Assembly (NCBI RefSeq): GCF_000620085.1
Contig: NZ_JHVJ01000004.1
Span: 263,387-327,386, forward strand
DNA: 64,000 nucleotides
Direction: 5' to 3'
From: Marinobacterium jannaschii DSM 6295
Lineage (GTDB): Bacteria > Pseudomonadota > Gammaproteobacteria > Pseudomonadales > Balneatricaceae
Shown: positions 1 through 64,000 of the stretch, one piece after another
Layout: each line of letters starts with the position of its first letter
Numbering within the stretch: position 1 is the stretch's first letter
Position numbers and translations under genes: made by a program
The notes under the pieces: generated by a model
What the model was told of the DNA's origin: nothing
Database searches by the model: none
The model's input: only the letters and a program-made list of their open reading frames with translations

Positions 1-256
1 ATATGGTGGGATCTGATTACGACAACTCGAATAATTGCGCTTTAGCTGCTGCCTATCACTCCCTAACAACCGGGAGATCGGTTAAGCTTGTGGCCTGAAT
101 TTTTGCTCAGTTGCCGGGTCGATGCCTGAGTTCTGTTCATGCAGCAACAGAACGGATGGGTGCAGGGTATTTGAGGGAGATAGCGGTTAGTTTAACGCTT
201 TTTCTTAAAATCACCGCCTCAGGCATCTGCTGTCTAATTATTGGAAAGGAGCTCCC
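1..256. other. intergenic, upstream of DUF2333 gene
   Basis: I see no convincing gene here. The only clear element is a strong ribosome binding site (AAAGGAG, about 245-251) five bases before the first start codon. A promoter for the DUF2333 gene is expected here but I cannot place it. Confidence 0.5.
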
Positions 257-1303
257 ATGAAGGGATTACTCGAAGCGTTAATCGATACGTGTCTGGATTT
301 ATGGGATAAGGTACCCGGCGGTAAGCTGGTGCAGGGGGCAGTGGGCCTGGTGCTGGCCTATCTGTTGCTGGCGATTCCGGTTGGAGTCTACTGGAGCATC
401 ACTCCGGGAGCCTTTGATCCGGTGGCGGAAGCGAAAGCCGATGCCGAAACCAATAACCTGAAGCTGGCCACCGGGTACTCTACGGTATATAGCCTGAGCC
501 GGGTGATGGATACCCTGCTGACTAAGCCCGGTGGCTATATTCACAATGATAAAACCGCACCGGGGATCTGGCTGGATAATATCTCTAACTGGGAGTACGG
601 CGCGCTGGTACAGAGCCGTGACCTGACCCGTGCAATGCGTAAGGATTTCAGTCGCTCGCAGTCCCAGTCGGTGGAAATTGCAGAGCTGACCGATGCCGAG
701 CCGAAATTTAACTTTGATGCTTCCAGCTGGCTGCTGCCGTCTTCAGAGTCTCAGTACAAAGAGGGTCTGGAAGCACTGACCAAGTACCGCATGGCACTGG
801 GTAATCCTGATAAAAAGCAGGCACAGTTCTTTGCCCGCGTGGATAACCTGAATAACTGGCTGGGTGATGTGCAGACCCGCCTCGGCAGCCTTTCCCAGCG
901 CCTTTCTGCCAGTGTTGGCCAGAAACGCGTCAATACGGACCTGGCGGGCGACCCGAGTGCCAGCCAGTCTACTGCCACTGCAGACGAGACCGAAGTGAAG
1001 ACGCCGTGGCTGGAGATCGACGATGTCTTCTATGAAGCGCGTGGTTCCGCCTGGGCGATCCTGCATTTCATGAAAGCGGTCGAGCATGACTTTGGTCCGG
1101 CGCTGGATAAGAAAAATGCCCGTGTCAGCCTGCGTCAGATTATCAGGGAGCTGGAAGCGACTCAGGAAACGGTCTGGAGTCCGGTGGTTCTCAATGGCGG
1201 TGGCTTCGGCTTCTTTGCCAACCACTCGCTGGTGATGGCGAATTATATCTCCCGCGCCAATGCAGCGATTATCGACCTGCGTGAATTGCTGAACCGCGGT
1301 TAA
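257..1303 (+). CDS. DUF2333 family inner-membrane protein
   Basis: A 348-residue protein that matches the DUF2333 family of gammaproteobacteria, whose function is unknown. One hydrophobic segment at about residues 27-47 (GLVLAYLLLAIPVGVYW) anchors a long soluble part with several Trp-rich helices. The ATG is preceded by AAAGGAG at five bases, so the start is secure. It is a single-gene unit, ending in a strong terminator at 1322-1349. The neighbours (amino-acid export genes on the other strand) give no hint of its role. The family assignment rests on the N-terminal sequence and length. Confidence 0.8.
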   Translation: MKGLLEALIDTCLDLWDKVPGGKLVQGAVGLVLAYLLLAIPVGVYWSITPGAFDPVAEAKADAETNNLKLATGYSTVYSLSRVMDTLLTKPGGYIHNDKTAPGIWLDNISNWEYGALVQSRDLTRAMRKDFSRSQSQSVEIAELTDAEPKFNFDASSWLLPSSESQYKEGLEALTKYRMALGNPDKKQAQFFARVDNLNNWLGDVQTRLGSLSQRLSASVGQKRVNTDLAGDPSASQSTATADETEVKTPWLEIDDVFYEARGSAWAILHFMKAVEHDFGPALDKKNARVSLRQIIRELEATQETVWSPVVLNGGGFGFFANHSLVMANYISRANAAIIDLRELLNRG

Positions 1304-1321
1304 TAAGTGCAAGAGAGTGAG

Positions 1322-1349
1322 AAAGGGGAGCCGATGGCTCCCCTTTTTT
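1322..1349 (+). terminator. rho-independent terminator
   Basis: Stem AAAGGGGAGCC / GGCTCCCCTTT with a 3-base loop followed by a run of T. It ends the DUF2333 transcript. Confidence 0.9.
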
Positions 1350-1469
1350 GTCAGGCCCTCTTAGCAAGTTCGCGCTGCATTCACAGGTTTTTAGCGCAGT
1401 GCTCATGCAGTGAAACCCCACAGAAGGCGAGTTTACGACAGATCGCAACCTGTGACCGATCAACAACGA

Positions 1470-1787
1470 CTAGCTGGCGAAAAGCTTCAACAGGGCAAAC
1501 ACCGCTAAGCCACTGATCATGGTAGGTAAAAGCCGGCGGGTCAGCAGAGCACAGCTTATTGCAGTAGCGGCGGCCAGCAGCTGATAGTTGCTCAGTGTAA
1601 GATCGATCTCTCCCTGACGGATCAGGGTGGTCGGTGCCACCATCGCGCTGAGAATTGCAATCGGGATAAAGGCCAGTAGCCGTTCTATCCGGACAGAGAG
1701 GCGTATCCGTCCGGCAATTCCCATCGGCAGATAGCGTGGCAGGAAGGTCAGCAGTGCCATCCCGGCGATCAACAGCCACTCATACAT
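1470..1787 (-). CDS. azlD: AzlD-type branched-chain amino acid export subunit
   Basis: A 105-residue, four-helix membrane protein of the AzlD family, the small partner of AzlC. In characterised cases the AzlCD pair exports branched-chain or related hydrophobic amino acids. The start codon lies inside the end of azlC (8-base overlap), the usual arrangement for this pair and a sign of translational coupling. The motif LPRYLPM near residue 18 is typical. The substrate cannot be read from the sequence. Confidence 0.85.
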   Translation of the reverse strand: MYEWLLIAGMALLTFLPRYLPMGIAGRIRLSVRIERLLAFIPIAILSAMVAPTTLIRQGEIDLTLSNYQLLAAATAISCALLTRRLLPTMISGLAVFALLKLFAS

Positions 1788-2490
1788 TTTCTGACTCCTC
1801 TGAATCCAGCAGCGCTGCGACCGCGATTGCCAGCAGGGCGCTGACCATCAGGCCCGTCTGATTAGGCCAGCTGGCCGTGATCAGGCTGCTGACGGTCGCC
1901 GTTATGGCACAGCCCCATTGAGCCCTGCTTTTGAGGGCCGGGACTACGATACCAATAAATATCACAATCATAGTGACCTCCAGTCCCCAGCTGCTGATAT
2001 CAGGCAGCTGCAGTCCCAGCTGCATACCTGCAAAGGTACTGAGTGCCCAGCAGATATACATGGTCGCACCAGAGCCGAGATAGTAGCCCGGCAGTGAGTG
2101 GGTTTCGCCGGCTGCTATCCGGCGGGTTACCACGGCATAGGTCTCATCGTTCAGGCAGAAGGCCATTAACAGACGCAGGCGCTGGGGCAGTGCGCTGACT
2201 TCAGGTATCAGGCTGGTGGAATACAACAGGTGACGCAGGTTGACGATAAATACCGTCAACAGAATCACCGGCAGTGCAACGGAAGCCGCCAGCAGGCTGA
2301 CAGCGATAAACTGTGATGCGCCGGCAAAAACGATAAGCGACATTCCCAGCGTGGCCGCGGCAGACAGGCCGGCATCCTGCGCCAGGGCGCCATATACCAT
2401 TCCGAACGGGATTACCCCGGTCAGCAGTGGCAATGTATCCCGACAACCCTGCGTCGCCGGGGAGGGTAAGTGAGTTAGAACCTGTGACAT
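1780..2490 (-). CDS. azlC: AzlC family amino acid exporter large subunit
   Basis: A 236-residue multi-spanning membrane protein with the AzlC hallmarks: an N-terminal GVIPFGMVYG motif, FAGASQF near residue 56, and NLRHLLYS followed by LNDETYAV. The ATG has AGGAGT seven bases upstream. It overlaps azlD by 8 bases and lies 72 bases downstream of an AraC regulator on the same strand, so the regulator probably controls it. Likely role: export of branched-chain or structurally related amino acids across the inner membrane. Confidence 0.9.
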   Translation of the reverse strand: MSQVLTHLPSPATQGCRDTLPLLTGVIPFGMVYGALAQDAGLSAAATLGMSLIVFAGASQFIAVSLLAASVALPVILLTVFIVNLRHLLYSTSLIPEVSALPQRLRLLMAFCLNDETYAVVTRRIAAGETHSLPGYYLGSGATMYICWALSTFAGMQLGLQLPDISSWGLEVTMIVIFIGIVVPALKSRAQWGCAITATVSSLITASWPNQTGLMVSALLAIAVAALLDSEESENV

Positions 2491-2562
2491 AGAAACTCCT
2501 CTGTATTAAGGACAATCTACGTCAGACGTTAGTGTCGGTATTGTACGATATTGATGCGTCGT

Positions 2563-3393
2563 CTAACGCACGGCCTTGAGATAGCGGCCCGGAGTGACGC
2601 CGATGACCCGCTTGAAGTGCCGGCTGAAGTGGCTCTGATCGGTAAAGCCGCTGCCTGCAGCAACATCCACCAGTGACAGGCCGCTGCGCATCAGCTGCTT
2701 GGCATGCTGTAACCGGCGCATGATCTGGTAGGCGTGGGGAGGCAGCCCGACATGACGCTGAAACAGCCGGGTCAGGTAATGGGGGTTGAGCTCCACCCGG
2801 GCAGACAGGTCCGACAGGTTGATGTTTTCCAGGCAGTAGCTATCGATATACTCCCGCAGCAGTCTGACCTTATCCGGCGCCCGGCTGGTTTCCGGTAGTC
2901 CGCTGCGGCTATGGTTGTGGCGCTGGATCAGCGTGGTGACTACATTCAGGTAGGCGGTCTGGCGCTGCAGGCTGTTATCGCAATGCTGCAGCAGGTTGAA
3001 CAGCTGGCGCAGGGCCTGTGCCAGCATCGGGTCATGCACTACCGGTTCCGCAAACCAGGGGATGCCTGCACCGGCCCCGAGTAGCTCGGCACCCACCGGA
3101 GCCAGCATTTCGGGCGTTGGGTACATCGCCCTGTAGGACCAGCCGTAATCGGTGGCACAATGGCCGTCATGGACCTGATCGGCATTGACGATGATAATGC
3201 TGTCGCGCGGTGCAATGTGGTTGGCACCGCCACGATAAAAGGTCTGGGCACCATGCTCAATTACGCCGATGCAGAACCCCTCATGGACATGACGGGAAAA
3301 GCATTGCTGGTGGTAATTAGCGTTCAGCAGTTCGAGTCCGCCCAGATCACTGGCATAGCGGAATTCAGCCTGCTCTTTGATAGCGGTTGTCAT
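2563..3393 (-). CDS. AraC family regulator of azlCD
   Basis: A 276-residue transcription factor. The N-terminal half is a cupin-like effector domain (RHVHEGFCIGVIEHGAQ, residues about 35-51). The C-terminal hundred residues hold the two helix-turn-helix motifs of AraC proteins, with the signature GFTDQSHFSRHFKRVIGVTP. The ATG follows AAAGGAG at six bases. Architecture and position just upstream of azlC on the same strand resemble the AraC regulators that often accompany AzlCD and LysE-type exporters. I infer that it senses an amino acid and activates azlCD; this is not shown by any visible binding site. Confidence 0.85.
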   Translation of the reverse strand: MTTAIKEQAEFRYASDLGGLELLNANYHQQCFSRHVHEGFCIGVIEHGAQTFYRGGANHIAPRDSIIIVNADQVHDGHCATDYGWSYRAMYPTPEMLAPVGAELLGAGAGIPWFAEPVVHDPMLAQALRQLFNLLQHCDNSLQRQTAYLNVVTTLIQRHNHSRSGLPETSRAPDKVRLLREYIDSYCLENINLSDLSARVELNPHYLTRLFQRHVGLPPHAYQIMRRLQHAKQLMRSGLSLVDVAAGSGFTDQSHFSRHFKRVIGVTPGRYLKAVR

Positions 3394-3474
3394 GGCGGCT
3401 CCTTTAAGATTGCAGTGTATCAGATCGGATTCAGGCAGGTTTTGTATGTTTTTGACTTCCAGAAGGAGAACAGC

Positions 3475-4305
3475 ATGAGTGAGCAGCTGCCGATAGTGGC
3501 GACCCTGAAGGACGATGAGCGAGCTCAGCTGGCCTATGCCCGCCAGCTATTGGAAAACCCGGGACTGGCTGCGCGTCTCAGTGATCTGATTGGCAGTCCG
3601 GTTGAGGGACTGATTAAAAATCTGCCGACAGAGTGGCGGAATGGACTCAACCGCAATGTACAGCGGGCGCTGGAGAAAGCGCTTGATGCCGCATTGATGA
3701 CGATTGATGAGAAGCGTGAAGTGGCCGCTTCGCCCCTCAGACATAAGCTGATGGTCGGGGCCAGCGGTGCCCTGGGTGGGGCGTTTGGCCTGGGGGCGTT
3801 GGCAATCGAATTGCCGATATCAACGACCCTGATACTGCGTTCTATCGCCGATATTGCCCGCTCGGAAGGGGAAGACCTGAGTGATCCTCAGGTACGGATG
3901 GCCTGTCTGGAAGTGTTTGCGCTTGGCGGGCGCAGTAGCAGTGATGACGGGGCTGAATCCGGTTATCTGGCGGTTCGGGCGGCATTAGCCCGGGCGGTAT
4001 CCGATGCCTCCGGCTTTGTTGCCAGTCATAAGGTGGCGAAAGGCAGCACGCCGGTGATGGTGAAACTGCTGAGCGAGGTTGCCAGCCGTTTCGGCATTTC
4101 GGTATCCCAGAAAGCTGCAGCGCAGGCGGTACCTATTGTCGGCGGGGCCGGGGGGGCGCTGATTAACACCCTGTTTATGGATCACTTTCAGGATATGGCG
4201 CGGGGGCACTTTATTGTGCGGCAACTGGAGCGCAGCTATGGCGAGGCTGTCGTCAGGCAGGCCTATCAGTCGCTGCCTGACGATCGTGACGACATTCCCG
4301 CCTGA
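3475..4305 (+). CDS. EcsC family protein
   Basis: A 276-residue protein of the EcsC family (named after a Bacillus protein linked to an ABC exporter; molecular function unknown). A Gly/Ala-rich stretch (GASGALGGAFGLGALAIELP, residues about 93-112) could enter a membrane, followed by STTLILRSIADIARSEGEDL, which is typical of the family. I chose the ATG at 3475 because AGAAGGAG lies upstream of it and the family sequence starts there. The frame stays open upstream, but that extension lies in the leader of the divergent AraC gene. It is a monocistronic unit. Confidence 0.75.
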   Translation: MSEQLPIVATLKDDERAQLAYARQLLENPGLAARLSDLIGSPVEGLIKNLPTEWRNGLNRNVQRALEKALDAALMTIDEKREVAASPLRHKLMVGASGALGGAFGLGALAIELPISTTLILRSIADIARSEGEDLSDPQVRMACLEVFALGGRSSSDDGAESGYLAVRAALARAVSDASGFVASHKVAKGSTPVMVKLLSEVASRFGISVSQKAAAQAVPIVGGAGGALINTLFMDHFQDMARGHFIVRQLERSYGEAVVRQAYQSLPDDRDDIPA

Positions 4306-4349
4306 TTCAGCCATTGGTCTGGTGCGGTCTGGCTAAATGACGACGCTGA

Positions 4350-5273
4350 TCAGTTGGGGTGGGTCAGCTCGGGGTGATCTTCGAACCGGTCCAGCTGGTC
4401 CAGTGACGAGTCCACAATACAGTTGCTGAGGGCCCGGGCAAGGTCGGAGTTCAGGTTCCAGACGTGCCAGTAGAGCGGAATGGCCAGATAGAGGCCCGGT
4501 GTCATATCGAGAGCCCGGCCATCTTCCAGCATCCGGCGGCTCTGCTGATCGGGAACCATGCCACAGGCGTGGCCACGCAGAATCATCTCAAAGAATGTCT
4601 CTGATGAAGGGATGCGATGGCGCGGGTAGTCGCCGGGGCCAATGGAGAAGAACTTTTCCAGGTAACGGTTCTGCAGCTCGTCCTTATTATTAAATTCAGC
4701 CACCGGCGCGGTATGAAAGCCTTCAGAGTTTGCCCCATCCGGGAAATAGCGCTGCATATAGCCGGGACTGGCCAGGCAGTGGTAGGGCATCACGCCGAGT
4801 GGAATACAGCTGCAGCCCTGCATCGCATTCGGGCTGGCGGTAATACAGCCCAGTACCTCACCGGTGCGCAGCAGATGATGGGTCTGGTCCTGATCATCGA
4901 TCTTAAGATCCAGCAGCAGATTCTGTTTTGCCAGCAGCGGCTCCATCGCATCCAGGAACCAGGTTTCCAGAGAGTCGGCATTGACTCCGATTGACACCCG
5001 GGTAAAGCCACTCTGCTGTTCGGGCGATAATTCCTGCAACAGCTCGTTTTCCAGCATGCTGACCTGGCGGTAATGTTTCAGGGCTTGCTGACCGGCCCGG
5101 GTGGCCTGAATCGGATTGGAACGCACCACCAGGGCCTGCCCCAGCTTATCCTCGAGCTGTCTGAGTCGCTGGGACACTGCGGACTGTGTGATATGAAGCT
5201 TCTGTGCGGCCTTATCGAAGCTTTGCTCTTCAATAACCGCTGCGAGTGCCGCCAGTTGGCGTAAATCTAACAA
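4350..5273 (-). CDS. argP: LysR-type regulator, ArgP/LysG family
   Basis: A 307-residue LysR-type regulator. The N-terminal winged helix (KAAQKLHITQSAVSQRLRQL) closely resembles ArgP of E. coli and LysG of Corynebacterium, which sense lysine or arginine and activate the gene of an exporter. The remainder is the usual two-lobed effector domain. The first codon is TTG, because no ATG is available before the helix-turn-helix; a weak AAGAG precedes it. It diverges from an ArgO/LysE-type exporter, the classical arrangement. Confidence in the family is high, in arginine as ligand only moderate. Confidence 0.8.
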   Translation of the reverse strand: MLDLRQLAALAAVIEEQSFDKAAQKLHITQSAVSQRLRQLEDKLGQALVVRSNPIQATRAGQQALKHYRQVSMLENELLQELSPEQQSGFTRVSIGVNADSLETWFLDAMEPLLAKQNLLLDLKIDDQDQTHHLLRTGEVLGCITASPNAMQGCSCIPLGVMPYHCLASPGYMQRYFPDGANSEGFHTAPVAEFNNKDELQNRYLEKFFSIGPGDYPRHRIPSSETFFEMILRGHACGMVPDQQSRRMLEDGRALDMTPGLYLAIPLYWHVWNLNSDLARALSNCIVDSSLDQLDRFEDHPELTHPN

Positions 5274-5335
5274 GATTAAATTCTCTTATGAAAGATGAAA
5301 AACATTAGTTTTACTTACTTTATCCGTTGGCAAAC

Positions 5336-5347
5336 AATAGCGCTATT
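5336..5347. promoter_or_regulatory. perfect palindrome between argP and argO
   Basis: AATAGCGCTATT, a 12-base perfect palindrome in the 98-base intergenic region between the divergent regulator and exporter. Position and symmetry suit a LysR-type binding site, but a single site is weak evidence. Confidence 0.35.
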
Positions 5348-5371
5348 AATTTTGTAAGAGATCTGACGCAA

Positions 5372-5992
5372 ATGAGTTTATTGCTAACAGCGCAGCTGAT
5401 CGCTCTGATGAAAGGCTTGGCGACCAGTGCCGGACTGATTGTGGCGATTGGTGCACAGAACGCCTTTGTACTGACACAGGGATTGCGTCAGCAATACCAC
5501 TGGCCGATCGCCGCCGTGTGCAGCTTTTTTGATGCACTGTTTATCTCGCTGGGTGTCGCCGGAATGGGCATACTGGTATCGCAATCGCCAACCCTGATGA
5601 CGATCACCAGCTGGGGCGGGGCGTTGTTCCTGGGCTGGTATGGCTTCAATTCGATCCGATCTGCGCTGCAGAGCCACAGTTTAAAAGGGAATGCAGAGGG
5701 GGCGTCCAGCCTGCGTCATGCATTATTGACCGCGCTTGCGATCACTTTGCTTAATCCGCACGTTTACCTGGATACCGTGGTACTGATCGGCAGTATCGGA
5801 GGACAGTTTGCACCAGAGGAACGGGTTTGGTTCTCTGCCGGTGCGATCAGCTTTTCCTTTATCTGGTTTTTCGGCCTGAGCCTTGGGGCACGCTGGCTGG
5901 CACCGCTGTTTGCCAAACCGATTGCATGGCGGGTGCTGGATCTGATCGTCGGCCTGACAATGTGGAGTATCGCTGCGAGTTTGATTTTTTAG
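5372..5992 (+). CDS. argO: LysE/ArgO family amino acid exporter
   Basis: A 206-residue inner-membrane protein with six predicted helices. The motif IGAQNAFVLTQGLRQQYHW near the N-terminus and NPHVYLDTVVLIGSIGGQ in the middle match E. coli ArgO closely, including the Asn-Pro-His-Val-Tyr motif. Known family members export arginine and/or lysine. I prefer the ATG at 5372; a TTG 45 bases upstream and an ATG at 5408 are alternatives, none with a good ribosome binding site. Divergent from the ArgP-like regulator, which presumably activates it when the basic amino acid accumulates. Confidence 0.85.
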   Translation: MSLLLTAQLIALMKGLATSAGLIVAIGAQNAFVLTQGLRQQYHWPIAAVCSFFDALFISLGVAGMGILVSQSPTLMTITSWGGALFLGWYGFNSIRSALQSHSLKGNAEGASSLRHALLTALAITLLNPHVYLDTVVLIGSIGGQFAPEERVWFSAGAISFSFIWFFGLSLGARWLAPLFAKPIAWRVLDLIVGLTMWSIAASLIF

Positions 5993-6021
5993 ATCGATTA
6001 ATGGATCGGCGCGGGGATTCG

Positions 6022-6086
6022 TGGGTTTCGCTGCGCTCAACACCACGCTACTGCAGGCGGTAGCGTGGGTTGAGTTACGAAACCCA
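6022..6086. repeat. 65-base imperfect palindrome (REP-like)
   Basis: Arm TGGGTTTCG ... CTCAACACCACGCTAC (6022-6051) mirrors GTAGCGTGGGTTGAG ... CGAAACCCA (6060-6086) with a few mismatches and a short loop. It lies exactly between the 3' ends of the convergent argO and hinT genes. The words resemble the interspersed palindromes with a GGGTTTCGCTGCGCTCAACCC core found in many gammaproteobacterial genomes. I saw only this copy in the window. It may also act as a bidirectional terminator, though without T-runs. Confidence 0.55.
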
Positions 6087-6094
6087 GGGAGTGA

Positions 6095-6460
6095 TTAAAC
6101 CTCGGTTTTCAGGGTTTCCTGATAGGGAGGCCAGCCCATTGGTTTACCACCCAGAACGTGCAGGTGGATGTGGTAAACGGTCTGGCCGCCGTGCGGATTG
6201 CAGTTGAAGACGGTGCGGTAACCGTCGGCAGCGAAGCCTTTCTCTGCTGCGACCTTGCCAGCGACCTGTACCATATGGCCGACCAGTTCGCGGTCTTCGT
6301 CTCCGATATCGTTCAGGGTGGCGATATGTTTACGCGGAATGACCAGGAAGTGGCTAGGGGCCTGAGGGTTGATATCGTTAAAGGCGATCACTTTATCGTC
6401 TTCGTAGATTACCTCGGCTGGGATCTCATTAGCGTTGATTTTGCAGAACAAGCAATCCAT
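6095..6460 (-). CDS. hinT: HIT family purine nucleoside phosphoramidase
   Basis: A 121-residue HIT-domain protein with the catalytic triad motif His-x-His-x-His (HIHLHVLGG, near residue 98) and the N-terminal CLFCKINANEIPAEVIYEDD that is almost invariant in bacterial HinT. It hydrolyses nucleoside phosphoramidates and aminoacyl-adenylates in the cytoplasm. The two Cys at the N-terminus belong to the zinc-binding CxxC seen in part of the family. ATG with AGGAGA upstream. It stands alone, separated from the spoVR operon by a terminator. Confidence 0.9.
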   Translation of the reverse strand: MDCLFCKINANEIPAEVIYEDDKVIAFNDINPQAPSHFLVIPRKHIATLNDIGDEDRELVGHMVQVAGKVAAEKGFAADGYRTVFNCNPHGGQTVYHIHLHVLGGKPMGWPPYQETLKTEV

Positions 6461-6490
6461 AACGGTGGTCTCTCCTGATATATGACGGAA

Positions 6491-6521
6491 ACGCCGTGCC
6501 GGTATCCGGCACGGCGTTTTT
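6491..6521 (-). terminator. terminator of the prkA-yeaH-spoVR operon
   Basis: Perfect 12-bp stem ACGCCGTGCCGG / CCGGCACGGCGT with a 3-base loop, flanked by A/T runs on both sides. It lies between the spoVR stop and the hinT start; both genes are on the minus strand. Confidence 0.85.
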
Positions 6522-6561
6522 CAGCAGTATACCCTGAGGGAGGCTGCGAACAAGTCGTGAC

Positions 6562-8085
6562 TCAGGCTGACACCACTTCGGTACTGGTTTGCAACGGGCA
6601 GTGGTAGCTGGTGGCGACTGTACCGTCTGGCATTACAGACTCCAGATGGACATCGAAGCCCCAAAGCCGGTGCAGGTGCCGCATGACCTCGACGGCATCG
6701 TCGCCGAGCGGTTGGCGGTTATGCATATAGTGGCGCAGTGTCAGGGAACGGTCGCCGCGCACATCGACGTTGTAGACCTGAATATTGGGTTCACGATTTC
6801 CCAGGTTGTACTGGGCGGACATATCTTCACGAATCCGCTCATAGCCGATCTCATTATGGATGGACGACACCCGCAATTTCGGGTTGTCGGCATCATCCAG
6901 TATGGTGAACAGTTTCAGCTCACGCATCAGTTTCGGTGACAGGAACTGCAGGATAAAGCTCTCATCCTTGTAGTTATGCATCGCATCCATCAGGGTATCG
7001 CGCCAGTTACTGCCGGCGATCTGCGGGAACCACTCCCTGTCCTCATCTTCCGGGTTCTCACAGATACGACGGATATCCTGCATCATGTTGTAACCCAGAG
7101 TATAGGGATTGATACCGCTGAAGTATGGCGAATCGAAGCCCGGCTGATAGACCACGCTGGTATGCGAATGGAGAAACTCCATCATAAAGCCGTCAGTGAC
7201 CAGGCCCTCGTCATGCAGACCGTGCAGCAGGGTGTAGTGCCAGAAACAGGCCCAGCCTTCGTTCATTACCTGCGTCTGCTTCTGCGGATAGAAGTACTGG
7301 CTGACCTTGCGCACGATACGGACCAGCTCGCGCTGCCAGGGCTCCAGCAGAGGTGCATTCTTCTCGATGAAGTAGAGGATATTTTCCTCCGGCTCTGACG
7401 GGAAGCGTATCTCCTGGGCGGTGGCGTTTTCCTCTTTCTGTGGAATGGTGTTCCACAGGTCATTGAGGTGGCGTTGTATATATTCCTCGCGGGACTGCTG
7501 GCGTTCCCGCTCCTCCTCTGCGGTCAGCGGAGTGGGGCGCTGGTAGCGGTTTACGCCATAGCTCATCAGTGCGTGACAGGAATCCAGCACTTCTTCGACT
7601 GCTTCAACGCTGTAGCGCTCTTCACACTGGCGAATATAGTTTTTGGCAAATAACAGGTAGTCGACGATGGCCGAGGCATCGGTCCAGGTCTGGAACAGGT
7701 AGTTGCCCTTAAAAAAGGAGTTGTGGCCGTAGCAGGCGTGGGCAATGACCAGTGCCTGCATGGTCATGGTGTTCTCCTCCATCAGGTAGGAGATACAGGG
7801 ATCGGAGTTGATGACGATCTCATACGCCAGCCCCATCCGTCCGCGCTTGTAGTTCTGTTCGGTCTCGACAAACTGCTTACCGAAAGACCAGTGGTTATAG
7901 TTGAGTGGCATACCCACCGAGGAGTAGGCATCCATCATCTGCTCGGAGGTGATGATCTCAATCTGGTTTGGGTAGGTATCCAGTCCGTAGCTGTCAGCGA
8001 TACGGCCGATCTCACGGTCATAGCGTTCGATCAGCTCAAATGTCCATTCAGCGCCGGTAGAGATAGGTTCCTTCTTCTTAGTCAT
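6562..8085 (-). CDS. ycgB: SpoVR family protein
   Basis: A 507-residue protein of the SpoVR/YcgB family, found in spore formers (cortex formation) and very widely in proteobacteria as a stationary-phase/stress protein of unknown biochemistry. Characteristic stretches: NHWSFGKQF near residue 64, [19 protein letters not shown] near 115, and [16 protein letters not shown] near 278, all with conserved His and Trp. It is the third gene of prkA-yeaH-spoVR; its ATG overlaps the yeaH stop by four bases. Length and sequence agree with full-length family members. Confidence 0.95.
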
Positions 8086-9368
8086 GCCGGACCCTCCGTT
8101 TTCTTCTCAAACAGCTTGCGGAAGACTGGATAGATATCTGCCGGGTCTTCAATCTGATGCATGGCGAAGCTCTCGGACCAGGCATCTTTCACTTTCTCGT
8201 ATTCCAGCCACAGGTTCTGGTGAGGCCCGGTCGTAATCTCGACATAGGCGAAGTACTGCACATGCTGGAGGATCTTTCTGTGCAGGATCTCGCGGCAGGA
8301 GTGGGAGTCACCATCCCAGTTATCCCCGTCAGAGGCCTGCGCCACATAGATATTCCAGTCATTGGCAGGGTAGCGGTCGCGGATAATATCAGCGGTCATA
8401 TTCAGGGCGCTGGATACGATGGTGCCGCCGGTTTCGCGGGAGTAGAAAAACTCCTCCTCGTCCACCTCTTTGGCGTGGGTATGGTGACGGACAAAGACCA
8501 CTTCGATGGTTTTGTAATTACGCTTGAGGAACAGGTAGAGCAGGATAAAGAAACGTTTCGCCATATCCTTAATGGTCTGGGTCATGGAGCCGGAGACATC
8601 CATCACGCAGAACATTACCGCCTTACTGGAAGGCACCGGTACCCTGATCATATTGTTGTACTTGATATCGAAATCATCGATCCACGGCAGTCGGCTGATA
8701 TGCTTACGCAGCTCCAGAATCTGTTCTTCCAGCAGACCTATCTGGCGTTCTGCATCGCTGCTTGGCAGGCGCTGTTCCAGCGTTTCTATCTCTTTACGCA
8801 GCTCACGGATCTTGCCGCGGTCGCTGCCCGACAGGGCAATCCTTCGCGCCAGTGCGGAGCGGAGTGAACGCACTATATGGATCTTGTCCGGTGAACCAGC
8901 ATTGGTGAAGCCGGCCCGACGGGTCTCAAACTGGGTGCTGTTACGCAGTTGTTTCTTTACCAGGTAGGGCAGTTCCAGACCTTCAAACATAAAGTCGAGG
9001 AACTCCTCCTGATTGATCTGAAAGGTGAACTCATCCATCCCTTCGCCGGAGTTACTGGCCTGCCCCGAGCCGGAGCCGCCTCCGCCCCCGGCAGGTGGAC
9101 GGTTGAATTCGTCACCTTCGCTGAATTCTTTGTTTCCCGGGAAAACCCGCTTACGTACGCCGCCTTCACCGTGATGGAATACCGGTTCTGAGATATCCCG
9201 GCGCGGGATGGTGACCTTGCCACCTTTATCCATGTCGGTGATAGAGCGATGGTTTACCGCTTCTTCAACTGCTTCCTTTATGTGCTTTTTATAGCGACGC
9301 AGAAAGCGCTGGCGGTTAACCGTGCTCTTTTTCTTCGAGTTCTGTCGGCGGTCTATGATATAGCTCAT
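8082..9368 (-). CDS. yeaH: YeaH/YhbH family (DUF444) protein
   Basis: A 428-residue DUF444 protein. It has a Gly-rich linker (residues about 92-108) and a C-terminal von Willebrand factor A-like domain with a MIDAS-type motif (DVSGSMTQT, near residue 253). In E. coli yeaG (prkA) and yeaH are co-transcribed and induced by nitrogen starvation and RpoS. Its role is unknown; VWA proteins often work with AAA+ ATPases, and PrkA has such a domain. Translationally coupled to spoVR through a four-base overlap. Confidence 0.95.
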
Positions 9369-9424
9369 AATCCGATCCCCATACGGCCTGGCACTGGACG
9401 CCTTTCTGAGTACCAGTGTGGAAT

Positions 9425-9454
9425 ACCACCCGCGTGCGGCGCACGGCGGGCGGT
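9425..9454 (-). other. GC-rich intercistronic hairpin between prkA and yeaH
   Basis: ACCACCCGCGTGC and GCACGGCGGGCGGT face each other across a 3-base loop, in the 102-base gap between prkA and yeaH. There is no T-run, so it is more likely an RNA-stability or processing element than a terminator. Confidence 0.4.
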
Positions 9455-9470
9455 GTCTGGAAGTGAGTGG

Positions 9471-11393
9471 TTACTGCGACTTACGTACGCGGATATACCA
9501 TTCGGAAAGCAGGCGAACCTGTTTTTCAGTGTAACCACGTTCGATCATGCGGTTTACAAACTCACTGTGTTTGGTCTGGTCGTCGCTGGATGCCTTGGCA
9601 TTGAAGGAGATGACCGGTAACAGGTCTTCAGTGTTGGAGAACATTTTTTTCTCGATCACTGAACGCATCTTCTCGTAGCTCATCCAGGTCGGATTGTTGC
9701 CGTTATTGGAGGCGCGGGCGCGCAGAACGAAGTTGACGATCTCGTGCCGGAAGTCTTTCGGGTTGCTGATACCGGCCGGTTTCTCGACTTTTTCCAGCTC
9801 TTCGTTAATTGACTGACGGTCGAGAATATCGCCGGTTTCCGGATCGCGATACTCCTGATCCTGAATCCAGAAGTCAGCATAAGTGCAGTAGCGGTCAAAG
9901 ATATTCTGGCCGTACTCTGAATAGGATTCCAGATAAGCGGTCTGGATCTCTTTACCCAGGTACTCGATATACTTCGGTGCCACATATTCTTTCAGGAAGC
10001 CCAGGTAGCGTTCCTGAATCTCTGGTGCAAACTGCTGTTGTTCAATCTCTTTCTCCAGCACATACAACAGGTGTACCGGGTTAGCCGCCACTTCGGAGGC
10101 ATCAAAATTGAAGACCTTTGACAGGATCTTAAAGGCGAATCGGGTCGAGAGGCCATCCATACCTTCATCAACACCGGCGGCGTCCTTGTATTCCTGCTGA
10201 GATTTGGCTTTAGGATCGGTATCCTTCAGGTTTTCACCGTCATAGATGCGCATTTTCGAGTAAAGGCTGGAGTTTTCCGGCTCTTTGACGCGGGACAGCA
10301 CGGTGAACTGCGCCAGCATATTCAGCGTATCCGGGGCGCAGGGCGCTTCAGAGAGTGAGCTGTGTTCCAGCAGTTTCTCGTAGATCAGTATCTCTTCCGT
10401 CACCCGGGTGCAGTAAGGCACCTTGACGATGTAGACACGGTCTATAAAGGCTTCGTTGGTCTTGTTGTTTTTGAAGGTCTGCCACTCCGATTCATTGGAG
10501 TGCGCCAGCAGGATACCGCTGTATGGAATTGCCCCCATACCCTCGGTACTGTTGTAGTTACCTTCCTGGGTCGCGGTCAGCAGGGGATGCAGCACTTTAA
10601 TCGGTGCCTTAAACATCTCCACGAATTCCATCATACCCTGGTTGGCACGGCAGAGGCCGCCGGAGAAGCTGTAGGCATCGGGATCGTGCTGCGGGAACTC
10701 TTCCAGTTTACGGATATCCACTTTACCCACCAGGCTGGAGATATCCTGGTTGTTCTCATCACCCGGCTCGGTCTTGGCGATGGCGACCTGGTCGAGGATA
10801 GAGGGATAGAGTTTAACCACCCGGAATTTGGACAGGTCACCACCGTATTCATGCATTCGTTTGACCGCCCAGGGCGACATGATGCCTTTCAGGTAACGCT
10901 TTGGAATTCCATATTCCTGTTCCAGGATGTCGCCATCTTCATCCGGATTGAAGAGCCCCAGTGGCGATTCAAACACCGGTGAGCCTTTAATGGCATAGAA
11001 TGGCACATGTTCCATCAGGCTTTTCAAGCGCTCTGCCAGGGAGGATTTACCACCCCCTACAGGGCCGAGCAGGTAAAGGATCTGTTTCTTCTCTTCCAGT
11101 CCCTGGGAGGCATGTTTGAAATAGGCGACGATATTTTCTATCGCTTCCTCCATGCCATGAAATTCGCTGAACGCCGGGTAGCGTTTAATCAGCTTATTGG
11201 AAAAAATTCGACTCAGTCTGGGGTCTCGGGAGGTGTCAACCATCTCCGGTTCACCGATCGCTTTCAGCATCCTTTCCGGGGCGTCGGCGTACGCCATCGG
11301 GTCTTCTTTACATAGAGCGAGATATTCGTCGAGCGACATCTCTTCCTTCTGTGTAGACGAGTAACGGGCTTTGTAATGATCGAAGATACTCAT
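9471..11393 (-). CDS. prkA: PrkA serine protein kinase / AAA+ protein
   Basis: A 640-residue PrkA (YeaG) protein: an N-terminal AAA+ domain with Walker A (LGPVGGGKSSLAERLK, near residue 108) and a C-terminal PrkA kinase-like domain. The length is exactly that of E. coli YeaG. I chose ATG at 11393 because AAGGAAGG precedes it at a good distance; a GTG three codons upstream would sit right on that ribosome binding site. First gene of the stress operon with yeaH and spoVR. In enterobacteria the kinase influences RpoS-dependent starvation responses; some studies see protease activity. Confidence 0.95.
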   Translation of the reverse strand: MSIFDHYKARYSSTQKEEMSLDEYLALCKEDPMAYADAPERMLKAIGEPEMVDTSRDPRLSRIFSNKLIKRYPAFSEFHGMEEAIENIVAYFKHASQGLEEKKQILYLLGPVGGGKSSLAERLKSLMEHVPFYAIKGSPVFESPLGLFNPDEDGDILEQEYGIPKRYLKGIMSPWAVKRMHEYGGDLSKFRVVKLYPSILDQVAIAKTEPGDENNQDISSLVGKVDIRKLEEFPQHDPDAYSFSGGLCRANQGMMEFVEMFKAPIKVLHPLLTATQEGNYNSTEGMGAIPYSGILLAHSNESEWQTFKNNKTNEAFIDRVYIVKVPYCTRVTEEILIYEKLLEHSSLSEAPCAPDTLNMLAQFTVLSRVKEPENSSLYSKMRIYDGENLKDTDPKAKSQQEYKDAAGVDEGMDGLSTRFAFKILSKVFNFDASEVAANPVHLLYVLEKEIEQQQFAPEIQERYLGFLKEYVAPKYIEYLGKEIQTAYLESYSEYGQNIFDRYCTYADFWIQDQEYRDPETGDILDRQSINEELEKVEKPAGISNPKDFRHEIVNFVLRARASNNGNNPTWMSYEKMRSVIEKKMFSNTEDLLPVISFNAKASSDDQTKHSEFVNRMIERGYTEKQVRLLSEWYIRVRKSQ

Positions 11394-11424
11394 GGTTTTC
11401 ACCTTCCTTTCTAAGCGTTAACCT

Positions 11425-11437
11425 GTTGTCAGACAAC
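11425..11437. promoter_or_regulatory. 13-base palindrome upstream of prkA
   Basis: GTTGTCAGACAAC is a perfect odd palindrome in the prkA leader, centred 38 bases before the ATG. It could be an operator or part of a leader structure; no second copy was noticed. Confidence 0.3.
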
Positions 11438-11576
11438 TAGTTACGGGCTCATTTCTGTACACTCATTCTTGCTGTTTGATTTCAGTTTAGTTCACATTCT
11501 GAGGGCAAAAGCGCTCAATAACTGTTTAGACCGTTATTTTTTTCAGAATGCAACTTGTTTCTTAACTACTTGATTA

Positions 11577-12692
11577 TTAAGCATATTCTTTTTTTAAATC
11601 CTCGATCAAAATCCCCATAAAGCGTGCGGCTTCCCCGCCGGTGATTACCCGGTGATCAAATGTCAATGAGAGGGGAAGAGTGCGGTGTATGACCACTTCG
11701 CCGTCAAACGGCACCACCTGATCGCGGATGACTCCCGCACCGAGAATGGCTACCTGTGGCGGTACTACAATCGGATTGGCATATCGCCCGGCAATGGTGC
11801 CGAAATTACTCAGGGTGATGGTGGCGCCCTGCAGATCTTCAGGTGGGATTTTGCGCGAGCGTACCGCCTGTCGCAGGTTTTCCAGCCCATCGCGCAGGTT
11901 ATCCGGTGAGCGGCTGGCGATATTCTGCATCACCGGGACGAACAGGCCCTGCTCGGTATCGACGGCGATCCCCAGGTGGACCTTATTGTGCAAGCGACGG
12001 CTCATGCTGCGACCATCGAACCAGGCGTTGAGAGAGGGTTCGGCCTGACAAGCCCGGGCGATCGCCTGTATCAGGCGCATAGTGATATCGGTGCCTTTTG
12101 GCCAGCGGTGGATATCGACATCTTCACACAGGGTGACCGGAACCACTTCGGCATGGGCCTGGGCCATATTGCGCGCCATATGCTTGAGTACCCCGCGCAA
12201 GGGTTCGGCCTTGCCGTGTAACCGGTCCATGCTGGCGGCTTTCTCTACATCCTGTGGCGTGATCATGCCATTGTGGCCGCTACCATGCAGGCCGCTCAGG
12301 TCGACATTGAGGCGCTTCGCCAGCGCCCGTACAGCCGGAGTGGCACGGTTACCGTTCTGCCGGTTTCCGGGGGCGGCACCGATGATGAAGTGATCTTCCG
12401 AAGCGCTATGGCCGGCGGTTTCAATCTCGCCGACCACGGTGCCACTGTCTTCAGCCTCATCGGTGACAAATTCAACCACCGGCTCGCCGGTATGGATAGT
12501 GTCGCCGGCTTCGCCGAACAGATGTGCGATGACACCGTTCTGGGGGGAGGGTACCTCGACGATCGCCTTGGCCGTCTCGACTGAGACCAGTACCTGATCG
12601 ACTTTGACTTCATCCCCTTCATTCACGTGCCATTCCAGAATCTCGGCTTCAGGGAGGCCTTCGCCCAGATCTGGCAGTTTGAAATATTTCAT
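11577..12692 (-). CDS. bkdB: branched-chain 2-oxoacid dehydrogenase E2 (acyltransferase)
   Basis: A 371-residue dihydrolipoyl acyltransferase. One N-terminal lipoyl domain (lipoyl-lysine in VSVETAKAIVEVPSP, residue about 43), a peripheral-subunit-binding domain (ATPAVRALAKRLNVDLSGLHG, residues about 117-137 in part), then the catalytic domain ending FDHRVITGGEAARF. The canonical His-x-x-x-Asp-Gly active site reads HRVITGG here, so the catalytic His is kept but the Asp is Thr, as in one bacterial subfamily. It transfers the acyl group from E1 to CoA. Start overlaps the E1 beta stop (ATGA). Last gene of the operon; no E3 follows. Confidence 0.9.
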   Translation of the reverse strand: MKYFKLPDLGEGLPEAEILEWHVNEGDEVKVDQVLVSVETAKAIVEVPSPQNGVIAHLFGEAGDTIHTGEPVVEFVTDEAEDSGTVVGEIETAGHSASEDHFIIGAAPGNRQNGNRATPAVRALAKRLNVDLSGLHGSGHNGMITPQDVEKAASMDRLHGKAEPLRGVLKHMARNMAQAHAEVVPVTLCEDVDIHRWPKGTDITMRLIQAIARACQAEPSLNAWFDGRSMSRRLHNKVHLGIAVDTEQGLFVPVMQNIASRSPDNLRDGLENLRQAVRSRKIPPEDLQGATITLSNFGTIAGRYANPIVVPPQVAILGAGVIRDQVVPFDGEVVIHRTLPLSLTFDHRVITGGEAARFMGILIEDLKKEYA

Positions 12693-13672
12693 GCGAACTC
12701 CAGTGTCTGTTTGACCGTTTCCATAATGTCTTTCACATTGGGCAGGTACTGGTTTTCCAGTTTGTAATAGGGCATCACGGTGTCGTAACCGCTGACCCGG
12801 CCAACGGGGGCCTGCAGATCGAGCAGGGCCTGTTCCGATATCAGCGAAGAGATCTCACTGCCCACCGAGCAGTGGCGTGGTGCTTCCTGCACGATCACGC
12901 AGCGGCCGGTCTTACTGACGGAACTGAGCAGGGTTTCTTTATCCAGCGGGCTGACGGTGGCGACATCGATCACTTCACAGTGGATATCCTCAGTGGCCAG
13001 CTTTTCTGCCGCTTCCAGCGTCTCCTTGACCATGGCGCCCCAGCTGATCAGGGTCAGATCGCTGCCCTCGCGCAGGGTAAAGCAGCGATCGAGTGGTAGC
13101 GCCTCGCCGTTATCGGCAACCGGCTGTTTGGCTACGCGGTAGATCCGCTTAGGCTCAAGGAAAATCACCGGGTCGGGGTTACGGATCGCCGCCAGCAACA
13201 GGCCATAGGCACGGGCCGGAGAGGAGGGAATCACTACTCGCAGGCCGGGAATATGCGCCAACAGGGCTTCGGTACTCTCTGAATGGTGTTCCGGGGCGCG
13301 GATGCCGCCACCAAAGGGCGCGCGTAACACCATCGGGCAGGTCAGGCGTCCACGGGTACGGTTTCGCAAGCGTGCGGCGTGGCAGATAATCTGCTCCAGT
13401 GCCGGGAAGATAAAGCCCATAAACTGCATCTCGGCCACCGGCTTCATGCCCTGTGAGGCCATACCGATACTCAGGCCGGCGATCATGGTTTCGGCCAGCG
13501 GTGTATCCATCACCCGCTTGATGCCAAACTCTTCCCGCAGGCCCGCGGTGGCACGGAATACGCCGCCGTTGACGCCAACGTCCTCGCCCAGTACCACGAC
13601 ATTGGAATCGCTGCGCAGTTCGTGGGCCAGCGCCAGGTTGACCGCTTCGACCATTGTGATTGGATCACTCAT
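12689..13672 (-). CDS. bkdA2: branched-chain 2-oxoacid dehydrogenase E1 beta
   Basis: A 327-residue transketolase-like E1 beta subunit. It starts MSDPITMVEAVNLALAHEL and contains the typical GEDVGVNGGVFRATAGL, near residue 29, and RAPFGGGIRAPEHHSES near 139. Together with E1 alpha it decarboxylates 2-oxoisocaproate, 2-oxoisovalerate and 2-oxo-3-methylvalerate with thiamine diphosphate. I chose the ATG at 13672: it overlaps the E1 alpha stop by eight bases and family members start here, whereas the longer frame runs inside E1 alpha. Confidence 0.9.
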   Translation of the reverse strand: MSDPITMVEAVNLALAHELRSDSNVVVLGEDVGVNGGVFRATAGLREEFGIKRVMDTPLAETMIAGLSIGMASQGMKPVAEMQFMGFIFPALEQIICHAARLRNRTRGRLTCPMVLRAPFGGGIRAPEHHSESTEALLAHIPGLRVVIPSSPARAYGLLLAAIRNPDPVIFLEPKRIYRVAKQPVADNGEALPLDRCFTLREGSDLTLISWGAMVKETLEAAEKLATEDIHCEVIDVATVSPLDKETLLSSVSKTGRCVIVQEAPRHCSVGSEISSLISEQALLDLQAPVGRVSGYDTVMPYYKLENQYLPNVKDIMETVKQTLEFA

Positions 13673-14753
13673 CGTGGCTTCCTCCCTGCATCGCACGTAC
13701 CTGAGCCCAGTCGCGCTGTTCGCGCAGGCTGTCAGGCAGTTCGGCGTAAAGGTAATCAAAGGTGGTTTCTACTGGCTGGGTATCGCTGGCCAGGTAGTTT
13801 TCAGCAGCGCGCTGCACCATCTGGTTTACCTCCTGGCTCCAGCTCTGTTCCTGGGTCTCATCCCACCAGCCGTTATTGTGCAGGTAGTTACGCAGGCGTT
13901 TGATCGGTTCTACTTCCCACGCCTGTTTCAGTTCGGCATTCTCGCGGTAGCGGGTGGCATCGTCGGCGGTGGTGTGATCGGACAAGCGGTAGCTGAGCGC
14001 TTCGATAACACTCGGGCCTTTGCCGTCACGGGCCCGGTCCAGCGCCAGTTGCAGCGCTTCACGCATGGCGATCGCATCGTTGCCATCAACCTGCTCGCCA
14101 CGGATACCGGCCCCGATCGCTTTCTGTGCCAGGGTCGGCGCGCCGCACTGGATAGCACGGGGCACGGAGATGGCCCACTGGTTGTTGTTGATGATAAACA
14201 CCACCGGTAGCTGCCAGGCCCCGGCGACATTGAGCGCTTCGAGGAAGTCGCCTTTTGAGGTTGCCCCGTCACCGCACATGGTGACAGCCACCCGTTTCTC
14301 GCCGCGTGCCTTGATCGCGGTAGCAACACCGCAGGCGTGCAGTGACTGGGTGGCGATCGGTACGCAGTTGGGAAAGTCCTCACCGGCGCCCGCGGCGGCG
14401 TTGCCGCGCTCATCACCGCCCCAGTAATACATCACCTCTTCCATCTTCATGCCGCGCAGCATCTGGCTGGCATGGTTACGGTAGTAGGGGATCAGTACAT
14501 CCTCCTGACGCATCACCATGCCGCAGACCACATCGATCGCTTCGGCCCCCAGCAGTGAGGCGTAGGTGCCCATCTGTCCGGTTCGCTGCAGGGCGATCGC
14601 TTTGCTGTCCAGTGCCCGGGCCAGCACCATATTGCGGTAGCAGTCGGTTAGCCAGCCGGGCTCGCAGGCCCATTGCGGGATCGCCTGCAGAGGTGTTCCC
14701 TCTTTATCGAGGTATCGGTTCAGGCGGATCTCGCCCTGATATACAGTTTCCAT
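13665..14753 (-). CDS. bkdA1: branched-chain 2-oxoacid dehydrogenase E1 alpha
   Basis: A 362-residue E1 alpha subunit with the thiamine diphosphate motif GDGATSKGDFLEALNVAG ... NNNQWAIS (near residues 165-195) and the phosphorylation-loop-like region YRLSDHTTADDATRYR. The ATG at 14753 is preceded by a perfect GGAGG at five bases; an ATG 12 bases upstream exists but would lie before this site. It follows the leucine dehydrogenase gene after about 15 bases. The neighbouring amino acid dehydrogenase makes a branched-chain rather than pyruvate substrate likely. Confidence 0.9.
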   Translation of the reverse strand: METVYQGEIRLNRYLDKEGTPLQAIPQWACEPGWLTDCYRNMVLARALDSKAIALQRTGQMGTYASLLGAEAIDVVCGMVMRQEDVLIPYYRNHASQMLRGMKMEEVMYYWGGDERGNAAAGAGEDFPNCVPIATQSLHACGVATAIKARGEKRVAVTMCGDGATSKGDFLEALNVAGAWQLPVVFIINNNQWAISVPRAIQCGAPTLAQKAIGAGIRGEQVDGNDAIAMREALQLALDRARDGKGPSVIEALSYRLSDHTTADDATRYRENAELKQAWEVEPIKRLRNYLHNNGWWDETQEQSWSQEVNQMVQRAAENYLASDTQPVETTFDYLYAELPDSLREQRDWAQVRAMQGGSHDE

Positions 14754-14768
14754 CGCAGCCTCCATTGT

Positions 14769-15812
14769 TTATGCCGCAGACGTCAGTCGACGTGCTTCAC
14801 TGATGATCGCGTCCGCCTGCTGATTGGCGATGCGATGGGTGGGGGTGCCGGAGCGCTCTGCCATGTCAAACAGCTGGCGCAGGGCGGTACCGATGGCGCA
14901 GACTTTCCGGTCAATCGCTTCATGACTGTGACCGGTGTGCTGCAAGGCGGCGAAGATCAGCCCGCCCGCATTGATCAGATAGTCAGGGGCATAGAGAATG
15001 CCCATCTGTTGCAGTTGCTCGCCGTGCTGTTCGTCCAGCAACTGGTTATTGGCCGAGCCGGCGATGATCCGGCAATGTAACTGCTGGATACTCTGGTCGT
15101 TAATGATGGCGCCAAGGCCACAGGGGCAGAGTACATCGACCCGTACCTTAAGGATTTCATCGCAGGCAACCGGAATGGCATCCAGCTGGTTTACCGCCGC
15201 TTCCATCCGGCTACGGTCGATATCGGCGACAAACAGCCGGGCACCAAGCTGGTGTAACTGCTGTGCCACGGCAAAGCCGACATGGCCCAGTCCCTGTATA
15301 GCCACAGAGATACCGGACAGGTTGTCGTGGCCCAGCTTGCTGGCAACCGCCGCCTGAATACCTGCAACGACGCCACGGGCGGTAAAGGGGCTGGGATCAC
15401 CGATATCGCTGGTACAGGTGACGTAGCGGGTTGAAGAGCGGATCGCGTCCATATCGCTGGTTTGGGTACCGCTGTCCATGGCGGCTATATAAGCACCACC
15501 GAGGTTATCGACAAAGCGACCGAAGGCCTGCATCAGCTGCTGCCGGTCGAAGGGTCTGCGGGGCTTGATAATCACCGACTTGGCGCCGCCGTGAGGCAGG
15601 TCGGCCAGTGCGGCTTTGTAGCTCATCCCCCGGGCCAGCCGGCAGGCATCAAAGATTGCATCGGCATCGCTGTCATACTCTATAAAACGACAGCCGCCAA
15701 TCGCCGGGCCGAGGATCGTGGAGTGGATGGCAATAATTGCCTGAAGTCCACTCTCCGGATCACTGGCGAAATGCAGGCGCTCTAAACCGGTGTTTTCCAT
15801 CTGTTCGAACAT
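14769..15812 (-). CDS. leucine (Leu/Val/Phe-type) dehydrogenase
   Basis: A 347-residue NAD-dependent amino acid dehydrogenase. The catalytic region has the motif ILGPAIGGCRF followed by the lysine in MSYKAALADLPHGGAKSVI (residues about 79-97), and a Rossmann domain begins at SVAIQGLGHVGFAVAQQL. These features identify the leucine/valine/phenylalanine dehydrogenase group. It deaminates branched-chain amino acids to the 2-oxoacids used by the E1-E2 genes downstream, so the operon performs the first two steps of Leu/Ile/Val breakdown. The start has GGAGGA upstream. Exact substrate preference is not decidable. Confidence 0.9.
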   Translation of the reverse strand: MFEQMENTGLERLHFASDPESGLQAIIAIHSTILGPAIGGCRFIEYDSDADAIFDACRLARGMSYKAALADLPHGGAKSVIIKPRRPFDRQQLMQAFGRFVDNLGGAYIAAMDSGTQTSDMDAIRSSTRYVTCTSDIGDPSPFTARGVVAGIQAAVASKLGHDNLSGISVAIQGLGHVGFAVAQQLHQLGARLFVADIDRSRMEAAVNQLDAIPVACDEILKVRVDVLCPCGLGAIINDQSIQQLHCRIIAGSANNQLLDEQHGEQLQQMGILYAPDYLINAGGLIFAALQHTGHSHEAIDRKVCAIGTALRQLFDMAERSGTPTHRIANQQADAIISEARRLTSAA

Positions 15813-16275
15813 GACGGGGTCCTCCGTACTTGTGAGACCAGGAAAACGGCAGCTCAGGTGTCGTCCGGACTGTGGTGGCCGTGCCGGATAACACCGTTTT
15901 CAAATTAGTTTCTCCTTACTTTTGGATAGCACAGCCCATTGCAAAGTTCAGGTAGATAACCCCTTGTATTCGGTGAGGTTATGGCAAATGGGCTGGATTT
16001 TACGCAGTTGCAAAAGCGGCCGGGGAGGCCTGAAAACAGCGGGGGTGTTGCTAAAAAACTGTTACAGCGTTGTTGCATTGCTGAAACAGGAAAAAATATT
16101 TTGTATCAATAATGGGGAAGTTTGAGTTTATACCGCTATCTGACTGATTAAACGTTCGTTTTCAATGCCAGTGACACTGTCCGGCTCTTAAGCTGTTTCC
16201 GCTTGGAACCGGGCTCAGGCGCGGGACGCGTCAGCCCGGTACACTGCAGCCTGAGCGGGGCTATATGGCGCTCGC
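15813..16275. other. 463-base intergenic region
   Basis: It must hold the promoter of the leucine dehydrogenase operon (minus strand); I cannot place it with confidence. A 10-bp stem AGCCTGAGCG / CGCTCAGGCT (16248-16282) overlaps the end of the AEC gene and may stop its transcript, although no T-run follows. No gene seen. Confidence 0.4.
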
Positions 16276-17196
16276 TCAGGCTGGCAATAGCAGGCTCAGG
16301 GTCAGCGGCAGGGTGATAAAGGCAATCAGAGTCTGGGCGGTGATAATCGCCGACATTGCGTTGGCGTTGCCTCCCAGCTGGCGTGCCAGAATGTAGGCTG
16401 AAGGCGCTGTGGGTACCGCGAGACAGATGACGACGATGGTGACGGTAATGCCCTCCAGCCCGAACCAGCTGGCAGCAAAGACCGCAGCGACTGGCTTGAC
16501 CAGGAACTGCAACAGCGAGGTAGCGCCGATCATTCCCAGACTACCGCGTGTGTCGGCCGGTTGCAGCGCCGCACCCACCGAGAGCAGTGCCATGGGCAGC
16601 GCGACTTTACCCAGCATCGCCAGCAGCGATTCAGTCGGGCCGGAAATCCCGACTCCGCTGAGGTTCAGGCTCAGGCCGGCAACACAGCCCAGAATCAATG
16701 GATTAGTCGCGAGCTGCTTGGGTAGTTTGCGCCAGCCGCCGCTGTCCGCACCCGCCACGGTAAAAACCGTGACACAGAGGATATTGACCGTAATCACTAC
16801 AACCACCGCGGCCAGTGCTCCGATCACCATACCTTCGGCGCCGAACAACAGGTCGGTCAGGGCCAGGGCAACAAAACTGTTAAAACGCACGCCGCCCTGA
16901 AATACCGAGGTAAACGAGGGGCCATCAAAGGGGCGAAACAGCAACTGGATGATTACCAACAGCAGGCTGCTGAGCAGAAGCACCAGAACCAGAGTGCTGA
17001 GAATACCCTGCCAGGCCAGCTCGTTCAGAGGCTTGTTGGCGAGGGATACGATCAGCAGAGAGGGGGCAAACAGGTAGTAGGTGAGCTTTTCGATACCGGC
17101 CCAGACTTCATTACCAATGGCAAAATGGCGCCGGGCGACAAAGCCGATCAGCACGCAGAGGGTAACAGGAATCAGGACTTCTATGGCAACGGGCAT
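16276..17196 (-). CDS. AEC family transporter
   Basis: A 306-residue membrane protein of the auxin-efflux-carrier (AEC) family, with two five-helix halves. Typical is the second-half start LPKQLATNPLILGCVAGLSL and the PTAPSAYILARQLGG motif near residue 265. Bacterial members have been assigned malate/malonate or other small-acid transport, but the substrate cannot be inferred. A LysR-type regulator gene lies 86 bases upstream on the same strand and may control it. Confidence 0.85.
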   Translation of the reverse strand: MPVAIEVLIPVTLCVLIGFVARRHFAIGNEVWAGIEKLTYYLFAPSLLIVSLANKPLNELAWQGILSTLVLVLLLSSLLLVIIQLLFRPFDGPSFTSVFQGGVRFNSFVALALTDLLFGAEGMVIGALAAVVVVITVNILCVTVFTVAGADSGGWRKLPKQLATNPLILGCVAGLSLNLSGVGISGPTESLLAMLGKVALPMALLSVGAALQPADTRGSLGMIGATSLLQFLVKPVAAVFAASWFGLEGITVTIVVICLAVPTAPSAYILARQLGGNANAMSAIITAQTLIAFITLPLTLSLLLPA

Positions 17197-17282
17197 CGCT
17201 TTCTCCTTGTATTGCCGCCAGCATAGGAGATATCAGGCTAAATAAAAATTTATATTATTTTGAGCTTTATATAAGAAAAAAT

Positions 17283-18182
17283 TTAGCTTTCGGGATTCTG
17301 TTCCGGCTCAGCCAGGTAACGCTCATACTCCTCGATCAGTACCCTGACCAGTGTCCGGCGGCTGTGTTCCCGCCGCTGGTAGACCCCCAGGTTACGATGG
17401 ATCACCGGGCTGCCAAAGGGGATCACCCGAAAGCGCTCGCTGTAGTAAGGGTACATAGTGCTGCCAAAGGGCATCACAGTGATGCCCAGCTGCTGTTCCA
17501 CCATCATGGTCGCGGCCTGCAGCGAGTCCAGCTCCATAATCTCATTCGGGATTATGCCGCGGCGGCGTAATTCGTTATCGATCATGGTGCCTGCAAACGC
17601 CTTGGGATCGAGGCGCATAAAAGGTTGCTCGCGCAACAGCTGCTCATCACTTTCAGCCCTCAGCGAACGGTGTGCCACCACATAGAAAGGCTCGCTATCC
17701 AGCGTATGCCAGCTGAAGGTATCGCTGAATGGCTGGCGTGGCTCGGTGATCAGCACTGCATCCAGCTCACTGTTCTCGACCCGGCGCATCAGCTCATCGG
17801 ACATACCGCGAAACACCTTAATCTTCAGCTGTGGATAGAGATCGCGCAGTCGTGCCAGCACCGGTCCCAGAGGTCCGGTCTGGACACTGAAGACCGCGCC
17901 GATCATCAGTTCGCCGCGAAACTGGGTGGGATCTCCCAGCCCCTCTCCGAGCCGGCTGTAGGCACTGAGAATCGCTTCGGAGCGCTCCAGCACAATGCGA
18001 CCATCATGATTCAGTACCTGGCTGCGCCCGACCTTATCGAACAGGCGCAGGCCGAGCTGATCCTCCAGCTGGTGGACCTGCTGGCTGATGGCTGCCTGGG
18101 TCAGGCCAAGCTGTTCGCCGGCTGCGGCGAAGCTGCCATGACGATCAATCGCTTGCAGGGCACGAAGGGCTTTCAGGGACAT
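17283..18182 (-). CDS. LysR-type transcriptional regulator
   Basis: A 299-residue LysR-type regulator: winged helix at residues about 3-60 (FAAAGEQLGLTQAAISQQVH) and a substrate-binding domain with weak resemblance to OxyR/CysB-type lobes. The start at 18182 gives the standard length and has CAGGA upstream; the frame is open for another 75 codons but this part lacks family similarity. The neighbours are an AEC carrier on the same strand and, divergently, the BCCT carrier 523 bases away. The likely target is the AEC gene. Confidence 0.8.
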   Translation of the reverse strand: MSLKALRALQAIDRHGSFAAAGEQLGLTQAAISQQVHQLEDQLGLRLFDKVGRSQVLNHDGRIVLERSEAILSAYSRLGEGLGDPTQFRGELMIGAVFSVQTGPLGPVLARLRDLYPQLKIKVFRGMSDELMRRVENSELDAVLITEPRQPFSDTFSWHTLDSEPFYVVAHRSLRAESDEQLLREQPFMRLDPKAFAGTMIDNELRRRGIIPNEIMELDSLQAATMMVEQQLGITVMPFGSTMYPYYSERFRVIPFGSPVIHRNLGVYQRREHSRRTLVRVLIEEYERYLAEPEQNPES

Positions 18183-18547
18183 GGACTTTATTCCTGCGGA
18201 TACTGCAGCAGAGTATGCAGCTGAGAGAGGAGGCTGTATAGAGGCTCTAACTGGCGGCGTTGTCACTGTAGAGAATAGCTGTCTGAACAGAAGCCGGCCT
18301 GGCTCACTTTTTCTCTCGAGAGCATGCGTCTGTATGCTCCTGGCCCTAGTGCTCCCCGCTTGCCAAGCTAGGTTTTTATCCAACCTGGCCTGCAACAAAA
18401 ACGGCAATCGGTGACGTTTTTTTTATTTGGTCTGATTTTCCATCTTCTGCTTCGTATCCCGCATAAACGGACTAATCCTTTAGGAAACAGTCGCTTCAGC
18501 GGCCTGGTGGCTCTCCATCAGCGGTTCTGTCAAGCCGTATGGTCCTT

Positions 18548-18557
18548 TGGTATACCA
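18548..18557. promoter_or_regulatory. upstream operator core TGGTATACCA (BCCT gene)
   Basis: Perfect palindrome TGGTATACCA, the same core as the downstream operator. Its centre lies 42 bp (four helical turns) from the centre of the 18589-18600 site, so both face the same side of the DNA. This fits cooperative binding or looping by a dimeric GntR/FCD repressor. Confidence 0.7.
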
Positions 18558-18573
18558 GTCTGGTTTGGTTGAT

Positions 18574-18603
18574 TTGAGTTTTTGGTACATGGTATACCAT
18601 AAT
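18574..18603 (+). promoter_or_regulatory. promoter with embedded operator, BCCT gene
   Basis: Minus-35 TTGAGT (18574-18579), 18-bp spacer, minus-10 CATAAT (18598-18603). The palindrome ATGGTATACCAT (18589-18600) covers the spacer and part of the minus-10 box, so a bound protein would block RNA polymerase. The same arrangement occurs at 20905-20934 and 36127-36156. Confidence 0.7.
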
Positions 18604-18705
18604 ACCGAAGGCGCTCTTCAATCTGTGCTTGTATCGTTCGCCACCGAGGCCAGGCGGACGTTGACGAGCCTTAACCAAACAAAAACAAAAAGGGAGCATT
18701 GCGAT

Positions 18706-20340
18706 ATGCAGCCCAACAAGTTGTTAGCCGACAAAGGTTTACTTAGCGGGATTCATCCCGGTATGGGGATAGCATCAAAAGCCATGGTGCTGGCGTTTGT
18801 GTTATTTACCGTACTCAATGTGGATCTCGCTAATGGGGTCTATAGCGATATCAAGAACTGGATTCAGAGTACACTGAACTGGTACTACGTAACGGTGGTC
18901 AGCCTGGTGCTGTTCTTTTCCGTCTGGGTGGCGTTTAGCCGCTTTGGTGATCTGCGCCTGGGCGCTGACGATGAGAAGCCTGAATTCGGCTTCTTTACCT
19001 GGTTTTCCATGCTGTTCAGCTGCGCAATCGGCGTAGGCATTCTGTTCTGGAGTATTGCCGAGCCGATCTTCCATTTTCAGGGAAACCCGTTTATCAGCAT
19101 GGCCGGGATTGAGGCCGGTAGCGCTGAAGCGGCGCAGATGGCGATGCGCATCACCCTGTTCCATTGGGGCCTGCATGGCTGGGCGATTTATATCATCGTA
19201 GGTCTGGCGCTGGCTTACTTTACCTACCGTCGCGGCTTGCCCCTGACTGTGCGCTCGGCGCTCTACCCGATTCTGGGGGAGCGCATTTACGGTCCGATCG
19301 GACATGCCGTTGATATGCTGGCGATCTTCAGCACGCTGTTCGGTACGACCACTACCCTCGGCCTGGGCGTCGCGCAGATGAATGCCGGATTGAACTACCT
19401 GTTCGGCATCGAAATCTCCACCACAACACAGATCATCCTGATTGCCGCCATCTCCGTGGTGGGTACCGTATCCGCCGTGTCCGGCGTGGAAAAAGGTATT
19501 CGCTGGCTGAGTGTCTGGAACATCCGTATCAGTCTGGTACTGATTGGCTTCTTCCTGCTGGCCGGACCGACTGTCTTCCTGCTGGGGATGTTTGCGACCA
19601 GCGTTGGCGACTACATGTGGAACCTGATTCCAATGGGCTTCTGGACTGATCCGAATCCGGAAAGCCAGTGGCAGGGCTGGTGGACGATCTTCTACTGGGG
19701 CTGGTGGCTCTCCTGGGGCCCGCTGGTAGGTCTGTTTATTGCGCGTATCTCCCGTGGCCGCACTATCCGTCAGTTCCTGTTAAGTGCACTGATTATCCCA
19801 CCCCTGGGTGGCTTCCTGTGGATCGTTATCTTTGGTGGCAGCGCGCTGCATATCGAACTCTATGGTGCCGGCGGTATCGTTGATGCTGTGAACAATGATA
19901 TGACCCTGGCGTTGTATAAAACCATCGAAGCTCTGGGTGTAGAAGCGCTGACCTGGCCGATGGCTGCACTGGCGACCTTTATGATCGTCACCTGGTTCGT
20001 GACGTCTGCTGACTCCGGAACCCTGGTAATCTGCACCATCCTGTCGATGGGTGACCGTAACCCGCCACAGCGCTTCCGTATCTTCTGGGGCCTGGGATTG
20101 GGGGCTGTAGCGGCTGTTCTGCTGCTGGCTGGAGGCCTGAAAGCGCTGCAGACGGCGACCATTGCGGCTGCTCTGCCATTCTCAGTGGTGCTGCTGTTTA
20201 TGTGTGCTGCACTGGTAAAAGGGCTTAATGATGAAGCCAATGGCGTAGTGTATCCAACGGCAGTAGATAAAGACCTGACGCCGGAACAGGATGATAGCGA
20301 CAGCGCCGTGATGGCGCAGACGACTCCAAGCAACGGATAG
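18706..20340 (+). CDS. BCCT family betaine/choline-type transporter
   Basis: A 544-residue, 12-helix secondary carrier of the betaine-choline-carnitine transporter family. Visible hallmarks: IGVGILFWSIAEPIFHF in the glycine-rich unwound helix and the tryptophan box WGWWLSWGPLVGLFIARIS, which lines the trimethylammonium pocket in BetP. I took the ATG at 18706 with AGGGAG nine bases upstream; an in-frame upstream extension has no family similarity and runs through the promoter. Regulated by two copies of the operator that also controls the TgnA-like monooxygenase and the DUF1330 gene. I infer that it imports a cyclic betaine such as trigonelline or homarine; family knowledge alone only says quaternary ammonium compound. 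Confidence 0.85.
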   Translation: MQPNKLLADKGLLSGIHPGMGIASKAMVLAFVLFTVLNVDLANGVYSDIKNWIQSTLNWYYVTVVSLVLFFSVWVAFSRFGDLRLGADDEKPEFGFFTWFSMLFSCAIGVGILFWSIAEPIFHFQGNPFISMAGIEAGSAEAAQMAMRITLFHWGLHGWAIYIIVGLALAYFTYRRGLPLTVRSALYPILGERIYGPIGHAVDMLAIFSTLFGTTTTLGLGVAQMNAGLNYLFGIEISTTTQIILIAAISVVGTVSAVSGVEKGIRWLSVWNIRISLVLIGFFLLAGPTVFLLGMFATSVGDYMWNLIPMGFWTDPNPESQWQGWWTIFYWGWWLSWGPLVGLFIARISRGRTIRQFLLSALIIPPLGGFLWIVIFGGSALHIELYGAGGIVDAVNNDMTLALYKTIEALGVEALTWPMAALATFMIVTWFVTSADSGTLVICTILSMGDRNPPQRFRIFWGLGLGAVAAVLLLAGGLKALQTATIAAALPFSVVLLFMCAALVKGLNDEANGVVYPTAVDKDLTPEQDDSDSAVMAQTTPSNG

Positions 20341-20353
20341 TCATCTGAATGAT

Positions 20354-20380
20354 GCCACAGTCGCAATGTACGACTGTGGC
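20354..20380 (+). other. hairpin downstream of the BCCT gene
   Basis: GCCACAGTCG / CGACTGTGGC with a 7-base loop, 13 bases after the stop codon. No T-run follows, so it may protect the 3' end ahead of the true terminator at 20433. Confidence 0.5.
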
Positions 20381-20432
20381 AGAGCTACTGCGACAGAGTG
20401 AGAGTAATGGCTTTCTCTCGTCACCCCTTAAT

Positions 20433-20457
20433 ACGCGGCCTTGGCCGCGTTTTTTTG
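20433..20457 (+). terminator. rho-independent terminator
   Basis: ACGCGGCC TT GGCCGCGT followed by seven T. It ends the BCCT transcript. Confidence 0.85.
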
Positions 20458-20531
20458 TGTCTTGTCAGATAGGTGCGCGTATGGGAATAGGGGGATTGCG
20501 AACAGCGATGGTATTGCAGGTACAGGGAGGG

Positions 20532-20570
20532 CGGGCAGAAAGGCTGTTATATAAGCCGTCTTTCTGCCCG
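20532..20570 (-). other. hairpin downstream of the DUF1330 gene
   Basis: CGGGCAGAAAGGC and GCCGTCTTTCTGCCCG pair across an AT-rich loop. It lies just after the DUF1330 stop on the minus strand. A terminator or 3'-stabilising hairpin, but no T-run on that strand. Confidence 0.45.
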
Positions 20571-20593
20571 CAGGGGTTAACTTGAATGGGCTG

Positions 20594-20887
20594 TCAGTCG
20601 GAGCCTTTCATAATGACAATCTGTGCATTTGCCGCGTCCTGGCGGTGATGGCAGGCCTGCTGGTATTCCGGAGAGTTGTAGCAGGCGAGCGCCTGCTCGT
20701 AGCTATCGAACTCTAGCACCACAGCACGGCTCGGCGGCTGGGTGAATCCTTCCAGGGCGGTGAGCTGATCGCTACGCGCCAGAATACGGGCGCCATAGGC
20801 TTTCAGTGCCGCTGGAGCCAGCTTGAGGTAGTCCTGATATTGCTCAGGGTGGGTCACATCGACAAACGCTATCCAATAACCTTTCAT
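20594..20887 (-). CDS. DUF1330 domain protein
   Basis: A 97-residue protein of the DUF1330 family, small dimeric alpha/beta-barrel proteins of unknown function. Recognised from GYWIAFVDVTHPEQYQDYLK at the N-terminus and the RAVVLEFDSYEQALACYNSP motif. It is a one-gene unit with its own promoter, whose spacer carries the ATGGTATACCAT operator; thus it belongs to the same regulon as the BCCT carrier and the ring-cleaving enzymes. Possible roles are binding or isomerising an unstable pathway intermediate, which is speculation. Confidence 0.8.
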   Translation of the reverse strand: MKGYWIAFVDVTHPEQYQDYLKLAPAALKAYGARILARSDQLTALEGFTQPPSRAVVLEFDSYEQALACYNSPEYQQACHHRQDAANAQIVIMKGSD

Positions 20888-20904
20888 GTTTTGTCTCTCT
20901 TTGT

Positions 20905-20934
20905 ATTATGGTATACCATGATCATATCCTACAA
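20905..20934 (-). promoter_or_regulatory. promoter with embedded operator, DUF1330 gene
   Basis: On the minus strand: minus-35 TTGTAG (20929-20934), 18-bp spacer, minus-10 CATAAT (20905-20910). The operator ATGGTATACCAT is at 20908-20919. The extended string ATGGTATACCATAATA reads in the gene's direction, as at the BCCT promoter. The start codon is only about 18 bases beyond the minus-10 box, so the leader is very short. Confidence 0.7.
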
Positions 20935-21044
20935 AAATCCCCGACATCTGGCGATAGGATTTATAGGCAGTAGTGGTAGCTGAATGCCGCAGCTTGCAGG
21001 CAAGGGACCACGTCAGGGCGGGCCCGTTTTAAGAAGAAGAAACT

Positions 21045-22154
21045 ATGCGATTTAACAGCAGCGAAGAGATTATCGAAGATATCCGTCAGGGAAAGATGGT
21101 TATCCTGGTGGACGATGAAGACCGGGAAAATGAAGGCGACCTGGTCATGGCCGCTGAAGCTGTAACACCTGAAGCGATTAACTTTATGGCCACGCATGCC
21201 CGGGGGTTGATCTGTCTGACACTGGATGAGGCCCGTTGTGATCAGCTGGGCTTGCAGATGATGGTGCCGGATAACGGCTGCGCCTATGGTACTGCCTTCA
21301 CGATCTCAGTGGATGCCGCAGCCAATGTCACCACCGGTATCTCTGCGGCGGATAGGGCCGAAACCGTGCGCGCTGCCGTCGCAGCTGATGCTCGTCCGGC
21401 TGACCTGGTACAGCCGGGCCATATCTTCCCGCTGCGGGCACGAAATGGCGGAGTGCTGACCCGCGCCGGTCATACCGAAGCAGGTTGTGATCTGGCCGGG
21501 CTGGCAGGCTTCAAGCCATCGGCCGTAATTATTGAGATCATGAATGAAGATGGCTCAATGGCACGCCGTCCCGATCTGGAGATCTTTGCCGAGAAGCATG
21601 GTTTAAAGATCGGTACTATCGCCGACCTGATTCACTATCGCCTGGCGAATGAAACGACTGTTAGCCGTATTGGCCAGCAGAATCTGCCAACGGTACATGG
21701 TGAGTTCAATATGATCACCTACGAGGACAAGCTGGATGATGCTGTGCATATCGCCCTGGTGATGGGGGATGTCAGGGCTGATGAACCAACCTTAGTCCGG
21801 GTGCATGTGATCGATCCATTACGTGACCTGATCGGCGCCGAATATAGCGGTCCGCAGAACTGGAGCCTGTGGGCAGCGCTTGAAGAGGTGGCAAATGAGG
21901 GTAAAGGGGTGGTTGTTGCCCTGGGGAATACCGATACCGCTGCCAGCCTGTTGCAGCGTGCGCCGCAGCTGGTGCAGCAGAAGCAGGATGTACGTAAGAA
22001 GGTATTTGCCGATGTAGGTACCGGTGCCCAGATATTGAAGGATATCGGGCTGCGCCAGATCCGCCATCTGGGGCCACCCTGGCGTTTTACCGGCCTGGAG
22101 GGCTACGATCTGGAGGTGGTGGAAACGCTGCCTTTCGAACCGGAAGCCAACTGA
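21045..22154 (+). CDS. ribB: 3,4-dihydroxy-2-butanone 4-phosphate synthase with degenerate GTP cyclohydrolase II domain
   Basis: A 369-residue RibBA-type protein. The N-terminal RibB domain is intact: [16 protein letters not shown] (residues 22-37) and the [11 protein letters not shown] substrate loop near 146. The C-terminal half aligns with GTP cyclohydrolase II in length but lacks the zinc-binding Cys cluster (C-x10-CxC) and its catalytic Arg surroundings, so only the DHBP synthase activity is expected. Such hybrid proteins are common in gammaproteobacteria. It supplies the four-carbon unit for riboflavin. No FMN riboswitch is recognisable in the 125-base leader. Monocistronic, with a terminator after it. 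Confidence 0.9.
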
Positions 22155-22160
22155 TGAGAA

Positions 22161-22188
22161 AAGAACCCGGTCTATTGGCCGGGTTCTT
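22161..22188 (+). terminator. rho-independent terminator of ribB
   Basis: AAGAACCCGG / CCGGGTTCTT with an 8-base loop, starting 7 bases after the ribB stop. Confidence 0.85.
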
Positions 22189-22235
22189 CCATTTGGAACG
22201 GTGCCGATGGGTCCGGTGTTCCAGACAAGGGGTAT

Positions 22236-22919
22236 TTACCAATCATGTTCTTTAGCTTCCCAGGTAAAAAACTTACCTGTCTGCTGAATATCCAGGCTTT
22301 GCGCCAGCGCTACGATGCCTGATGCACTCTCCTGAACCGTAATGTCGGCTTCGGAGCCTCCCATATCGGTTTTTACCCACCCCGGGTGAACAGGGCAAAC
22401 GGTGATCCCTGATGCCTTTAGTTCCAGGGACAACATTTGCATCACCTTATTAACGGCGGCCTTGGAGCTTCCATAGGCATACATACCGCCACTTTCCCGC
22501 TGTAACGAACCCATTTGGCTAGAGATGGTAATAATTCTTGGATTTGTGGAGAGTTCTAGGTTCGGTATAAAGGCCCGACTGACCAGCAAGGGTGAAATGG
22601 TGTTTACGGCTATCGTTTCGAGCCAGCCCGAAGCATCAATAGTGTCCAGCGTCTGTTTCTCTGGACCAAGAACGCCCGCATTGTTAATCAAGATATCTAT
22701 CGGCATGCCAGCAACATTCTCGACCAGCTTAGATACGGAATTCTCGTTCGTAACTTCGAGCTCGTAGATCACTAGATGGCTTGAAGACTGCAGCGCCGCT
22801 AGCTCTTGTGATGGCTGCCCTCGATAGGTCGAAATCACGTTGTAGCCCGATTCAAGGAACTGCTTCGTAATCTCAAGACCGATCCCTCTTGAAGCTCCTG
22901 TTATCAGTACTGTTTCCAT
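22236..22919 (-). CDS. short-chain dehydrogenase/reductase
   Basis: A 227-residue classical SDR: the cofactor loop TGASRGIG at residues 7-14, NNAG near 79, and the catalytic Tyr-x-x-x-Lys (YGSSKAAVN, near 148). It resembles the short C-factor/sniffer-like SDR group. The substrate is unknown. The gene is visibly poorer in G+C and uses more A/T-ending codons than its neighbours, and sits alone between housekeeping genes, so recent acquisition is possible. No cofactor preference can be given safely. Confidence 0.85.
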   Translation of the reverse strand: METVLITGASRGIGLEITKQFLESGYNVISTYRGQPSQELAALQSSSHLVIYELEVTNENSVSKLVENVAGMPIDILINNAGVLGPEKQTLDTIDASGWLETIAVNTISPLLVSRAFIPNLELSTNPRIITISSQMGSLQRESGGMYAYGSSKAAVNKVMQMLSLELKASGITVCPVHPGWVKTDMGGSEADITVQESASGIVALAQSLDIQQTGKFFTWEAKEHDW

Positions 22920-23236
22920 AATCTAGGGTTTCCTATTCGTACAACGGTTTTGTTCGGCATCTTACCGGGGGGATTCCTGCCGATTGGCAAAGAGAAGAAT
23001 AGCTGATTCACGATACTTGAGTCTTTACTCCTTATATAGCAGGGTTAATCGATGCACGTAGCTCGACACTTTAGGTCTATGAAATAGGGGTGATAGGGTG
23101 TCGGGTCAGCTTCCGACGCATGGGAATGATCCATCGCTTGGACCTATTGTGCATAAACAGGGATTGGCCTGATTACAGCATCGCTGCTTATTGATTGAGG
23201 TATCCTGTAGCGAACAGCGATTGTAGGGAGCGCCTT
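22920..23236. other. 317-base intergenic region
   Basis: Between the divergent SDR and YjbR-like genes. It is relatively AT-rich near the SDR. I see no RNA gene, repeat or clear promoter pair; only the AGGGAG ribosome binding site at 23225-23230 before the next gene. Confidence 0.4.
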
Positions 23237-23614
23237 GTGAACAAACAGCAGTTGTCCGACTATCTGGCAGCCAAGCCAGGTGCGGTGATGGAGTATCCAT
23301 TTGGACCTGACGTCAGAGTGTTTAAGGTACGGGGTAAGATGTTCGCTCTGTATGACCCGGCGGATGATCCGGTCAGGGTCAACCTTAAATGTGATCCACA
23401 GGAAGCGCTGATGCTGCGGGATCTGTTTGAGGCCGTGTTACCGGGCTACCATATGAACAAGCGCCACTGGAATACGGTTTTGATCGATGGTTCACTGCCG
23501 GACGGTGAGATCGAGCGAATGATCGATAACAGTTATCAGCTGGTGGTGAAAGGGCTGAAAAAGGCCGAACGCGATGCATTGGCCTTGCTCGCCGCTCAAC
23601 AGGCGGATAGCTAA
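23237..23614 (+). CDS. MmcQ/YjbR family protein
   Basis: A 125-residue protein of the MmcQ/YjbR family, which has a CyaY-like fold and is often annotated as DNA-binding; the function is unproven. Typical: YPFGPDVRVFKVRGKMFAL near the N-terminus and GYHMNKRHWNTV in the middle. I chose the GTG at 23237, which has AGGGAG six bases upstream and yields the normal family start; a further upstream in-frame ATG has no such site. Single gene. Confidence 0.8.
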   Translation: MNKQQLSDYLAAKPGAVMEYPFGPDVRVFKVRGKMFALYDPADDPVRVNLKCDPQEALMLRDLFEAVLPGYHMNKRHWNTVLIDGSLPDGEIERMIDNSYQLVVKGLKKAERDALALLAAQQADS

Positions 23615-23754
23615 GCCGGCATGCTACTCTGTTACTGACTAGCGTTGAGCGGTCGCCGGGCGGGAGTTGCCAAGCAATTTCTGGAGAGGTTAGAACTTCT
23701 ACATTATCTGGCAGCGGCTGTTATCGGTTAGTCCCGACTTTGAGAGTATTGAAT

Positions 23755-23785
23755 AAGGCACCTCTGAGTAACTCAGAGATGCCTT
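23755..23785 (-). terminator. probable terminator of the DMGDH-like gene
   Basis: AAGGCA-C-CTCTGA / TCAGAG-A-TGCCTT, a long stem with one mismatch and a 5-base loop, 12 bases beyond the stop codon. The T-run on the minus strand is short. Confidence 0.6.
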
Positions 23786-23796
23786 GCAGGCCGGAT

Positions 23797-26364
23797 TTAT
23801 GATTTAGGCTTCAGGTTTTCCGGATCATAGAGTCCCACACAACCCACCGCCTCTACCTTCACCTTATAAGCTTCATCGAAGTACTCGATCTGCAGTTCCC
23901 GGCCAACCTGGCAGTATTCATACGGCAGGTAGCCCAGGGCGATATTCTTACCGACACTGGGGCCGTAAGCGATACTGGAAGTATAGGAACGGCGGCCAAC
24001 GGAATCGATCAGGGTTTCACCACTCTCCGGATCGATAATCGGGCAGATGCCTACTGGATAGCGGGCGACGCCTTGGGCATCGGTATTGTCGACCATGGTT
24101 AGGGTGCAGAGATACGCCGGTTGCTGTTCCCGTTCACGCATCGCCACATAAGCTTCCTTACCGTGGAAGTCAGCCGCCTTGACTACTTTACGTTGCAGAC
24201 CAGATTCCACCAGGTTGTACTCGGTGAGCAGGTCCGCATTCTGCAGGCGCAGGCTCTTCTCCAGGCGGCGGCTGTTGGCGTAGGTTTCGATGCCGATCGG
24301 CGTCACACCCTGGGCATGGAGGGCATCCCAGATCGCCAGTCCATCTTCCAGCTTGAAGTGCAGCTCCCAGCCCTGTTCGCCGACGTAGGAGATGCGGAAG
24401 GCCGAAACGGTGACGCCATTGATGCTGATATCTTTTACTGCGGCGAACGGGAAGGCCTCATTGCTCAGCGATTCCGGATCAGCGACCACCTTCTGCAAGG
24501 TGGTACGGGCATTTGGACCCCACAAGCCGATACAGCCGAAATCGGTACGGCGATCTGTGATCTCTAGATTGGTAAAGCCCTTATCCTCCGCCAGGCGTTT
24601 CATCCAGACGAAATCACGGTTACCGGCATCGCCGCCATCGATCACTCGGAAATGGTCTTCGCCCAGGCGCAGCACCGTCAGATCGGCACGGACATTACCG
24701 GCATTGTCGAGGAAGTGGGTATAGATCCCTTTACCATTCGGGGTATCGCCCGCCACCTTGGCAACGCAGGTATACTCCATCAGCGCGGCAGCATCTTCGC
24801 CGGTAACGTCATAGATAGCGAAGTGGCATAGGTTGATCATGCCGACATCGTCGGACATCTTCAGGTGTTCGGCGTTTGAGACGCGCCAGAAGTGGCGGTT
24901 ATCCCACTCGTTCTCACGTTGTGGAATCCGATCTCCATACTCCTCCAGCAGATGTTCGTTACTGGCATAACCGTGGGCGCGCTCCCAGCCAGCGGCTTCC
25001 ATAAAGTAGCCGCCGAGCTCCTTCTCACGCTCCCAGAACGGGCTGCGGTGCAGGTCGCGGCCCTTGGAGAACGGCTCCCGGTTGTGTACCGGTGGGTTAT
25101 AGATCTTGAAGGCGGATTCGTAGCAACGGTCATGGATAAACTGTTCATCCAGCTGGAACGGATAGAAGCGGGAGACATCGATACTGGAATGGTCAAATTC
25201 GGTAACGCCGTCGGTCATCCAGTCGGCTACGATCTTGCCGACACCCGGGCCATCCTTCACCCAGACTGCTTCGGCGTACCACAGGCCGCGGACATTGGAC
25301 GATTCTCCAATCGACGGGCCGCCGTCTGTAGTTACCTGCAACAGGCCGTTGAAGGAGTATTTCTCGTCATAACCCAGCTCGCCCAGGATCGGTGTCAGCT
25401 CGATGGCGCGCTCCAGTGGATCGATTACTTCCTCCAGCTCCAGGTCTCGCTGTGATGGCGACAGGCGGGCTTCCTCTTTCTCCAGAATATCCCGCGGATG
25501 GCACATACGTGGGGCGTTTTCTTCGTAGTAGCCCCACTCCAGCTGGCCACCCTCGGCGGTCTTGGGATCGCCGGTATCGCGCATATAGGCGGAGTTGCCC
25601 TGATCGCGGAGTAGGGGATAGCCGATCTCCTTCCTGGTGTCGGCGAATTCGTCGAAGGGTTTGAAGAAGGTCAGCGGGTGATCCACTGGCATGATTGGCA
25701 GGTCTTCACCCACCATCCCCGCGATCAGGCGGCCCCATAAGCCCGCGCATACCACGACATAGTCCGCTTCAATGTAACCGCGGGTGGTTTCAACGCCTTT
25801 AATTCGGCCATCTTCAACTTTCAGGCCGGTACAGGCGGTATTGGCGAAGGCCTTCAATTTGCCGGTCTCTACAGCCTGTTCGACCAGTTCACCCGAAACC
25901 GCTTGAGAGCGGGGCACAACCAGGCCGGCATCAGGATCCCATAGCGCGCCCTGGATCACACTCTCCTCAAGTAAGGGAAACTTTTCCTTAGCTTCAGCGG
26001 TGCTGATCATACGGACTCTGTTGCCGAAGGCCTTGCCGGATGAGACGCGGCGTTTCAGCTCTTCCATACGCTCATCGTCGCCGACCCGGGCGACCTCAAG
26101 GCCACCGATCCGCTCATAGCGTCCCATTTTCTCGAAGAAATCGATACTGTACTTGGTAGTGAAGATCGTCATCTGATCATGCATGGTATTGAAACAGAAA
26201 TCAGATGCGTGGGCCGTCGAGCCGATGTCGGTGGGGATGGCCGATTTGTCGATACCTACAATATCATCCCAGCCCCGTTCAATCAGGTGATGCACAACAG
26301 AGGCACCAACAATACCGCCCTGACCGATAATCACTACTTTTGCTTTAGCAGGAAACTTCGCCAT
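23797..26364 (-). CDS. FAD-dependent demethylase, dimethylglycine dehydrogenase/GcvT family
   Basis: An 855-residue fusion enzyme: N-terminal DAO-type FAD domain (VVIIGQGGIVGASVVHHL, residues 10-27; then DIGSTAHASDFCF with the His that corresponds to the flavin-linking His), a central FAO_M-type domain, and a C-terminal aminomethyltransferase (GcvT) domain from about residue 440 to the end. Known relatives (dimethylglycine and sarcosine dehydrogenases, N-methyl amino acid oxidases) oxidise an N-methyl group and pass the carbon to tetrahydrofolate. Single gene with its own terminator. It lacks the palindromic operator of the neighbouring regulon. Because it sits among genes for an N-methylated compound, an N-methyl intermediate is a fair guess for substrate; dimethylglycine is the default. 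Confidence 0.85.
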   Translation of the reverse strand: MAKFPAKAKVVIIGQGGIVGASVVHHLIERGWDDIVGIDKSAIPTDIGSTAHASDFCFNTMHDQMTIFTTKYSIDFFEKMGRYERIGGLEVARVGDDERMEELKRRVSSGKAFGNRVRMISTAEAKEKFPLLEESVIQGALWDPDAGLVVPRSQAVSGELVEQAVETGKLKAFANTACTGLKVEDGRIKGVETTRGYIEADYVVVCAGLWGRLIAGMVGEDLPIMPVDHPLTFFKPFDEFADTRKEIGYPLLRDQGNSAYMRDTGDPKTAEGGQLEWGYYEENAPRMCHPRDILEKEEARLSPSQRDLELEEVIDPLERAIELTPILGELGYDEKYSFNGLLQVTTDGGPSIGESSNVRGLWYAEAVWVKDGPGVGKIVADWMTDGVTEFDHSSIDVSRFYPFQLDEQFIHDRCYESAFKIYNPPVHNREPFSKGRDLHRSPFWEREKELGGYFMEAAGWERAHGYASNEHLLEEYGDRIPQRENEWDNRHFWRVSNAEHLKMSDDVGMINLCHFAIYDVTGEDAAALMEYTCVAKVAGDTPNGKGIYTHFLDNAGNVRADLTVLRLGEDHFRVIDGGDAGNRDFVWMKRLAEDKGFTNLEITDRRTDFGCIGLWGPNARTTLQKVVADPESLSNEAFPFAAVKDISINGVTVSAFRISYVGEQGWELHFKLEDGLAIWDALHAQGVTPIGIETYANSRRLEKSLRLQNADLLTEYNLVESGLQRKVVKAADFHGKEAYVAMREREQQPAYLCTLTMVDNTDAQGVARYPVGICPIIDPESGETLIDSVGRRSYTSSIAYGPSVGKNIALGYLPYEYCQVGRELQIEYFDEAYKVKVEAVGCVGLYDPENLKPKS

Positions 26365-26650
26365 TACTATTCTCCAAACCGGTGTTTTTGCACATCAGTG
26401 CCACTACATTCAGGAAACAGCTTTCATCCCTGAGAGACGATCTCAAATCAGCCTACCACCTTTATCCCGGCGGCAAAGGTGTGTTGGCGTTTTCTGAACA
26501 GTGAATGCCTTATTGAGGAAAGCGATTTCCGGCCTGATTGAGGTGGAAAGTCAGATGGGCGCGAGGCAGGTGAGATAGGTGCTGGATTCAGTACAACTCA
26601 GGGTACCAGCTGCAAACAAACTGGCGATCTGCGGTTTCGAATAAGGGAGT
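26365..26650. other. intergenic, between DMGDH-like gene and arfA hairpin
   Basis: Upstream region of the DMGDH-like gene (minus strand). It carries none of the TGGTATACCA operators. No gene or RNA recognised. Confidence 0.4.
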
Positions 26651-26719
26651 GGAAAAGAGGAAAGTCCTATTTGATGTCTGCGCTTAGGCAGCCATTAAAT
26701 AGGACTCTCGTCCTTTTCC
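26651..26719 (-). promoter_or_regulatory. long hairpin across the arfA stop codon
   Basis: On the minus strand the last codons of arfA (26694-26719) pair with sequence after the stop (26651-26676): blocks GGAAAAG, AGTCCTATTT and AT match their complements with one bulge, one C-C and one A-C mismatch and a G-U. The stop codon (26684-26686) lies in the loop, which can close further through CTGC/GCAG. In E. coli, RNase III cuts an equivalent hairpin in arfA mRNA, so that the message lacks a stop codon unless tmRNA fails. Confidence 0.8.
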
Positions 26720-26887
26720 GTTGTGTTTTTCTTTACGCTGGTAAGCGCCTTTGCCTTTTTTCGCCTTAACCACTTGCTGCTTGTAGGCCTTGGAGGTCAC
26801 CAGTGCAGCCAGGAAGTTATCGTTGATAGTGCCGCGTCCTATATCGGTGGCACTGGATGATTGCCGCAGTTTCTTCTGTTTGCCCAT
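26684..26887 (-). CDS. arfA: alternative ribosome-rescue factor A (ArfA)
   Basis: A 67-residue basic protein. The core GTINDNFLAALVTSKAYKQQ, then KKGKGAYQRKEKH, matches E. coli ArfA (IKDNAIEALLHDPLFRQRV ... KKGKGSYMRKGKH) in order and spacing. ArfA recruits release factor 2 to ribosomes stalled without a stop codon, a backup for trans-translation. The extension of about 15 residues at the N-terminus differs from E. coli. As in E. coli the mRNA forms a long hairpin at the end of the reading frame (26651-26719), which probably makes the message itself a nonstop substrate. Single gene. Confidence 0.85.
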   Translation of the reverse strand: MGKQKKLRQSSSATDIGRGTINDNFLAALVTSKAYKQQVVKAKKGKGAYQRKEKHNGKGRESYLMAA

Positions 26888-27002
26888 TGTTATCTCACTC
26901 GTTTAAAGAAGGTCACAGTATACGCGATTAATATAAGTGAGGAGGAGAGAGGGGGAAAAAGTAAGTTGCTGGCTACGGCAAGTGTAGCCAGCAGATAGGG
27001 GG

Positions 27003-27557
27003 TTACTGCATAAAATGCACAGTGCCGTCTTCGGAACAGCCCATATAGATACCGAAGACGCCGCGATCCTTCTCTTCGATGTAGCGTTGCAGGATATCTT
27101 TGATGGCCGGATAAAATATATTTTCCCAGGGGATCTCATCCGGCGCCAGCATCGCGACTTCGGCCGTTTCCGGGCCGGGATCATCGCTGAATTCGATCAG
27201 CCGGGCACGAAACATGATGTAGACCTCATCAATCTGCGGCACGCTGAAGATGGAGTAAGGGGCGCGGATATCAACCTGGGCGCCGGTCTCTTCCCAGACC
27301 TCACGTCGGGCTGCCTCTTCGACGGTTTCACCGCATTCCATAAAACCTGCCGGGAGGGTCCAGCTACCGGGACGGGGTTTGATGGCGCGTTTGCACATCA
27401 GGTACTTGCCGTTGTCCTCGACAATACAGCCAGCGATTACCCGGGGGTTATGGTAGAAGATCTTTTCACAGTCATTACAGACCAGGCGGCGGTGGGTATC
27501 GCGGCCCGGTGAGCGGAGCACCAGGTTGGCGCTACCGCACTCGGAACAATATTTCAT
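27003..27557 (-). CDS. NUDIX hydrolase with N-terminal zinc ribbon
   Basis: A 184-residue protein: CxxC zinc ribbon pairs at residues 4-7 (CSEC) and 28-31 (CNDC), then a NUDIX domain with box GFMECGETVEEAARREVWEE (residues about 75-94) followed by TG. It resembles the NudC-like/ADP-ribose-type NUDIX enzymes that cleave nucleoside diphosphate derivatives; the substrate is unknown. I chose the ATG at 27557, which has AGGA eight bases upstream; a longer frame begins inside the GntR gene. It follows that gene after 40 bases on the same strand. Confidence 0.85.
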   Translation of the reverse strand: MKYCSECGSANLVLRSPGRDTHRRLVCNDCEKIFYHNPRVIAGCIVEDNGKYLMCKRAIKPRPGSWTLPAGFMECGETVEEAARREVWEETGAQVDIRAPYSIFSVPQIDEVYIMFRARLIEFSDDPGPETAEVAMLAPDEIPWENIFYPAIKDILQRYIEEKDRGVFGIYMGCSEDGTVHFMQ

Positions 27558-27597
27558 CTGACTCATCCTGGCTGCCGGGCCGGGAAGGATGAGAGGC

Positions 27598-28365
27598 TTA
27601 ACCGATCTGCGGGAAATCAACCTGCAGCGGCGAGCGGATCTCGACCTGAGCGGGGGCGGTGTCACCCTGCTGCTCGGCCAGTACCTTCAAGGCAACGTCG
27701 GCGGCGCGTTTAATATGCTCAAGGCAGGCAGCATGCGCTTTGGCCGGGTCGCGGGTCTTGATCGCTTCCACAATGTCGGCCATCTCGGCGCTGCTGTTCT
27801 TATAACGGTTATTCTGGGAGACGGAAGTGGCCCGCAGGAAGCTGATACGCGCCTGCAGCTGGCGCAGGAAGTTGCAGGCGGCGCTGTTGCCGCAACCTTC
27901 AAACAGGACATCGTAGAAGGCGGTTACGGCTTCAAGGATCGGGACTATCTCGCCAGCTTCCAGTCGTGAATGCAGCTTGCGCAGTGCGTACTCCAGATCC
28001 AGGATCTGCTCGTCACTGGCACGCACCGTAAACAGTTCGATGATCATGCACTCCAGCGAGCAGCGCAGTTCGTAAATCTCGCGGGCATCTTCCATAGTGA
28101 TAATGGCCACGCGTGGGCCTTTACCTTCCATATAGTCCACCAGGCCTTCGGATTCCAGATGACGCAGCGCTTCGCGAACCGAGGTACGGCTGACCCCAAG
28201 CAGATCACAGAGATCCCGTTCTACCAATCGATCGCCAGGCAGCAGTTGAAAGTTGAGAATGGCATTGCGCAGGGCGTTTAATACCTTCTCACGAAGAGTC
28301 ATTGCTGTGCGTTCGATTTTGACGGAATCGCCAAGGGGCTGTCGCTGCATCATAATGTTATCCAT
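27598..28365 (-). CDS. GntR family (FCD) regulator, probable repressor of the betaine catabolic regulon
   Basis: A 255-residue GntR-type regulator. The winged helix covers residues about 22-88 (LVERDLCDLLGVSRTSVREA), followed by an all-helical FCD effector domain with metal-binding-type Asp/His positions. It is the last gene of the catabolic operon that starts at 33806. FCD regulators bind palindromes of the type TGGT-N2-ACCA; UxuR/ExuR-like members use TGGTATACCA itself. That is exactly the motif found before four transcription units in this window, so I infer it is their repressor, with a pathway intermediate as inducer. The short window does not show a site directly upstream of its own gene. 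Confidence 0.85.
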   Translation of the reverse strand: MDNIMMQRQPLGDSVKIERTAMTLREKVLNALRNAILNFQLLPGDRLVERDLCDLLGVSRTSVREALRHLESEGLVDYMEGKGPRVAIITMEDAREIYELRCSLECMIIELFTVRASDEQILDLEYALRKLHSRLEAGEIVPILEAVTAFYDVLFEGCGNSAACNFLRQLQARISFLRATSVSQNNRYKNSSAEMADIVEAIKTRDPAKAHAACLEHIKRAADVALKVLAEQQGDTAPAQVEIRSPLQVDFPQIG

Positions 28366-28411
28366 AAAACTAAAAAGTCACCGGCACTCGGGCAGAGCGG
28401 CGGTGGGCCTG

Positions 28412-28801
28412 TTACTTAGCATCGGCTGCATCCTCTTCTGCGAATACGGCCTTAGCGACCCGGAAGCTGTCGATGGCAGCCGGTACGCCACAATATATTG
28501 CAGTCTGCAGCAGAACTTCGCGAATCTCTTCACGACTCAGACCGTTGTTGAGGGCGCCACGCACATGCAGCTTTAGCTCATGTGGGCGGTTCAGTGCTGT
28601 AATCATGGCCAGGTTGATGATGCTCCTCATTTTAAGGGATAAGCCATCGCGCTTCCATACGGTTCCCCAGCAGTATTCGGTCACCAGCTCCTGCAGCGGC
28701 ATGGTGAAGTCATCTGCGTTCTCAAGGCTAGCGTTGACGTACTCTTCGCCCAGCACCTGACGGCGGATCTCCAGGCCCTGCTCAAATTTTTCCGAAGCCA
28801 T
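28412..28801 (-). CDS. carboxymuconolactone decarboxylase-like protein
   Basis: A 129-residue protein of the CMD/AhpD-like fold. The C-terminal core ELKLHVRGALNNGLSREEIR then LLQTAIYCGVPAAIDSF matches gamma-carboxymuconolactone decarboxylase, including the conserved Glu and Cys region. PcaC decarboxylates a lactone in the protocatechuate pathway. Here it is the penultimate gene of an operon otherwise resembling trigonelline catabolism, which has a hydroxybutyrolactone intermediate and releases CO2, so action on a lactone or on a beta-carboxy acid is conceivable. This is inference; no such gene is required in the published TgnA-E scheme. Confidence 0.8.
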   Translation of the reverse strand: MASEKFEQGLEIRRQVLGEEYVNASLENADDFTMPLQELVTEYCWGTVWKRDGLSLKMRSIINLAMITALNRPHELKLHVRGALNNGLSREEIREVLLQTAIYCGVPAAIDSFRVAKAVFAEEDAADAK

Positions 28802-28873
28802 TTTCTATCTCCTCTGTTTTCTTGGCAGATGGGAAAGGGGCCGTCGCCATTGCATAGCGCCAGCCCCGGCAGA

Positions 28874-30316
28874 TCAGATGCCGCCCATCATCAGGTATTT
28901 GATCTCGACATAGTCATCGATGCCGTACTTGGAGCCTTCGCGGCCCAGGCCCGACTGCTTGATTCCGCCGAACGGCGCCACGGTCGTGGAGATAATGCCC
29001 TCGTTGATACCGACCATGCCGTACTCCATGCCTTCACCGACACGCCAGGCGCGCCCGAGGTCTTTGGTGTAGACGTAAGCGGCCAGACCAAACTCGGTAT
29101 CGTTGGCCATCGCGATCGCTTCCTCTTCGCTGCTGAAGCGGAACACCGGGGCCAGCGGACCGAAGGTCTCTTCACGGGCAACTTTCATCTCAGTCGTTAC
29201 GCCGCTGATTACCGTGGGTTCGAAGAAAGTGCCACCGATCTCGTGACGCTTACCACCGATTGCGACGGAGCCGCCTTTGGCGATGGCATCGGCCAGGTGG
29301 TCTTCTACCTTGGCGACGGCTGCTGCGTTGATCAGCGGGCCCTGATTGACGCCAGCGTCGAAGCCGTTACCGACCTTCAGTTCAGCCACGGCCGCGCTCA
29401 GCTTCTCGACGAACTGGTCGTAGATACCGTCCTGTACCAGGAAACGATTGGTGCAGACGCAGGTCTGGCCGGCATTACGGAATTTTGATGCCATTGCGCC
29501 ATCGATAGCGGCGTCGATATCGGCATCATCGAACACCACGAAGGGGGCGTTACCACCGAGCTCCATGGAGACTTTCTTCACGGTGTCGGCGCACTGGCGC
29601 AGCAGTAGCTTGCCGACGTTGGTGGAGCCGGTGAAACTGAGCTTGCGGACCTTGTCGTTGCCGGTCAGTTCGCCGCCGATGGCGATGGCATCACCGGTAA
29701 CCACGCTGAAGATACCAGCCGGAATGCCGGCTTCTTCGGCCAGCGCGGCCAGTGCCAGTGCTGAAAACGGGGTGTCTGGCGCTGGTTTGACAACAAATGG
29801 ACAACCCGCCGCCATAGCCGGACCACATTTGCGGGTGATCATGGCATTGGGGAAGTTCCAGGGAGTAATTGCCCCGACAATACCGATTGGCTGTTTGACC
29901 ACCACCACCCGGGCACCGGCCTTATGGCTCGGAATAACATCGCCATAGATACGCTTGCCCTCTTCGGCAAACCATTCGATAAAGCTGGCGCCATACATTA
30001 CCTCGCCCTTGGCCTCAGCCACCGGCTTACCCTGTTCCAGGGTCAGGATCTCGGCCAGTTCATCGGCGTGGGCCACCATCAGCTCATACCAGCGGCGCAG
30101 CACGCTGCTACGTTCCTGCGCGGTACGTGCGGCCCAGGCTTTCTGGGCTTCTTCGGCGGCATCTATAGCCTGACGGGTTTCTTCGGCACCGAGCATCGGT
30201 ACGCTGCCGATCTTTTCACCGGTGGCGGGGTTGAAAATCTCTTGTACTTCACCGTTGGCTGCGTCAATCCAGCGGCCGGCAACGTATGCCTGTTGGCGGA
30301 AAAGGGTCTTGTTCAT
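28874..30316 (-). CDS. NAD(P)-dependent succinate-semialdehyde dehydrogenase (TgnE-like)
   Basis: A 480-residue aldehyde dehydrogenase of the succinate-semialdehyde group. Catalytic Glu in MELGGNAPFVVF (near residue 250) and Cys in GQTCVCTNRF (near 284; the second Cys two residues later is typical of SSADH/GabD). ATG start; length equals GabD. In the trigonelline pathway TgnE oxidises succinate semialdehyde, the product of the hydrolase, to succinate for the TCA cycle. The operon position between flavin reductase and CMD-like genes supports that role here. A close glutarate-semialdehyde preference cannot be excluded. Confidence 0.88.
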   Translation of the reverse strand: MNKTLFRQQAYVAGRWIDAANGEVQEIFNPATGEKIGSVPMLGAEETRQAIDAAEEAQKAWAARTAQERSSVLRRWYELMVAHADELAEILTLEQGKPVAEAKGEVMYGASFIEWFAEEGKRIYGDVIPSHKAGARVVVVKQPIGIVGAITPWNFPNAMITRKCGPAMAAGCPFVVKPAPDTPFSALALAALAEEAGIPAGIFSVVTGDAIAIGGELTGNDKVRKLSFTGSTNVGKLLLRQCADTVKKVSMELGGNAPFVVFDDADIDAAIDGAMASKFRNAGQTCVCTNRFLVQDGIYDQFVEKLSAAVAELKVGNGFDAGVNQGPLINAAAVAKVEDHLADAIAKGGSVAIGGKRHEIGGTFFEPTVISGVTTEMKVAREETFGPLAPVFRFSSEEEAIAMANDTEFGLAAYVYTKDLGRAWRVGEGMEYGMVGINEGIISTTVAPFGGIKQSGLGREGSKYGIDDYVEIKYLMMGGI

Positions 30317-30370
30317 TTATTTTTATCTCTTAGAGTCCAATCAATCGGTGTGGCGGCGGAAACAGGCTGA

Positions 30371-30862
30371 TCAGTCTGTCAGCGTTGCCCAGTCCGCCAT
30401 CTTGCCGCGGCAATACACCATCGGTGAGCGTGCTTCGTTTACGTTGGCCTGTTCCATCTTGCCGATCAGGATGGCGTGATCGCCGCCCTCATACTCCTTC
30501 CACAGGCTGCACTCAATGGTGGCAACGGCACCGTCAATCAGCGGCGTGCCGAATTCGCTGCGGGTGACCGCCACGTCGGCGATGGCCGCGGTCTTGGCTT
30601 CGCCTTTTTTCGCAAAGGCAAAGCAGGGGCCGGTCTGGTCGGCGGCCAGGATATTGATGGCGAAGCGTGAGGCTTCACGCAGGACCGGATAGGAGTCGGA
30701 GCTGTAGTTCGGGCATACCAGAACCAGGGCCGGGTCCATCGACAGGGCACTGAACGCGCTGGCCGTGAGACCGGTGACAGCGCCGTCGTCGTCATAGGCG
30801 GTTACCACGGTGACGCCGGAGGGAAAGGATCCCAGAACCTGCTTGTACAAATCTTCGTTCAT
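30371..30862 (-). CDS. flavin reductase (TgnB-like)
   Basis: A 163-residue protein of the flavin-reductase-like FMN-binding split-barrel family (FPSGVTVVTAYDDDGAVTGL, then SALSMDPALVLVCPNYSS). Such proteins use NAD(P)H to reduce FMN or FAD, which diffuses to a separate oxygenase. The partner here is most likely the luciferase-like monooxygenase at 34970-36007, since no other flavin monooxygenase is visible. In Acinetobacter the equivalent pair is TgnA/TgnB. It follows the aldehyde dehydrogenase gene after 18 bases. Confidence 0.88.
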   Translation of the reverse strand: MNEDLYKQVLGSFPSGVTVVTAYDDDGAVTGLTASAFSALSMDPALVLVCPNYSSDSYPVLREASRFAINILAADQTGPCFAFAKKGEAKTAAIADVAVTRSEFGTPLIDGAVATIECSLWKEYEGGDHAILIGKMEQANVNEARSPMVYCRGKMADWATLTD

Positions 30863-30880
30863 GCTGAGATACTCCTACGC

Positions 30881-32359
30881 TTAGCGCATTACAAATGGGT
30901 CGGCCATCGGTTCGCTGGACAGGTTGATCCAGACCGTTTTGCGTTCGGTGTATTCCAGCACGGAGTCGATGCCGCTCTCTCGACCGTAGCCGGAGCTCTT
31001 AAAACCACCGATCGAGCCCATGGCAGAGACAACGCGATAGGTATTGACCCAGATAATGCCGGAATGCACATCACGGGCGACGCGGTGGGCGCGGGCGATG
31101 TCTCGGGTCCAGATACCGGCAGCCAGGCCGTACTGGGAGTCGTTGGCCATGGCCAGCGCTTCCTCTTCGGTTTCGAACGGAATCACTGCCGCCACCGGAC
31201 CAAATACCTCTTCCTGCATCAGGTAGTCGGCATTGCTGCTGCATTCAAAGATCGTCGGTTCGTAGTACCAGCCCTGATCGACATCCGGGCGCTTACCACC
31301 CAGACGCAGGCGAGCCCCTTCGGCCTGCGCGCGTTCGACAAAGGATTCCACCACGGCCAGCTGCTGGGCGGTGGCCATCGGCCCCATTTCGCTTTCGTCA
31401 GCCTGCGGGTTACCGATCTTGATGCGGGACGCGCGTTCTACCAGCGCGTTGATTACCTGCTCATAGACATCTTTGTGCACCAGTAAACGGGATCCGGCGA
31501 CGCAGCTCTGGCCAGAGGCGGCAAAGATGCCCGCAACGATCCCGTTTACCGCGCTGTCCAGGTCGGCATCAGGGAAAACGATCTGCGGTGACTTACCGCC
31601 CAGTTCCAGTGACAGTTTGGCGAAGTTTTCCGCCGAGCTGCGGATCACGTGCCTGGCGGTTGCCGCACCACCGGTAAAGGCGATCTTGCGTACTTTCGGA
31701 TGACTGGTCAGCGCTGCACCGGTACTCGGACCGTAACCGGTGACGACGTTGATCACACCTTTAGGAATACCGGCCTGTTCGGCCAGCTTTACCAGCTCAA
31801 TCAGGGTGGCAGACGCGTGCTCGGACGGCTTCAGGACGATTGTATTGCCGGCCGCCAGAGCCGGGGCTACTTTGATGGCCGTCAGGTAGAGCGGGCTGTT
31901 CCAGGGGATGATGGCGGCCACGACACCCAGCGGCTCGCGGATGGTATAGGCCAGCATATCCTGCTTATCCAGCGGCAGGGTTTCCCCCTCGATCTTGTCA
32001 GCGAGTCCGGCGGTATAATAGAAGAATTCCGGCAGGTAGCTGACCTGACCGCGGGTCTCGCGGATCAGCTTGCCGTTATCGGTACTTTCCAGCTGGGCCA
32101 GGGTTTCGGTATTAGCGGCAATCAGGTCGCCCAGCTTACGCAGCAGTTTGCCGCGTGCGGTTGGGGTCAGGCTGCGCCATTCGGCGCTGCGGAAAGCGGT
32201 ATCCGCGGCTTCCACCGCGCGATTGACATCTTCGGCGCTGGCATCGGGGAACTGTGCCCAGGCTTCGCCGGTCGCAGGGTTCAGGCTATCAAAGGTGTTG
32301 CCCGAGATGGCGTTGGTCCATTCGCCGCCAATACACATCTGAAACTGTTGCAGGCTCAT
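30881..32359 (-). CDS. aldehyde dehydrogenase (TgnC-like)
   Basis: A 492-residue NAD-dependent aldehyde dehydrogenase. Motifs: NSPLYLTAIKVAPALAAGNT, catalytic Glu in LELGGKSPQIVFPDADL and catalytic Cys in GQSCVAGSRLLV (near residue 299). I chose ATG at 32359, which overlaps the hydrolase stop as TGATG; the preceding codon is a TTG. In trigonelline breakdown TgnC oxidises the (N-methylformamido)methylene hydroxybutyrolactone to the succinate derivative. The operon company makes that or the homarine counterpart the likely reaction; sequence alone gives only the family. Confidence 0.85.
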   Translation of the reverse strand: MSLQQFQMCIGGEWTNAISGNTFDSLNPATGEAWAQFPDASAEDVNRAVEAADTAFRSAEWRSLTPTARGKLLRKLGDLIAANTETLAQLESTDNGKLIRETRGQVSYLPEFFYYTAGLADKIEGETLPLDKQDMLAYTIREPLGVVAAIIPWNSPLYLTAIKVAPALAAGNTIVLKPSEHASATLIELVKLAEQAGIPKGVINVVTGYGPSTGAALTSHPKVRKIAFTGGAATARHVIRSSAENFAKLSLELGGKSPQIVFPDADLDSAVNGIVAGIFAASGQSCVAGSRLLVHKDVYEQVINALVERASRIKIGNPQADESEMGPMATAQQLAVVESFVERAQAEGARLRLGGKRPDVDQGWYYEPTIFECSSNADYLMQEEVFGPVAAVIPFETEEEALAMANDSQYGLAAGIWTRDIARAHRVARDVHSGIIWVNTYRVVSAMGSIGGFKSSGYGRESGIDSVLEYTERKTVWINLSSEPMADPFVMR

Positions 32360-33189
32360 CAAGAGGCCTCCTCGCTAGAAGGTTGAGTGCTGTAGACAGC
32401 TGACAGGAAGCTGAGCAGCTTCTCGTTTACCCGTTTCGGGGATTCCATCGGCATCATGTGACGTTCATCGTCGATGACGCAGGCTTTGGCATTTGGGATC
32501 AGGGCGGCCATATCGCGTGCCATCTGTGGCGTCGAGCCCGGATCCAGCTCGCCGGTCATCACCAGCGTCGGGGCCTGAATCTCTTTCAGCTGGTCAACCA
32601 TATAGTTGTCTTCGCTGGCGAACAGCTGATAGGTCTTCAGGTAGCCCTGATGGTCATTGCTGAGAACACGGTTACGCACCGCATTGATCTGGGCCGGGCT
32701 GGAGGCCGCATACTCTTCGCTGAACCAGCGTTTCAATGCGGTTTCCACGTTCGCCGCCGGGCCTTTGATCGCAACCTCCCGGGTACGGGCCATCACGCCG
32801 CTGCGCTGTTCCTCGGTGCGATTGAATACACTGTTAAGGATCACCAGTCCGTTCAGGTACTGTGGGTAGTGCAATGCAAAGGCGCGGGCTACGAGCCCAC
32901 CCATGGAGAAGCCAATCACCAGTGCTTTCTCCAGTCCCAGGTGGTCCAGCAGCTCCTTCAGCTGAGTGGCGTACTCCTTCAGACAGGTATCGTCGCCGGG
33001 TATGGCGCTGTCACCGTGGCCCAACATGTCGTAGGCGATAATCTGATAGGAGGGGGACAAGCCAACCAGCTGTCCGCCCCACATGGATTTATCCAGCCCT
33101 ACGCCATGAATCAGCACCACCGGCGCCCCTTCACCCTGCACCAGATAACTGGTGCCGGCAGGGGTTTTAAAGTGGTTAATGCAGGTCAT
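32359..33189 (-). CDS. alpha/beta hydrolase (TgnD-like)
   Basis: A 276-residue alpha/beta-hydrolase. Oxyanion segment VVLIHGVGLDKSMWGG, nucleophile elbow GFSMGG (Ser near residue 98), Asp in TGELDPGSTP and His in DDERHMMPME. In the known trigonelline route TgnD hydrolyses (N-methylformamido)methylene succinate to succinate semialdehyde, methylamine, formate and CO2; the order hydrolase, aldehyde dehydrogenase, reductase, SSADH here suits that. A RutD- or PcaD-like hydrolase is the alternative reading from family membership only. It follows the DUF1185 gene after 14 bases. Confidence 0.85.
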   Translation of the reverse strand: MTCINHFKTPAGTSYLVQGEGAPVVLIHGVGLDKSMWGGQLVGLSPSYQIIAYDMLGHGDSAIPGDDTCLKEYATQLKELLDHLGLEKALVIGFSMGGLVARAFALHYPQYLNGLVILNSVFNRTEEQRSGVMARTREVAIKGPAANVETALKRWFSEEYAASSPAQINAVRNRVLSNDHQGYLKTYQLFASEDNYMVDQLKEIQAPTLVMTGELDPGSTPQMARDMAALIPNAKACVIDDERHMMPMESPKRVNEKLLSFLSAVYSTQPSSEEAS

Positions 33190-33203
33190 GGTCTGGCTCC
33201 AGC

Positions 33204-33806
33204 TTAGTTGTTGGCGGCTTGTTCTGCTTCTTCAGCCAGCGATTTCAGGTCTTCGTAGCGGTTACCGATACGTGGGTGTACACGGCCGCCATCAGACGCG
33301 CCCAGGCAGATCACCAGCTCATCTGCGGCAGGAGCATCTTCGATCGCCATTTCCAGGGTGATGTAGTGAGAACGGAAGCCTTCGTCATCTTTGTGCATCA
33401 TCGGGATCTGAATGGAAGTGCCAGGACCGCCACGCTTGTTGGTAAATGCCAGGTAGCTCTGAGCGTCAACGGCGTTGCGGTAGTGGTTACCAAAGCGCAG
33501 GGTATGAACCACTGCAGAGGCATGCTCGATTTCACCTTCGGCACCAACAACAGCCGCCTTACCGTAAGCTTCGATGTTGGCTGTACCGCCAATGTACTTG
33601 CCGACATATTCCACTATCAGGGCACCCAGGTCGGAGCAGCTGGCTTTGATTTCAGGACTCAGGTCTTCAACAAAACCACGACCATGCCACGGGTTCTTGA
33701 TGATGGCTGCTACGCCGACCATGGTGACTGGCTTCTCCGCTGCCTTACCACCCTCGATACGGGTTTCTTCAATGGTGGTAACGATTTTGCGAATTTCAAA
33801 GCTCAT
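33204..33806 (-). CDS. amino acid synthesis (DUF1185) family protein
   Basis: A 200-residue protein of the family named Amino acid synthesis or DUF1185 (PF06684), whose biochemical role is unknown. Recognised from IRKIVTTIEETRIEGG at the N-terminus, NPWHGRGFVEDLSPEIKA, and the C-terminal CLGASDGGRVHPRIGNRY. It is the first gene of the catabolic operon, next to the operator at 33947, so it is very likely a pathway enzyme, perhaps acting on a ring-opening amide or lactone. The conserved His/Asp/Arg residues suggest catalysis rather than binding, but this is a guess. Confidence 0.8.
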   Translation of the reverse strand: MSFEIRKIVTTIEETRIEGGKAAEKPVTMVGVAAIIKNPWHGRGFVEDLSPEIKASCSDLGALIVEYVGKYIGGTANIEAYGKAAVVGAEGEIEHASAVVHTLRFGNHYRNAVDAQSYLAFTNKRGGPGTSIQIPMMHKDDEGFRSHYITLEMAIEDAPAADELVICLGASDGGRVHPRIGNRYEDLKSLAEEAEQAANN

Positions 33807-33946
33807 CGGTGTTTCCCTCTGTAACTGTCTTTTCGGTATGAAAGGGCTTACAGCCCCATCTCTTTTTATGCAGGCACCCGGGTGCCGGAGTTGGTCAGGC
33901 AGGTCAGTGTCAGTTGAAACTAACTGGCTTTGGTCTGCGCTGTAAT

Positions 33947-33958
33947 ATGGTATACCAT
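33947..33958. promoter_or_regulatory. operator ATGGTATACCAT between DUF1185 operon and GlxA-like gene
   Basis: Fourth unit with the palindrome, in the 262-base divergent region. Toward the plus strand it extends to ATGGTATACCATAATA; toward the operon a possible minus-10 CATATT (33944-33949) is present, but a clear minus-35 is not. The site could control either gene or both. Confidence 0.7.
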
Positions 33959-34068
33959 AATATAGTACAGCGTCGTCACCGATTGCAATCGCAATTGATT
34001 CAGTGATGAGACTGGACCAAATCAGTATTGCGCTCTGGTTGTATGGCTGAGCAGGTAGGGGGGTATAA

Positions 34069-34887
34069 GTGAACCAATCGGTATCGACGGCAGAGGTTGC
34101 GGCAACGGAGATTGTCGTCCTGCTTTATCCGCGCTTTGTGATGAGCGACTTGTTAACTGTCACTAATTGGTTGAGCAAGGCCAATGAGATCAGTGCCAAT
34201 GGCGAGCTTCAGCGGACGCTCTTTCACTGGCGCCTGTGCTCGAATGAAGCGCCGCTGGTCGTAGCTGATAACGGCATGGTACTCAGCACCCTGGCCGATC
34301 CGGCTGCTCTGGATCGGGTTGATCAGCTGATCGTACTGGGCGCAGAGGTGCAGGAGAGTATGCAGAGCTTGGCCCGGCTGGGGTGGGAGCAAGTACCGGT
34401 CATTGAGCTTACGCAGCCCAAGGTGCTGAGAGATGATCGGGTTGCGTCACCTGCCGCGGTAGCTGAAAAGATGGCTGCGTTGGTTGTGCCTAGATTGTCT
34501 CCGGCGCAGGCAGAGCGACTGCTTGCCCAGTGCTCAATCCAGGGACCGCTGGGGCAGGTGAATGTGGATGATGGTCGCGTTCATCGTGCCTTACAGCTGA
34601 TGCAGCAGAATCTGCGTAAGCCGCTGAAGAATTGCCAGATCGCTGAGAAAGCTCACCTATCGGTCCGCCAGCTGGAGCGGCTCTTCCGGCGCTACTTTGA
34701 TGAGACGCCGGCGCGATACTACCTGCGGATCCGACTGCAATCGGCACGCAGGCAGTTGCAGGAAGGGAGTCGTAGTGAGCATGATGTCGCACTGGCCTGC
34801 GGTTTTGCTTCACTGGCCTATTTTCGCAAACAATATAAGGCACGCTTTGGTATCACTCCGGGTTACGAAGCGGAGGCCGCCCGCTGA
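34069..34887 (+). CDS. AraC family regulator, GlxA-like with reduced DJ-1 domain
   Basis: A 272-residue regulator. The C-terminal hundred residues form the AraC double helix-turn-helix (LSVRQLERLFRRYFDETPAR, then CGFASLAYFRKQYKARFGIT). The N-terminal part (EIVVLLYPRFVMSDLLTVTN) resembles the DJ-1/PfpI domain of GlxA-type regulators but is shorter and lacks the usual Cys elbow. GlxA-like proteins often govern catabolism of betaines and quaternary amines (for example GbdR, CdhR). The gene starts with GTG and diverges from the catabolic operon across the operator at 33947; it may be an activator of the pathway. Ends at a shared terminator. Confidence 0.85.
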   Translation: MNQSVSTAEVAATEIVVLLYPRFVMSDLLTVTNWLSKANEISANGELQRTLFHWRLCSNEAPLVVADNGMVLSTLADPAALDRVDQLIVLGAEVQESMQSLARLGWEQVPVIELTQPKVLRDDRVASPAAVAEKMAALVVPRLSPAQAERLLAQCSIQGPLGQVNVDDGRVHRALQLMQQNLRKPLKNCQIAEKAHLSVRQLERLFRRYFDETPARYYLRIRLQSARRQLQEGSRSEHDVALACGFASLAYFRKQYKARFGITPGYEAEAAR

Positions 34888-34915
34888 GCGTAGACGGCGC
34901 AAAAAATCCAGAGAG

Positions 34916-34953
34916 CAATAAGATAGCCCGGCTTTTGCCGGGCTATCTTATTG
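34916..34953. terminator. bidirectional terminator
   Basis: A 17-bp perfect stem (CAATAAGATAGCCCGGC on the left arm, 34916-34932) with a TTTT loop and matching right arm to 34953. It lies between the convergent ends of the GlxA-like gene and the monooxygenase gene. A/T-rich ends serve both directions. Confidence 0.9.
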
Positions 34954-34969
34954 GGTTGTGCTGTCGCTG

Positions 34970-36007
34970 TTATTTGAACGCAGGCATTACCTGGTCGATA
35001 AACAGCTGCAGAGACTTCTTCTTCTCTTCATGGGAAAGGCTGTTATCAGACCAGAAGCTGTACTCGGTAACGCCCAGCTCCTCATAGCGCTTCAGGCGCT
35101 CAATGACCTGTTCCGGTTTGCCGATCATCAGATTATTGCGCAGTACTTCCGGCGCAAAATCGGCCATCTCATCTAGCTCAGCTTCACTTATTGGCTGGCA
35201 GAAGCCATTTTGAGGTTCCTGGTCGTTGCGGAACCAGCCCTGGAAGTAGGAGTACCAGCGGCGGATGCCGTTAACACCGGTTTTCCAACCATCTTCATCG
35301 TCATGAATATAGGTGTGGCGCAGGCACATCACTTTAGGCCGCGCTTTGTCAGGGTGTTTAGCGCAGGCTGTATGGTGCTTGTCCATCAGGTCGGCCACTT
35401 CCTCATCCGACTTAAACAACGGCGTGATCATCACATTGCAGTTGTTTGTCACCGCCATTTCATGGGATTCCGGAGAACGGGCGGCCTGCCAGATCGGCGG
35501 ATAAGGTTGCTGTATCGGTTTTGGTACTGAGGTTGAGGTTGGGAATTTCCAGCACTCGCCGTCATGGGCATAGTTGCCCTGCCACAATTTCTGCAGGGCG
35601 GGCAGCATCTCGCTGAGATACTTACCGCCATCCGCTGCAGACTCGCCGTTTAGCATGCGGTCGAACTCATATTGATATGCGCCACGGGCTATACCAAATT
35701 CAAGCCGGCCATTGCTCATGATATCGACCAAGGCCGCTTCACTGGCCAGCTTTACCGGGTGCCAGAAAGGTGCCACCACGGTGCCGGTGCCAAGGCGGAT
35801 ATTCTTTGTCAGCGGTGCCAGATAGGCCAGGAAGGAGAAAGGATTCGGACCGATGGTGAATTCCATTGCATGGTGCTCGCCAATCCAGGCAGTTTCAAAA
35901 CCTGCTTCATCCGCGATCTGAACCAGCTCTACCAGTTCGTTCATCAACTCCTGGTGTGGCTTGTCTTCATCATAGCGTTCCATCTGGAGGAATAGAGAGA
36001 ATTTCAT
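34970..36007 (-). CDS. LLM class flavin-dependent monooxygenase (TgnA-like)
   Basis: A 345-residue luciferase-like monooxygenase. TIM-barrel features: GFETAWIGEHHAMEFTIGPN (residues about 36-55), IRLGTGTVVAPFWHPVKLA, GRLEFGIARGAYQYEF. It is separately transcribed from its own promoter with an operator, convergent to nothing else of the pathway but in the same regulon as the flavin reductase operon. In Acinetobacter baylyi, TgnA with TgnB oxygenates and opens the pyridinium ring of trigonelline. I infer the same type of reaction on trigonelline, homarine or a related N-methylpyridinium acid. Family certainty is high; substrate is inference. Confidence 0.88.
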   Translation of the reverse strand: MKFSLFLQMERYDEDKPHQELMNELVELVQIADEAGFETAWIGEHHAMEFTIGPNPFSFLAYLAPLTKNIRLGTGTVVAPFWHPVKLASEAALVDIMSNGRLEFGIARGAYQYEFDRMLNGESAADGGKYLSEMLPALQKLWQGNYAHDGECWKFPTSTSVPKPIQQPYPPIWQAARSPESHEMAVTNNCNVMITPLFKSDEEVADLMDKHHTACAKHPDKARPKVMCLRHTYIHDDEDGWKTGVNGIRRWYSYFQGWFRNDQEPQNGFCQPISEAELDEMADFAPEVLRNNLMIGKPEQVIERLKRYEELGVTEYSFWSDNSLSHEEKKKSLQLFIDQVMPAFK

Positions 36008-36126
36008 GGCGTTGCTTAAACCTCTTTCTTATTTTAGCAGCCGGTTTGATGCTCTGGTCTGGCTATGGCTTAGCGCCGCCGAAACATCAGAACTAACCGG
36101 TCCGGATCTGATTAGTGAATACGCAT

Positions 36127-36156
36127 ATGATGGTATACCATAATACTGGATGTCAA
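36127..36156 (-). promoter_or_regulatory. promoter with embedded operator, monooxygenase gene
   Basis: On the minus strand: perfect minus-35 TTGACA (36151-36156), 18-bp spacer, minus-10 CATCAT (36127-36132). ATGGTATACCAT at 36130-36141 covers the spacer end and minus-10, as at the BCCT and DUF1330 promoters. Here the extension CATAATA is on the opposite strand relative to the gene. Confidence 0.7.
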
Positions 36157-36642
36157 ATTTGATCTGGAACAATTTTTTCAGGAATCTCTGCTGCGCGTTA
36201 CCGACTTGGATCGGCCTGTGGTGTTTGGCCATTGTCGGGGGAGGTCAACCCGGGGGCATGTAACTCAGAGGCATACAGTTCTATGTAATAGCGGTTTTCA
36301 TTGCATAGCCTGTCACCGGTACAGCTATTTCGGTTCAGGGTGTTGAATATGCGGAAAACAATTGGTCAGAGGTAGGGGGGGAGCAGTCGCCAAAACCTGT
36401 CCCGTCAATGCCGGTAAAGGCTAAAGGCCTGTTCGGATTGCGGCTGGTTATGCTACCGGGTCGAGCCTGTCAAATAGGGGCGGACGGTTTGGATGTGCGG
36501 GATCACTCCGGAGGGCAGGCAGTGTATCGCTCGCAGAGTCGGTGGTCCTAAGGAGGAGAGCGTAGCCGCAGCCAGGTGCTTGTCCGGAGCGCTGCTGGCT
36601 CCGGATTGTTTCAGTACTGGCTGCTACAGGCGACGGAAAGGA
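36157..36642. other. 486-base region without a gene
   Basis: Between the monooxygenase promoter and the end of the helicase gene. No open frame with coding character. A small stem TCCGGAGC / GCTCCGGA (36583-36605) lies after the helicase stop and could be its terminator, without T-run. An RNA gene cannot be excluded. Confidence 0.4.
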
Positions 36643-38019
36643 TTAACTGGCTGAAGGTTTCTTCCGCTTCATCATCGGTGCGTTGCCGTCGTCATTTATA
36701 CGTTCGGCAGCGAGTTTACGGCTGTAGCTTTTTTCCTGGCGCTTAGCCGGTTTGTTGTGCTTATCCGGACCCTGAGTTGCGGTTTTAGCGCCGTTTTTGG
36801 CCTTAGGCGTGTATTTCTTTTGCGCGGGCTTTTTCTTCGCAGCCGGTTTCAGACCTTTGAACTTAGCTTCCAGGCCTTCGACAGTGCTGAAACTGATGGT
36901 TTGTTGCAGGAATTTCTCGACCCGCTTGAAGGCATCCCAGTCTTTCGGGCCGACCAGTGACAGGGCTTCACCCTTGGTGCCGGCACGGCCGGTGCGACCG
37001 ATACGGTGTACATATTCTTCTGCCTGTTTGGGCATATCGAAATTGATCACCAGCGAGACCTGTAGCAGGTCCAGGCCGCGGGAGGCAACGTCGGTGGTAA
37101 TCAGCACCTGCTGCTGACCACGGCTGAAGCTGTCCATAATCCGGTTGCGCTCCGCCTGGCTCATATCACCGCTGAGGGCGGCCGCTTTCAGGCCGTCTTC
37201 CCGCAGCAGGCTAGCCAGTCGATCGGTGTCGGCGCGGGTGGCGGTGAAGATAATCGCCTGCTGGAAATCTTCAGTGCTGAGTATTTTGTTCAGCAGTGCC
37301 TGTTTGTGATTCAGCTGATCACAGAGATAAAAGCGCTGTTCGATATCCTGATGTTCGGCATTGGCGGCACCGACGGCGACGCGCTTAGGGGCTTTCAGCA
37401 GTTTAGCAGCCAGGCTGTCTACTTCCGCATGGTCTAACGTGGCGGAGAACATCAGGGTCTGGCGCAGACGGTGGTCTGCAGCGGTATTGATCTGTTCCAG
37501 CTCTTTGGCAAAGCCGAGATCAAGCATACGGTCAGCTTCGTCCATGATCAGCAGCTCAAGGCCGTGCAGTGTCAGCGAGCGCTTTTCCAGGTGGTTAGCG
37601 AGCCGTCCCGGTGTCGCAACGATAACCTCAGGCTCTTTGATCAGCGCCTTGATCTGGTCATTGAAATTTTCGCCACCCAGCACCAGAGCGATATTGATAC
37701 GTGAGCCGCTGGTCAGGGAGCGCAGTTGCTGGAAGACCTGCTTCGCCAGCTCGCGGGTGGGTGCCAGAATCACAGCACGGGGATCGCGTTTGCTCAGGGC
37801 ACGTGACTTCATCAGGCGCTGCATGGTTGGCAGCAGAAACGCCAGGGTCTTACCGGAGCCGGTTTTCGAAGACGCTATCAGGTCGTTACCTGCAAGTGCG
37901 GCCGGAATCGCCCGGGCCTGTATCTCGGTCGGTGTATCGATACCCATATGCTTCAGTGTATTGAGAAGGCGGGGGTCCAGTTTGAAATCGGCAAATTGCT
38001 CAGCGTACTGCGTCAACAT
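36643..38019 (-). CDS. DEAD-box ATP-dependent RNA helicase
   Basis: A 458-residue DEAD-box helicase with all core motifs: Q-motif, SSKTGSGKT (I), PTRELA (Ia), TPGR (Ib), DEAD (II, residues about 160), SAT (III), and HRIGRTGRAG (VI). The C-terminal 75 residues are a basic Lys-rich tail. The general build resembles SrmB/RhlE, which act in ribosome assembly or mRNA decay; I cannot choose between them. Single gene. Not obviously related to its metabolic neighbours. Confidence 0.92.
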   Translation of the reverse strand: MLTQYAEQFADFKLDPRLLNTLKHMGIDTPTEIQARAIPAALAGNDLIASSKTGSGKTLAFLLPTMQRLMKSRALSKRDPRAVILAPTRELAKQVFQQLRSLTSGSRINIALVLGGENFNDQIKALIKEPEVIVATPGRLANHLEKRSLTLHGLELLIMDEADRMLDLGFAKELEQINTAADHRLRQTLMFSATLDHAEVDSLAAKLLKAPKRVAVGAANAEHQDIEQRFYLCDQLNHKQALLNKILSTEDFQQAIIFTATRADTDRLASLLREDGLKAAALSGDMSQAERNRIMDSFSRGQQQVLITTDVASRGLDLLQVSLVINFDMPKQAEEYVHRIGRTGRAGTKGEALSLVGPKDWDAFKRVEKFLQQTISFSTVEGLEAKFKGLKPAAKKKPAQKKYTPKAKNGAKTATQGPDKHNKPAKRQEKSYSRKLAAERINDDGNAPMMKRKKPSAS

Positions 38020-38253
38020 CGTGCTCCGGTTAATACGGCGGTAAATTTCTGAGGCGCTATTATGTCAGCAAATCTCACCGAGATCAGGCTGAAGTGGTGC
38101 TATTGCCGAATATTTAGCATGGAAGGCCCGATGAGAAGGGGATGAGTCAATATGCAGGCCGGATAGTGATTCGAAGCGATAATCCCGATGATGACAGGTG
38201 TCTCTGGCAAGCGAATGTTGTTTCTAGGACAGGGCTAAGTGCAATTACAAACA

Positions 38254-38295
38254 GCAAAAAAGCCCCGCAACATTGCTGTTACGGGGCTTTTTTGC
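38254..38295 (-). terminator. terminator of the fds operon
   Basis: GCAAAAAAGCCCCG / CGGGGCTTTTTTGC, 14-bp perfect stem with a T-run on the minus strand, 13 bases after the fdsD stop. Confidence 0.92.
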
Positions 38296-38307
38296 TTTCA
38301 GCTGATC

Positions 38308-38538
38308 TTAGCCGTACTGTGCTGCCAGTTCATCCACGGCTTTACGCGCCAGCGGTGTCAGCTGGCTGCCGTCGCTGTTAGCGTATGCCACGATTTGCTG
38401 TTTCATGGTACGGGCCCAGAAACGCATCAGGTGGTTGGACACAATCTGCACCGACTCGGCTTCATCGCCGTGGTGCAGGTTGTTATCGGCGATCTGATTC
38501 GCCATGTGAATGAGCTGGTCGAGTTGTGAATGACTCAT
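38308..38538 (-). CDS. fdsD: formate dehydrogenase subunit delta
   Basis: A 76-residue FdsD-type protein (SQLDQLIHMANQIADN then FWARTMKQQIVAYA). In Ralstonia/Rhodobacter-type NAD formate dehydrogenases FdsD is needed for activity, probably for cofactor insertion or stability. The start at 38538 is fixed by its ATGA overlap with the fdhD stop. Last gene of fdsGBA-fdhD-fdsD. Confidence 0.9.
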   Translation of the reverse strand: MSHSQLDQLIHMANQIADNNLHHGDEAESVQIVSNHLMRFWARTMKQQIVAYANSDGSQLTPLARKAVDELAAQYG

Positions 38539-39401
38539 TTCGCGTGTTCTCCGCAATCAGTGTCCCCGGTGCTGTGACCCGGGCTGTAGCTGACATGTCG
38601 TTGTGGTCGGGCAAAGCCGATCAGTTGCAGATTGGCATCCCGTGCCAGTCGCAGGGCAAGGCCTGTAGGGGCAGAGACGGCCACCAGGGTGCCGATACCG
38701 GCGCTGGTAACTTTCTGTACCATCTCGTAGCTGGCGCGGCTGGAGACCAGAGCGAAGCCCCGGCTCCGGTCAGTACCGCTGCTTGCCAGCGCTCCGATCA
38801 GCTTGTCCAGGGCATTGTGCCTGCCCACATCTTCCCGTACCAGCAGGATCTCGCCCTCGGCGGAGCACCATGCCGCACCGTGACAGGCGCCAGTAGCGGC
38901 CTGCAGCGGCTGGTGTTGCTCCAGCTGGTGTACGGCTTGCTGTACCGCCTCATCACTGATGGCGGCCTGACGGCTGACTTCAGTGGCGGGGCGTACGGCT
39001 TGCTGCAGCGATTCGGCGCCGCAGAGTCCGCAGCCGGTGCGACCGGTGAGGTTGCGGCGTTTCTGCTTCAGCTCGGCCTGACGCTGGGCTGAGATGGTCA
39101 ACTGCAGCCCAATGCCATCGGGATGTTCCGTTTCGTCGATCTCATAGAGTTCGGATGGTGACTGGATAATCCCTTCGGTCAGGCTGAAGCCCAGCGCGAA
39201 ATCGGACAGGTTATCCGGTGTACACATCATCACGACATGGGAGATGCCGTTGTAGACCAGTGCGACGGCGACCTCTTCGGCCACCGTATCATCGGCCTGA
39301 CTGACCTCACCATGTTGCCAGCGGCTGACCGTGACATCGCTTTTCGGCTGCATCACGATTACCTCCGGCGTCGACAATTCAGGACAGGGGCAGGCTGTCA
39401 T
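38535..39401 (-). CDS. fdhD: formate dehydrogenase accessory sulfurtransferase FdhD
   Basis: A 288-residue FdhD. It transfers sulfur from IscS to the molybdenum cofactor before insertion into formate dehydrogenase. Visible: TGRTGCGLCG with the Cys pair of the flexible loop (residues about 111-120), DVGRHNALDKLIG and LVSSRASYEMVQK. The first ATG overlaps the fdsA stop (TAATG); a second possible start 16 codons later (MQPKSDVTV) would give a more usual N-terminus. Confidence 0.92.
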   Translation of the reverse strand: MTACPCPELSTPEVIVMQPKSDVTVSRWQHGEVSQADDTVAEEVAVALVYNGISHVVMMCTPDNLSDFALGFSLTEGIIQSPSELYEIDETEHPDGIGLQLTISAQRQAELKQKRRNLTGRTGCGLCGAESLQQAVRPATEVSRQAAISDEAVQQAVHQLEQHQPLQAATGACHGAAWCSAEGEILLVREDVGRHNALDKLIGALASSGTDRSRGFALVSSRASYEMVQKVTSAGIGTLVAVSAPTGLALRLARDANLQLIGFARPQRHVSYSPGHSTGDTDCGEHAK

Positions 39402-42268
39402 TAGTGACCGGCTCCGGCAGGCTGCTGACGGCCCTTCTCCAGAAAATCAAGCTGCTGCTCGGTAAAGGCTTCGAACTGTTTCTGCCATTCGGATGGCTGA
39501 GACACTTTCTCGACCTGCACCGCAGTCACCTTGTATTCCGGGCAGTTGGTCGCCCAGTCGGAGCTGTCAGTGGTAATCACGTTGGCGCCACTTCCCGGAT
39601 GGTGGAAGGTGGTGTACACCACGCCCGGTTGCATCCGTTCGCTGACGACAGCACGCAATACGGTCTGGCCGGAGCGGCTGGTGATACCCAGCCAGTCACC
39701 GTCCTGGATGCCGCGATCTTCGGCGTCAACCGGATGTACTTCCAGTACGTCCTCGTCGTGCCATGCCTGGTTCTCGGTACGGCGGGTCTGAGCCCCGACA
39801 TTGTACTGGGACAGGATTCGACCGGTGGTCAGCAACAGTGGGAAGCGACGGTTGGAGCGTTCTTCGGTGGCCACATATTCGGTGACAGCGAAGTTACCCT
39901 TACCGATCGGGAAGTCCACTTCATGCATGATCGGCGTACCGTCAGGGTGGTCTTCGTTACATGGCCACTGGATGCTGCCCATCTCTTCCAGACGCTCGTA
40001 GCTGACGCCGGTGAAGGTCGGAGTCAGGCTGGCGATCTCATCCATGATTTCAGATGGGTGGCTGTAGTTCATTTCGTAACCCAGGGCATTGGACAGCTCG
40101 ACAGTCACTTCCCAGTCTTCCTTACCGGCCAGAGGCGGCATCACCTTGCGAACGCGGTTGATACGGCGCTCGGCATTGGTGAAGGTACCGTTCTTCTCCA
40201 GGAAGGTAGAGCCCGGAAGCAGCACGTGGGCGAACTTGGCGGTTTCGTTGAGGAAGATATCCTGTACCACCAGACATTCCAGCGCCTTCAGCGCCGCCTC
40301 AACATGCTGGGTGTTCGGATCGGACTGGGCGATATCCTCACCCTGTACGTACATCGCCTTAAAGGTACCGGCAATGGCGGAGTCGAACATGTTCGGGATA
40401 CGCAGGCCCGGCTCGTGATCCAGCTCGACACCCCAGACTTTCTCGAAGCGGCCACGGGCTTCGTCGTCGGCAACATGCTGGTAACCCGGCAGCTCGTGCG
40501 GGAAGGAACCCATATCGCAGGAACCCTGTACGTTGTTCTGACCACGCAGTGGGTTTACGCCGACACCTTCGCGACCGATATTACCGGTAGCCAGTGCCAG
40601 GTTAGCGATACCCATCACCATGGTGGATCCCTGGCTATGCTCAGTTACACCCAGACCGTAGAAGATGGCACCGTTGCCGGCTTCAGCGTAGACGCGAGCA
40701 GCTTGGCGCACATCGGCCGCCGCTACGCCGGTGATATCCTGCATGGCTTCCGGAGAGTTACGCTCTTCACGGATAAACGCCTGCCACTTCTGGAATGCCT
40801 TGTCGTCGCAACGTTCGGCGATGAACTGCTTGTCTTCCAGTCCCTCGGACATGATCACGTGTGCCAGCGAGTTAACCAGCGCCACGTTGGTACCCGGCCG
40901 CAGGGGCAGGTGGATCGCATCTTTCAGGTGCGGTGTTTTCAGCAGGTCGATCTTACGCGGGTCGGCGACGATCAGCTTGGCGCCTTCGCGCAGGCGGCGA
41001 CGCATCATGGAGCCGAATACCGGATGGGCGTCGGTCGGGTTAGCACCGATGACCAGCATGGCATCGGCATACTTAACCGAATCGAAGGTCTGGGTACCGG
41101 CGGATTCACCCAGGGTGGTCTTCAGGCCATAGCCGGTCGGGCTGTGGCAGACACGGGCGCAGGTATCGGTGTTGTTGTTACCGAAACCGGCACGGATCAG
41201 TTTCTGAACCAGATAGGTCTCTTCGTTGGTACAACGGGAGGAGGTGATACCCCCGATGCTCTCGCGACCGTACTTAGCCTGGACCTCTTTCAGGCGGGTC
41301 GCGGCGAAGGAGATCGCTTCTTCCCAGCTGACTTTACGCCAAGGCTGATCGATGGAGTCACGAATCATCGGCTCCTTGATACGGTCCTTATGGGTGGCAT
41401 AGCCGAAGGCAAAGCGACCTTTGACACAGGAGTGACCCTGGTTCGCCTCACCGCCCTTGTAAGGCACCATGCGCACAACCTGGTCGCCCTTCATATCAGC
41501 TTTGAAGGAGCAGCCAACACCACAGTAGGCACAAGTGGTCACAACACTGTGCTCTGGCTGGCCCATATCGATCACGTTGTTCTCGATCAGTGTCGAGGTC
41601 GGGCAGGCCTGAACACAGGCACCACAGGAGACACAGTCGGAATCGAGGAAGTCTTCATCCTGGCCGGCAGCGATCTTGGAATCGAAACCACGGCCATCGA
41701 CGGTCAGTGCGAAGGTACCCTGTACCTCTTCACAGGCACGGACACAGCGGGAGCAGACGATACATTTGCTCGGATCGAAGGTGAAGTACGGGTTGGACTT
41801 GTCCTTTTCCGCTTCCAGGTGGTTGTTACCCTCGAAGCCGTAACGGACTTCGCGCAGGCCAACCGCACCGGCCATATCCTGCAGCTCGCAGTCACCGTTG
41901 GATGGACAGGTCAGGCAGTCCAGCGGGTGGTCGGAGATGTACAGCTCCATGATGTTGCGGCGCAGCTTGCCCAGCTTTTCATTCTGGGTGGTTACCTTCA
42001 TACCCTGCTCGGCAGGGGTGGTGCAGGACGCTGGCAGGCCGCGACGGCCATCGATCTGTACCGCACAGAGACGGCAGGAACCGAAAGCGTCCAGGTTATC
42101 GGTGGCGCACAGCTTAGGGATATTGATATCAGCCAAGGCTGCGGCGCGCATCACGGACGTGCCTTCAGGTACGCTGATCTCGACGCCGTCGATCTCCAGC
42201 GTTACCTGCTTTTCAGACAGGCTGGCCGGTGTACCGTAATCTTTATTAGGGTCAAAGTACTGAAGCAT
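39401..42268 (-). CDS. fdsA: NAD-dependent formate dehydrogenase subunit alpha
   Basis: A 955-residue molybdenum/tungsten enzyme. In order: a 2Fe-2S domain (CRLCAV near residue 65), a His-Cys 4Fe-4S region, two ferredoxin clusters (CIVCSRCVRACEE and CVSCGACVQACPT), a 4Fe-4S site before the catalytic domain (CAYCGVGCSFK), and the active-site segment RVCHSPTGYG with Cys, not selenocysteine. It oxidises formate to CO2; electrons go through FdsB to NAD. Cytoplasmic, no Tat signal. Co-transcribed with fdsG, fdsB, fdhD and fdsD. The unusually long open frame on the opposite strand is a codon-bias shadow. Confidence 0.95.
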   Translation of the reverse strand: MLQYFDPNKDYGTPASLSEKQVTLEIDGVEISVPEGTSVMRAAALADINIPKLCATDNLDAFGSCRLCAVQIDGRRGLPASCTTPAEQGMKVTTQNEKLGKLRRNIMELYISDHPLDCLTCPSNGDCELQDMAGAVGLREVRYGFEGNNHLEAEKDKSNPYFTFDPSKCIVCSRCVRACEEVQGTFALTVDGRGFDSKIAAGQDEDFLDSDCVSCGACVQACPTSTLIENNVIDMGQPEHSVVTTCAYCGVGCSFKADMKGDQVVRMVPYKGGEANQGHSCVKGRFAFGYATHKDRIKEPMIRDSIDQPWRKVSWEEAISFAATRLKEVQAKYGRESIGGITSSRCTNEETYLVQKLIRAGFGNNNTDTCARVCHSPTGYGLKTTLGESAGTQTFDSVKYADAMLVIGANPTDAHPVFGSMMRRRLREGAKLIVADPRKIDLLKTPHLKDAIHLPLRPGTNVALVNSLAHVIMSEGLEDKQFIAERCDDKAFQKWQAFIREERNSPEAMQDITGVAAADVRQAARVYAEAGNGAIFYGLGVTEHSQGSTMVMGIANLALATGNIGREGVGVNPLRGQNNVQGSCDMGSFPHELPGYQHVADDEARGRFEKVWGVELDHEPGLRIPNMFDSAIAGTFKAMYVQGEDIAQSDPNTQHVEAALKALECLVVQDIFLNETAKFAHVLLPGSTFLEKNGTFTNAERRINRVRKVMPPLAGKEDWEVTVELSNALGYEMNYSHPSEIMDEIASLTPTFTGVSYERLEEMGSIQWPCNEDHPDGTPIMHEVDFPIGKGNFAVTEYVATEERSNRRFPLLLTTGRILSQYNVGAQTRRTENQAWHDEDVLEVHPVDAEDRGIQDGDWLGITSRSGQTVLRAVVSERMQPGVVYTTFHHPGSGANVITTDSSDWATNCPEYKVTAVQVEKVSQPSEWQKQFEAFTEQQLDFLEKGRQQPAGAGH

Positions 42269-42270
42269 GA

Positions 42271-43830
42271 TTATTCACCCCGTGCCTGTTGGTTTGCTTT
42301 GGAGATATCTTCCGGAAAGTACTTGATCGCGCTCTGTACCGGAAACGGTGTCATGCCGCCCATGGCACAGAGGGAGCCGTCGATCATGGTTTCGCAGAGA
42401 TCTTCCAGCAGTTCCAGGTTGGCTTCGACATTGTTGCCAGCGCGGATCTTATCGATTACCTCGACGCCACGGGTGGAGCCGATACGGCAAGGTGTACATT
42501 TACCGCAGGACTCAGCAACACAGAACTCCATGGAGAAGCGCGCCTGCTCGGTCATATCTACAGTATCGTCGAAAACCACCACGCCGCCGTGACCCAGTAC
42601 CGCGCCGACTTTGGAGAATTCTTCATAGTCCAGCGGGGTATCCCACTGACTTTCCGGCAGGTAGGCACCCAGCGGGCCGCCGACCTGGATCGCACGCATC
42701 GGACGACCGCTGGCGCTGCCGCCACCGAAATCTTCAATCAGTTCGCGCAGGGTCAGGCCGAACGCCAACTCGACCAGGCCACCATATTTCAGGTTGCCCG
42801 CCAGCTGGAACGGCAGGGTACCGCGGGAGCGACCCATGCCGTAGTCAGCGTAAGCCTGACCGCCTTCGGCCATGATAAATGGCACGGCTGCCAGCGACAG
42901 GACGTTGTTGACGACGGTTGGCTTGCCGAACAGGCCTTCGATCGCTGGCAGGGGTGGCTTAAAGCGTACCAGGCCGCGTTTGCCTTCGAGGGACTCCAGC
43001 AGGGAGGTCTCTTCACCGCAGATATAGGCCGCCGCACCGAGGCGAACCTCAAGGTGGAAGGTCTTGCCGCTGCCGAGGATATTCTCGCCCAGGTAGCCAG
43101 CGTCATTGGCGTTGGCGATCGCTTCGTTCATGATCTGGTGAGCGACCGGGTATTCCGAGCGCAGGTAGATGTAACCCTGATCGGCACCCACCGCGAGACC
43201 GGCGATGGTCATACCTTCGACCAGCATCAGCGGGTCAGCTTCCATCACCATACGGTCGGCGAAGGTACCGGAATCACCCTCGTCGGCATTGCAGACGATA
43301 TATTTCTGCGGACCGGCGCAATCGTGCACGGTCTGCCACTTGATTCCGGTCGGGAAGGCCGCACCACCACGACCACGCAGGCCGGAGGCTTTGACTTCGT
43401 CGACGATCTGCTGACCGCTCACGGCCAGGCTCTTCTCCAGGCCCTTGAAGCCATCGTGAGCCTTATAGTCCTCGATGGAAACAGGATCGGTGATACCGGC
43501 ACGGGCGAAGGTCAGACGCTGCTGCTTCGCCAGGTAAGGAATCTCTTCCGGGTTACCCAGTGAGAGGGCGTGGCCGTCGCTGCCATCCAGCAGGCCGGCC
43601 TCGAACAGGGACGCGACATCGCGGGCTTCAACCGGACCGTAAGCAACACGACCGGCGGCGGTTTCTACCTCAACCATCGGTTCGAGCCAGAACAGGCCAC
43701 GGGAGCCGTTACGCACCAGCTCGATCTCGGCGCCGCGAGCCGCGGCTTCGTCCTGGATTTTCTGTGCGACTTTCTCGCCGCCCAGCGCCAGGGTTGTGGT
43801 ATCGCGCGGGACAAAAATCTTAACCGCCAT
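42271..43830 (-). CDS. fdsB: NAD-dependent formate dehydrogenase subunit beta (NuoF-like)
   Basis: A 519-residue diaphorase subunit: N-terminal thioredoxin-like 2Fe-2S-type domain without clear cluster Cys, then NADH-binding GLRGRGGAAFPTGIKW, FMN-binding NADEGDSGTFADR, CGEETSLLESLEGKRG, and the 4Fe-4S motif ESCGKCTPCRIGSTR near the C-terminus. It receives electrons from FdsA and reduces NAD. The ATG overlaps the fdsG stop (TAATG), and fdsA follows after two bases. Confidence 0.95.
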   Translation of the reverse strand: MAVKIFVPRDTTTLALGGEKVAQKIQDEAAARGAEIELVRNGSRGLFWLEPMVEVETAAGRVAYGPVEARDVASLFEAGLLDGSDGHALSLGNPEEIPYLAKQQRLTFARAGITDPVSIEDYKAHDGFKGLEKSLAVSGQQIVDEVKASGLRGRGGAAFPTGIKWQTVHDCAGPQKYIVCNADEGDSGTFADRMVMEADPLMLVEGMTIAGLAVGADQGYIYLRSEYPVAHQIMNEAIANANDAGYLGENILGSGKTFHLEVRLGAAAYICGEETSLLESLEGKRGLVRFKPPLPAIEGLFGKPTVVNNVLSLAAVPFIMAEGGQAYADYGMGRSRGTLPFQLAGNLKYGGLVELAFGLTLRELIEDFGGGSASGRPMRAIQVGGPLGAYLPESQWDTPLDYEEFSKVGAVLGHGGVVVFDDTVDMTEQARFSMEFCVAESCGKCTPCRIGSTRGVEVIDKIRAGNNVEANLELLEDLCETMIDGSLCAMGGMTPFPVQSAIKYFPEDISKANQQARGE

Positions 43831-44321
43831 TACTTCACCTCCACAGCGACAGTGGTCAGCTCATCAACCAGCTGATCGAATTTCTCCGGTGTCACGCGGC
43901 CGACAATCTCGTCACCGATACGGACAGAAGGGCCGCAGGCACAGTTACCGAGGCAGTACACCGGTTCCAGGCTGAACTCTTTGTCCAGAGTGGTGCCGTG
44001 GTAGCCTACGCCCAGCTTCTCTTTGACGTGGGCTTCCAGCGCACGTGATCCACGTGCCTGGCAGGCTTCAGCGCGGCAGATCTGCAGCGTGTTACGGCCC
44101 GGTGGCGTCTGGCGGAAGTGGTGGTAGAAAGTAATAACCCCATGCACTTCAGCACGGGTCTGGTTCAGGGCGTCTGCAATCATCGGAACCGCTTCAGGGG
44201 GAACATAGCCCTGAGAGTCCTGAATACCATGCAAAATGGGCAGCAGAGCGCCCGGTTTGTCTTTGAGTGAGGCGATCACTTCCTGCACCGCCTGAGGGTC
44301 CCATTGCGAGATGCCGCTCAT
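43830..44321 (-). CDS. fdsG: NAD-dependent formate dehydrogenase subunit gamma (NuoE-like)
   Basis: A 163-residue NuoE-like thioredoxin-fold protein with a 2Fe-2S site formed by Cys in ICRAEACQARGS and CLGNCACGPS. It is the first gene of the fds operon, facing a divergent regulator across 135 bases with inverted repeats. Structural partner of FdsB. Confidence 0.93.
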   Translation of the reverse strand: MSGISQWDPQAVQEVIASLKDKPGALLPILHGIQDSQGYVPPEAVPMIADALNQTRAEVHGVITFYHHFRQTPPGRNTLQICRAEACQARGSRALEAHVKEKLGVGYHGTTLDKEFSLEPVYCLGNCACGPSVRIGDEIVGRVTPEKFDQLVDELTTVAVEVK

Positions 44322-44358
44322 AATCTCTCACCTTTCAAGCATTTATAGTTCTTATCGG

Positions 44359-44390
44359 CATTAAATATGTACAAAAGTGCATATTTAATG
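44359..44390. promoter_or_regulatory. inverted repeat, fds operator 1
   Basis: CATTAAATATG, ten bases, CATATTTAATG: perfect 11-bp arms. It sits between fdsG and the divergent ModE-like regulator, 38 bases before the fdsG ATG. A second, shorter copy with the same 10-base spacing is at 44444-44465. Confidence 0.75.
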
Positions 44391-44443
44391 GTTAATTTTT
44401 CGTCATTGATGGGGCAAACTTAGCATTAGTAGGGGTTTTAAGA

Positions 44444-44465
44444 AATATGAAAACATATGCATATT
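44444..44465. promoter_or_regulatory. inverted repeat, fds operator 2
   Basis: AATATG, ten bases, CATATT. The inner half-sites and spacing equal operator 1. It overlaps the start codon of the regulator gene (44457), which suggests autoregulation or a downstream real start. Confidence 0.6.
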
Positions 44466-45542
44466 AAAAAAGTTCAGGTTGTTCCCACCTGGTCATTCCG
44501 TGACGAAAGCGGTAATCAGCTCGACCCGCAACTGTTTAAGCTGCTGCGGGCGCTGGAAAGTCACCGCAAACTGACTGCGGCGGCCCGGGAGGCAGACATA
44601 TCTTATCGCCACGGCTGGAATCTGCTGAACAAGTGGGCGGCCTTTTTCGGTACGCCGCTGGTCGAGTTGCAGAAGGGCAAGGGCGCCTGGCTGACCCCGC
44701 TGGGTGAGAAGTTACTCTGGGCGGAGAAGCGGGTAATTGCCAGACTGGAGCCGCAGTTGGATAACCTGGCGTCGGAACTGAATATGGAGATCTCCCGTAC
44801 TCTCGAAGGGGTGCGTCCACAGTTGCGCCTGCATGCCAGTCATGGTTATGCGGTGGCATTATTGCCGCGCTTTGCTGATCAGCTGGAACTGGACCTGCAA
44901 TATGTCAGTGCCGAAGATGCGCTGGCGGCGCTGAATCGCGGTAGCTGTGATGTGGCTGGCTTTCATGTGCCGATGGAGATGATCAGCGATAAGCTGGCAC
45001 AAACCTACAGTAACTACCTGAAACCACGCGGCCATAAAATCATCCGCTTTATCAGCCGGCGTCAGGGACTGATCGTCAAACCCGAAAATCCACTGAATAT
45101 AGACAGCGTTGTGGATCTGGCCAGTCATGAGGTGCGCTTTATTAACCGCCAGAAAGACTCCGGTACCCGTGCCCTGCTGGATGAATTGCTGGTCCGGCAG
45201 GGAATCAGCGCGGCTGCTATCGACGGATACCTGAGTGAGGAGTTTACCCATTCGGCGGTGGCGGCCTATGTGGCCTCGGGTATGGCGGATGTCGGCTTTG
45301 GCGTTGAGGCCGCTGCCGAACAGTTCGGACTGGGCTTTGTCCCCGTCACCACTGAATATTATCTGATGGTCTGTCATCAGCGGGCGCTGGAACAGGAAGC
45401 CACCCAGCGCCTGATACAGCTGATTCGGGGGGATGCGTTCCAGCAGGCCGTCGCTGAATTGCCGGGTTACCGGCCGGATCATTGCGGTGAAGTGATATCA
45501 GTAGAGGAGATGTTTGACTGGTATCAAAAGGGAAGTGCATAG
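44457..45542 (+). CDS. ModE/LysR-like regulator with periplasmic-binding-type domain, likely fds regulator
   Basis: A 361-residue regulator. The N-terminal winged helix (KLTAAAREADISYRHGWNLL) is of the ModE/LysR type. The rest is a type-2 periplasmic-binding-protein domain (SHGYAVALLPRFADQLEL ... HSAVAAYVASGMADVGFGVE) related to molybdate/tungstate-binding proteins. Such fusions are often found beside molybdoenzyme genes, so it may report molybdate or formate. It diverges from the fds operon and two AATATG/CATATT inverted repeats lie between them. The ribosome binding site of the ATG at 44457 is poor. Confidence 0.82.
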   Translation: MHIKKVQVVPTWSFRDESGNQLDPQLFKLLRALESHRKLTAAAREADISYRHGWNLLNKWAAFFGTPLVELQKGKGAWLTPLGEKLLWAEKRVIARLEPQLDNLASELNMEISRTLEGVRPQLRLHASHGYAVALLPRFADQLELDLQYVSAEDALAALNRGSCDVAGFHVPMEMISDKLAQTYSNYLKPRGHKIIRFISRRQGLIVKPENPLNIDSVVDLASHEVRFINRQKDSGTRALLDELLVRQGISAAAIDGYLSEEFTHSAVAAYVASGMADVGFGVEAAAEQFGLGFVPVTTEYYLMVCHQRALEQEATQRLIQLIRGDAFQQAVAELPGYRPDHCGEVISVEEMFDWYQKGSA

Positions 45543-45698
45543 GGAGGGCTGTCAGTGATAAGCGCGGTACAGATTTTCGGCTAGACTGTTGCATGCAATT
45601 AACAGTTGTAAAGCTTTCGTTATAGCTATTTGTTAGTTGGTTTGCGCCGTTTAATCGTTATAATTTCTGATCGAATTTTTTCAGGTACTTTGAGGCTG

Positions 45699-46928
45699 AT
45701 GCAAAAAGGGCGTAGAGAGCTAATCCGGGCGGTGGCACAGGGTCTGATCGCGGCTGTACTGATGACCGCAGGAACTGTTCAGGCAGACCCTGAGACGGAT
45801 CTTCCCTACGGGGTCGCTAAGGGTAACGAAGAACTGCTGGTAAAGAGCCTGCAGAACCTGCGCGCCCATGACTTCGACGGGGCGTTGCAGAGTATTGAAG
45901 CCCTGACCGCACAGCGCCCTGATTTTCGTCTGGCCCAGCTGGTGTATGCCGATCTGATCGCCTCCAGGGGGGCCGCCCTGACCGGAATCGGCAATCAGAG
46001 CGCCGACCAGGATAAGCTGAAGGGGCTTATCTCCGAAGCAAAGGCGCGTCTGCTGATCGAGATGGAGAAGCCGTCCGCCGATATGGTACCGCAGGCGATG
46101 GTGATGCTGGGTGAAGATCAGCCGTCGGTCATCGTGATTGATACTCGCCTTTCGCGCCTGTTTCTGTTCGAAAACAGGGCCGGGCAGCCGCATCTGATCA
46201 AGGACTTTTATATCTCCTATGGTCGTGGCGGTGTGCGCAAGGAAAAGCGGGGGGACCTGAAAACGCCGCTGGGCGTCTACTTTGTTACCAACCGGCTGGA
46301 GGATCGCCAGCTACCTTCCCGATATGGCTCGGGTGCGCTGCCAATCAACTACCCTAATGTCTGGGATGCCCGGCACGGCCGCACCGGCAGCGGTATCTGG
46401 GTGCATGGCTCGCCACTGGAAACCTACAGCCGCTCGCCGCTGGCCAGCGAAGGCTGTATCTCTCTGACTAATCCGGACTTTGTGGAACTGGATAGTCTGG
46501 TGGATATTCGCAATACGCCGGTGCTGATCGGTGAAAATGTGCGCTGGATGCAACGCGGCGACTGGCTGGCTCAGCAACAGGAGTTCAGTGGTTTGTTGCA
46601 GGACTGGAAACAGGTCTGGGAGGCACGAGATCTGGAGCGTTTCCTGACCTACTACTCGCCAGGCTATAAAGACAGTCTCGGTGGTATCAAAACCTTCAGT
46701 GGCCGTAAGACCCGGGCGATAAAAGCCAAGAGCTACATCCGGGTGAAGATGGACAATGTCAGCCTGTTCCGCTATCCGGATAATCCGGACCTGATGGTCG
46801 CGACTTTTCATCAGGACTATGAGAGCTCTAACTACAACGGCACTATGATCAAGCGCCAGTACTGGGTGCGTGAAGAGGGACGCTGGCGAATCAGCTATGA
46901 AGGTAAGCCGTCACGTGGCCGTCAATAA
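45699..46928 (+). CDS. L,D-transpeptidase (YkuD) with Cds6-type C-terminal domain
   Basis: A 409-residue exported protein. Signal peptide at residues 1-28 (LIAAVLMTAGTVQA), a helical region, then a YkuD catalytic domain with the motif HG...GSGIWVHGSP followed by SEGCISL (His and Cys active residues), and a C-terminal NTF2-like domain (residues about 300-409). YkuD enzymes crosslink peptidoglycan or attach lipoproteins; amidase-type members remove such links. I prefer the ATG at 45699 with GAGG upstream, because the signal peptide begins there; a TTG start at 45630 is possible. The C-terminal domain is shared with the neighbour on the opposite strand. Confidence 0.82.
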   Translation: MQKGRRELIRAVAQGLIAAVLMTAGTVQADPETDLPYGVAKGNEELLVKSLQNLRAHDFDGALQSIEALTAQRPDFRLAQLVYADLIASRGAALTGIGNQSADQDKLKGLISEAKARLLIEMEKPSADMVPQAMVMLGEDQPSVIVIDTRLSRLFLFENRAGQPHLIKDFYISYGRGGVRKEKRGDLKTPLGVYFVTNRLEDRQLPSRYGSGALPINYPNVWDARHGRTGSGIWVHGSPLETYSRSPLASEGCISLTNPDFVELDSLVDIRNTPVLIGENVRWMQRGDWLAQQQEFSGLLQDWKQVWEARDLERFLTYYSPGYKDSLGGIKTFSGRKTRAIKAKSYIRVKMDNVSLFRYPDNPDLMVATFHQDYESSNYNGTMIKRQYWVREEGRWRISYEGKPSRGRQ

Positions 46929-47053
46929 CATTGCCGCTTAGCTGACGCTGGTCTCTGCCGGTCAGCCCCCGCCGAAACTGTCCCGCTGACGTGCTGCCAT
47001 AAATTTTCTGTAAGTCGCTACTGCCAATATCTGCGGTCAGAGAGAGCCCCTGT

Positions 47054-48637
47054 CTACAGGGATTTCTCTCTGACAATGCGCCAGCCATCATCCAGCAGGA
47101 TCAGCTGAATCTGCTTCTGGGTGCGATCGCTGTAGTTATCCGAACTGTAGCGCTGCATAAACAGTACATCGGCCTGTTTGCCGGAGCGCAGGTAAACCTT
47201 AATATCACTCAGTTCCACCTTGATAAAACTCGGCCGGGTCAGGCGGCTGTGGCGCTGGCGCTTCCAGCGTTCATGGCTGAGTCCGTTGTCGGGACGGTAG
47301 TCCGGCGCATAGGCCGCGATATAGTCTTCAACATCCTGTCTCTGCCAGGCGTCGGCCCAGAACCGGACCCGCCGTAACGCAGATTCTTTCAACTCTGCCG
47401 CGGTCAGCTCCTTTGCCTCGGTTACTACTGATGGCGCTGCTGTGTTTGTCGGGGCCTCGGCCTCGGCGTTATCCGCTGCAGCGTTCTCCCCGGTATCGGT
47501 TGCGGCAATCACCGCTTGCGGTTGTGAAGCGGCTTGCGCTGGAACCTCAGCTGATCTGACTGCAGAGTCTGCTGCAGTAACTGTCTCGCTGACAGCCGGC
47601 TCGGGTGACTGCTGCGGTTCGGTGGCTGGCGCGGAATCCGTTTCATTGCCGCTGCTGGCCTGTTCAGGGCGGCTCACCGGTTCAGCATTATCAGCGTCTG
47701 TTGCAACGGCAGTGGCTGGGCTGCGGGTTTCAGCCTGAGTTTCGCTATCGGCATTTACCTGCTGCTCTATGCGGGCCAGCGTTGCGATGATCTCCTGCTC
47801 GGAGCTGTCGGGCTCTGCCGTAGCCTGTTGGCTGTCCTGACCCAGACTATCGCTGGCGGCAACCGCTGTATCCGCAGCAGTGTCTGCAGTTGTGTCCTGC
47901 GGCTGGCTGGTCTGTGCCGCGGCCAGTTCCGCGACGGTTTCGCTGACACTCTTAGCCGGTATAAAGGGCAGTGGTCCCGGGGACTGTTGCTTGCCTTCCA
48001 TGCTCAGGGCCGCCATTTGTGGCGCGATCACCTGGGTTTCAAGATCCAGCGCCTTGCTGTAGGCCTGAGAAGCCATAGTGGCATAGAGCTCACTGAGGTT
48101 CTTCTGCACATTGGCGTAGCTTGGGTGGGTATCAAATGCCTTCAGCAAAGTGTCCACCGCAGCTTTGTAGTCGCCACGGGCGGCGATCAGTACCGCCATA
48201 TTATTCAGCGGCTCAGGCCGTTCCGGATGGTCGCTGATCAGCTGTTTCAGAAGCGCTTCTGCCTCAGTCTGTTTGTTCAGCTGCAGCAGGATCTGGGAAC
48301 GGGTGAGCCGGGCAGAGAAATGCTCTGGCTGGCTGAGCAGCAGGGTATCGACATTCTCAAGTGCCTGCTTTGGAAAACCGTCGCTGGCCAGTTGCTGGAT
48401 ATTTGCCAGCTCTTTATCCAGTGAAGGCTGCACTACTGCAGGTTGTGGCTCTGGTTTGGTCAGGGTTTCGGTGGTAGCGGGTTCGGAGATGACTGTGATT
48501 GCCGTTGAGGGGGTGTCTGATCCGGTTGTCGCCGGCATGGGTGGCTTGTACGTCAGAGCATATACACCGGCACCGGTCAGTGCAGCGGCGATGGCTGCAA
48601 CAATCCATGTTTTTCGCGCAACAGGTTGAGTAGGCAT
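47054..48637 (-). CDS. TPR protein with Cds6-type C-terminal domain
   Basis: A 527-residue protein. A single membrane anchor (WIVAAIAAALTGAGVYALTY, residues 8-27), a TPR region at about residues 75-185 (LLLSQPEHFSARLTRSQILL, then LNNMAVLIAARGDYKAAVDT), a long acidic Ala/Thr/Glu/Ser-rich low-complexity region (about 240-400), and a C-terminal NTF2-like domain. The last domain resembles the end of the adjacent L,D-transpeptidase and the Cds6 family. Probably anchored in the inner membrane with its bulk in the periplasm, in cell-wall maintenance. No motif identifies an enzymatic activity. Confidence 0.75.
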   Translation of the reverse strand: MPTQPVARKTWIVAAIAAALTGAGVYALTYKPPMPATTGSDTPSTAITVISEPATTETLTKPEPQPAVVQPSLDKELANIQQLASDGFPKQALENVDTLLLSQPEHFSARLTRSQILLQLNKQTEAEALLKQLISDHPERPEPLNNMAVLIAARGDYKAAVDTLLKAFDTHPSYANVQKNLSELYATMASQAYSKALDLETQVIAPQMAALSMEGKQQSPGPLPFIPAKSVSETVAELAAAQTSQPQDTTADTAADTAVAASDSLGQDSQQATAEPDSSEQEIIATLARIEQQVNADSETQAETRSPATAVATDADNAEPVSRPEQASSGNETDSAPATEPQQSPEPAVSETVTAADSAVRSAEVPAQAASQPQAVIAATDTGENAAADNAEAEAPTNTAAPSVVTEAKELTAAELKESALRRVRFWADAWQRQDVEDYIAAYAPDYRPDNGLSHERWKRQRHSRLTRPSFIKVELSDIKVYLRSGKQADVLFMQRYSSDNYSDRTQKQIQLILLDDGWRIVREKSL

Positions 48638-48729
48638 AGATCCAAGTGAAGCTATAGGTTTCTGAAATGGCGCATAGTATAACTGCTATAGGATGACAGC
48701 TGTATCCTATAGCAGCAGATCGGTGATGG

Positions 48730-49347
48730 TTAACGCTGGGATGCGGTTGACAGTGCCAGGCCGGCGGCAATCAGTGCACTGCCGGTAACCCGCCCCTGCA
48801 TGCGTACGGCTTTCTCTTTTTTCAATAGCGGCCGCAGGCGTGAGGAGAGCAGGCTGTATCCGGTCATCACGGCCCAGTCGACCCCGGTCAGGGTGAGGCC
48901 GATGACCAGCATCTGCACCAGCTGAGGCTCGGCCGGATTCAGAAACTGCGGTACCAGGGCCACCAGAAATACCATCCCCTTGGGGTTGGTGATATTGATC
49001 AGCAGGCTCTGCAGGAAGGCTTTCCTGCCACCGGCACGGGGGCCGCTGTCCAGATCCAGTCCGCCGCGCTGGCGCCACTGCTGGATGCCGAGCCAGATCA
49101 GGTAGGCGACACCCACCCATTTGATCAGATTGAACAGGGTCATTGAAGTGGCGACCAGGCTGCCAAGGCCGACCGCGACCACAATAAACTGCACGCCATA
49201 GCCACTGATCAGGCCGAGGATAGCTGGCTGGGCACGCAGGGGGCCATGGCTGATGCCGTAACTCATGGCGGTGACAGCACCGGCACCGGGCGAGAGGCTG
49301 ATCAGTATAGAGGCGGCTAACAGGGTCAGCCAGATTTCAATTGACAT
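48730..49347 (-). CDS. RhtB/LysE family amino acid exporter
   Basis: A 205-residue, six-helix inner-membrane exporter of the RhtB/LysE family; ISLSPGAGAVTAMSYGISHG at residues about 17-36 and LLINITNPKGMVFLVALVPQ near 115 are its hallmarks. E. coli relatives (RhtB, RhtC, LeuE) export homoserine, threonine or leucine. Single gene; the substrate is unknown. ATG start. Confidence 0.88.
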   Translation of the reverse strand: MSIEIWLTLLAASILISLSPGAGAVTAMSYGISHGPLRAQPAILGLISGYGVQFIVVAVGLGSLVATSMTLFNLIKWVGVAYLIWLGIQQWRQRGGLDLDSGPRAGGRKAFLQSLLINITNPKGMVFLVALVPQFLNPAEPQLVQMLVIGLTLTGVDWAVMTGYSLLSSRLRPLLKKEKAVRMQGRVTGSALIAAGLALSTASQR

Positions 49348-49366
49348 GTTATGTTCCCTAAAACAA

Positions 49367-49390
49367 AACAGCCACCCGAAGGTGGCTGTT
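49367..49390 (-). terminator. terminator of purD
   Basis: AACAGCCACC / GGTGGCTGTT with a tetraloop, followed on the minus strand by TTTTGTTTT. It lies 25 bases after the purD stop. Confidence 0.9.
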
Positions 49391-49415
49391 GGATAATCAA
49401 CTCAGCGTCGCTTCG

Positions 49416-50702
49416 TTACTCGCCTTGTTCGCGGGCAATCGCACGGTAGGCGATATCGTTACGGTAGAAGGCTCCGTCCCAATTGACCTGTTTAACCAGA
49501 TCATAGGCGCGTTGCTGAGCTTCGGTAACCGTATCGCCCAGTGCAGTAACGCAGAGTACGCGGCCGCCTGCAGTGACAACTTTGCCGTCTTCCAGCTTAG
49601 TGCCAGCGTGGAAAATCTTAGTGCCTTCAGGGCATTCCGCAGGGGCTGTGATCTCAGCACCTTTGGCATAGCTACCCGGGTAGCCGCCAGCGGCCATCAC
49701 GACACCGACAGAACGACGAGAATCCCACTCAATGCTGGTCTGGTCAAGCTTCTGTTCCAGGGCCGCCAGGCACAGCTGGCTCAGGCTGGATTTCAGGCGC
49801 AGCATGATCGGCTGGGTTTCAGGGTCGCCGAAACGGCAGTTGTACTCGATAACCTTCGGCGTTCCGTCCGCTGTGATCATCAGGCCGGCGTATAGGAAAC
49901 CGGTGTATTCATTGCCTTCTTCCGCCATACCGCGGATGGTTGGCATGATCACCTCATCCATTGCCCGCTGATGGATTTCCGGCGTTACTACCGGGGCAGG
50001 GGAGTAAGCGCCCATGCCGCCGGTATTCGGGCCGGTATCGCCGTCGCCTACACGCTTATGGTCCTGGCTGGTGGCCATTGGCAGTACATTCTTACCATCG
50101 ACCATGACGATGAAAGAGGCTTCTTCGCCTTCGAGGAACTCTTCGATCACCACGCGGCTGCCGGCATCGCCAAAGGCATTGCCAGCCAGCATATCCTTGA
50201 TCGCGTTCTCGGCTTCTTCCAGGGTCATCGCAACGATAACGCCTTTGCCCGCAGCCAGGCCGTCGGCTTTAACCACGATCGGAGCGCCTTTCTCGCGCAC
50301 GTAGGCGATTGCCGGATCGATCTCGGTGAAGTTCTGGTACTCTGCCGTTGGGATCTTGTGACGGGCCAGGAAGTCTTTGCTGAATGCTTTGGAGCCTTCC
50401 AGCTGGGCCGCGCCAGAGGTTGGGCCGAAGATCGCCAGACCGAGGCTCTGGAAATGGTTCACAACACCGGCAACCAGCGGTGCTTCAGGGCCGACGATGG
50501 TCAGGTCGATACTGTTTTCCTGCGCGAAAGCCGACAGGCCTTCCAGATCCATCACATCGATAGCAACGTTCTGCAGTTTATCTTCCTGTGCAGTCGCGGC
50601 GTTACCCGGAGCTACAAACACCTGCTCAACGGAATCGTCTTTCGCGGCTGCCCAGGCCAGTGCGTGTTCACGACCGCCGGAACCAATTACAAGTACTTTC
50701 AT
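49416..50702 (-). CDS. purD: phosphoribosylamine-glycine ligase
   Basis: A 428-residue ATP-grasp enzyme, GAR synthetase, second step of purine synthesis. Recognised from KVLVIGSGGREHALAWA at the N-terminus, VVKADGLAAGKGVIVA, and NTGGMGAYSPAPVVT. Follows purH on the same strand with a terminator-like hairpin between them (50729-50760). Full length. Confidence 0.97.
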   Translation of the reverse strand: MKVLVIGSGGREHALAWAAAKDDSVEQVFVAPGNAATAQEDKLQNVAIDVMDLEGLSAFAQENSIDLTIVGPEAPLVAGVVNHFQSLGLAIFGPTSGAAQLEGSKAFSKDFLARHKIPTAEYQNFTEIDPAIAYVREKGAPIVVKADGLAAGKGVIVAMTLEEAENAIKDMLAGNAFGDAGSRVVIEEFLEGEEASFIVMVDGKNVLPMATSQDHKRVGDGDTGPNTGGMGAYSPAPVVTPEIHQRAMDEVIMPTIRGMAEEGNEYTGFLYAGLMITADGTPKVIEYNCRFGDPETQPIMLRLKSSLSQLCLAALEQKLDQTSIEWDSRRSVGVVMAAGGYPGSYAKGAEITAPAECPEGTKIFHAGTKLEDGKVVTAGGRVLCVTALGDTVTEAQQRAYDLVKQVNWDGAFYRNDIAYRAIAREQGE

Positions 50703-50728
50703 CTTTATAGAATCCTTTAAGACTAAAA

Positions 50729-50760
50729 AAGCCCGGGCTGGTCAAAACCAATCCGGGCTT
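50729..50760 (-). terminator. intercistronic terminator between purH and purD
   Basis: AAGCCCGG...ACCA stem with partner to 50760 and a T-run on the minus strand (TTTTTTAG). It lies in the 102-base gap after purH, so purD probably depends on readthrough or its own promoter. Confidence 0.8.
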
Positions 50761-50804
50761 CAGGCTTTCAGGCTTGCAGCTGCAAGCTTACAGCTGATGC
50801 CCCG

Positions 50805-52385
50805 TTAGTGACGGAAATGGCGCATGCCAGTAAAGACCATCGCAATGCCTGCTTCGTCAGCCGCATCGATGACTTCCTGATCGCGCATAGAACCGCCCGG
50901 CTGGATGATCGCTTTAATGCCGGCAGCAGCTGCGGCATCGATACCATCGCGGAACGGGAAGAAGGCATCAGATGCCATCACGGAACCTTCAACCTGCAGG
51001 CCTTCGTCGGCGGCTTTGATACCGGCGATCTTGGCGCTGTAGACGCGGCTCATCTGGCCTGCACCTACGCCGATGGTCATGCCATCTTTAGCGTAAACAA
51101 TGGCGTTGGATTTAACAGACTTCGCCACTTCCCAGCAGAACATCAGGTCACGCAGCTCTTCTTCGGAAGGCTGGCGCTTGGAAACCACTTTCAGTTCAGA
51201 CTGTTCAACCTTGCCCAGGTCGCGATCCTGAACCAGCAGGCCGCCATTCACTCGCTTGTAGTCCAGGCCGGTTGCGCGTTCGCCAGACCATTCGCCGCAT
51301 TCCAGTAGGCGCACGTTTGGTTTGCTGGCAGCCACTTCTGCAGCCGCTGCAGAGATGGACGGTGCGATGATCACCTCAACGAACTGGCGCTCGATGATCG
51401 CTTTCGCGGTTGCTTCGTCCAGCTCACGGTTGAAGGCGATGATGCCGCCAAAGGCAGAGGTCGGATCTGTCTTGAAGGCGCGCTCGTACGCTTCCAGGAT
51501 GTCGCCGCCAAGGGCAACGCCACATGGGTTGGCGTGCTTAACGATAACGCAGGCCGGTTCAGCAAAGGCTTTCACTGCTTCCAGTGCTGCATCAGTGTCG
51601 GCAACGTTGTTGTAAGACAGCGCTTTACCCTGCAGCTGCTTCGCAGTAGCGATGCTGGCTTCAGCCGGGTTGGCTTCAACGTAGAAGGCTGCACGCTGGT
51701 GAGGGTTCTCACCGTAACGCATGTCCTGTGCCTTGATGAACTGGGTGTTGAAGGTGCGAGGGAAGTCTGCCGGAGCTTCTGCTTCGCCTTCAACGATAGC
51801 GCCGAGGTAGTTGGCGATCATGCCGTCGTACATGGCGGTGTGCTCGAAAGCTTTTACCGCCAGGTCGAAGCGTGTGCCCATCGCCAGGCCTTCGTTCGCA
51901 TCCAGTTCGCTGATGATGCTGTCGTAATCGCTGGCATTCACAACGATAGCCACGTCTTTGTGGTTTTTCGCTGCTGAGCGCACCATGGTTGGGCCGCCGA
52001 TATCGATATTTTCGATCGCCATTGGCAGATCGCAATCGGGACGGGCGATAGTCTGTGCAAACGGATACAGGTTAACCACAACCATATCGATCGGGTTAAT
52101 ACCGTGTTCACTCATTACCGCATCGTCCTTGCCGCGACGACCCAGGATGCCGCCGTGAACTTTTGGATGCAGAGTCTTTACACGGCCATCCATCATCTCA
52201 GGGAAACCGGTGTAATCAGAGACTTCAACTGCAGGAATGTTGTTTTCCTTCAGCAGTTTGAAAGTTCCGCCGGTGGAGAGGATTTCAACGCCGCGAGAGC
52301 TCAGCGCCTGAGCAAACTCTACGATGCCGGTTTTGTCGGATACGCTGATCAGCGCACGACGAACAGGAGTGGTATTCTCTGCCAT
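50805..52385 (-). CDS. purH: bifunctional AICAR transformylase/IMP cyclohydrolase
   Basis: A 526-residue PurH. N-terminal IMP cyclohydrolase ([20 protein letters not shown]) and C-terminal AICAR transformylase with [10 protein letters not shown] and the catalytic region ending [20 protein letters not shown]. It carries out the last two steps of purine synthesis. Downstream of dusB-fis, the usual place in Pseudomonas relatives. Confidence 0.97.
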
Positions 52386-52418
52386 GGTCTATATCGTTCC
52401 GATAGTATTTGAATGCGG

Positions 52419-52706
52419 TTACAGCAGGCCGTACTGCTTCAGCTTCTTGCGCAGTGTGCCGCGGTTCAGGCCCAGTACCTGGGAGGCACGGGTCTGATTG
52501 TCCTTGGTGTAAGCCATGACGGTTTCAAACAGCGGTGCTTCTATTTCGGCCAGAACCATCTGATAAACGTCGGTTACAGGCTGTCCGTCCAGTTGGCGAA
52601 AGTAATTTGTCAAAGACTGATGCACGCAGTCACGCAGCGTCTCCTGGGTAACTTCAGGGTTAGCTTGAGGTGCAATAGTCGGTTTGGTGATGTCTTTGTA
52701 TTCCAC
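52419..52706 (-). CDS. fis: DNA-binding protein Fis
   Basis: A 95-residue Fis, nucleoid-associated factor for inversion stimulation. The C-terminal helix-turn-helix [20 protein letters not shown] is practically that of E. coli. The longer, variable N-terminus starts with GTG, for which the ribosome binding site is weak; this may matter as Fis is strongly growth-phase controlled. Downstream of dusB in the classical dusB-fis operon (22-base gap). Confidence 0.96.
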
Positions 52707-52728
52707 TGTGAATATGTATCCAAGTCTG

Positions 52729-53715
52729 TCAGGCGGATGCTTTATAATTCATAAGCTGCACGAAGAAGTCCTCGATCGCTGAGGTCTGCTCTTCTGCGCT
52801 TTCCAGCTTATTAAATGCTTTCCGGAAGGTGCTGCCTTCCGGTTGGCTATGCAGGTACCAGCCTACATGTTTGCGCGCGATACGCGGTCCCATGAAGTCA
52901 CCATAAAAGGTGTACAGTTCCTGCAGGTGGCCAAGCAGTATAGCTTTGACTTCTTCCAGCTTTGGTTCCGGCAGTAGGTTACCCGTTCTGAGGTAATGGT
53001 CTATCTCACGAAAAAGCCAGGGGCGGCCCTGTGCTGCGCGTCCAATCAATACGCCATCAGCGTGGGTATAGTCTAGTACCTGTTTTGCTTTTTGCGGCGA
53101 AATAATATCGCCGTTGGCAAAGACAGGAATATCGAGCGCCTGCTTGATCTGCGAGATGGTGTCGTATTCCACCTCACCCTTATATCCGCAGGCACGTGTG
53201 CGGCCATGTACGGCCAGTGCCTGAATGCCTGCATCTTCAGCGATGCGGGCAATTGCCAGTCCATTGCGTTGGCCGGGAGCCCAGCCAGTGCGGATTTTCA
53301 GTGTTACGGGAACGTCGACAGCGTCGACAACGGCCCTGAGTATATCCCTGACGAGAGGTTCATCTTTCAGCAAGGCAGAACCGGCTGCCTTGTTGCAGAC
53401 TTTCTTTGCAGGGCAACCCATGTTGATGTCGATTATCTGAGCACCACGTTCGACATTCATGCGAGCAGCTTCTGCCATCATCTGCGGTTCACCGCCGGCA
53501 ATCTGCACCGAGCGGGGTTCCACATCACCCGTATGATTAAGGCGATAGCTTGATTTGCGGGTGTTCCATAGCCGCGTGTCGGATGTCACCATCTCAGACA
53601 CGACGAGACCGGCTCCCAGTTTCCGGCAAAGCTGTCGGAAGGGGCGGTCCGTAACGCCTGCCATCGGTGCCAGAATAACCTGACTGTCAATGGTGTAGGG
53701 TCCTATACGGAACAT
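52729..53715 (-). CDS. dusB: tRNA-dihydrouridine synthase B
   Basis: A 328-residue FMN-dependent Dus enzyme that reduces uridine in the tRNA D-loop. Motifs: [33 protein letters not shown] with the catalytic Cys, and [19 protein letters not shown] took ATG 53715 with AAGG six bases upstream; a TTG two codons earlier is an alternative. First gene of dusB-fis. Confidence 0.95.
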
Positions 53716-53875
53716 GCTCAACCTTATTTCGGGTAATAATATGCCGTGAAGCCAATATTGGCTCCAAAGCTGGTTTCATCAAGGAAGGCGGCCAATAATA
53801 CTCTCTCAGCGGCATCCATCCAAGCGGTTTTTGGTGCTTTTTTGACCGTTTTTTCCGGGTGAAGGGCTAGTAATA

Positions 53876-54760
53876 TCAGTAGTTTGGTGCTACCAGCGCG
53901 ATTTCGTAGTTGATTGCGCGGGCGGAGGGATTGAGGATTTCGAGGCGGATAAGATGGCGTCCGTCGGCGCTCATATAACCCCTGGTTCCGGCCTGGAGTG
54001 GCAGGTAGTCCTGTGGCTGAAAGCGTCGCCTGGCGACCTCACGCCCCTTCAGGTCGGAGAAGCTTAAATCGAGTGCAGGATAAGGCTGAGAGAACGTCGC
54101 ACCGTTATGCAGTGACAGTTCGAGGCTGAGGGTGTTCTTGTACTGCGGGTGAGGTTTTATCTCCAGTGACTCGCTGCGGATGGCGTCCAGTTGCTGCCTG
54201 GGTGGCAAATTACACTCCAGCCGGGTGCAGGTCATCTGATAGATGCCGGTAAAGGATGGGTGCCAGGCTAGGCGGTCGCGCTCAAACCAGAGTAGCTGGG
54301 CGGCAAGCGTGAGTATTGCCAGCAGGCTGGCGAGACTCCAGAGAAATGTGTGAGTAACTTCGTCTTCACCCGCTGTCAGGCTGAGTCCGCTTTTCGGAGC
54401 GGTAACCTCTGTCGGCAGTGGCGACAAGTGGTCGGCTGAGTGCGGCAGAGCTGAGACCCGGAGCGGTTGCTCGCGCTGCGGAATAATCTCTGGTGTCTTT
54501 GGCGGTGTCGGGTTTGGGGGCTTTTGTCTGGCGGAGTCCCCGTCATGTAATGACGAGTGGCTATCGAGGCGGTCACGGCCTTTCGGCGTGTTATCGGCGT
54601 TGCCGCTTCTTTCCGGCGACTGCCTGCACTCCAGAGCATCAAACACTGCGAGGCAGGTGCCGCAGCGAACCTTGCCGCCGGCGCTTCGCAGCTGCTGGCT
54701 GGTCACCCTGAAGCGTGTATCGCATCCGGGGCAGCAGGTGATGATGCTCTGTTGATCCAT
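53876..54760 (-). CDS. zinc-ribbon and DUF3426 membrane protein
   Basis: A 294-residue protein: N-terminal MJ0042-type zinc ribbon with CPGC and CGTC (residues 10-40), a disordered linker, a membrane segment (LASLLAILTLAAQLLWF, near residue 145), and a C-terminal DUF3426 domain (LSLHNGATFSQPYPALDLSF). Function unknown. It lies between prmA and dusB, the same position as its counterpart in Pseudomonas. Twelve bases separate it from prmA, so it is in the same transcript. Confidence 0.85.
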   Translation of the reverse strand: MDQQSIITCCPGCDTRFRVTSQQLRSAGGKVRCGTCLAVFDALECRQSPERSGNADNTPKGRDRLDSHSSLHDGDSARQKPPNPTPPKTPEIIPQREQPLRVSALPHSADHLSPLPTEVTAPKSGLSLTAGEDEVTHTFLWSLASLLAILTLAAQLLWFERDRLAWHPSFTGIYQMTCTRLECNLPPRQQLDAIRSESLEIKPHPQYKNTLSLELSLHNGATFSQPYPALDLSFSDLKGREVARRRFQPQDYLPLQAGTRGYMSADGRHLIRLEILNPSARAINYEIALVAPNY

Positions 54761-54772
54761 AGCTGAAGCTAC

Positions 54773-55666
54773 CTACTTACGCGTGCCGCTGATGCGGATC
54801 CAGCCTTCACGTTCTGCAACCGGCTCAAGGTCAAACCACTGGCCATAAGCGTTTCGAATCTCTTCGGCCTGATCTTCCAGCAGGCCGGATAGCGCCAGGC
54901 GGCCGTTGCTGCGAACCAGGGCTGCCAGAGTGGGGGCCAGGCTGACCAGCGGCCCTGCCAGAATGTTGGCGACCAGCAGATCAGCCTGCATTGCCGGTGC
55001 CGCTTCCGGCATATACACATCCAGTCGATCATCGGTCAGCTGGTTGCGTTTAAGGTTCTCCCGGGTGGCCTGCAGGGCCTGGGGATCTATATCCACACCC
55101 ATGACGTGGCGGGCACCCAGCAGCAGTGAGGCGATACCGAGAATGCCTGAACCGCAACCATAGTCGACTACCTGGCAGTCATCCAGCTCCTGGCCGTCAA
55201 GCCACTCAAGGCAGAGTGCAGTGGTCGGGTGAGTGCCGGTACCAAAGGCCAGTCCCGGGTCCAGCATCATATTCACTGCTTCCGGATCCGGGGCTTCGCG
55301 CCAGCTTGGGCAGACCCAGAGGCGCTTACCAAACTGCATCGGGTGGTAGTTGTCCATCCACTCCCGCTCCCAGTCTTTGTCCTCAAGGATTTCGACTTTC
55401 ATCGGAGGCATCGGCTGGCCGGGGAAGAGGTTTTCGTGTCCCTGCTGAACATACTCGGTCGTAGCGTCCAGATCATGGTCGGCAGAGTAGAGGCCGGTCA
55501 CCACGGTATTGTTCCACAGCGGGGTCGTGCCCAGGTCGGGCTCGAAGATAGGTTGGTCAGCCCCGTCGCGGAAGGTGACGGCGGCGCTGCCGGATTCCAG
55601 CAGCAGATCTTCATACTGCTCGGCAACATCGGGACTGGTTTTAATGGTTATCTGGAGCCAGGGCAT
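54773..55666 (-). CDS. prmA: ribosomal protein L11 methyltransferase
   Basis: A 297-residue SAM-dependent methyltransferase. PrmA-type N-terminal substrate domain, then the SAM loop [20 protein letters not shown], and the post-I acidic residue in [11 protein letters not shown]. It trimethylates L11. Start ATG; begins [11 protein letters not shown] as in other PrmA. Confidence 0.95.
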
Positions 55667-55752
55667 GGGTTACATCCGTACATTTGAAGGCTTTGAGTAT
55701 GACTTAAAAATATTGCGCATCGCAACAGGAGGGCGCTGAGGGGATAAAACGA

Positions 55753-55776
55753 AAAAGCCCGCCGAAGCGGGCTTTT
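55753..55776 (-). terminator. terminator of aroQ-accBC
   Basis: AAAAGCCCGC CGAA GCGGGCTTTT, perfect 10-bp stem with tetraloop, T-run on the minus strand. It separates accC from prmA. Confidence 0.92.
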
Positions 55777-55792
55777 ATCCGGGAGCTGTAAC

Positions 55793-57136
55793 TTACAGGC
55801 CCAGTTTCTTTTCCAGGTAGTGGATATTGACGCCGCCTTCCTGGAAGGCTTTGTCGCGCACGATTTCCTGCTGCAGCGGGATATTGCTGCGGATGCCATC
55901 GATCAGCATCTCGTCCAGCGCATTGCGCATGCGGATCAGTGCAGTTTCACGGTCATCTGCGAATGTGATCAGTTTGGCGATCAGGGAATCGTAGTGAGGT
56001 GGTACGCTGTAACCGGCATACAGGTGAGAGTCGACGCGTACGCCGTTACCACCCGGTGCGTGGAAGTACTTAACAGTACCCGGGCAAGGCAGGAAGGTTT
56101 TAGGGTCTTCCGCATTGATACGGCACTCGAAAGAGTGGCCCAGTATCTTAACGTCTTCCTGTTTGATCGAGAGAGGCTGGCCTGCGGCGATGCGCAACTG
56201 CTCTTTAACGATATCAACGCCGGTGATCATCTCGGTAACAGGGTGTTCTACCTGAACACGGGTGTTCATCTCGATGAAGTAGAAACCGCCGTTCTCATAC
56301 AGGAATTCGAAAGTACCGGCACCGCGATAACCGATCTTGATGCAGGCATCAATACAGGACTGCAGTACCTGAGCGCGGGCTTCCGGGTCTAGATGAGGAG
56401 CAGGGGCTTCTTCCACGACCTTCTGGTGACGACGCTGCAGCGAGCAGTCGCGGTCATAGAGGTGGATGGCATTGCCCTGGCCGTCAGCCAGTACCTGAAC
56501 TTCCACGTGGCGAGGGTTTTCCAGGAATTTCTCCATGTAAACCGTATCGTCGCCAAATGCTGCGGCTGCTTCAGAGCGGGTTACGTGGATGGAGTTCAGC
56601 AGGGATGCTTCGCTGTGAACTACGCGCATGCCGCGGCCACCGCCACCGGCAGCGGCCTTGATGATAACCGGGTAGCCGATGCGCTTGGCAATAGCGTGTA
56701 CGCGCTCAGGATTATCTTCCGGCAGTGGGCCGTCAGAACCTGGTACCGTTGGAACGCCAGCCTTTTTCATTGCCTCAATCGCGGAAACTTTGTCACCCAT
56801 CAGGCGGATAGTTTCTGCTTTAGGGCCGATAAAGGCGAATCCGGAGCGCTCTACCTGTTCGGCGAAATCAGCATTCTCAGCCAGAAAGCCGTAACCCGGG
56901 TGTATGGCAACAGAGTCGGTGACTTCTGCGGCACTGATGATAGCCGGGATATTCAGGTAGCTTTTTGGGGACGGCGCCGGGCCGATACAAACGGCTTCGT
57001 CTGCCAGACGAACGTGCATCAGATCGCGGTCAGCAGTGGAATGCACCGCCACAGTCTTGATATCCAACTCTTTGCAGGCACGTAGAATGCGCAGTGCAAT
57101 CTCGCCGCGGTTGGCAATGACTATTTTTTCCAGCAT
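55793..57136 (-). CDS. accC: acetyl-CoA carboxylase, biotin carboxylase subunit
   Basis: A 447-residue biotin carboxylase: N-terminal [20 protein letters not shown]-grasp glycine loop [14 protein letters not shown], and catalytic [14 protein letters not shown]. Carboxylates biotin on AccB in fatty acid synthesis. Downstream of accB by 27 bases. Confidence 0.97.
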
Positions 57137-57163
57137 CAGATGATCCTTGGTAAGGTCGCAGAA

Positions 57164-57634
57164 TTAAACGATTGTAACCAGTGGCTGGTCAAACTCTACC
57201 GGCTGACCGTCTTCTGCCAGAATTGCTTCGATAACACCGGCTTTGTCTGCTTCGATCTGGTTCATCATCTTCATCGCTTCAACAATGCAGATAACGTCGC
57301 CTGGCTTGACTGTCTGGCCAACTTCGATGAATGCCGGAGAGCTAGGGGAAGGTGAGCGGTAGAAAGTGCCAACCATCGGTGACTTGATGACGTGGCCGGT
57401 TGTTGCCGGTGCAGCTTCTGCTTCAGCAGCTGGAGCCGCAGCTGGTGCAGCTGCAGCTGCAGGCATCGGAGCAGCTGCCGGTGCGGCATATGCTGGGTAA
57501 GGTGCAGCGAAAACGTGCTCTGAAGCGGCGCTGCGGCTGATGCGCACAGACTCTTCGCCTTCTTTGATCTCGATTTCGTTGATGTTGGATTCTTCCAGCA
57601 GCTCAATCAGCTTCTTGACTTTGCGGATGTCCAT
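57164..57634 (-). CDS. accB: biotin carboxyl carrier protein
   Basis: A 156-residue BCCP: N-terminal helical part, an Ala/Pro-rich hinge ([20 protein letters not shown]), and a C-terminal biotinyl domain with the biotin lysine in EAMKMMN (near residue 121). I chose ATG 57634 (MDIRKVKK), the usual start. Between aroQ and accC as in most gammaproteobacteria. Confidence 0.96.
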
Positions 57635-57663
57635 TCTGTTCTCTCTGATATTCAGTCGTTGTC

Positions 57664-58101
57664 TCATGCAATCCGGTCGAAGACCGATTGCAGTGCAAAT
57701 TCATAACCTCTGGCACCCAGGCCACATATCACCCCGATAGCTTTATCCGAGAAATATGAATGGTGGCGGAATGCTTCGCGCGCATGCACGTTTGAGAGGT
57801 GGACCTCTATAAACGGAATGTCGACACCAAGCAGGGCGTCTCTCAGGGCAACACTTGTATGTGTAAACGCAGCTGGATTGATCACGATAAATGCCACGCC
57901 TTCATCACGGGCGGCATGTATGCGGTCAATCAGCGCAAATTCGGCATTGCTCTGAAAGCTATCCAGCGAGTGACCCGCAGCCTTCGCCTGTTTGCTCAGG
58001 GCATGGTTGATATCGGCCAGTGTCGTGGAACCATAAACCTCGGGTTCCCGGGTGCCGAGAAGATTGAGGTTGGGACCATGCAGAACCAGTATTTTTGCCA
58101 T
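57664..58101 (-). CDS. aroQ: 3-dehydroquinate dehydratase type II
   Basis: A 145-residue type II dehydroquinase of the shikimate pathway. [21 protein letters not shown] with active-site Tyr and Arg, [17 protein letters not shown], and the His motif [18 protein letters not shown] took ATG 58101 with AAGG seven bases upstream rather than a TTG at 58107. Heads the aroQ-accB-accC operon. Confidence 0.96.
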
Positions 58102-58107
58102 GCTCAA

Positions 58108-58428
58108 GCCTTAGCCGTAAAGGCGGGTCAAATTGGATCAGGGGTAATTAAGCGCCATAGTTTGCACAACTACTGTCATGATGTCTATAAGTGCGCAAGT
58201 TTTCGTGGTTTTCTACCACTTTGGCCGAACTTTGCCGTTATTTCGCTGCGGGCAATGGTTAAACAGTGAGCGTTTTTTGCAGGATTTTTTTGCTGTCAGC
58301 GTAAAATGTGCAGTTTATATCTATTTGTTGCAATTTGGCGTCAGTATAATTGACGATCGCTGCAAAATTATCCATATTGCAGTGCGGTAATAGGGCTTTA
58401 GACGTTTCAGGCTTCAGGGAGTAGGGTA
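58108..58428. other. 321-base divergent promoter region
   Basis: Between aroQ (minus) and parA (plus). It includes CGTCA GTATAAT TGACG (58338-58354), a short inverted repeat with a TATAAT in its centre, perhaps the minus-10 of parA. No gene or structured RNA recognised. Confidence 0.4.
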
Positions 58429-59217
58429 ATGATGCGAAGGGTGGTGTTTAACCAGAAAGGCGGAGTAGGCAAGTCCAGTATTGCAGTGAATCTGGCGGCG
58501 ATCAGTGCCAGCCGGGGGCTGCGGACACTGGTGGTGGATCTGGACCCGCAGTGTAACTCCAGTCACTACCTGTTAGGTGAGGACTATGCGGACTATTCAC
58601 CCGATATTCGGGGATTCTTTGAACAGACATTGAGCTTTCAGCTTAAGCCGGCCGGGCCTGAACAGTTTATCCACCCGACCCGGTTCGATAACCTGGCGGT
58701 GATGCCGGCCAATACCGAGCTCGGCGACCTGCAGTCCAAGCTGGAAACCAAGCATAAGATCTACAAGCTGAGGGATGCACTGGATCAGCTTGATGCCGAA
58801 TACGATGCGATCTATATCGACACGCCGCCCGCTTTTAACTTCTTTACGCTATCTGCGCTGGTGGCGGCAAAGCGCTGCCTGATCCCGTTTGATTGCGACG
58901 AATTTGCCCGTCAGGCGCTCTATAACCTGCTGGCAAACGTGCATGAAACCCGGGCGGATCATAATGCAGGCCTGGAGGTTGAGGGGATTGTGGTGAATCA
59001 GTACCAGTCCCGTGCGACGGCTCCGCGCCAGATCGTTGAGGATCTGGAAGCTGATAACCTGCCGGTGCTGAAAAGCCGGATATCCTCGTCGGTAAAGATG
59101 AAAGAGTCTCATAATGAGGCTTCACCTTTAGTCCATATGGCACCCGGACATAAGCTGACCCAGGAATTTATGGCGCTGTACGACGAGTTGCATGAAGAGG
59201 TGGCGCTGGCTGTTTAG
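58429..59217 (+). CDS. ParA family ATPase (orphan)
   Basis: A 262-residue deviant Walker ATPase. Walker A NQKGGVGKSSIAVNLA at residues 8-23, switch I VVDLDPQCNSSHYL, and Walker B-like DTPPAFNFFTLSAL. No ParB or parS is visible beside it, so it is not the chromosome partition pair; orphan ParA proteins position other cargo such as chemoreceptors or plasmids. Single gene. The function is open. Confidence 0.85.
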   Translation: MMRRVVFNQKGGVGKSSIAVNLAAISASRGLRTLVVDLDPQCNSSHYLLGEDYADYSPDIRGFFEQTLSFQLKPAGPEQFIHPTRFDNLAVMPANTELGDLQSKLETKHKIYKLRDALDQLDAEYDAIYIDTPPAFNFFTLSALVAAKRCLIPFDCDEFARQALYNLLANVHETRADHNAGLEVEGIVVNQYQSRATAPRQIVEDLEADNLPVLKSRISSSVKMKESHNEASPLVHMAPGHKLTQEFMALYDELHEEVALAV

Positions 59218-59366
59218 CCGGAGTTATTGTGGCCGCTATCCCGGCTGAAGGCCGAGCTGACTATGGGCTGGGGCTGGCGTAAGGCGGCCGATTTGTTTCT
59301 CAGGCCCATCAGCCAGAAAAACAGGATGATTGTCGAAGCAATCAGAATGAAGACTTCCGTCGTCAT
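59214..59366 (-). CDS. possible 50-residue membrane protein
   Basis: A short open frame: ATG at 59366 (weak GGA upstream), stop at 59214, inside the end of parA on the other strand. The product MTTEVFILIASTIILFFWL has a clean hydrophobic helix, followed by a polar tail of 28 residues with basic residues near the membrane. No known family seen. Its stop overlaps the parA stop in a convergent arrangement, and no terminator of its own is seen. Confidence 0.4.
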   Translation of the reverse strand: MTTEVFILIASTIILFFWLMGLRNKSAALRQPQPIVSSAFSRDSGHNNSG

Positions 59367-59438
59367 GAGGGTTCCGGATTGGTTATTTTCTTCGATTCTA
59401 TCCTGAGGCGGGAATCAGGCAATAGAGAATAATTCATG

Positions 59439-59465
59439 AAAAAGCGGAGCCAGGCTCCGCTTTTT
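59439..59465 (-). terminator. terminator of hpt
   Basis: AAAAAGCGGAG / CTCCGCTTTTT stem with CCAGG loop, directly at the hpt stop. Confidence 0.9.
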
Positions 59466-59473
59466 AGTGTCTC

Positions 59474-60034
59474 TTACAGGCCCTTGACGGCATAGATGCC
59501 CGGGGCGTTACGCCAGTAGCCTTTGTAGTCCATGCCGTAGCCGAAGATATAACGGTCTTCGATATAGATGCCGACGTAATCCGCTTTAAGATCAGGGCGG
59601 GCTTTGCGGTCGTGAACCTTATCGACCAGTACCGCGATACGAACCTCTTTGGCGCCTTCGCGCTTACAGAAATCGATGATCTCTGCCAGAGTGTGGCCCT
59701 CGTCAAGGATGTCATCAACGATCAGGACGACGCGGTCTTTGAAATCGATATGTGGACGTACTTTCCATTCCAGCTCATGGCCGGAAGTACTGTTGCGGTA
59801 GCGGGTCGCGTGCATGTAACCGGCTTCCAGTGGGAAGTCCATCTCGGTCAGCAGCTTGCCGCCGATCACCAGGCCGCCATTCATAATCGAGAATACTACC
59901 GGATCCTGATCCGCCAGGTCAGCGGTGATGGCTTCGCCCATCTTTGTGATGGCTGCTTCAACTTCGGCTTCGCTGTGCAACAGGTCTGCTTCCGCATATA
60001 CCTGTTTGATATGTTCCAGATCGGTGTTTGACAT
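59474..60034 (-). CDS. hpt: hypoxanthine-guanine phosphoribosyltransferase
   Basis: A 186-residue PRPP-dependent purine salvage enzyme. PRPP motif VVLIVDDILDEGHTLAEI, near residues 100-117, and the flexible loop region. It resembles the long hpt/hypoxanthine phosphoribosyltransferase group (N-terminal extension with EADLLHSEAEVEAAITKM). ATG start. Divergent to the upp-uraA operon, so purine and pyrimidine salvage lie back to back. Confidence 0.93.
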   Translation of the reverse strand: MSNTDLEHIKQVYAEADLLHSEAEVEAAITKMGEAITADLADQDPVVFSIMNGGLVIGGKLLTEMDFPLEAGYMHATRYRNSTSGHELEWKVRPHIDFKDRVVLIVDDILDEGHTLAEIIDFCKREGAKEVRIAVLVDKVHDRKARPDLKADYVGIYIEDRYIFGYGMDYKGYWRNAPGIYAVKGL

Positions 60035-60467
60035 GCTTCGTTGCTTACTTTGTTAATGCTTTCTTTAGCCCCGGGTGATAAGACACTGACCGGAGCGGGC
60101 TGCCTGACGGGATATGCCAGAACTGAAATAGTAGTGTAATTTCAGGGGCAGCGGCTTAAAGGGCGCAAACGATAAAGGGGATCGTGTTTAAGAGCAAGTG
60201 TTTGCTCACCTTTTTGATGACAAAGATCATCATGTCCGTTAACCTTGGCGGTTTTTATCTACCGTATAGGTAGCAAAGCTACGCCCATTCGCTGGCTCTC
60301 TTCGCCGACAACGATTCCGGATGCTTTCTGCGGCCAAAACTGGGGTACTGATGTGCTTCAGGTGTTGTGCTGTCTGATCTCCCGGGTCTGGAGGTTAGGG
60401 GCCGTGGTGGCTGCGTCTGCTTTGTTCTGAAGTAAATTTATCCGCAGTGCCTGGTTTGAGGTTTGAA
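60035..60467. other. 433-base divergent region between hpt and upp
   Basis: It carries a small hairpin GAGCAA GTGT TTGCTC followed by ACCTTTTT (60192-60215), possibly an attenuator for upp, and a TGATGACAAAGATCATCA inverted repeat just downstream. No gene. The upp start has GAGG six bases upstream. Confidence 0.45.
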
Positions 60468-61094
60468 ATGAGCGTCCACGAGATTAAACATCCCCTCGTA
60501 CAACACAAAATCGGTCTGATGCGTGCAGCTAAAATGAGCACGCGCAGTTTTCGCCAGCTGGCAGCAGAAGTTGGCTGCCTGCTGACCTACGAAGCCACCA
60601 AGGATCTGGAGGTCGAGGATTACGAGTTAAAAGGATGGAATGGTCCTGTTACCGCACAGCGTATCAAGGGTAAGAAGATCACTGTCGTACCGATCCTGCG
60701 GGCTGGCCTGGGTATGCTGGATGGCGTACTGGAGCTGGTGCCGACGGCGCGTATCAGCGTGGTAGGTCTGTACCGTGATGAAGAGACTCTGGAGCCGGTT
60801 GCCTACTTTGAGAAGCTGGCAAACGATATCGACGACCGTATGTCGCTGATTATCGATCCGATGCTGGCGACCGGCGGATCTATGATCGCCACGATTGATA
60901 TGCTGAAGAAAGCCGGCTGCACCAGCATCCGCGCACTGGTGCTGGTGGCGGCTCCTGAGGGGATTGCGAAGGTACAGGAAGCTCATCCGGATGTGGATCT
61001 GTACACCGCTGCGGTGGATAGCCACCTGAACGAGAAAGGCTACATCATCCCGGGACTGGGAGATGCTGGCGATAAGATCTTCGGCACTAAATAA
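60468..61094 (+). CDS. upp: uracil phosphoribosyltransferase
   Basis: A 208-residue enzyme that turns uracil and PRPP into UMP. Motifs: [40 protein letters not shown], and the PRPP loop [20 protein letters not shown] 60468 has GAGG six bases upstream; the upstream ATG lacks one. Operon with uraA (12-base gap). Confidence 0.97.
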
Positions 61095-61106
61095 GAGTAG
61101 CTATCC

Positions 61107-62396
61107 ATGAGTGATTCCTCACAGAACAGCTGGCGCACCGTGCTGGCCGGCTCACAGATGCTGTTTGTGGCATTTGGTGCGCTGGTGCTGATGCCGCTGC
61201 TGACCGGACTTGATCCCAGCGTAGCGCTGTTCACCGCCGGTATCGGCACCTTGTTGTTCCAGTTTGTAACCCAGCGCACTGTACCGGTGTTTCTGGCATC
61301 CTCCTTCGTCTTCATCGCACCGATCAGCTACAGCACCCAGACCTGGGGCGTACCTGCGACGATGGGCGCTCTGTTTGTCGCCGGTGTGGTGTATATGGTG
61401 CTGGCCGCCATCGTGAAAGTACGTGGCTCAGGCTTCCTGCATCGTATTATGCCGCCGGTCGTAACGGGTCCTGTAATCATGGTGATTGGCCTGGGTCTGG
61501 CGCCGATTGCGGTGAACATGGCGATGGGTAAGACCGGTGATGGCGCTATTGAGCTGTTCCCATATAAAGACGCGATGATCGTCTCCATGATCGCGCTGCT
61601 GACCACGCTGCTGGTTGCGACGCTGGCGAAGGGGATCTTCCGCCTGGTGCCGATTCTGGCCGGTGTACTGGTCGGTTACGCTGCGGCCTATACCATGGGT
61701 ATGGTTGATCTGGCTAAAGCTGCTGAGGCGCCACTGATTGCGGTACCGAACTTCGTCTTCCCTGAGTTTAACCTGGCGGCAATCCTGTTCATGATACCGG
61801 TGGCAATTGCGCCGGCGATCGAACACGTGGGTGATATTCTGGCGATCAGCAATGTCACCGGTAAGGACTATCTGAAGAAGCCGGGACTGCATCGCACCCT
61901 GTTTGGTGACGGTATTGCGACCTCCGCCGCATCACTGTTCGGCGGGCCGCCAAACACCACTTACTCGGAAGTAACCGGTGCTGTGATGCTGACCCGTTCC
62001 TTCAACCCGATGATTATGGTTTGGGCAGCCGTCTTCGCTATCCTGCTGGCGTTTGTCGCAAAGTTCGGCATCCTGCTGCAGACCATTCCGGCGCCGGTAA
62101 TGGGCGGTATCCTGATCCTGCTGTTTGGTTCTATCGCTGCAGTTGGCATGAATACCCTGGTGAAAGCGCGTGTCGATATGGCACAGCAGCGTAACCTGGT
62201 CATCGTTTCCACCACTCTGGTATTCGGTATCGGTGGTATGGCAATCGGTGCCGGCGACCTCAACCTGCAGGGCGTCAGCCTGTGCGGTATCGTGGCTATC
62301 GTGCTGAACCTGGTGCTGCCACAGGCAGATGCCAGTGAAGACCTGGCCAGCGAGAAAGCGGTGGTCGAAGATCTGGTCGATCATGGCCGCAGCTGA
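61107..62396 (+). CDS. uraA: uracil permease
   Basis: A 429-residue nucleobase:cation symporter (NCS2/NAT). Sequence features: LPLLTGL-type early loop, PVFLASSFVFIAPI, and the NAT signature region GGPPNTTYSEVTGAVMLTRS. It imports uracil with protons and works with Upp just upstream; together they make a uracil salvage operon. Confidence 0.94.
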   Translation: MSDSSQNSWRTVLAGSQMLFVAFGALVLMPLLTGLDPSVALFTAGIGTLLFQFVTQRTVPVFLASSFVFIAPISYSTQTWGVPATMGALFVAGVVYMVLAAIVKVRGSGFLHRIMPPVVTGPVIMVIGLGLAPIAVNMAMGKTGDGAIELFPYKDAMIVSMIALLTTLLVATLAKGIFRLVPILAGVLVGYAAAYTMGMVDLAKAAEAPLIAVPNFVFPEFNLAAILFMIPVAIAPAIEHVGDILAISNVTGKDYLKKPGLHRTLFGDGIATSAASLFGGPPNTTYSEVTGAVMLTRSFNPMIMVWAAVFAILLAFVAKFGILLQTIPAPVMGGILILLFGSIAAVGMNTLVKARVDMAQQRNLVIVSTTLVFGIGGMAIGAGDLNLQGVSLCGIVAIVLNLVLPQADASEDLASEKAVVEDLVDHGRS

Positions 62397-62420
62397 TACA
62401 GCACTGTAAAAGCATCAAAC

Positions 62421-62449
62421 AACGCCCGGCCTTACAGCCGGGCGTTTTT
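62421..62449 (+). terminator. terminator of upp-uraA
   Basis: AACGCCCGGC / GCCGGGCGTT stem with six-base loop and T-rich tail, 24 bases after uraA. It also faces the end of the ABC gene on the other strand. Confidence 0.92.
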
Positions 62450-62452
62450 GTT

Positions 62453-64000
62453 TCAGGACTCAGAGCTGATCGCGTCGATCCGGCGTGCCTGCTGCTGTAA
62501 CAGATACATGGAGCGGTAGATACCGTTGTCCATTGCCATCAGTTGCTGATGGTTGCCACGCTCGGCGATCTCGCCATGACTGAGCAGCAGGATCTGATCG
62601 GCCTCTTTAATGGTGGAAAGGCGGTGGGCGACGATGATCAGCGTGACCTTGCCGCGCAGCTCATGCAGCGCCCGCTGTACCACCTGTTCTGTTTCACTGT
62701 CCACATTGGCGGTCGCCTCATCCAGTAACAGTATGCGTGGGGAGGCAGCCAGTGCCCGGGCGATCACCAGCTGCTGGCGCTGGCCGGTGGAGAGACGGGT
62801 GCCGCGTTCACCCAGTTCAGTGTCATAACCCAGCGGCAGCTGGCTGATCATCTGGTGCAGGTGGGCCTGCTGTGCCGCGGTTTCGATCGCCTGCCGGGAG
62901 AGGCCGCGCCCCATATCGATGTTTTCGGCAATACTGCCGGCAATAATAAAGGGCTCCTGCGGGATCAGGCCTATACCGTGACGCAGGTTGTCGTGGCTGA
63001 ACTGCGGCAGAGGTTGCCGGTCGATCATAATCTGCCCCTGAGCGGCCTGATAGAAGTTGAGTAACAGGCTCAGCAGGGTGCTCTTACCGCTGCCGGTATG
63101 GCCTGCGATGGCGTAGAACTCTCCGGGCCTGATCGCAAAACTGATTCCCTTCAGCACCGGCTTATCTGCCTGGTAGGCAAAGTGCAGGTCGCTGACATCG
63201 ATTGCTCCCTGACGGACGCGGGCATCGCTGGATTGCCAGCCTTGCGGCGCTTCGTCCAGCAGGTCATTAACCCGTTCCCCGGCCACCATCGCCTGCTGAT
63301 AGAGGTTAAAACGCTGGGTGACCTCGGCCAGAGGCTCGGTAAAGCGGCCGAGAAAGTTCAGGAACGCATAGAGTACCCCGACCTCAGCCACGCCTTCGAC
63401 CATCTGCAGGCCGAATACCCAGACGATGGCCAGCAGCACCAGAATGCTGAGCAGGTCTATCGCCGGACGCAGCAGCGCGGCGCTGACCCGGATTGTCTGC
63501 ATCCGGGCACCGTAGTAGCGGTCATTGACCTGGTCGAACTGGCGGCTGAAACGCGCTTGCTGGTTACTGGCCTGCAGTACAGACATGCCGGCGATCGACT
63601 CACTGAGGTTGGCGTTAATTTCAGAGCGCAGCTGGCGCGCCTGCTGTACCGCTTTACCGCTGAATTTTTCGTAGAAGAAGATCACACCAAACACCGTAGG
63701 GATCAGCAGCAGGGCAGCCAGCATCAGCTGCAGATCCAGCAGCGCCATGGCGACCAGAATCCCGACCAGCAGGAAAAGGTTGCCCATCACTACCGACAGG
63801 AACTGGACATAGAGATCCTTGATCGCTTCGGTATCGTTGGTAATCCGGCTGACCAGCTTTCCGGTCAGGGCGCGGTCGAAGTAGGCCATCGGGAGTTTCA
63901 GCACATGGGCGAATACCCGCTGGCGGATATCCTGCACTGCATCCAGCGCCATCTCAGTGAACTTCAGCGTTTGCTGGTAACGCAGCCATGCCGCAGCAAT
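62453..64000 (-). CDS. ABC exporter, MdlB-like (partial)
   Basis: The C-terminal 515 residues of an ABC-type half transporter; the reading frame stays open to the window edge, so the true start is outside. It has a six-helix exporter domain and an ATPase domain: Walker A GHTGSGKSTLLSLLL, signature LSTGQRQQLVIARALA, Walker B ILLLDEATANVD, and H-loop AHRLSTI. Stretches such as EVGVLYAFLNFLGRFTEPLAEVTQ are very close to E. coli MdlB. MdlA/MdlB form heterodimers; the partner would be expected just outside the window. Substrate unknown. Confidence 0.9.
   Translation of the reverse strand: MAAAWLRYQQTLKFTEMALDAVQDIRQRVFAHVLKLPMAYFDRALTGKLVSRITNDTEAIKDLYVQFLSVVMGNLFLLVGILVAMALLDLQLMLAALLLIPTVFGVIFFYEKFSGKAVQQARQLRSEINANLSESIAGMSVLQASNQQARFSRQFDQVNDRYYGARMQTIRVSAALLRPAIDLLSILVLLAIVWVFGLQMVEGVAEVGVLYAFLNFLGRFTEPLAEVTQRFNLYQQAMVAGERVNDLLDEAPQGWQSSDARVRQGAIDVSDLHFAYQADKPVLKGISFAIRPGEFYAIAGHTGSGKSTLLSLLLNFYQAAQGQIMIDRQPLPQFSHDNLRHGIGLIPQEPFIIAGSIAENIDMGRGLSRQAIETAAQQAHLHQMISQLPLGYDTELGERGTRLSTGQRQQLVIARALAASPRILLLDEATANVDSETEQVVQRALHELRGKVTLIIVAHRLSTIKEADQILLLSHGEIAERGNHQQLMAMDNGIYRSMYLLQQQARRIDAISSES

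Follow-up and report, generated by a model that had tools for sequence, protein, structure and literature searches.

The window analysed here is a stretch of 64,000 nt from contig NZ_JHVJ01000004.1 of Marinobacterium jannaschii DSM 6295. It carries a gene of the DUF1185 family at the head of a putative pyridine ring-cleavage operon, which raises the question of what such a protein contributes to the pathway. The gene (33204–33806, minus strand) is a single intact frame of 200 aa with an ATG start. In a profile search its product matched PF06684 (AA_synth, formerly DUF1185) above the gathering score, with 222.9 bits against a cut-off of 27 (E 2.5e-66) and coverage of profile positions 1–175 of 175. 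As the initial annotation had stated, it heads the operon, being the first of seven same-strand genes with short or no gaps; it is followed in order by genes for an alpha/beta hydrolase, an aldehyde dehydrogenase, a flavin reductase, a succinic semialdehyde dehydrogenase (SSADH), a carboxymuconolactone-decarboxylase-like protein (CMD), and a GntR regulator. The oxygenase gene lies upstream of DUF1185 and outside this unbroken run, with an AraC-family gene on the plus strand in between. A comparable cluster is found on a plasmid of Acinetobacter sp. PK01, where tgnA, tgnB, and tgnC are annotated, DUF1185 and alpha/beta hydrolase genes lie directly upstream, and SSADH and CMD genes lie downstream. 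The features of the window are as follows (percentages are identities to the PK01 proteins):

27598–28365, minus strand: GntR/FCD regulator, with FCD and GntR domains
28412–28801, minus strand: PcaC-like CMD (TIGR02425, 157.3 bits, barely over the cut-off of 155.7; 74.0%)
28874–30316, minus strand: SSADH, TgnE-like (TIGR01780, 740 bits, cut-off 646; 63.7%)
30371–30862, minus strand: single-domain flavin reductase, TgnA-like (Flavin_Reduct, 136.6 bits; 42% over 131 aa to TgnA)
30881–32362, minus strand: aldehyde dehydrogenase, probable TgnC orthologue (Aldedh, 584 bits; 51.2% to annotated TgnC)
32359–33189, minus strand: alpha/beta hydrolase, TgnD-like and PcaD-related (Abhydrolase_1, 111.4 bits; 34.8%)
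33204–33806, minus strand: DUF1185/AA_synth protein, TgnF-type, 200 aa (PF06684; 52.6%; in the oxygenase-linked clade)
34069–34887, plus strand: AraC-family regulator, divergent, between DUF1185 and the oxygenase (HTH_18, 75.4 bits)
34970–36007, minus strand: luciferase-like flavin monooxygenase (LLM), probable TgnB orthologue, presumed to cleave the ring (Bac_luciferase, 207.6 bits; 52.6% over 344 aa to annotated TgnB)

A promoter scan of 33100–36500 gave two sites against a shuffle mean of 2.6 and hence no excess, and nothing within 27000–37000 reached the Rfam gathering score. Downstream of the operon are a BCCT transporter, a RibB-like protein (recognised by eye), and a dimethylglycine-dehydrogenase-like FAD/GCV_T protein (18547–20340, 21045–22154, and 23797–26364); RibB-like genes, again by eye, recur beside the operon in Pseudomonas loci. 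Upstream of the oxygenase, a formate dehydrogenase-like gene set was recognised by eye at 38535–44321, and would suit a release of formate.

According to the excerpts of PMC7913881, the DUF1185 homologue of Acinetobacter baylyi ADP1 is TgnF, and the 2018 trigonelline paper is cited there for a stimulation of TgnE-dependent oxidation of succinic semialdehyde (SSA). Because TgnF has already been named, the premise of the initial annotation, a published trigonelline scheme without any step for this family, fails on this second-hand report. The window protein shares 52.6% identity with the DUF1185 of the PK01 tgn cluster. Both stand alongside counterparts of TgnB, TgnC, and the hydrolase, and both fall in one clade with support of 100/99; the SSADH and CMD are shared as well. 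Judged by these similarities, the window gene is very probably the TgnF orthologue of a trigonelline-type (N-methyl-pyridine-3-carboxylate) pathway. The likeness to TgnF is drawn through PK01, whose tgn names are database annotations, and not through the ADP1 sequence. The two clusters differ in gene order and in the flavin reductase, which is short in the window (163 aa) whereas the PK01 TgnA has 310 aa. Trigonelline is presumed to be the substrate of the oxygenase on the basis of its 52.6% identity to the annotated TgnB. The suggestion that DUF1185 might instead mark another substrate, such as homarine, is not supported, as the PK01 orthologue lies inside an annotated tgnABC cluster and an SSADH gene is present in the window; a literature search for a homarine degradation operon gave matches titled on choline, trimethylamine, and glycine betaine.

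A link between DUF1185 and TgnA-like enzymes, which the initial annotation had proposed to look for by a survey of genomes, was borne out for the TgnB-type oxygenase. Among 398 genomes of the phylum, DUF1185 was found in 59 and the oxygenase (E<=1e-40) in 23, and all 23 oxygenase holders also had DUF1185. The two genes were on the same contig in every case, within 2 kb in 18 genomes, within 5 kb in 20, and within 18 kb in all 23. The hypergeometric chance of such a co-occurrence is 1e-21 if kinship is ignored, and the 23 genomes span 19 genera. This survey comprised 84 DUF1185 places, with the context taken from 60 fetched regions. In 96 related genomes, the oxygenase (E<=1e-30) was present in nine and DUF1185 in 13, with a DUF1185 identity of at least 55% in all nine oxygenase holders and of 34–40% in the other four; in two of the nine the genes were apart (33 kb in G379, and on separate contigs in G412). 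A scan of named genomes covered the best 80 of at least 590 DUF1185 loci, mostly from Pseudomonas, with neighbours taken within about 9 kb. The hydrolase, aldehyde dehydrogenase, flavin reductase, and GntR regulator were matched in all of these best 80 loci, CMD in 65, the oxygenase in 27, and an SSADH-like gene in 24 (four of them below 50% identity). When 18 of the 53 oxygenase-less loci were followed up, each of the 17 genomes that could be checked in full had one oxygenase match (E<=1e-30, 57–59% identity).

Plasmids gave a similar picture. The oxygenase query returned 419 records and the DUF1185 query 388; a DUF1185 gene was nearby in all eight examined oxygenase records at 43–57% identity, and was absent from one record at about 29%. 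Thirteen of 60 evenly sampled plasmid oxygenase rows were below 34% identity and were treated as non-orthologues. In a tree of 114 DUF1185 rows (identical rows removed), all 43 oxygenase-linked rows fell in one 53-row clade with support of 100/99, in which two long Arthrobacter rows are placed unsurely. Rows had been kept at a minimum of 150 aa and 40 bits, which gave 116 rows from 10 of the 80 named-genome loci plus other loci; this filter lost one of the two DUF1185 genes in each of L232, L256, and L278, and L258 was left out as a repeat of L215. In one genome of 2.0 Mb (G047), a DUF1185 gene of the TgnF clade lies with a flavin reductase and an aldehyde dehydrogenase gene and with no hydrolase gene alongside (L018, 7373–10403), and no oxygenase match was present in the whole genome.

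The oxygenase, the aldehyde dehydrogenase, DUF1185, and the alpha/beta hydrolase were each present in all 22 oxygenase-linked loci other than the window; the hydrolase count includes three genes that were absent from the first annotation and were found by tblastn. DUF1185 adjoins the hydrolase in 20 of these 22 loci, and is a few kb off in the other two (L219 and L220). In contrast to these core genes, CMD was found in nine of the 22 loci, and SSADH (at least 48% identity) in one. At the same threshold, SSADH was found in none of 24 loci with a 6-hydroxynicotinate reductase. As SSADH is mostly absent near DUF1185, a dedicated role as a TgnE/SSADH partner is unlikely, and DUF1185 more likely serves a step near that of the amide hydrolase.

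DUF1185 paralogues of other clades occur in a different setting, together with molybdenum hydroxylase subunits, a Pfam-less protein, UPF0280, and an amidohydrolase. The amidohydrolase matches the enamidase 2vun (E 7e-109), and on two plasmids a relative of the Pfam-less protein carries the annotation 6-hydroxynicotinate reductase, its gene immediately adjoining those for UPF0280 and two DUF1185 proteins. Enamidase homologues (E<=1e-50) were found in 19 of the 398 genomes, and in each of the 19 a DUF1185 gene shares its contig at less than 15 kb, the greatest distance being 14 kb. Of 25 enamidase plasmid records, 11 were examined, and seven had DUF1185 and four did not. All nine of the looser enamidase-like plasmid genes (40–45% identity) were examined; DUF1185 was adjacent in five (Thermomicrobium, Agrobacterium vitis, Mariluticola, Shinella, and Mesorhizobium), two of which also had SSADH. 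A six-frame profile search of the 17–19 kb around the remaining four (two from Rhodococcus, one from Prescottella, and one from Haloarcula) gave no DUF1185. A tandem DUF1185 pair is present in at least 10 of the 24 6-hydroxynicotinate-reductase loci, the filtered count of seven being too low. All 24 loci also have a UPF0280 match, and where the reductase is annotated, UPF0280 is its immediate neighbour. This association of other DUF1185 clades with enamidase and 6-hydroxynicotinate reductase is the new point of the survey; the locus in the window is not itself new, its gene being an orthologue of the published helper TgnF.

The nicotinate-cluster proteins thus resemble the window protein in belonging to the same family and in standing by a hydrolase with a known relative that forms an alpha-formyl dicarboxylate, but they belong to other clades, often form a tandem pair, and have no LLM oxygenase beside them. 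Eubacterium barkeri reduces 2-formylglutarate rather than decarboxylating it. The product of enamidase is (S)-2-formylglutarate according to the excerpts of PMC9304392 and PMC7356986, and the nicotinate route of Azorhizobium runs via glutarate according to those of PMC3511419. Since 2-formylglutarate has six carbons and glutarate five, one carbon must leave. We know of no gene for this Azorhizobium-type decarboxylation, nor of an enzyme for the shared step from an alpha-formyl dicarboxylate to a semialdehyde. In the trigonelline route, as the 2018 abstract reportedly describes it, the hydrolase step should leave 2-formylsuccinate, from which loss of CO2 gives SSA.

These parallels suggest that DUF1185 handles an aldehyde-acid intermediate common to both routes. 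In the window pathway, the oxygenase would cleave the pyridine ring, and the aldehyde dehydrogenase would produce an N-formyl-enamine diacid, from which the alpha/beta hydrolase would free formate and methylamine, leaving 2-formylsuccinate (or its enamine). DUF1185 would then promote the tautomerisation of 2-formylsuccinate and its loss of CO2, yielding SSA for the dehydrogenase, and its paralogues in the reductive nicotinate route would convert 2-formylglutarate to glutaric semialdehyde. The two routes have in common a step that turns an alpha-formyl dicarboxylate into a semialdehyde, and the gene that they have in common is DUF1185, which is for this reason proposed for the step. While pathway membership and co-occurrence are observed, it is from the shared context that we infer the chemistry, and we put the probability that DUF1185 promotes the tautomerisation or decarboxylation of 2-formylsuccinate (or 2-formylglutarate) to the semialdehyde at roughly one in three. 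More tentative is the wider reading in which the family as such would consist of alpha-formyl dicarboxylate decarboxylases, or decarboxylation-promoting tautomerases, common to the non-homologous oxidative (TgnB, 2-formylsuccinate) and reductive (6-hydroxynicotinate reductase/enamidase, 2-formylglutarate) pathways. A stimulation of SSA oxidation by TgnF, as quoted from the 2018 paper, fits a faster supply of SSA.

Several observations argue against a decarboxylase. The 2018 abstract is said to list CO2 among the products of the hydrolase step, in the absence of TgnF, and to have a conserved hypothetical protein assist the SSA dehydrogenase; since CO2 is listed at the hydrolase step, the decarboxylation may be spontaneous. 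Eighteen of the 59 DUF1185 genomes have neither the oxygenase nor the enamidase, four of the nine looser plasmid enamidase-like genes have no DUF1185, and the TgnF-clade gene of G047 has no oxygenase. The TgnF report, as quoted in PMC7913881, concerns SSA oxidation and not CO2 release. Furthermore, HcdD of Pseudomonas mandelii 7HK4 is, like the window protein, a PF06684 protein encoded in a ring-opening catabolic operon, but its pathway has a coumarin substrate (7-hydroxycoumarin), and its authors, in the excerpts of PMC7913881, saw no stimulation or other effect of it. This coumarin-type DUF1185, in whose pathway there is no alpha-formyl acid, does not fit the proposed chemistry. Additionally, the CMD protein is another candidate decarboxylase (present in 65 of the best 80 of at least 590 loci and in nine of the 22 oxygenase-linked loci).

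Alternative roles can be placed around the amide hydrolase step. The chorismate-mutase-like fold of DUF1185 relatives resembles that of the RidA family, and a luciferase-like oxygenase, a flavin reductase, and an alpha/beta hydrolase form the cast of the Rut pathway of uracil breakdown, which the operon shares (the window hydrolase hits RutD with 85.9 bits, under the cut-off of 238.5). DUF1185 could thus be a RutC-like enamine (imine) hydrolase that converts 2-(methylaminomethylene)succinate to 2-formylsuccinate and methylamine after deformylation. That it neighbours the amide hydrolase in 20 of the 22 loci would agree with this, as would the N-CH=C(COO-) unit that both the LLM and the enamidase routes should contain, judging from the pathways. 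We nevertheless consider it unlikely. In three loci, annotated members of the RidA family lie no more than about 10 kb from DUF1185, and the window DUF1185 has no RidA-family match, with Pfam giving AA_synth alone and NCBIfam nothing. The enamidase of E. barkeri, according to the excerpts of PMC9304392, is bifunctional and performs both ring opening and deamination, so that DUF1185 persists in a setting where the enamine step already has an enzyme. DUF1185 could also be an E/Z isomerase or tautomerase that acts before deformylation, on the way from the oxygenase product to the substrate of the hydrolase. The names MFMB (Z) and MFMS (E) reportedly differ in double-bond geometry, and in an actinobacterial cluster the oxygenase adjoins a separate gene of the tautomerase family. 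However, that cluster also keeps two DUF1185 genes, so the tautomerase is no replacement for DUF1185, and DUF1185 beside the enamidase is left unexplained; this role appears improbable.

Other alternatives concern the dehydrogenases. Were DUF1185 to open 5-hydroxybutyrolactones (the TgnAB product and cyclic SSA), giving the dehydrogenases free aldehyde, the stimulated oxidation of SSA by TgnE quoted in PMC7913881 would be accounted for directly, and the coumarin-type DUF1185 of the same source is likewise part of a lactone pathway. This is of low probability, as the nicotinate/enamidase clusters have no obvious lactone and an SSADH-like gene is near only 24 of the best 80 of at least 590 loci. 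A role as a partner protein or activator for TgnE, the semialdehyde dehydrogenase, would match the wording of the published claim as quoted in PMC7913881, and the SSADH gene is within the window's own operon; yet DUF1185 is kept while SSADH is found in 24 of those 80 loci, one of 22, and none of 24, which makes an activator very doubtful. The idea in the initial annotation that DUF1185 acts on an additional intermediate is plausible, but the context favours an alpha-formyl acid past the amide hydrolase at least as strongly as the lactone or the N-formyl amide, which the initial annotation gave as examples.

If DUF1185 does promote the decarboxylation of an alpha-formyl acid, conserved residues indicate where it may do so. 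PDB relatives of the window protein are 2qtp (SPO0826, E 6e-35) and 3byq (BB2672, E 2e-21), more distant members of PF06684 that share its salt-bridge Glu/Arg and conserved His residues; by this homology the window protein would have a chorismate-mutase-like fold and may form a hexamer. An AlphaFold2 model of it was poor (mean pLDDT 54.9). Over 117 rows, R6, N38, P39, K83, E92, E94, H95, R110, P135, R145, S146, H147, D157, P159, E163, R175, R179, and several glycines show a conservation of 93% or more. E92, E94, H95, H147, R175, and R179 align with Glu90, Glu92, His93, His144, Arg172, and Arg176 of BB2672, which according to the excerpts of PMC2954203 form the salt bridges and comprise the conserved histidines in or close to a dimer-interface cavity of about 1000 cubic angstroms. 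The corresponding cavity, with Lys83, Glu92, Glu94, His95, Arg110, Arg145, His147, Arg175, and Arg179, is the candidate active site, although the BB2672 authors thought that ligand binding is perhaps rather at the other interface (PMC2954203). In the same excerpts, amino-acid metabolism was proposed for BB2672 and SPO0826 from neighbouring genes, with no activity shown.

DUF1185 also occurs in further settings. The actinobacterial cluster with the tautomerase-family gene, on an Arthrobacter dokdonellae plasmid (L262, 6353–11068), carries its two DUF1185 genes in tandem. Six loci (L041, L042, L043, L250, L251, and L257) share a cluster of a TPP enzyme, an aldehyde dehydrogenase, an SDR, a BNR protein, mostly a glyoxalase, DUF1185, an MhpA-like flavoprotein, and a hydratase/decarboxylase-like protein, and three of the six have SSADH and CMD too. 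Contexts with a zinc alcohol dehydrogenase/FAH, a GMC oxidoreductase, or an MhpA-like flavoprotein are outside the proposed chemistry. Near tgn-type loci, a small protein of the DUF1330 family is found repeatedly (L205, 10439–10795; L261, 6563–6844; L263, 5262–5552); it belongs to a sequence cluster with members in 11 loci.

Of the two compounds concerned, trigonelline is an osmolyte of plant origin, and nicotinate is a vitamin. The open-licence literature searched, in the excerpts available, assigned no chemistry to DUF1185. Overall, for a family that is still named for "amino acid synthesis", the survey gives a narrow guess of two substrates, 2-formylsuccinate and 2-formylglutarate. If it is true, DUF1185 would supply the decarboxylating step in nicotinate pathways of the Azorhizobium type and would explain TgnF.
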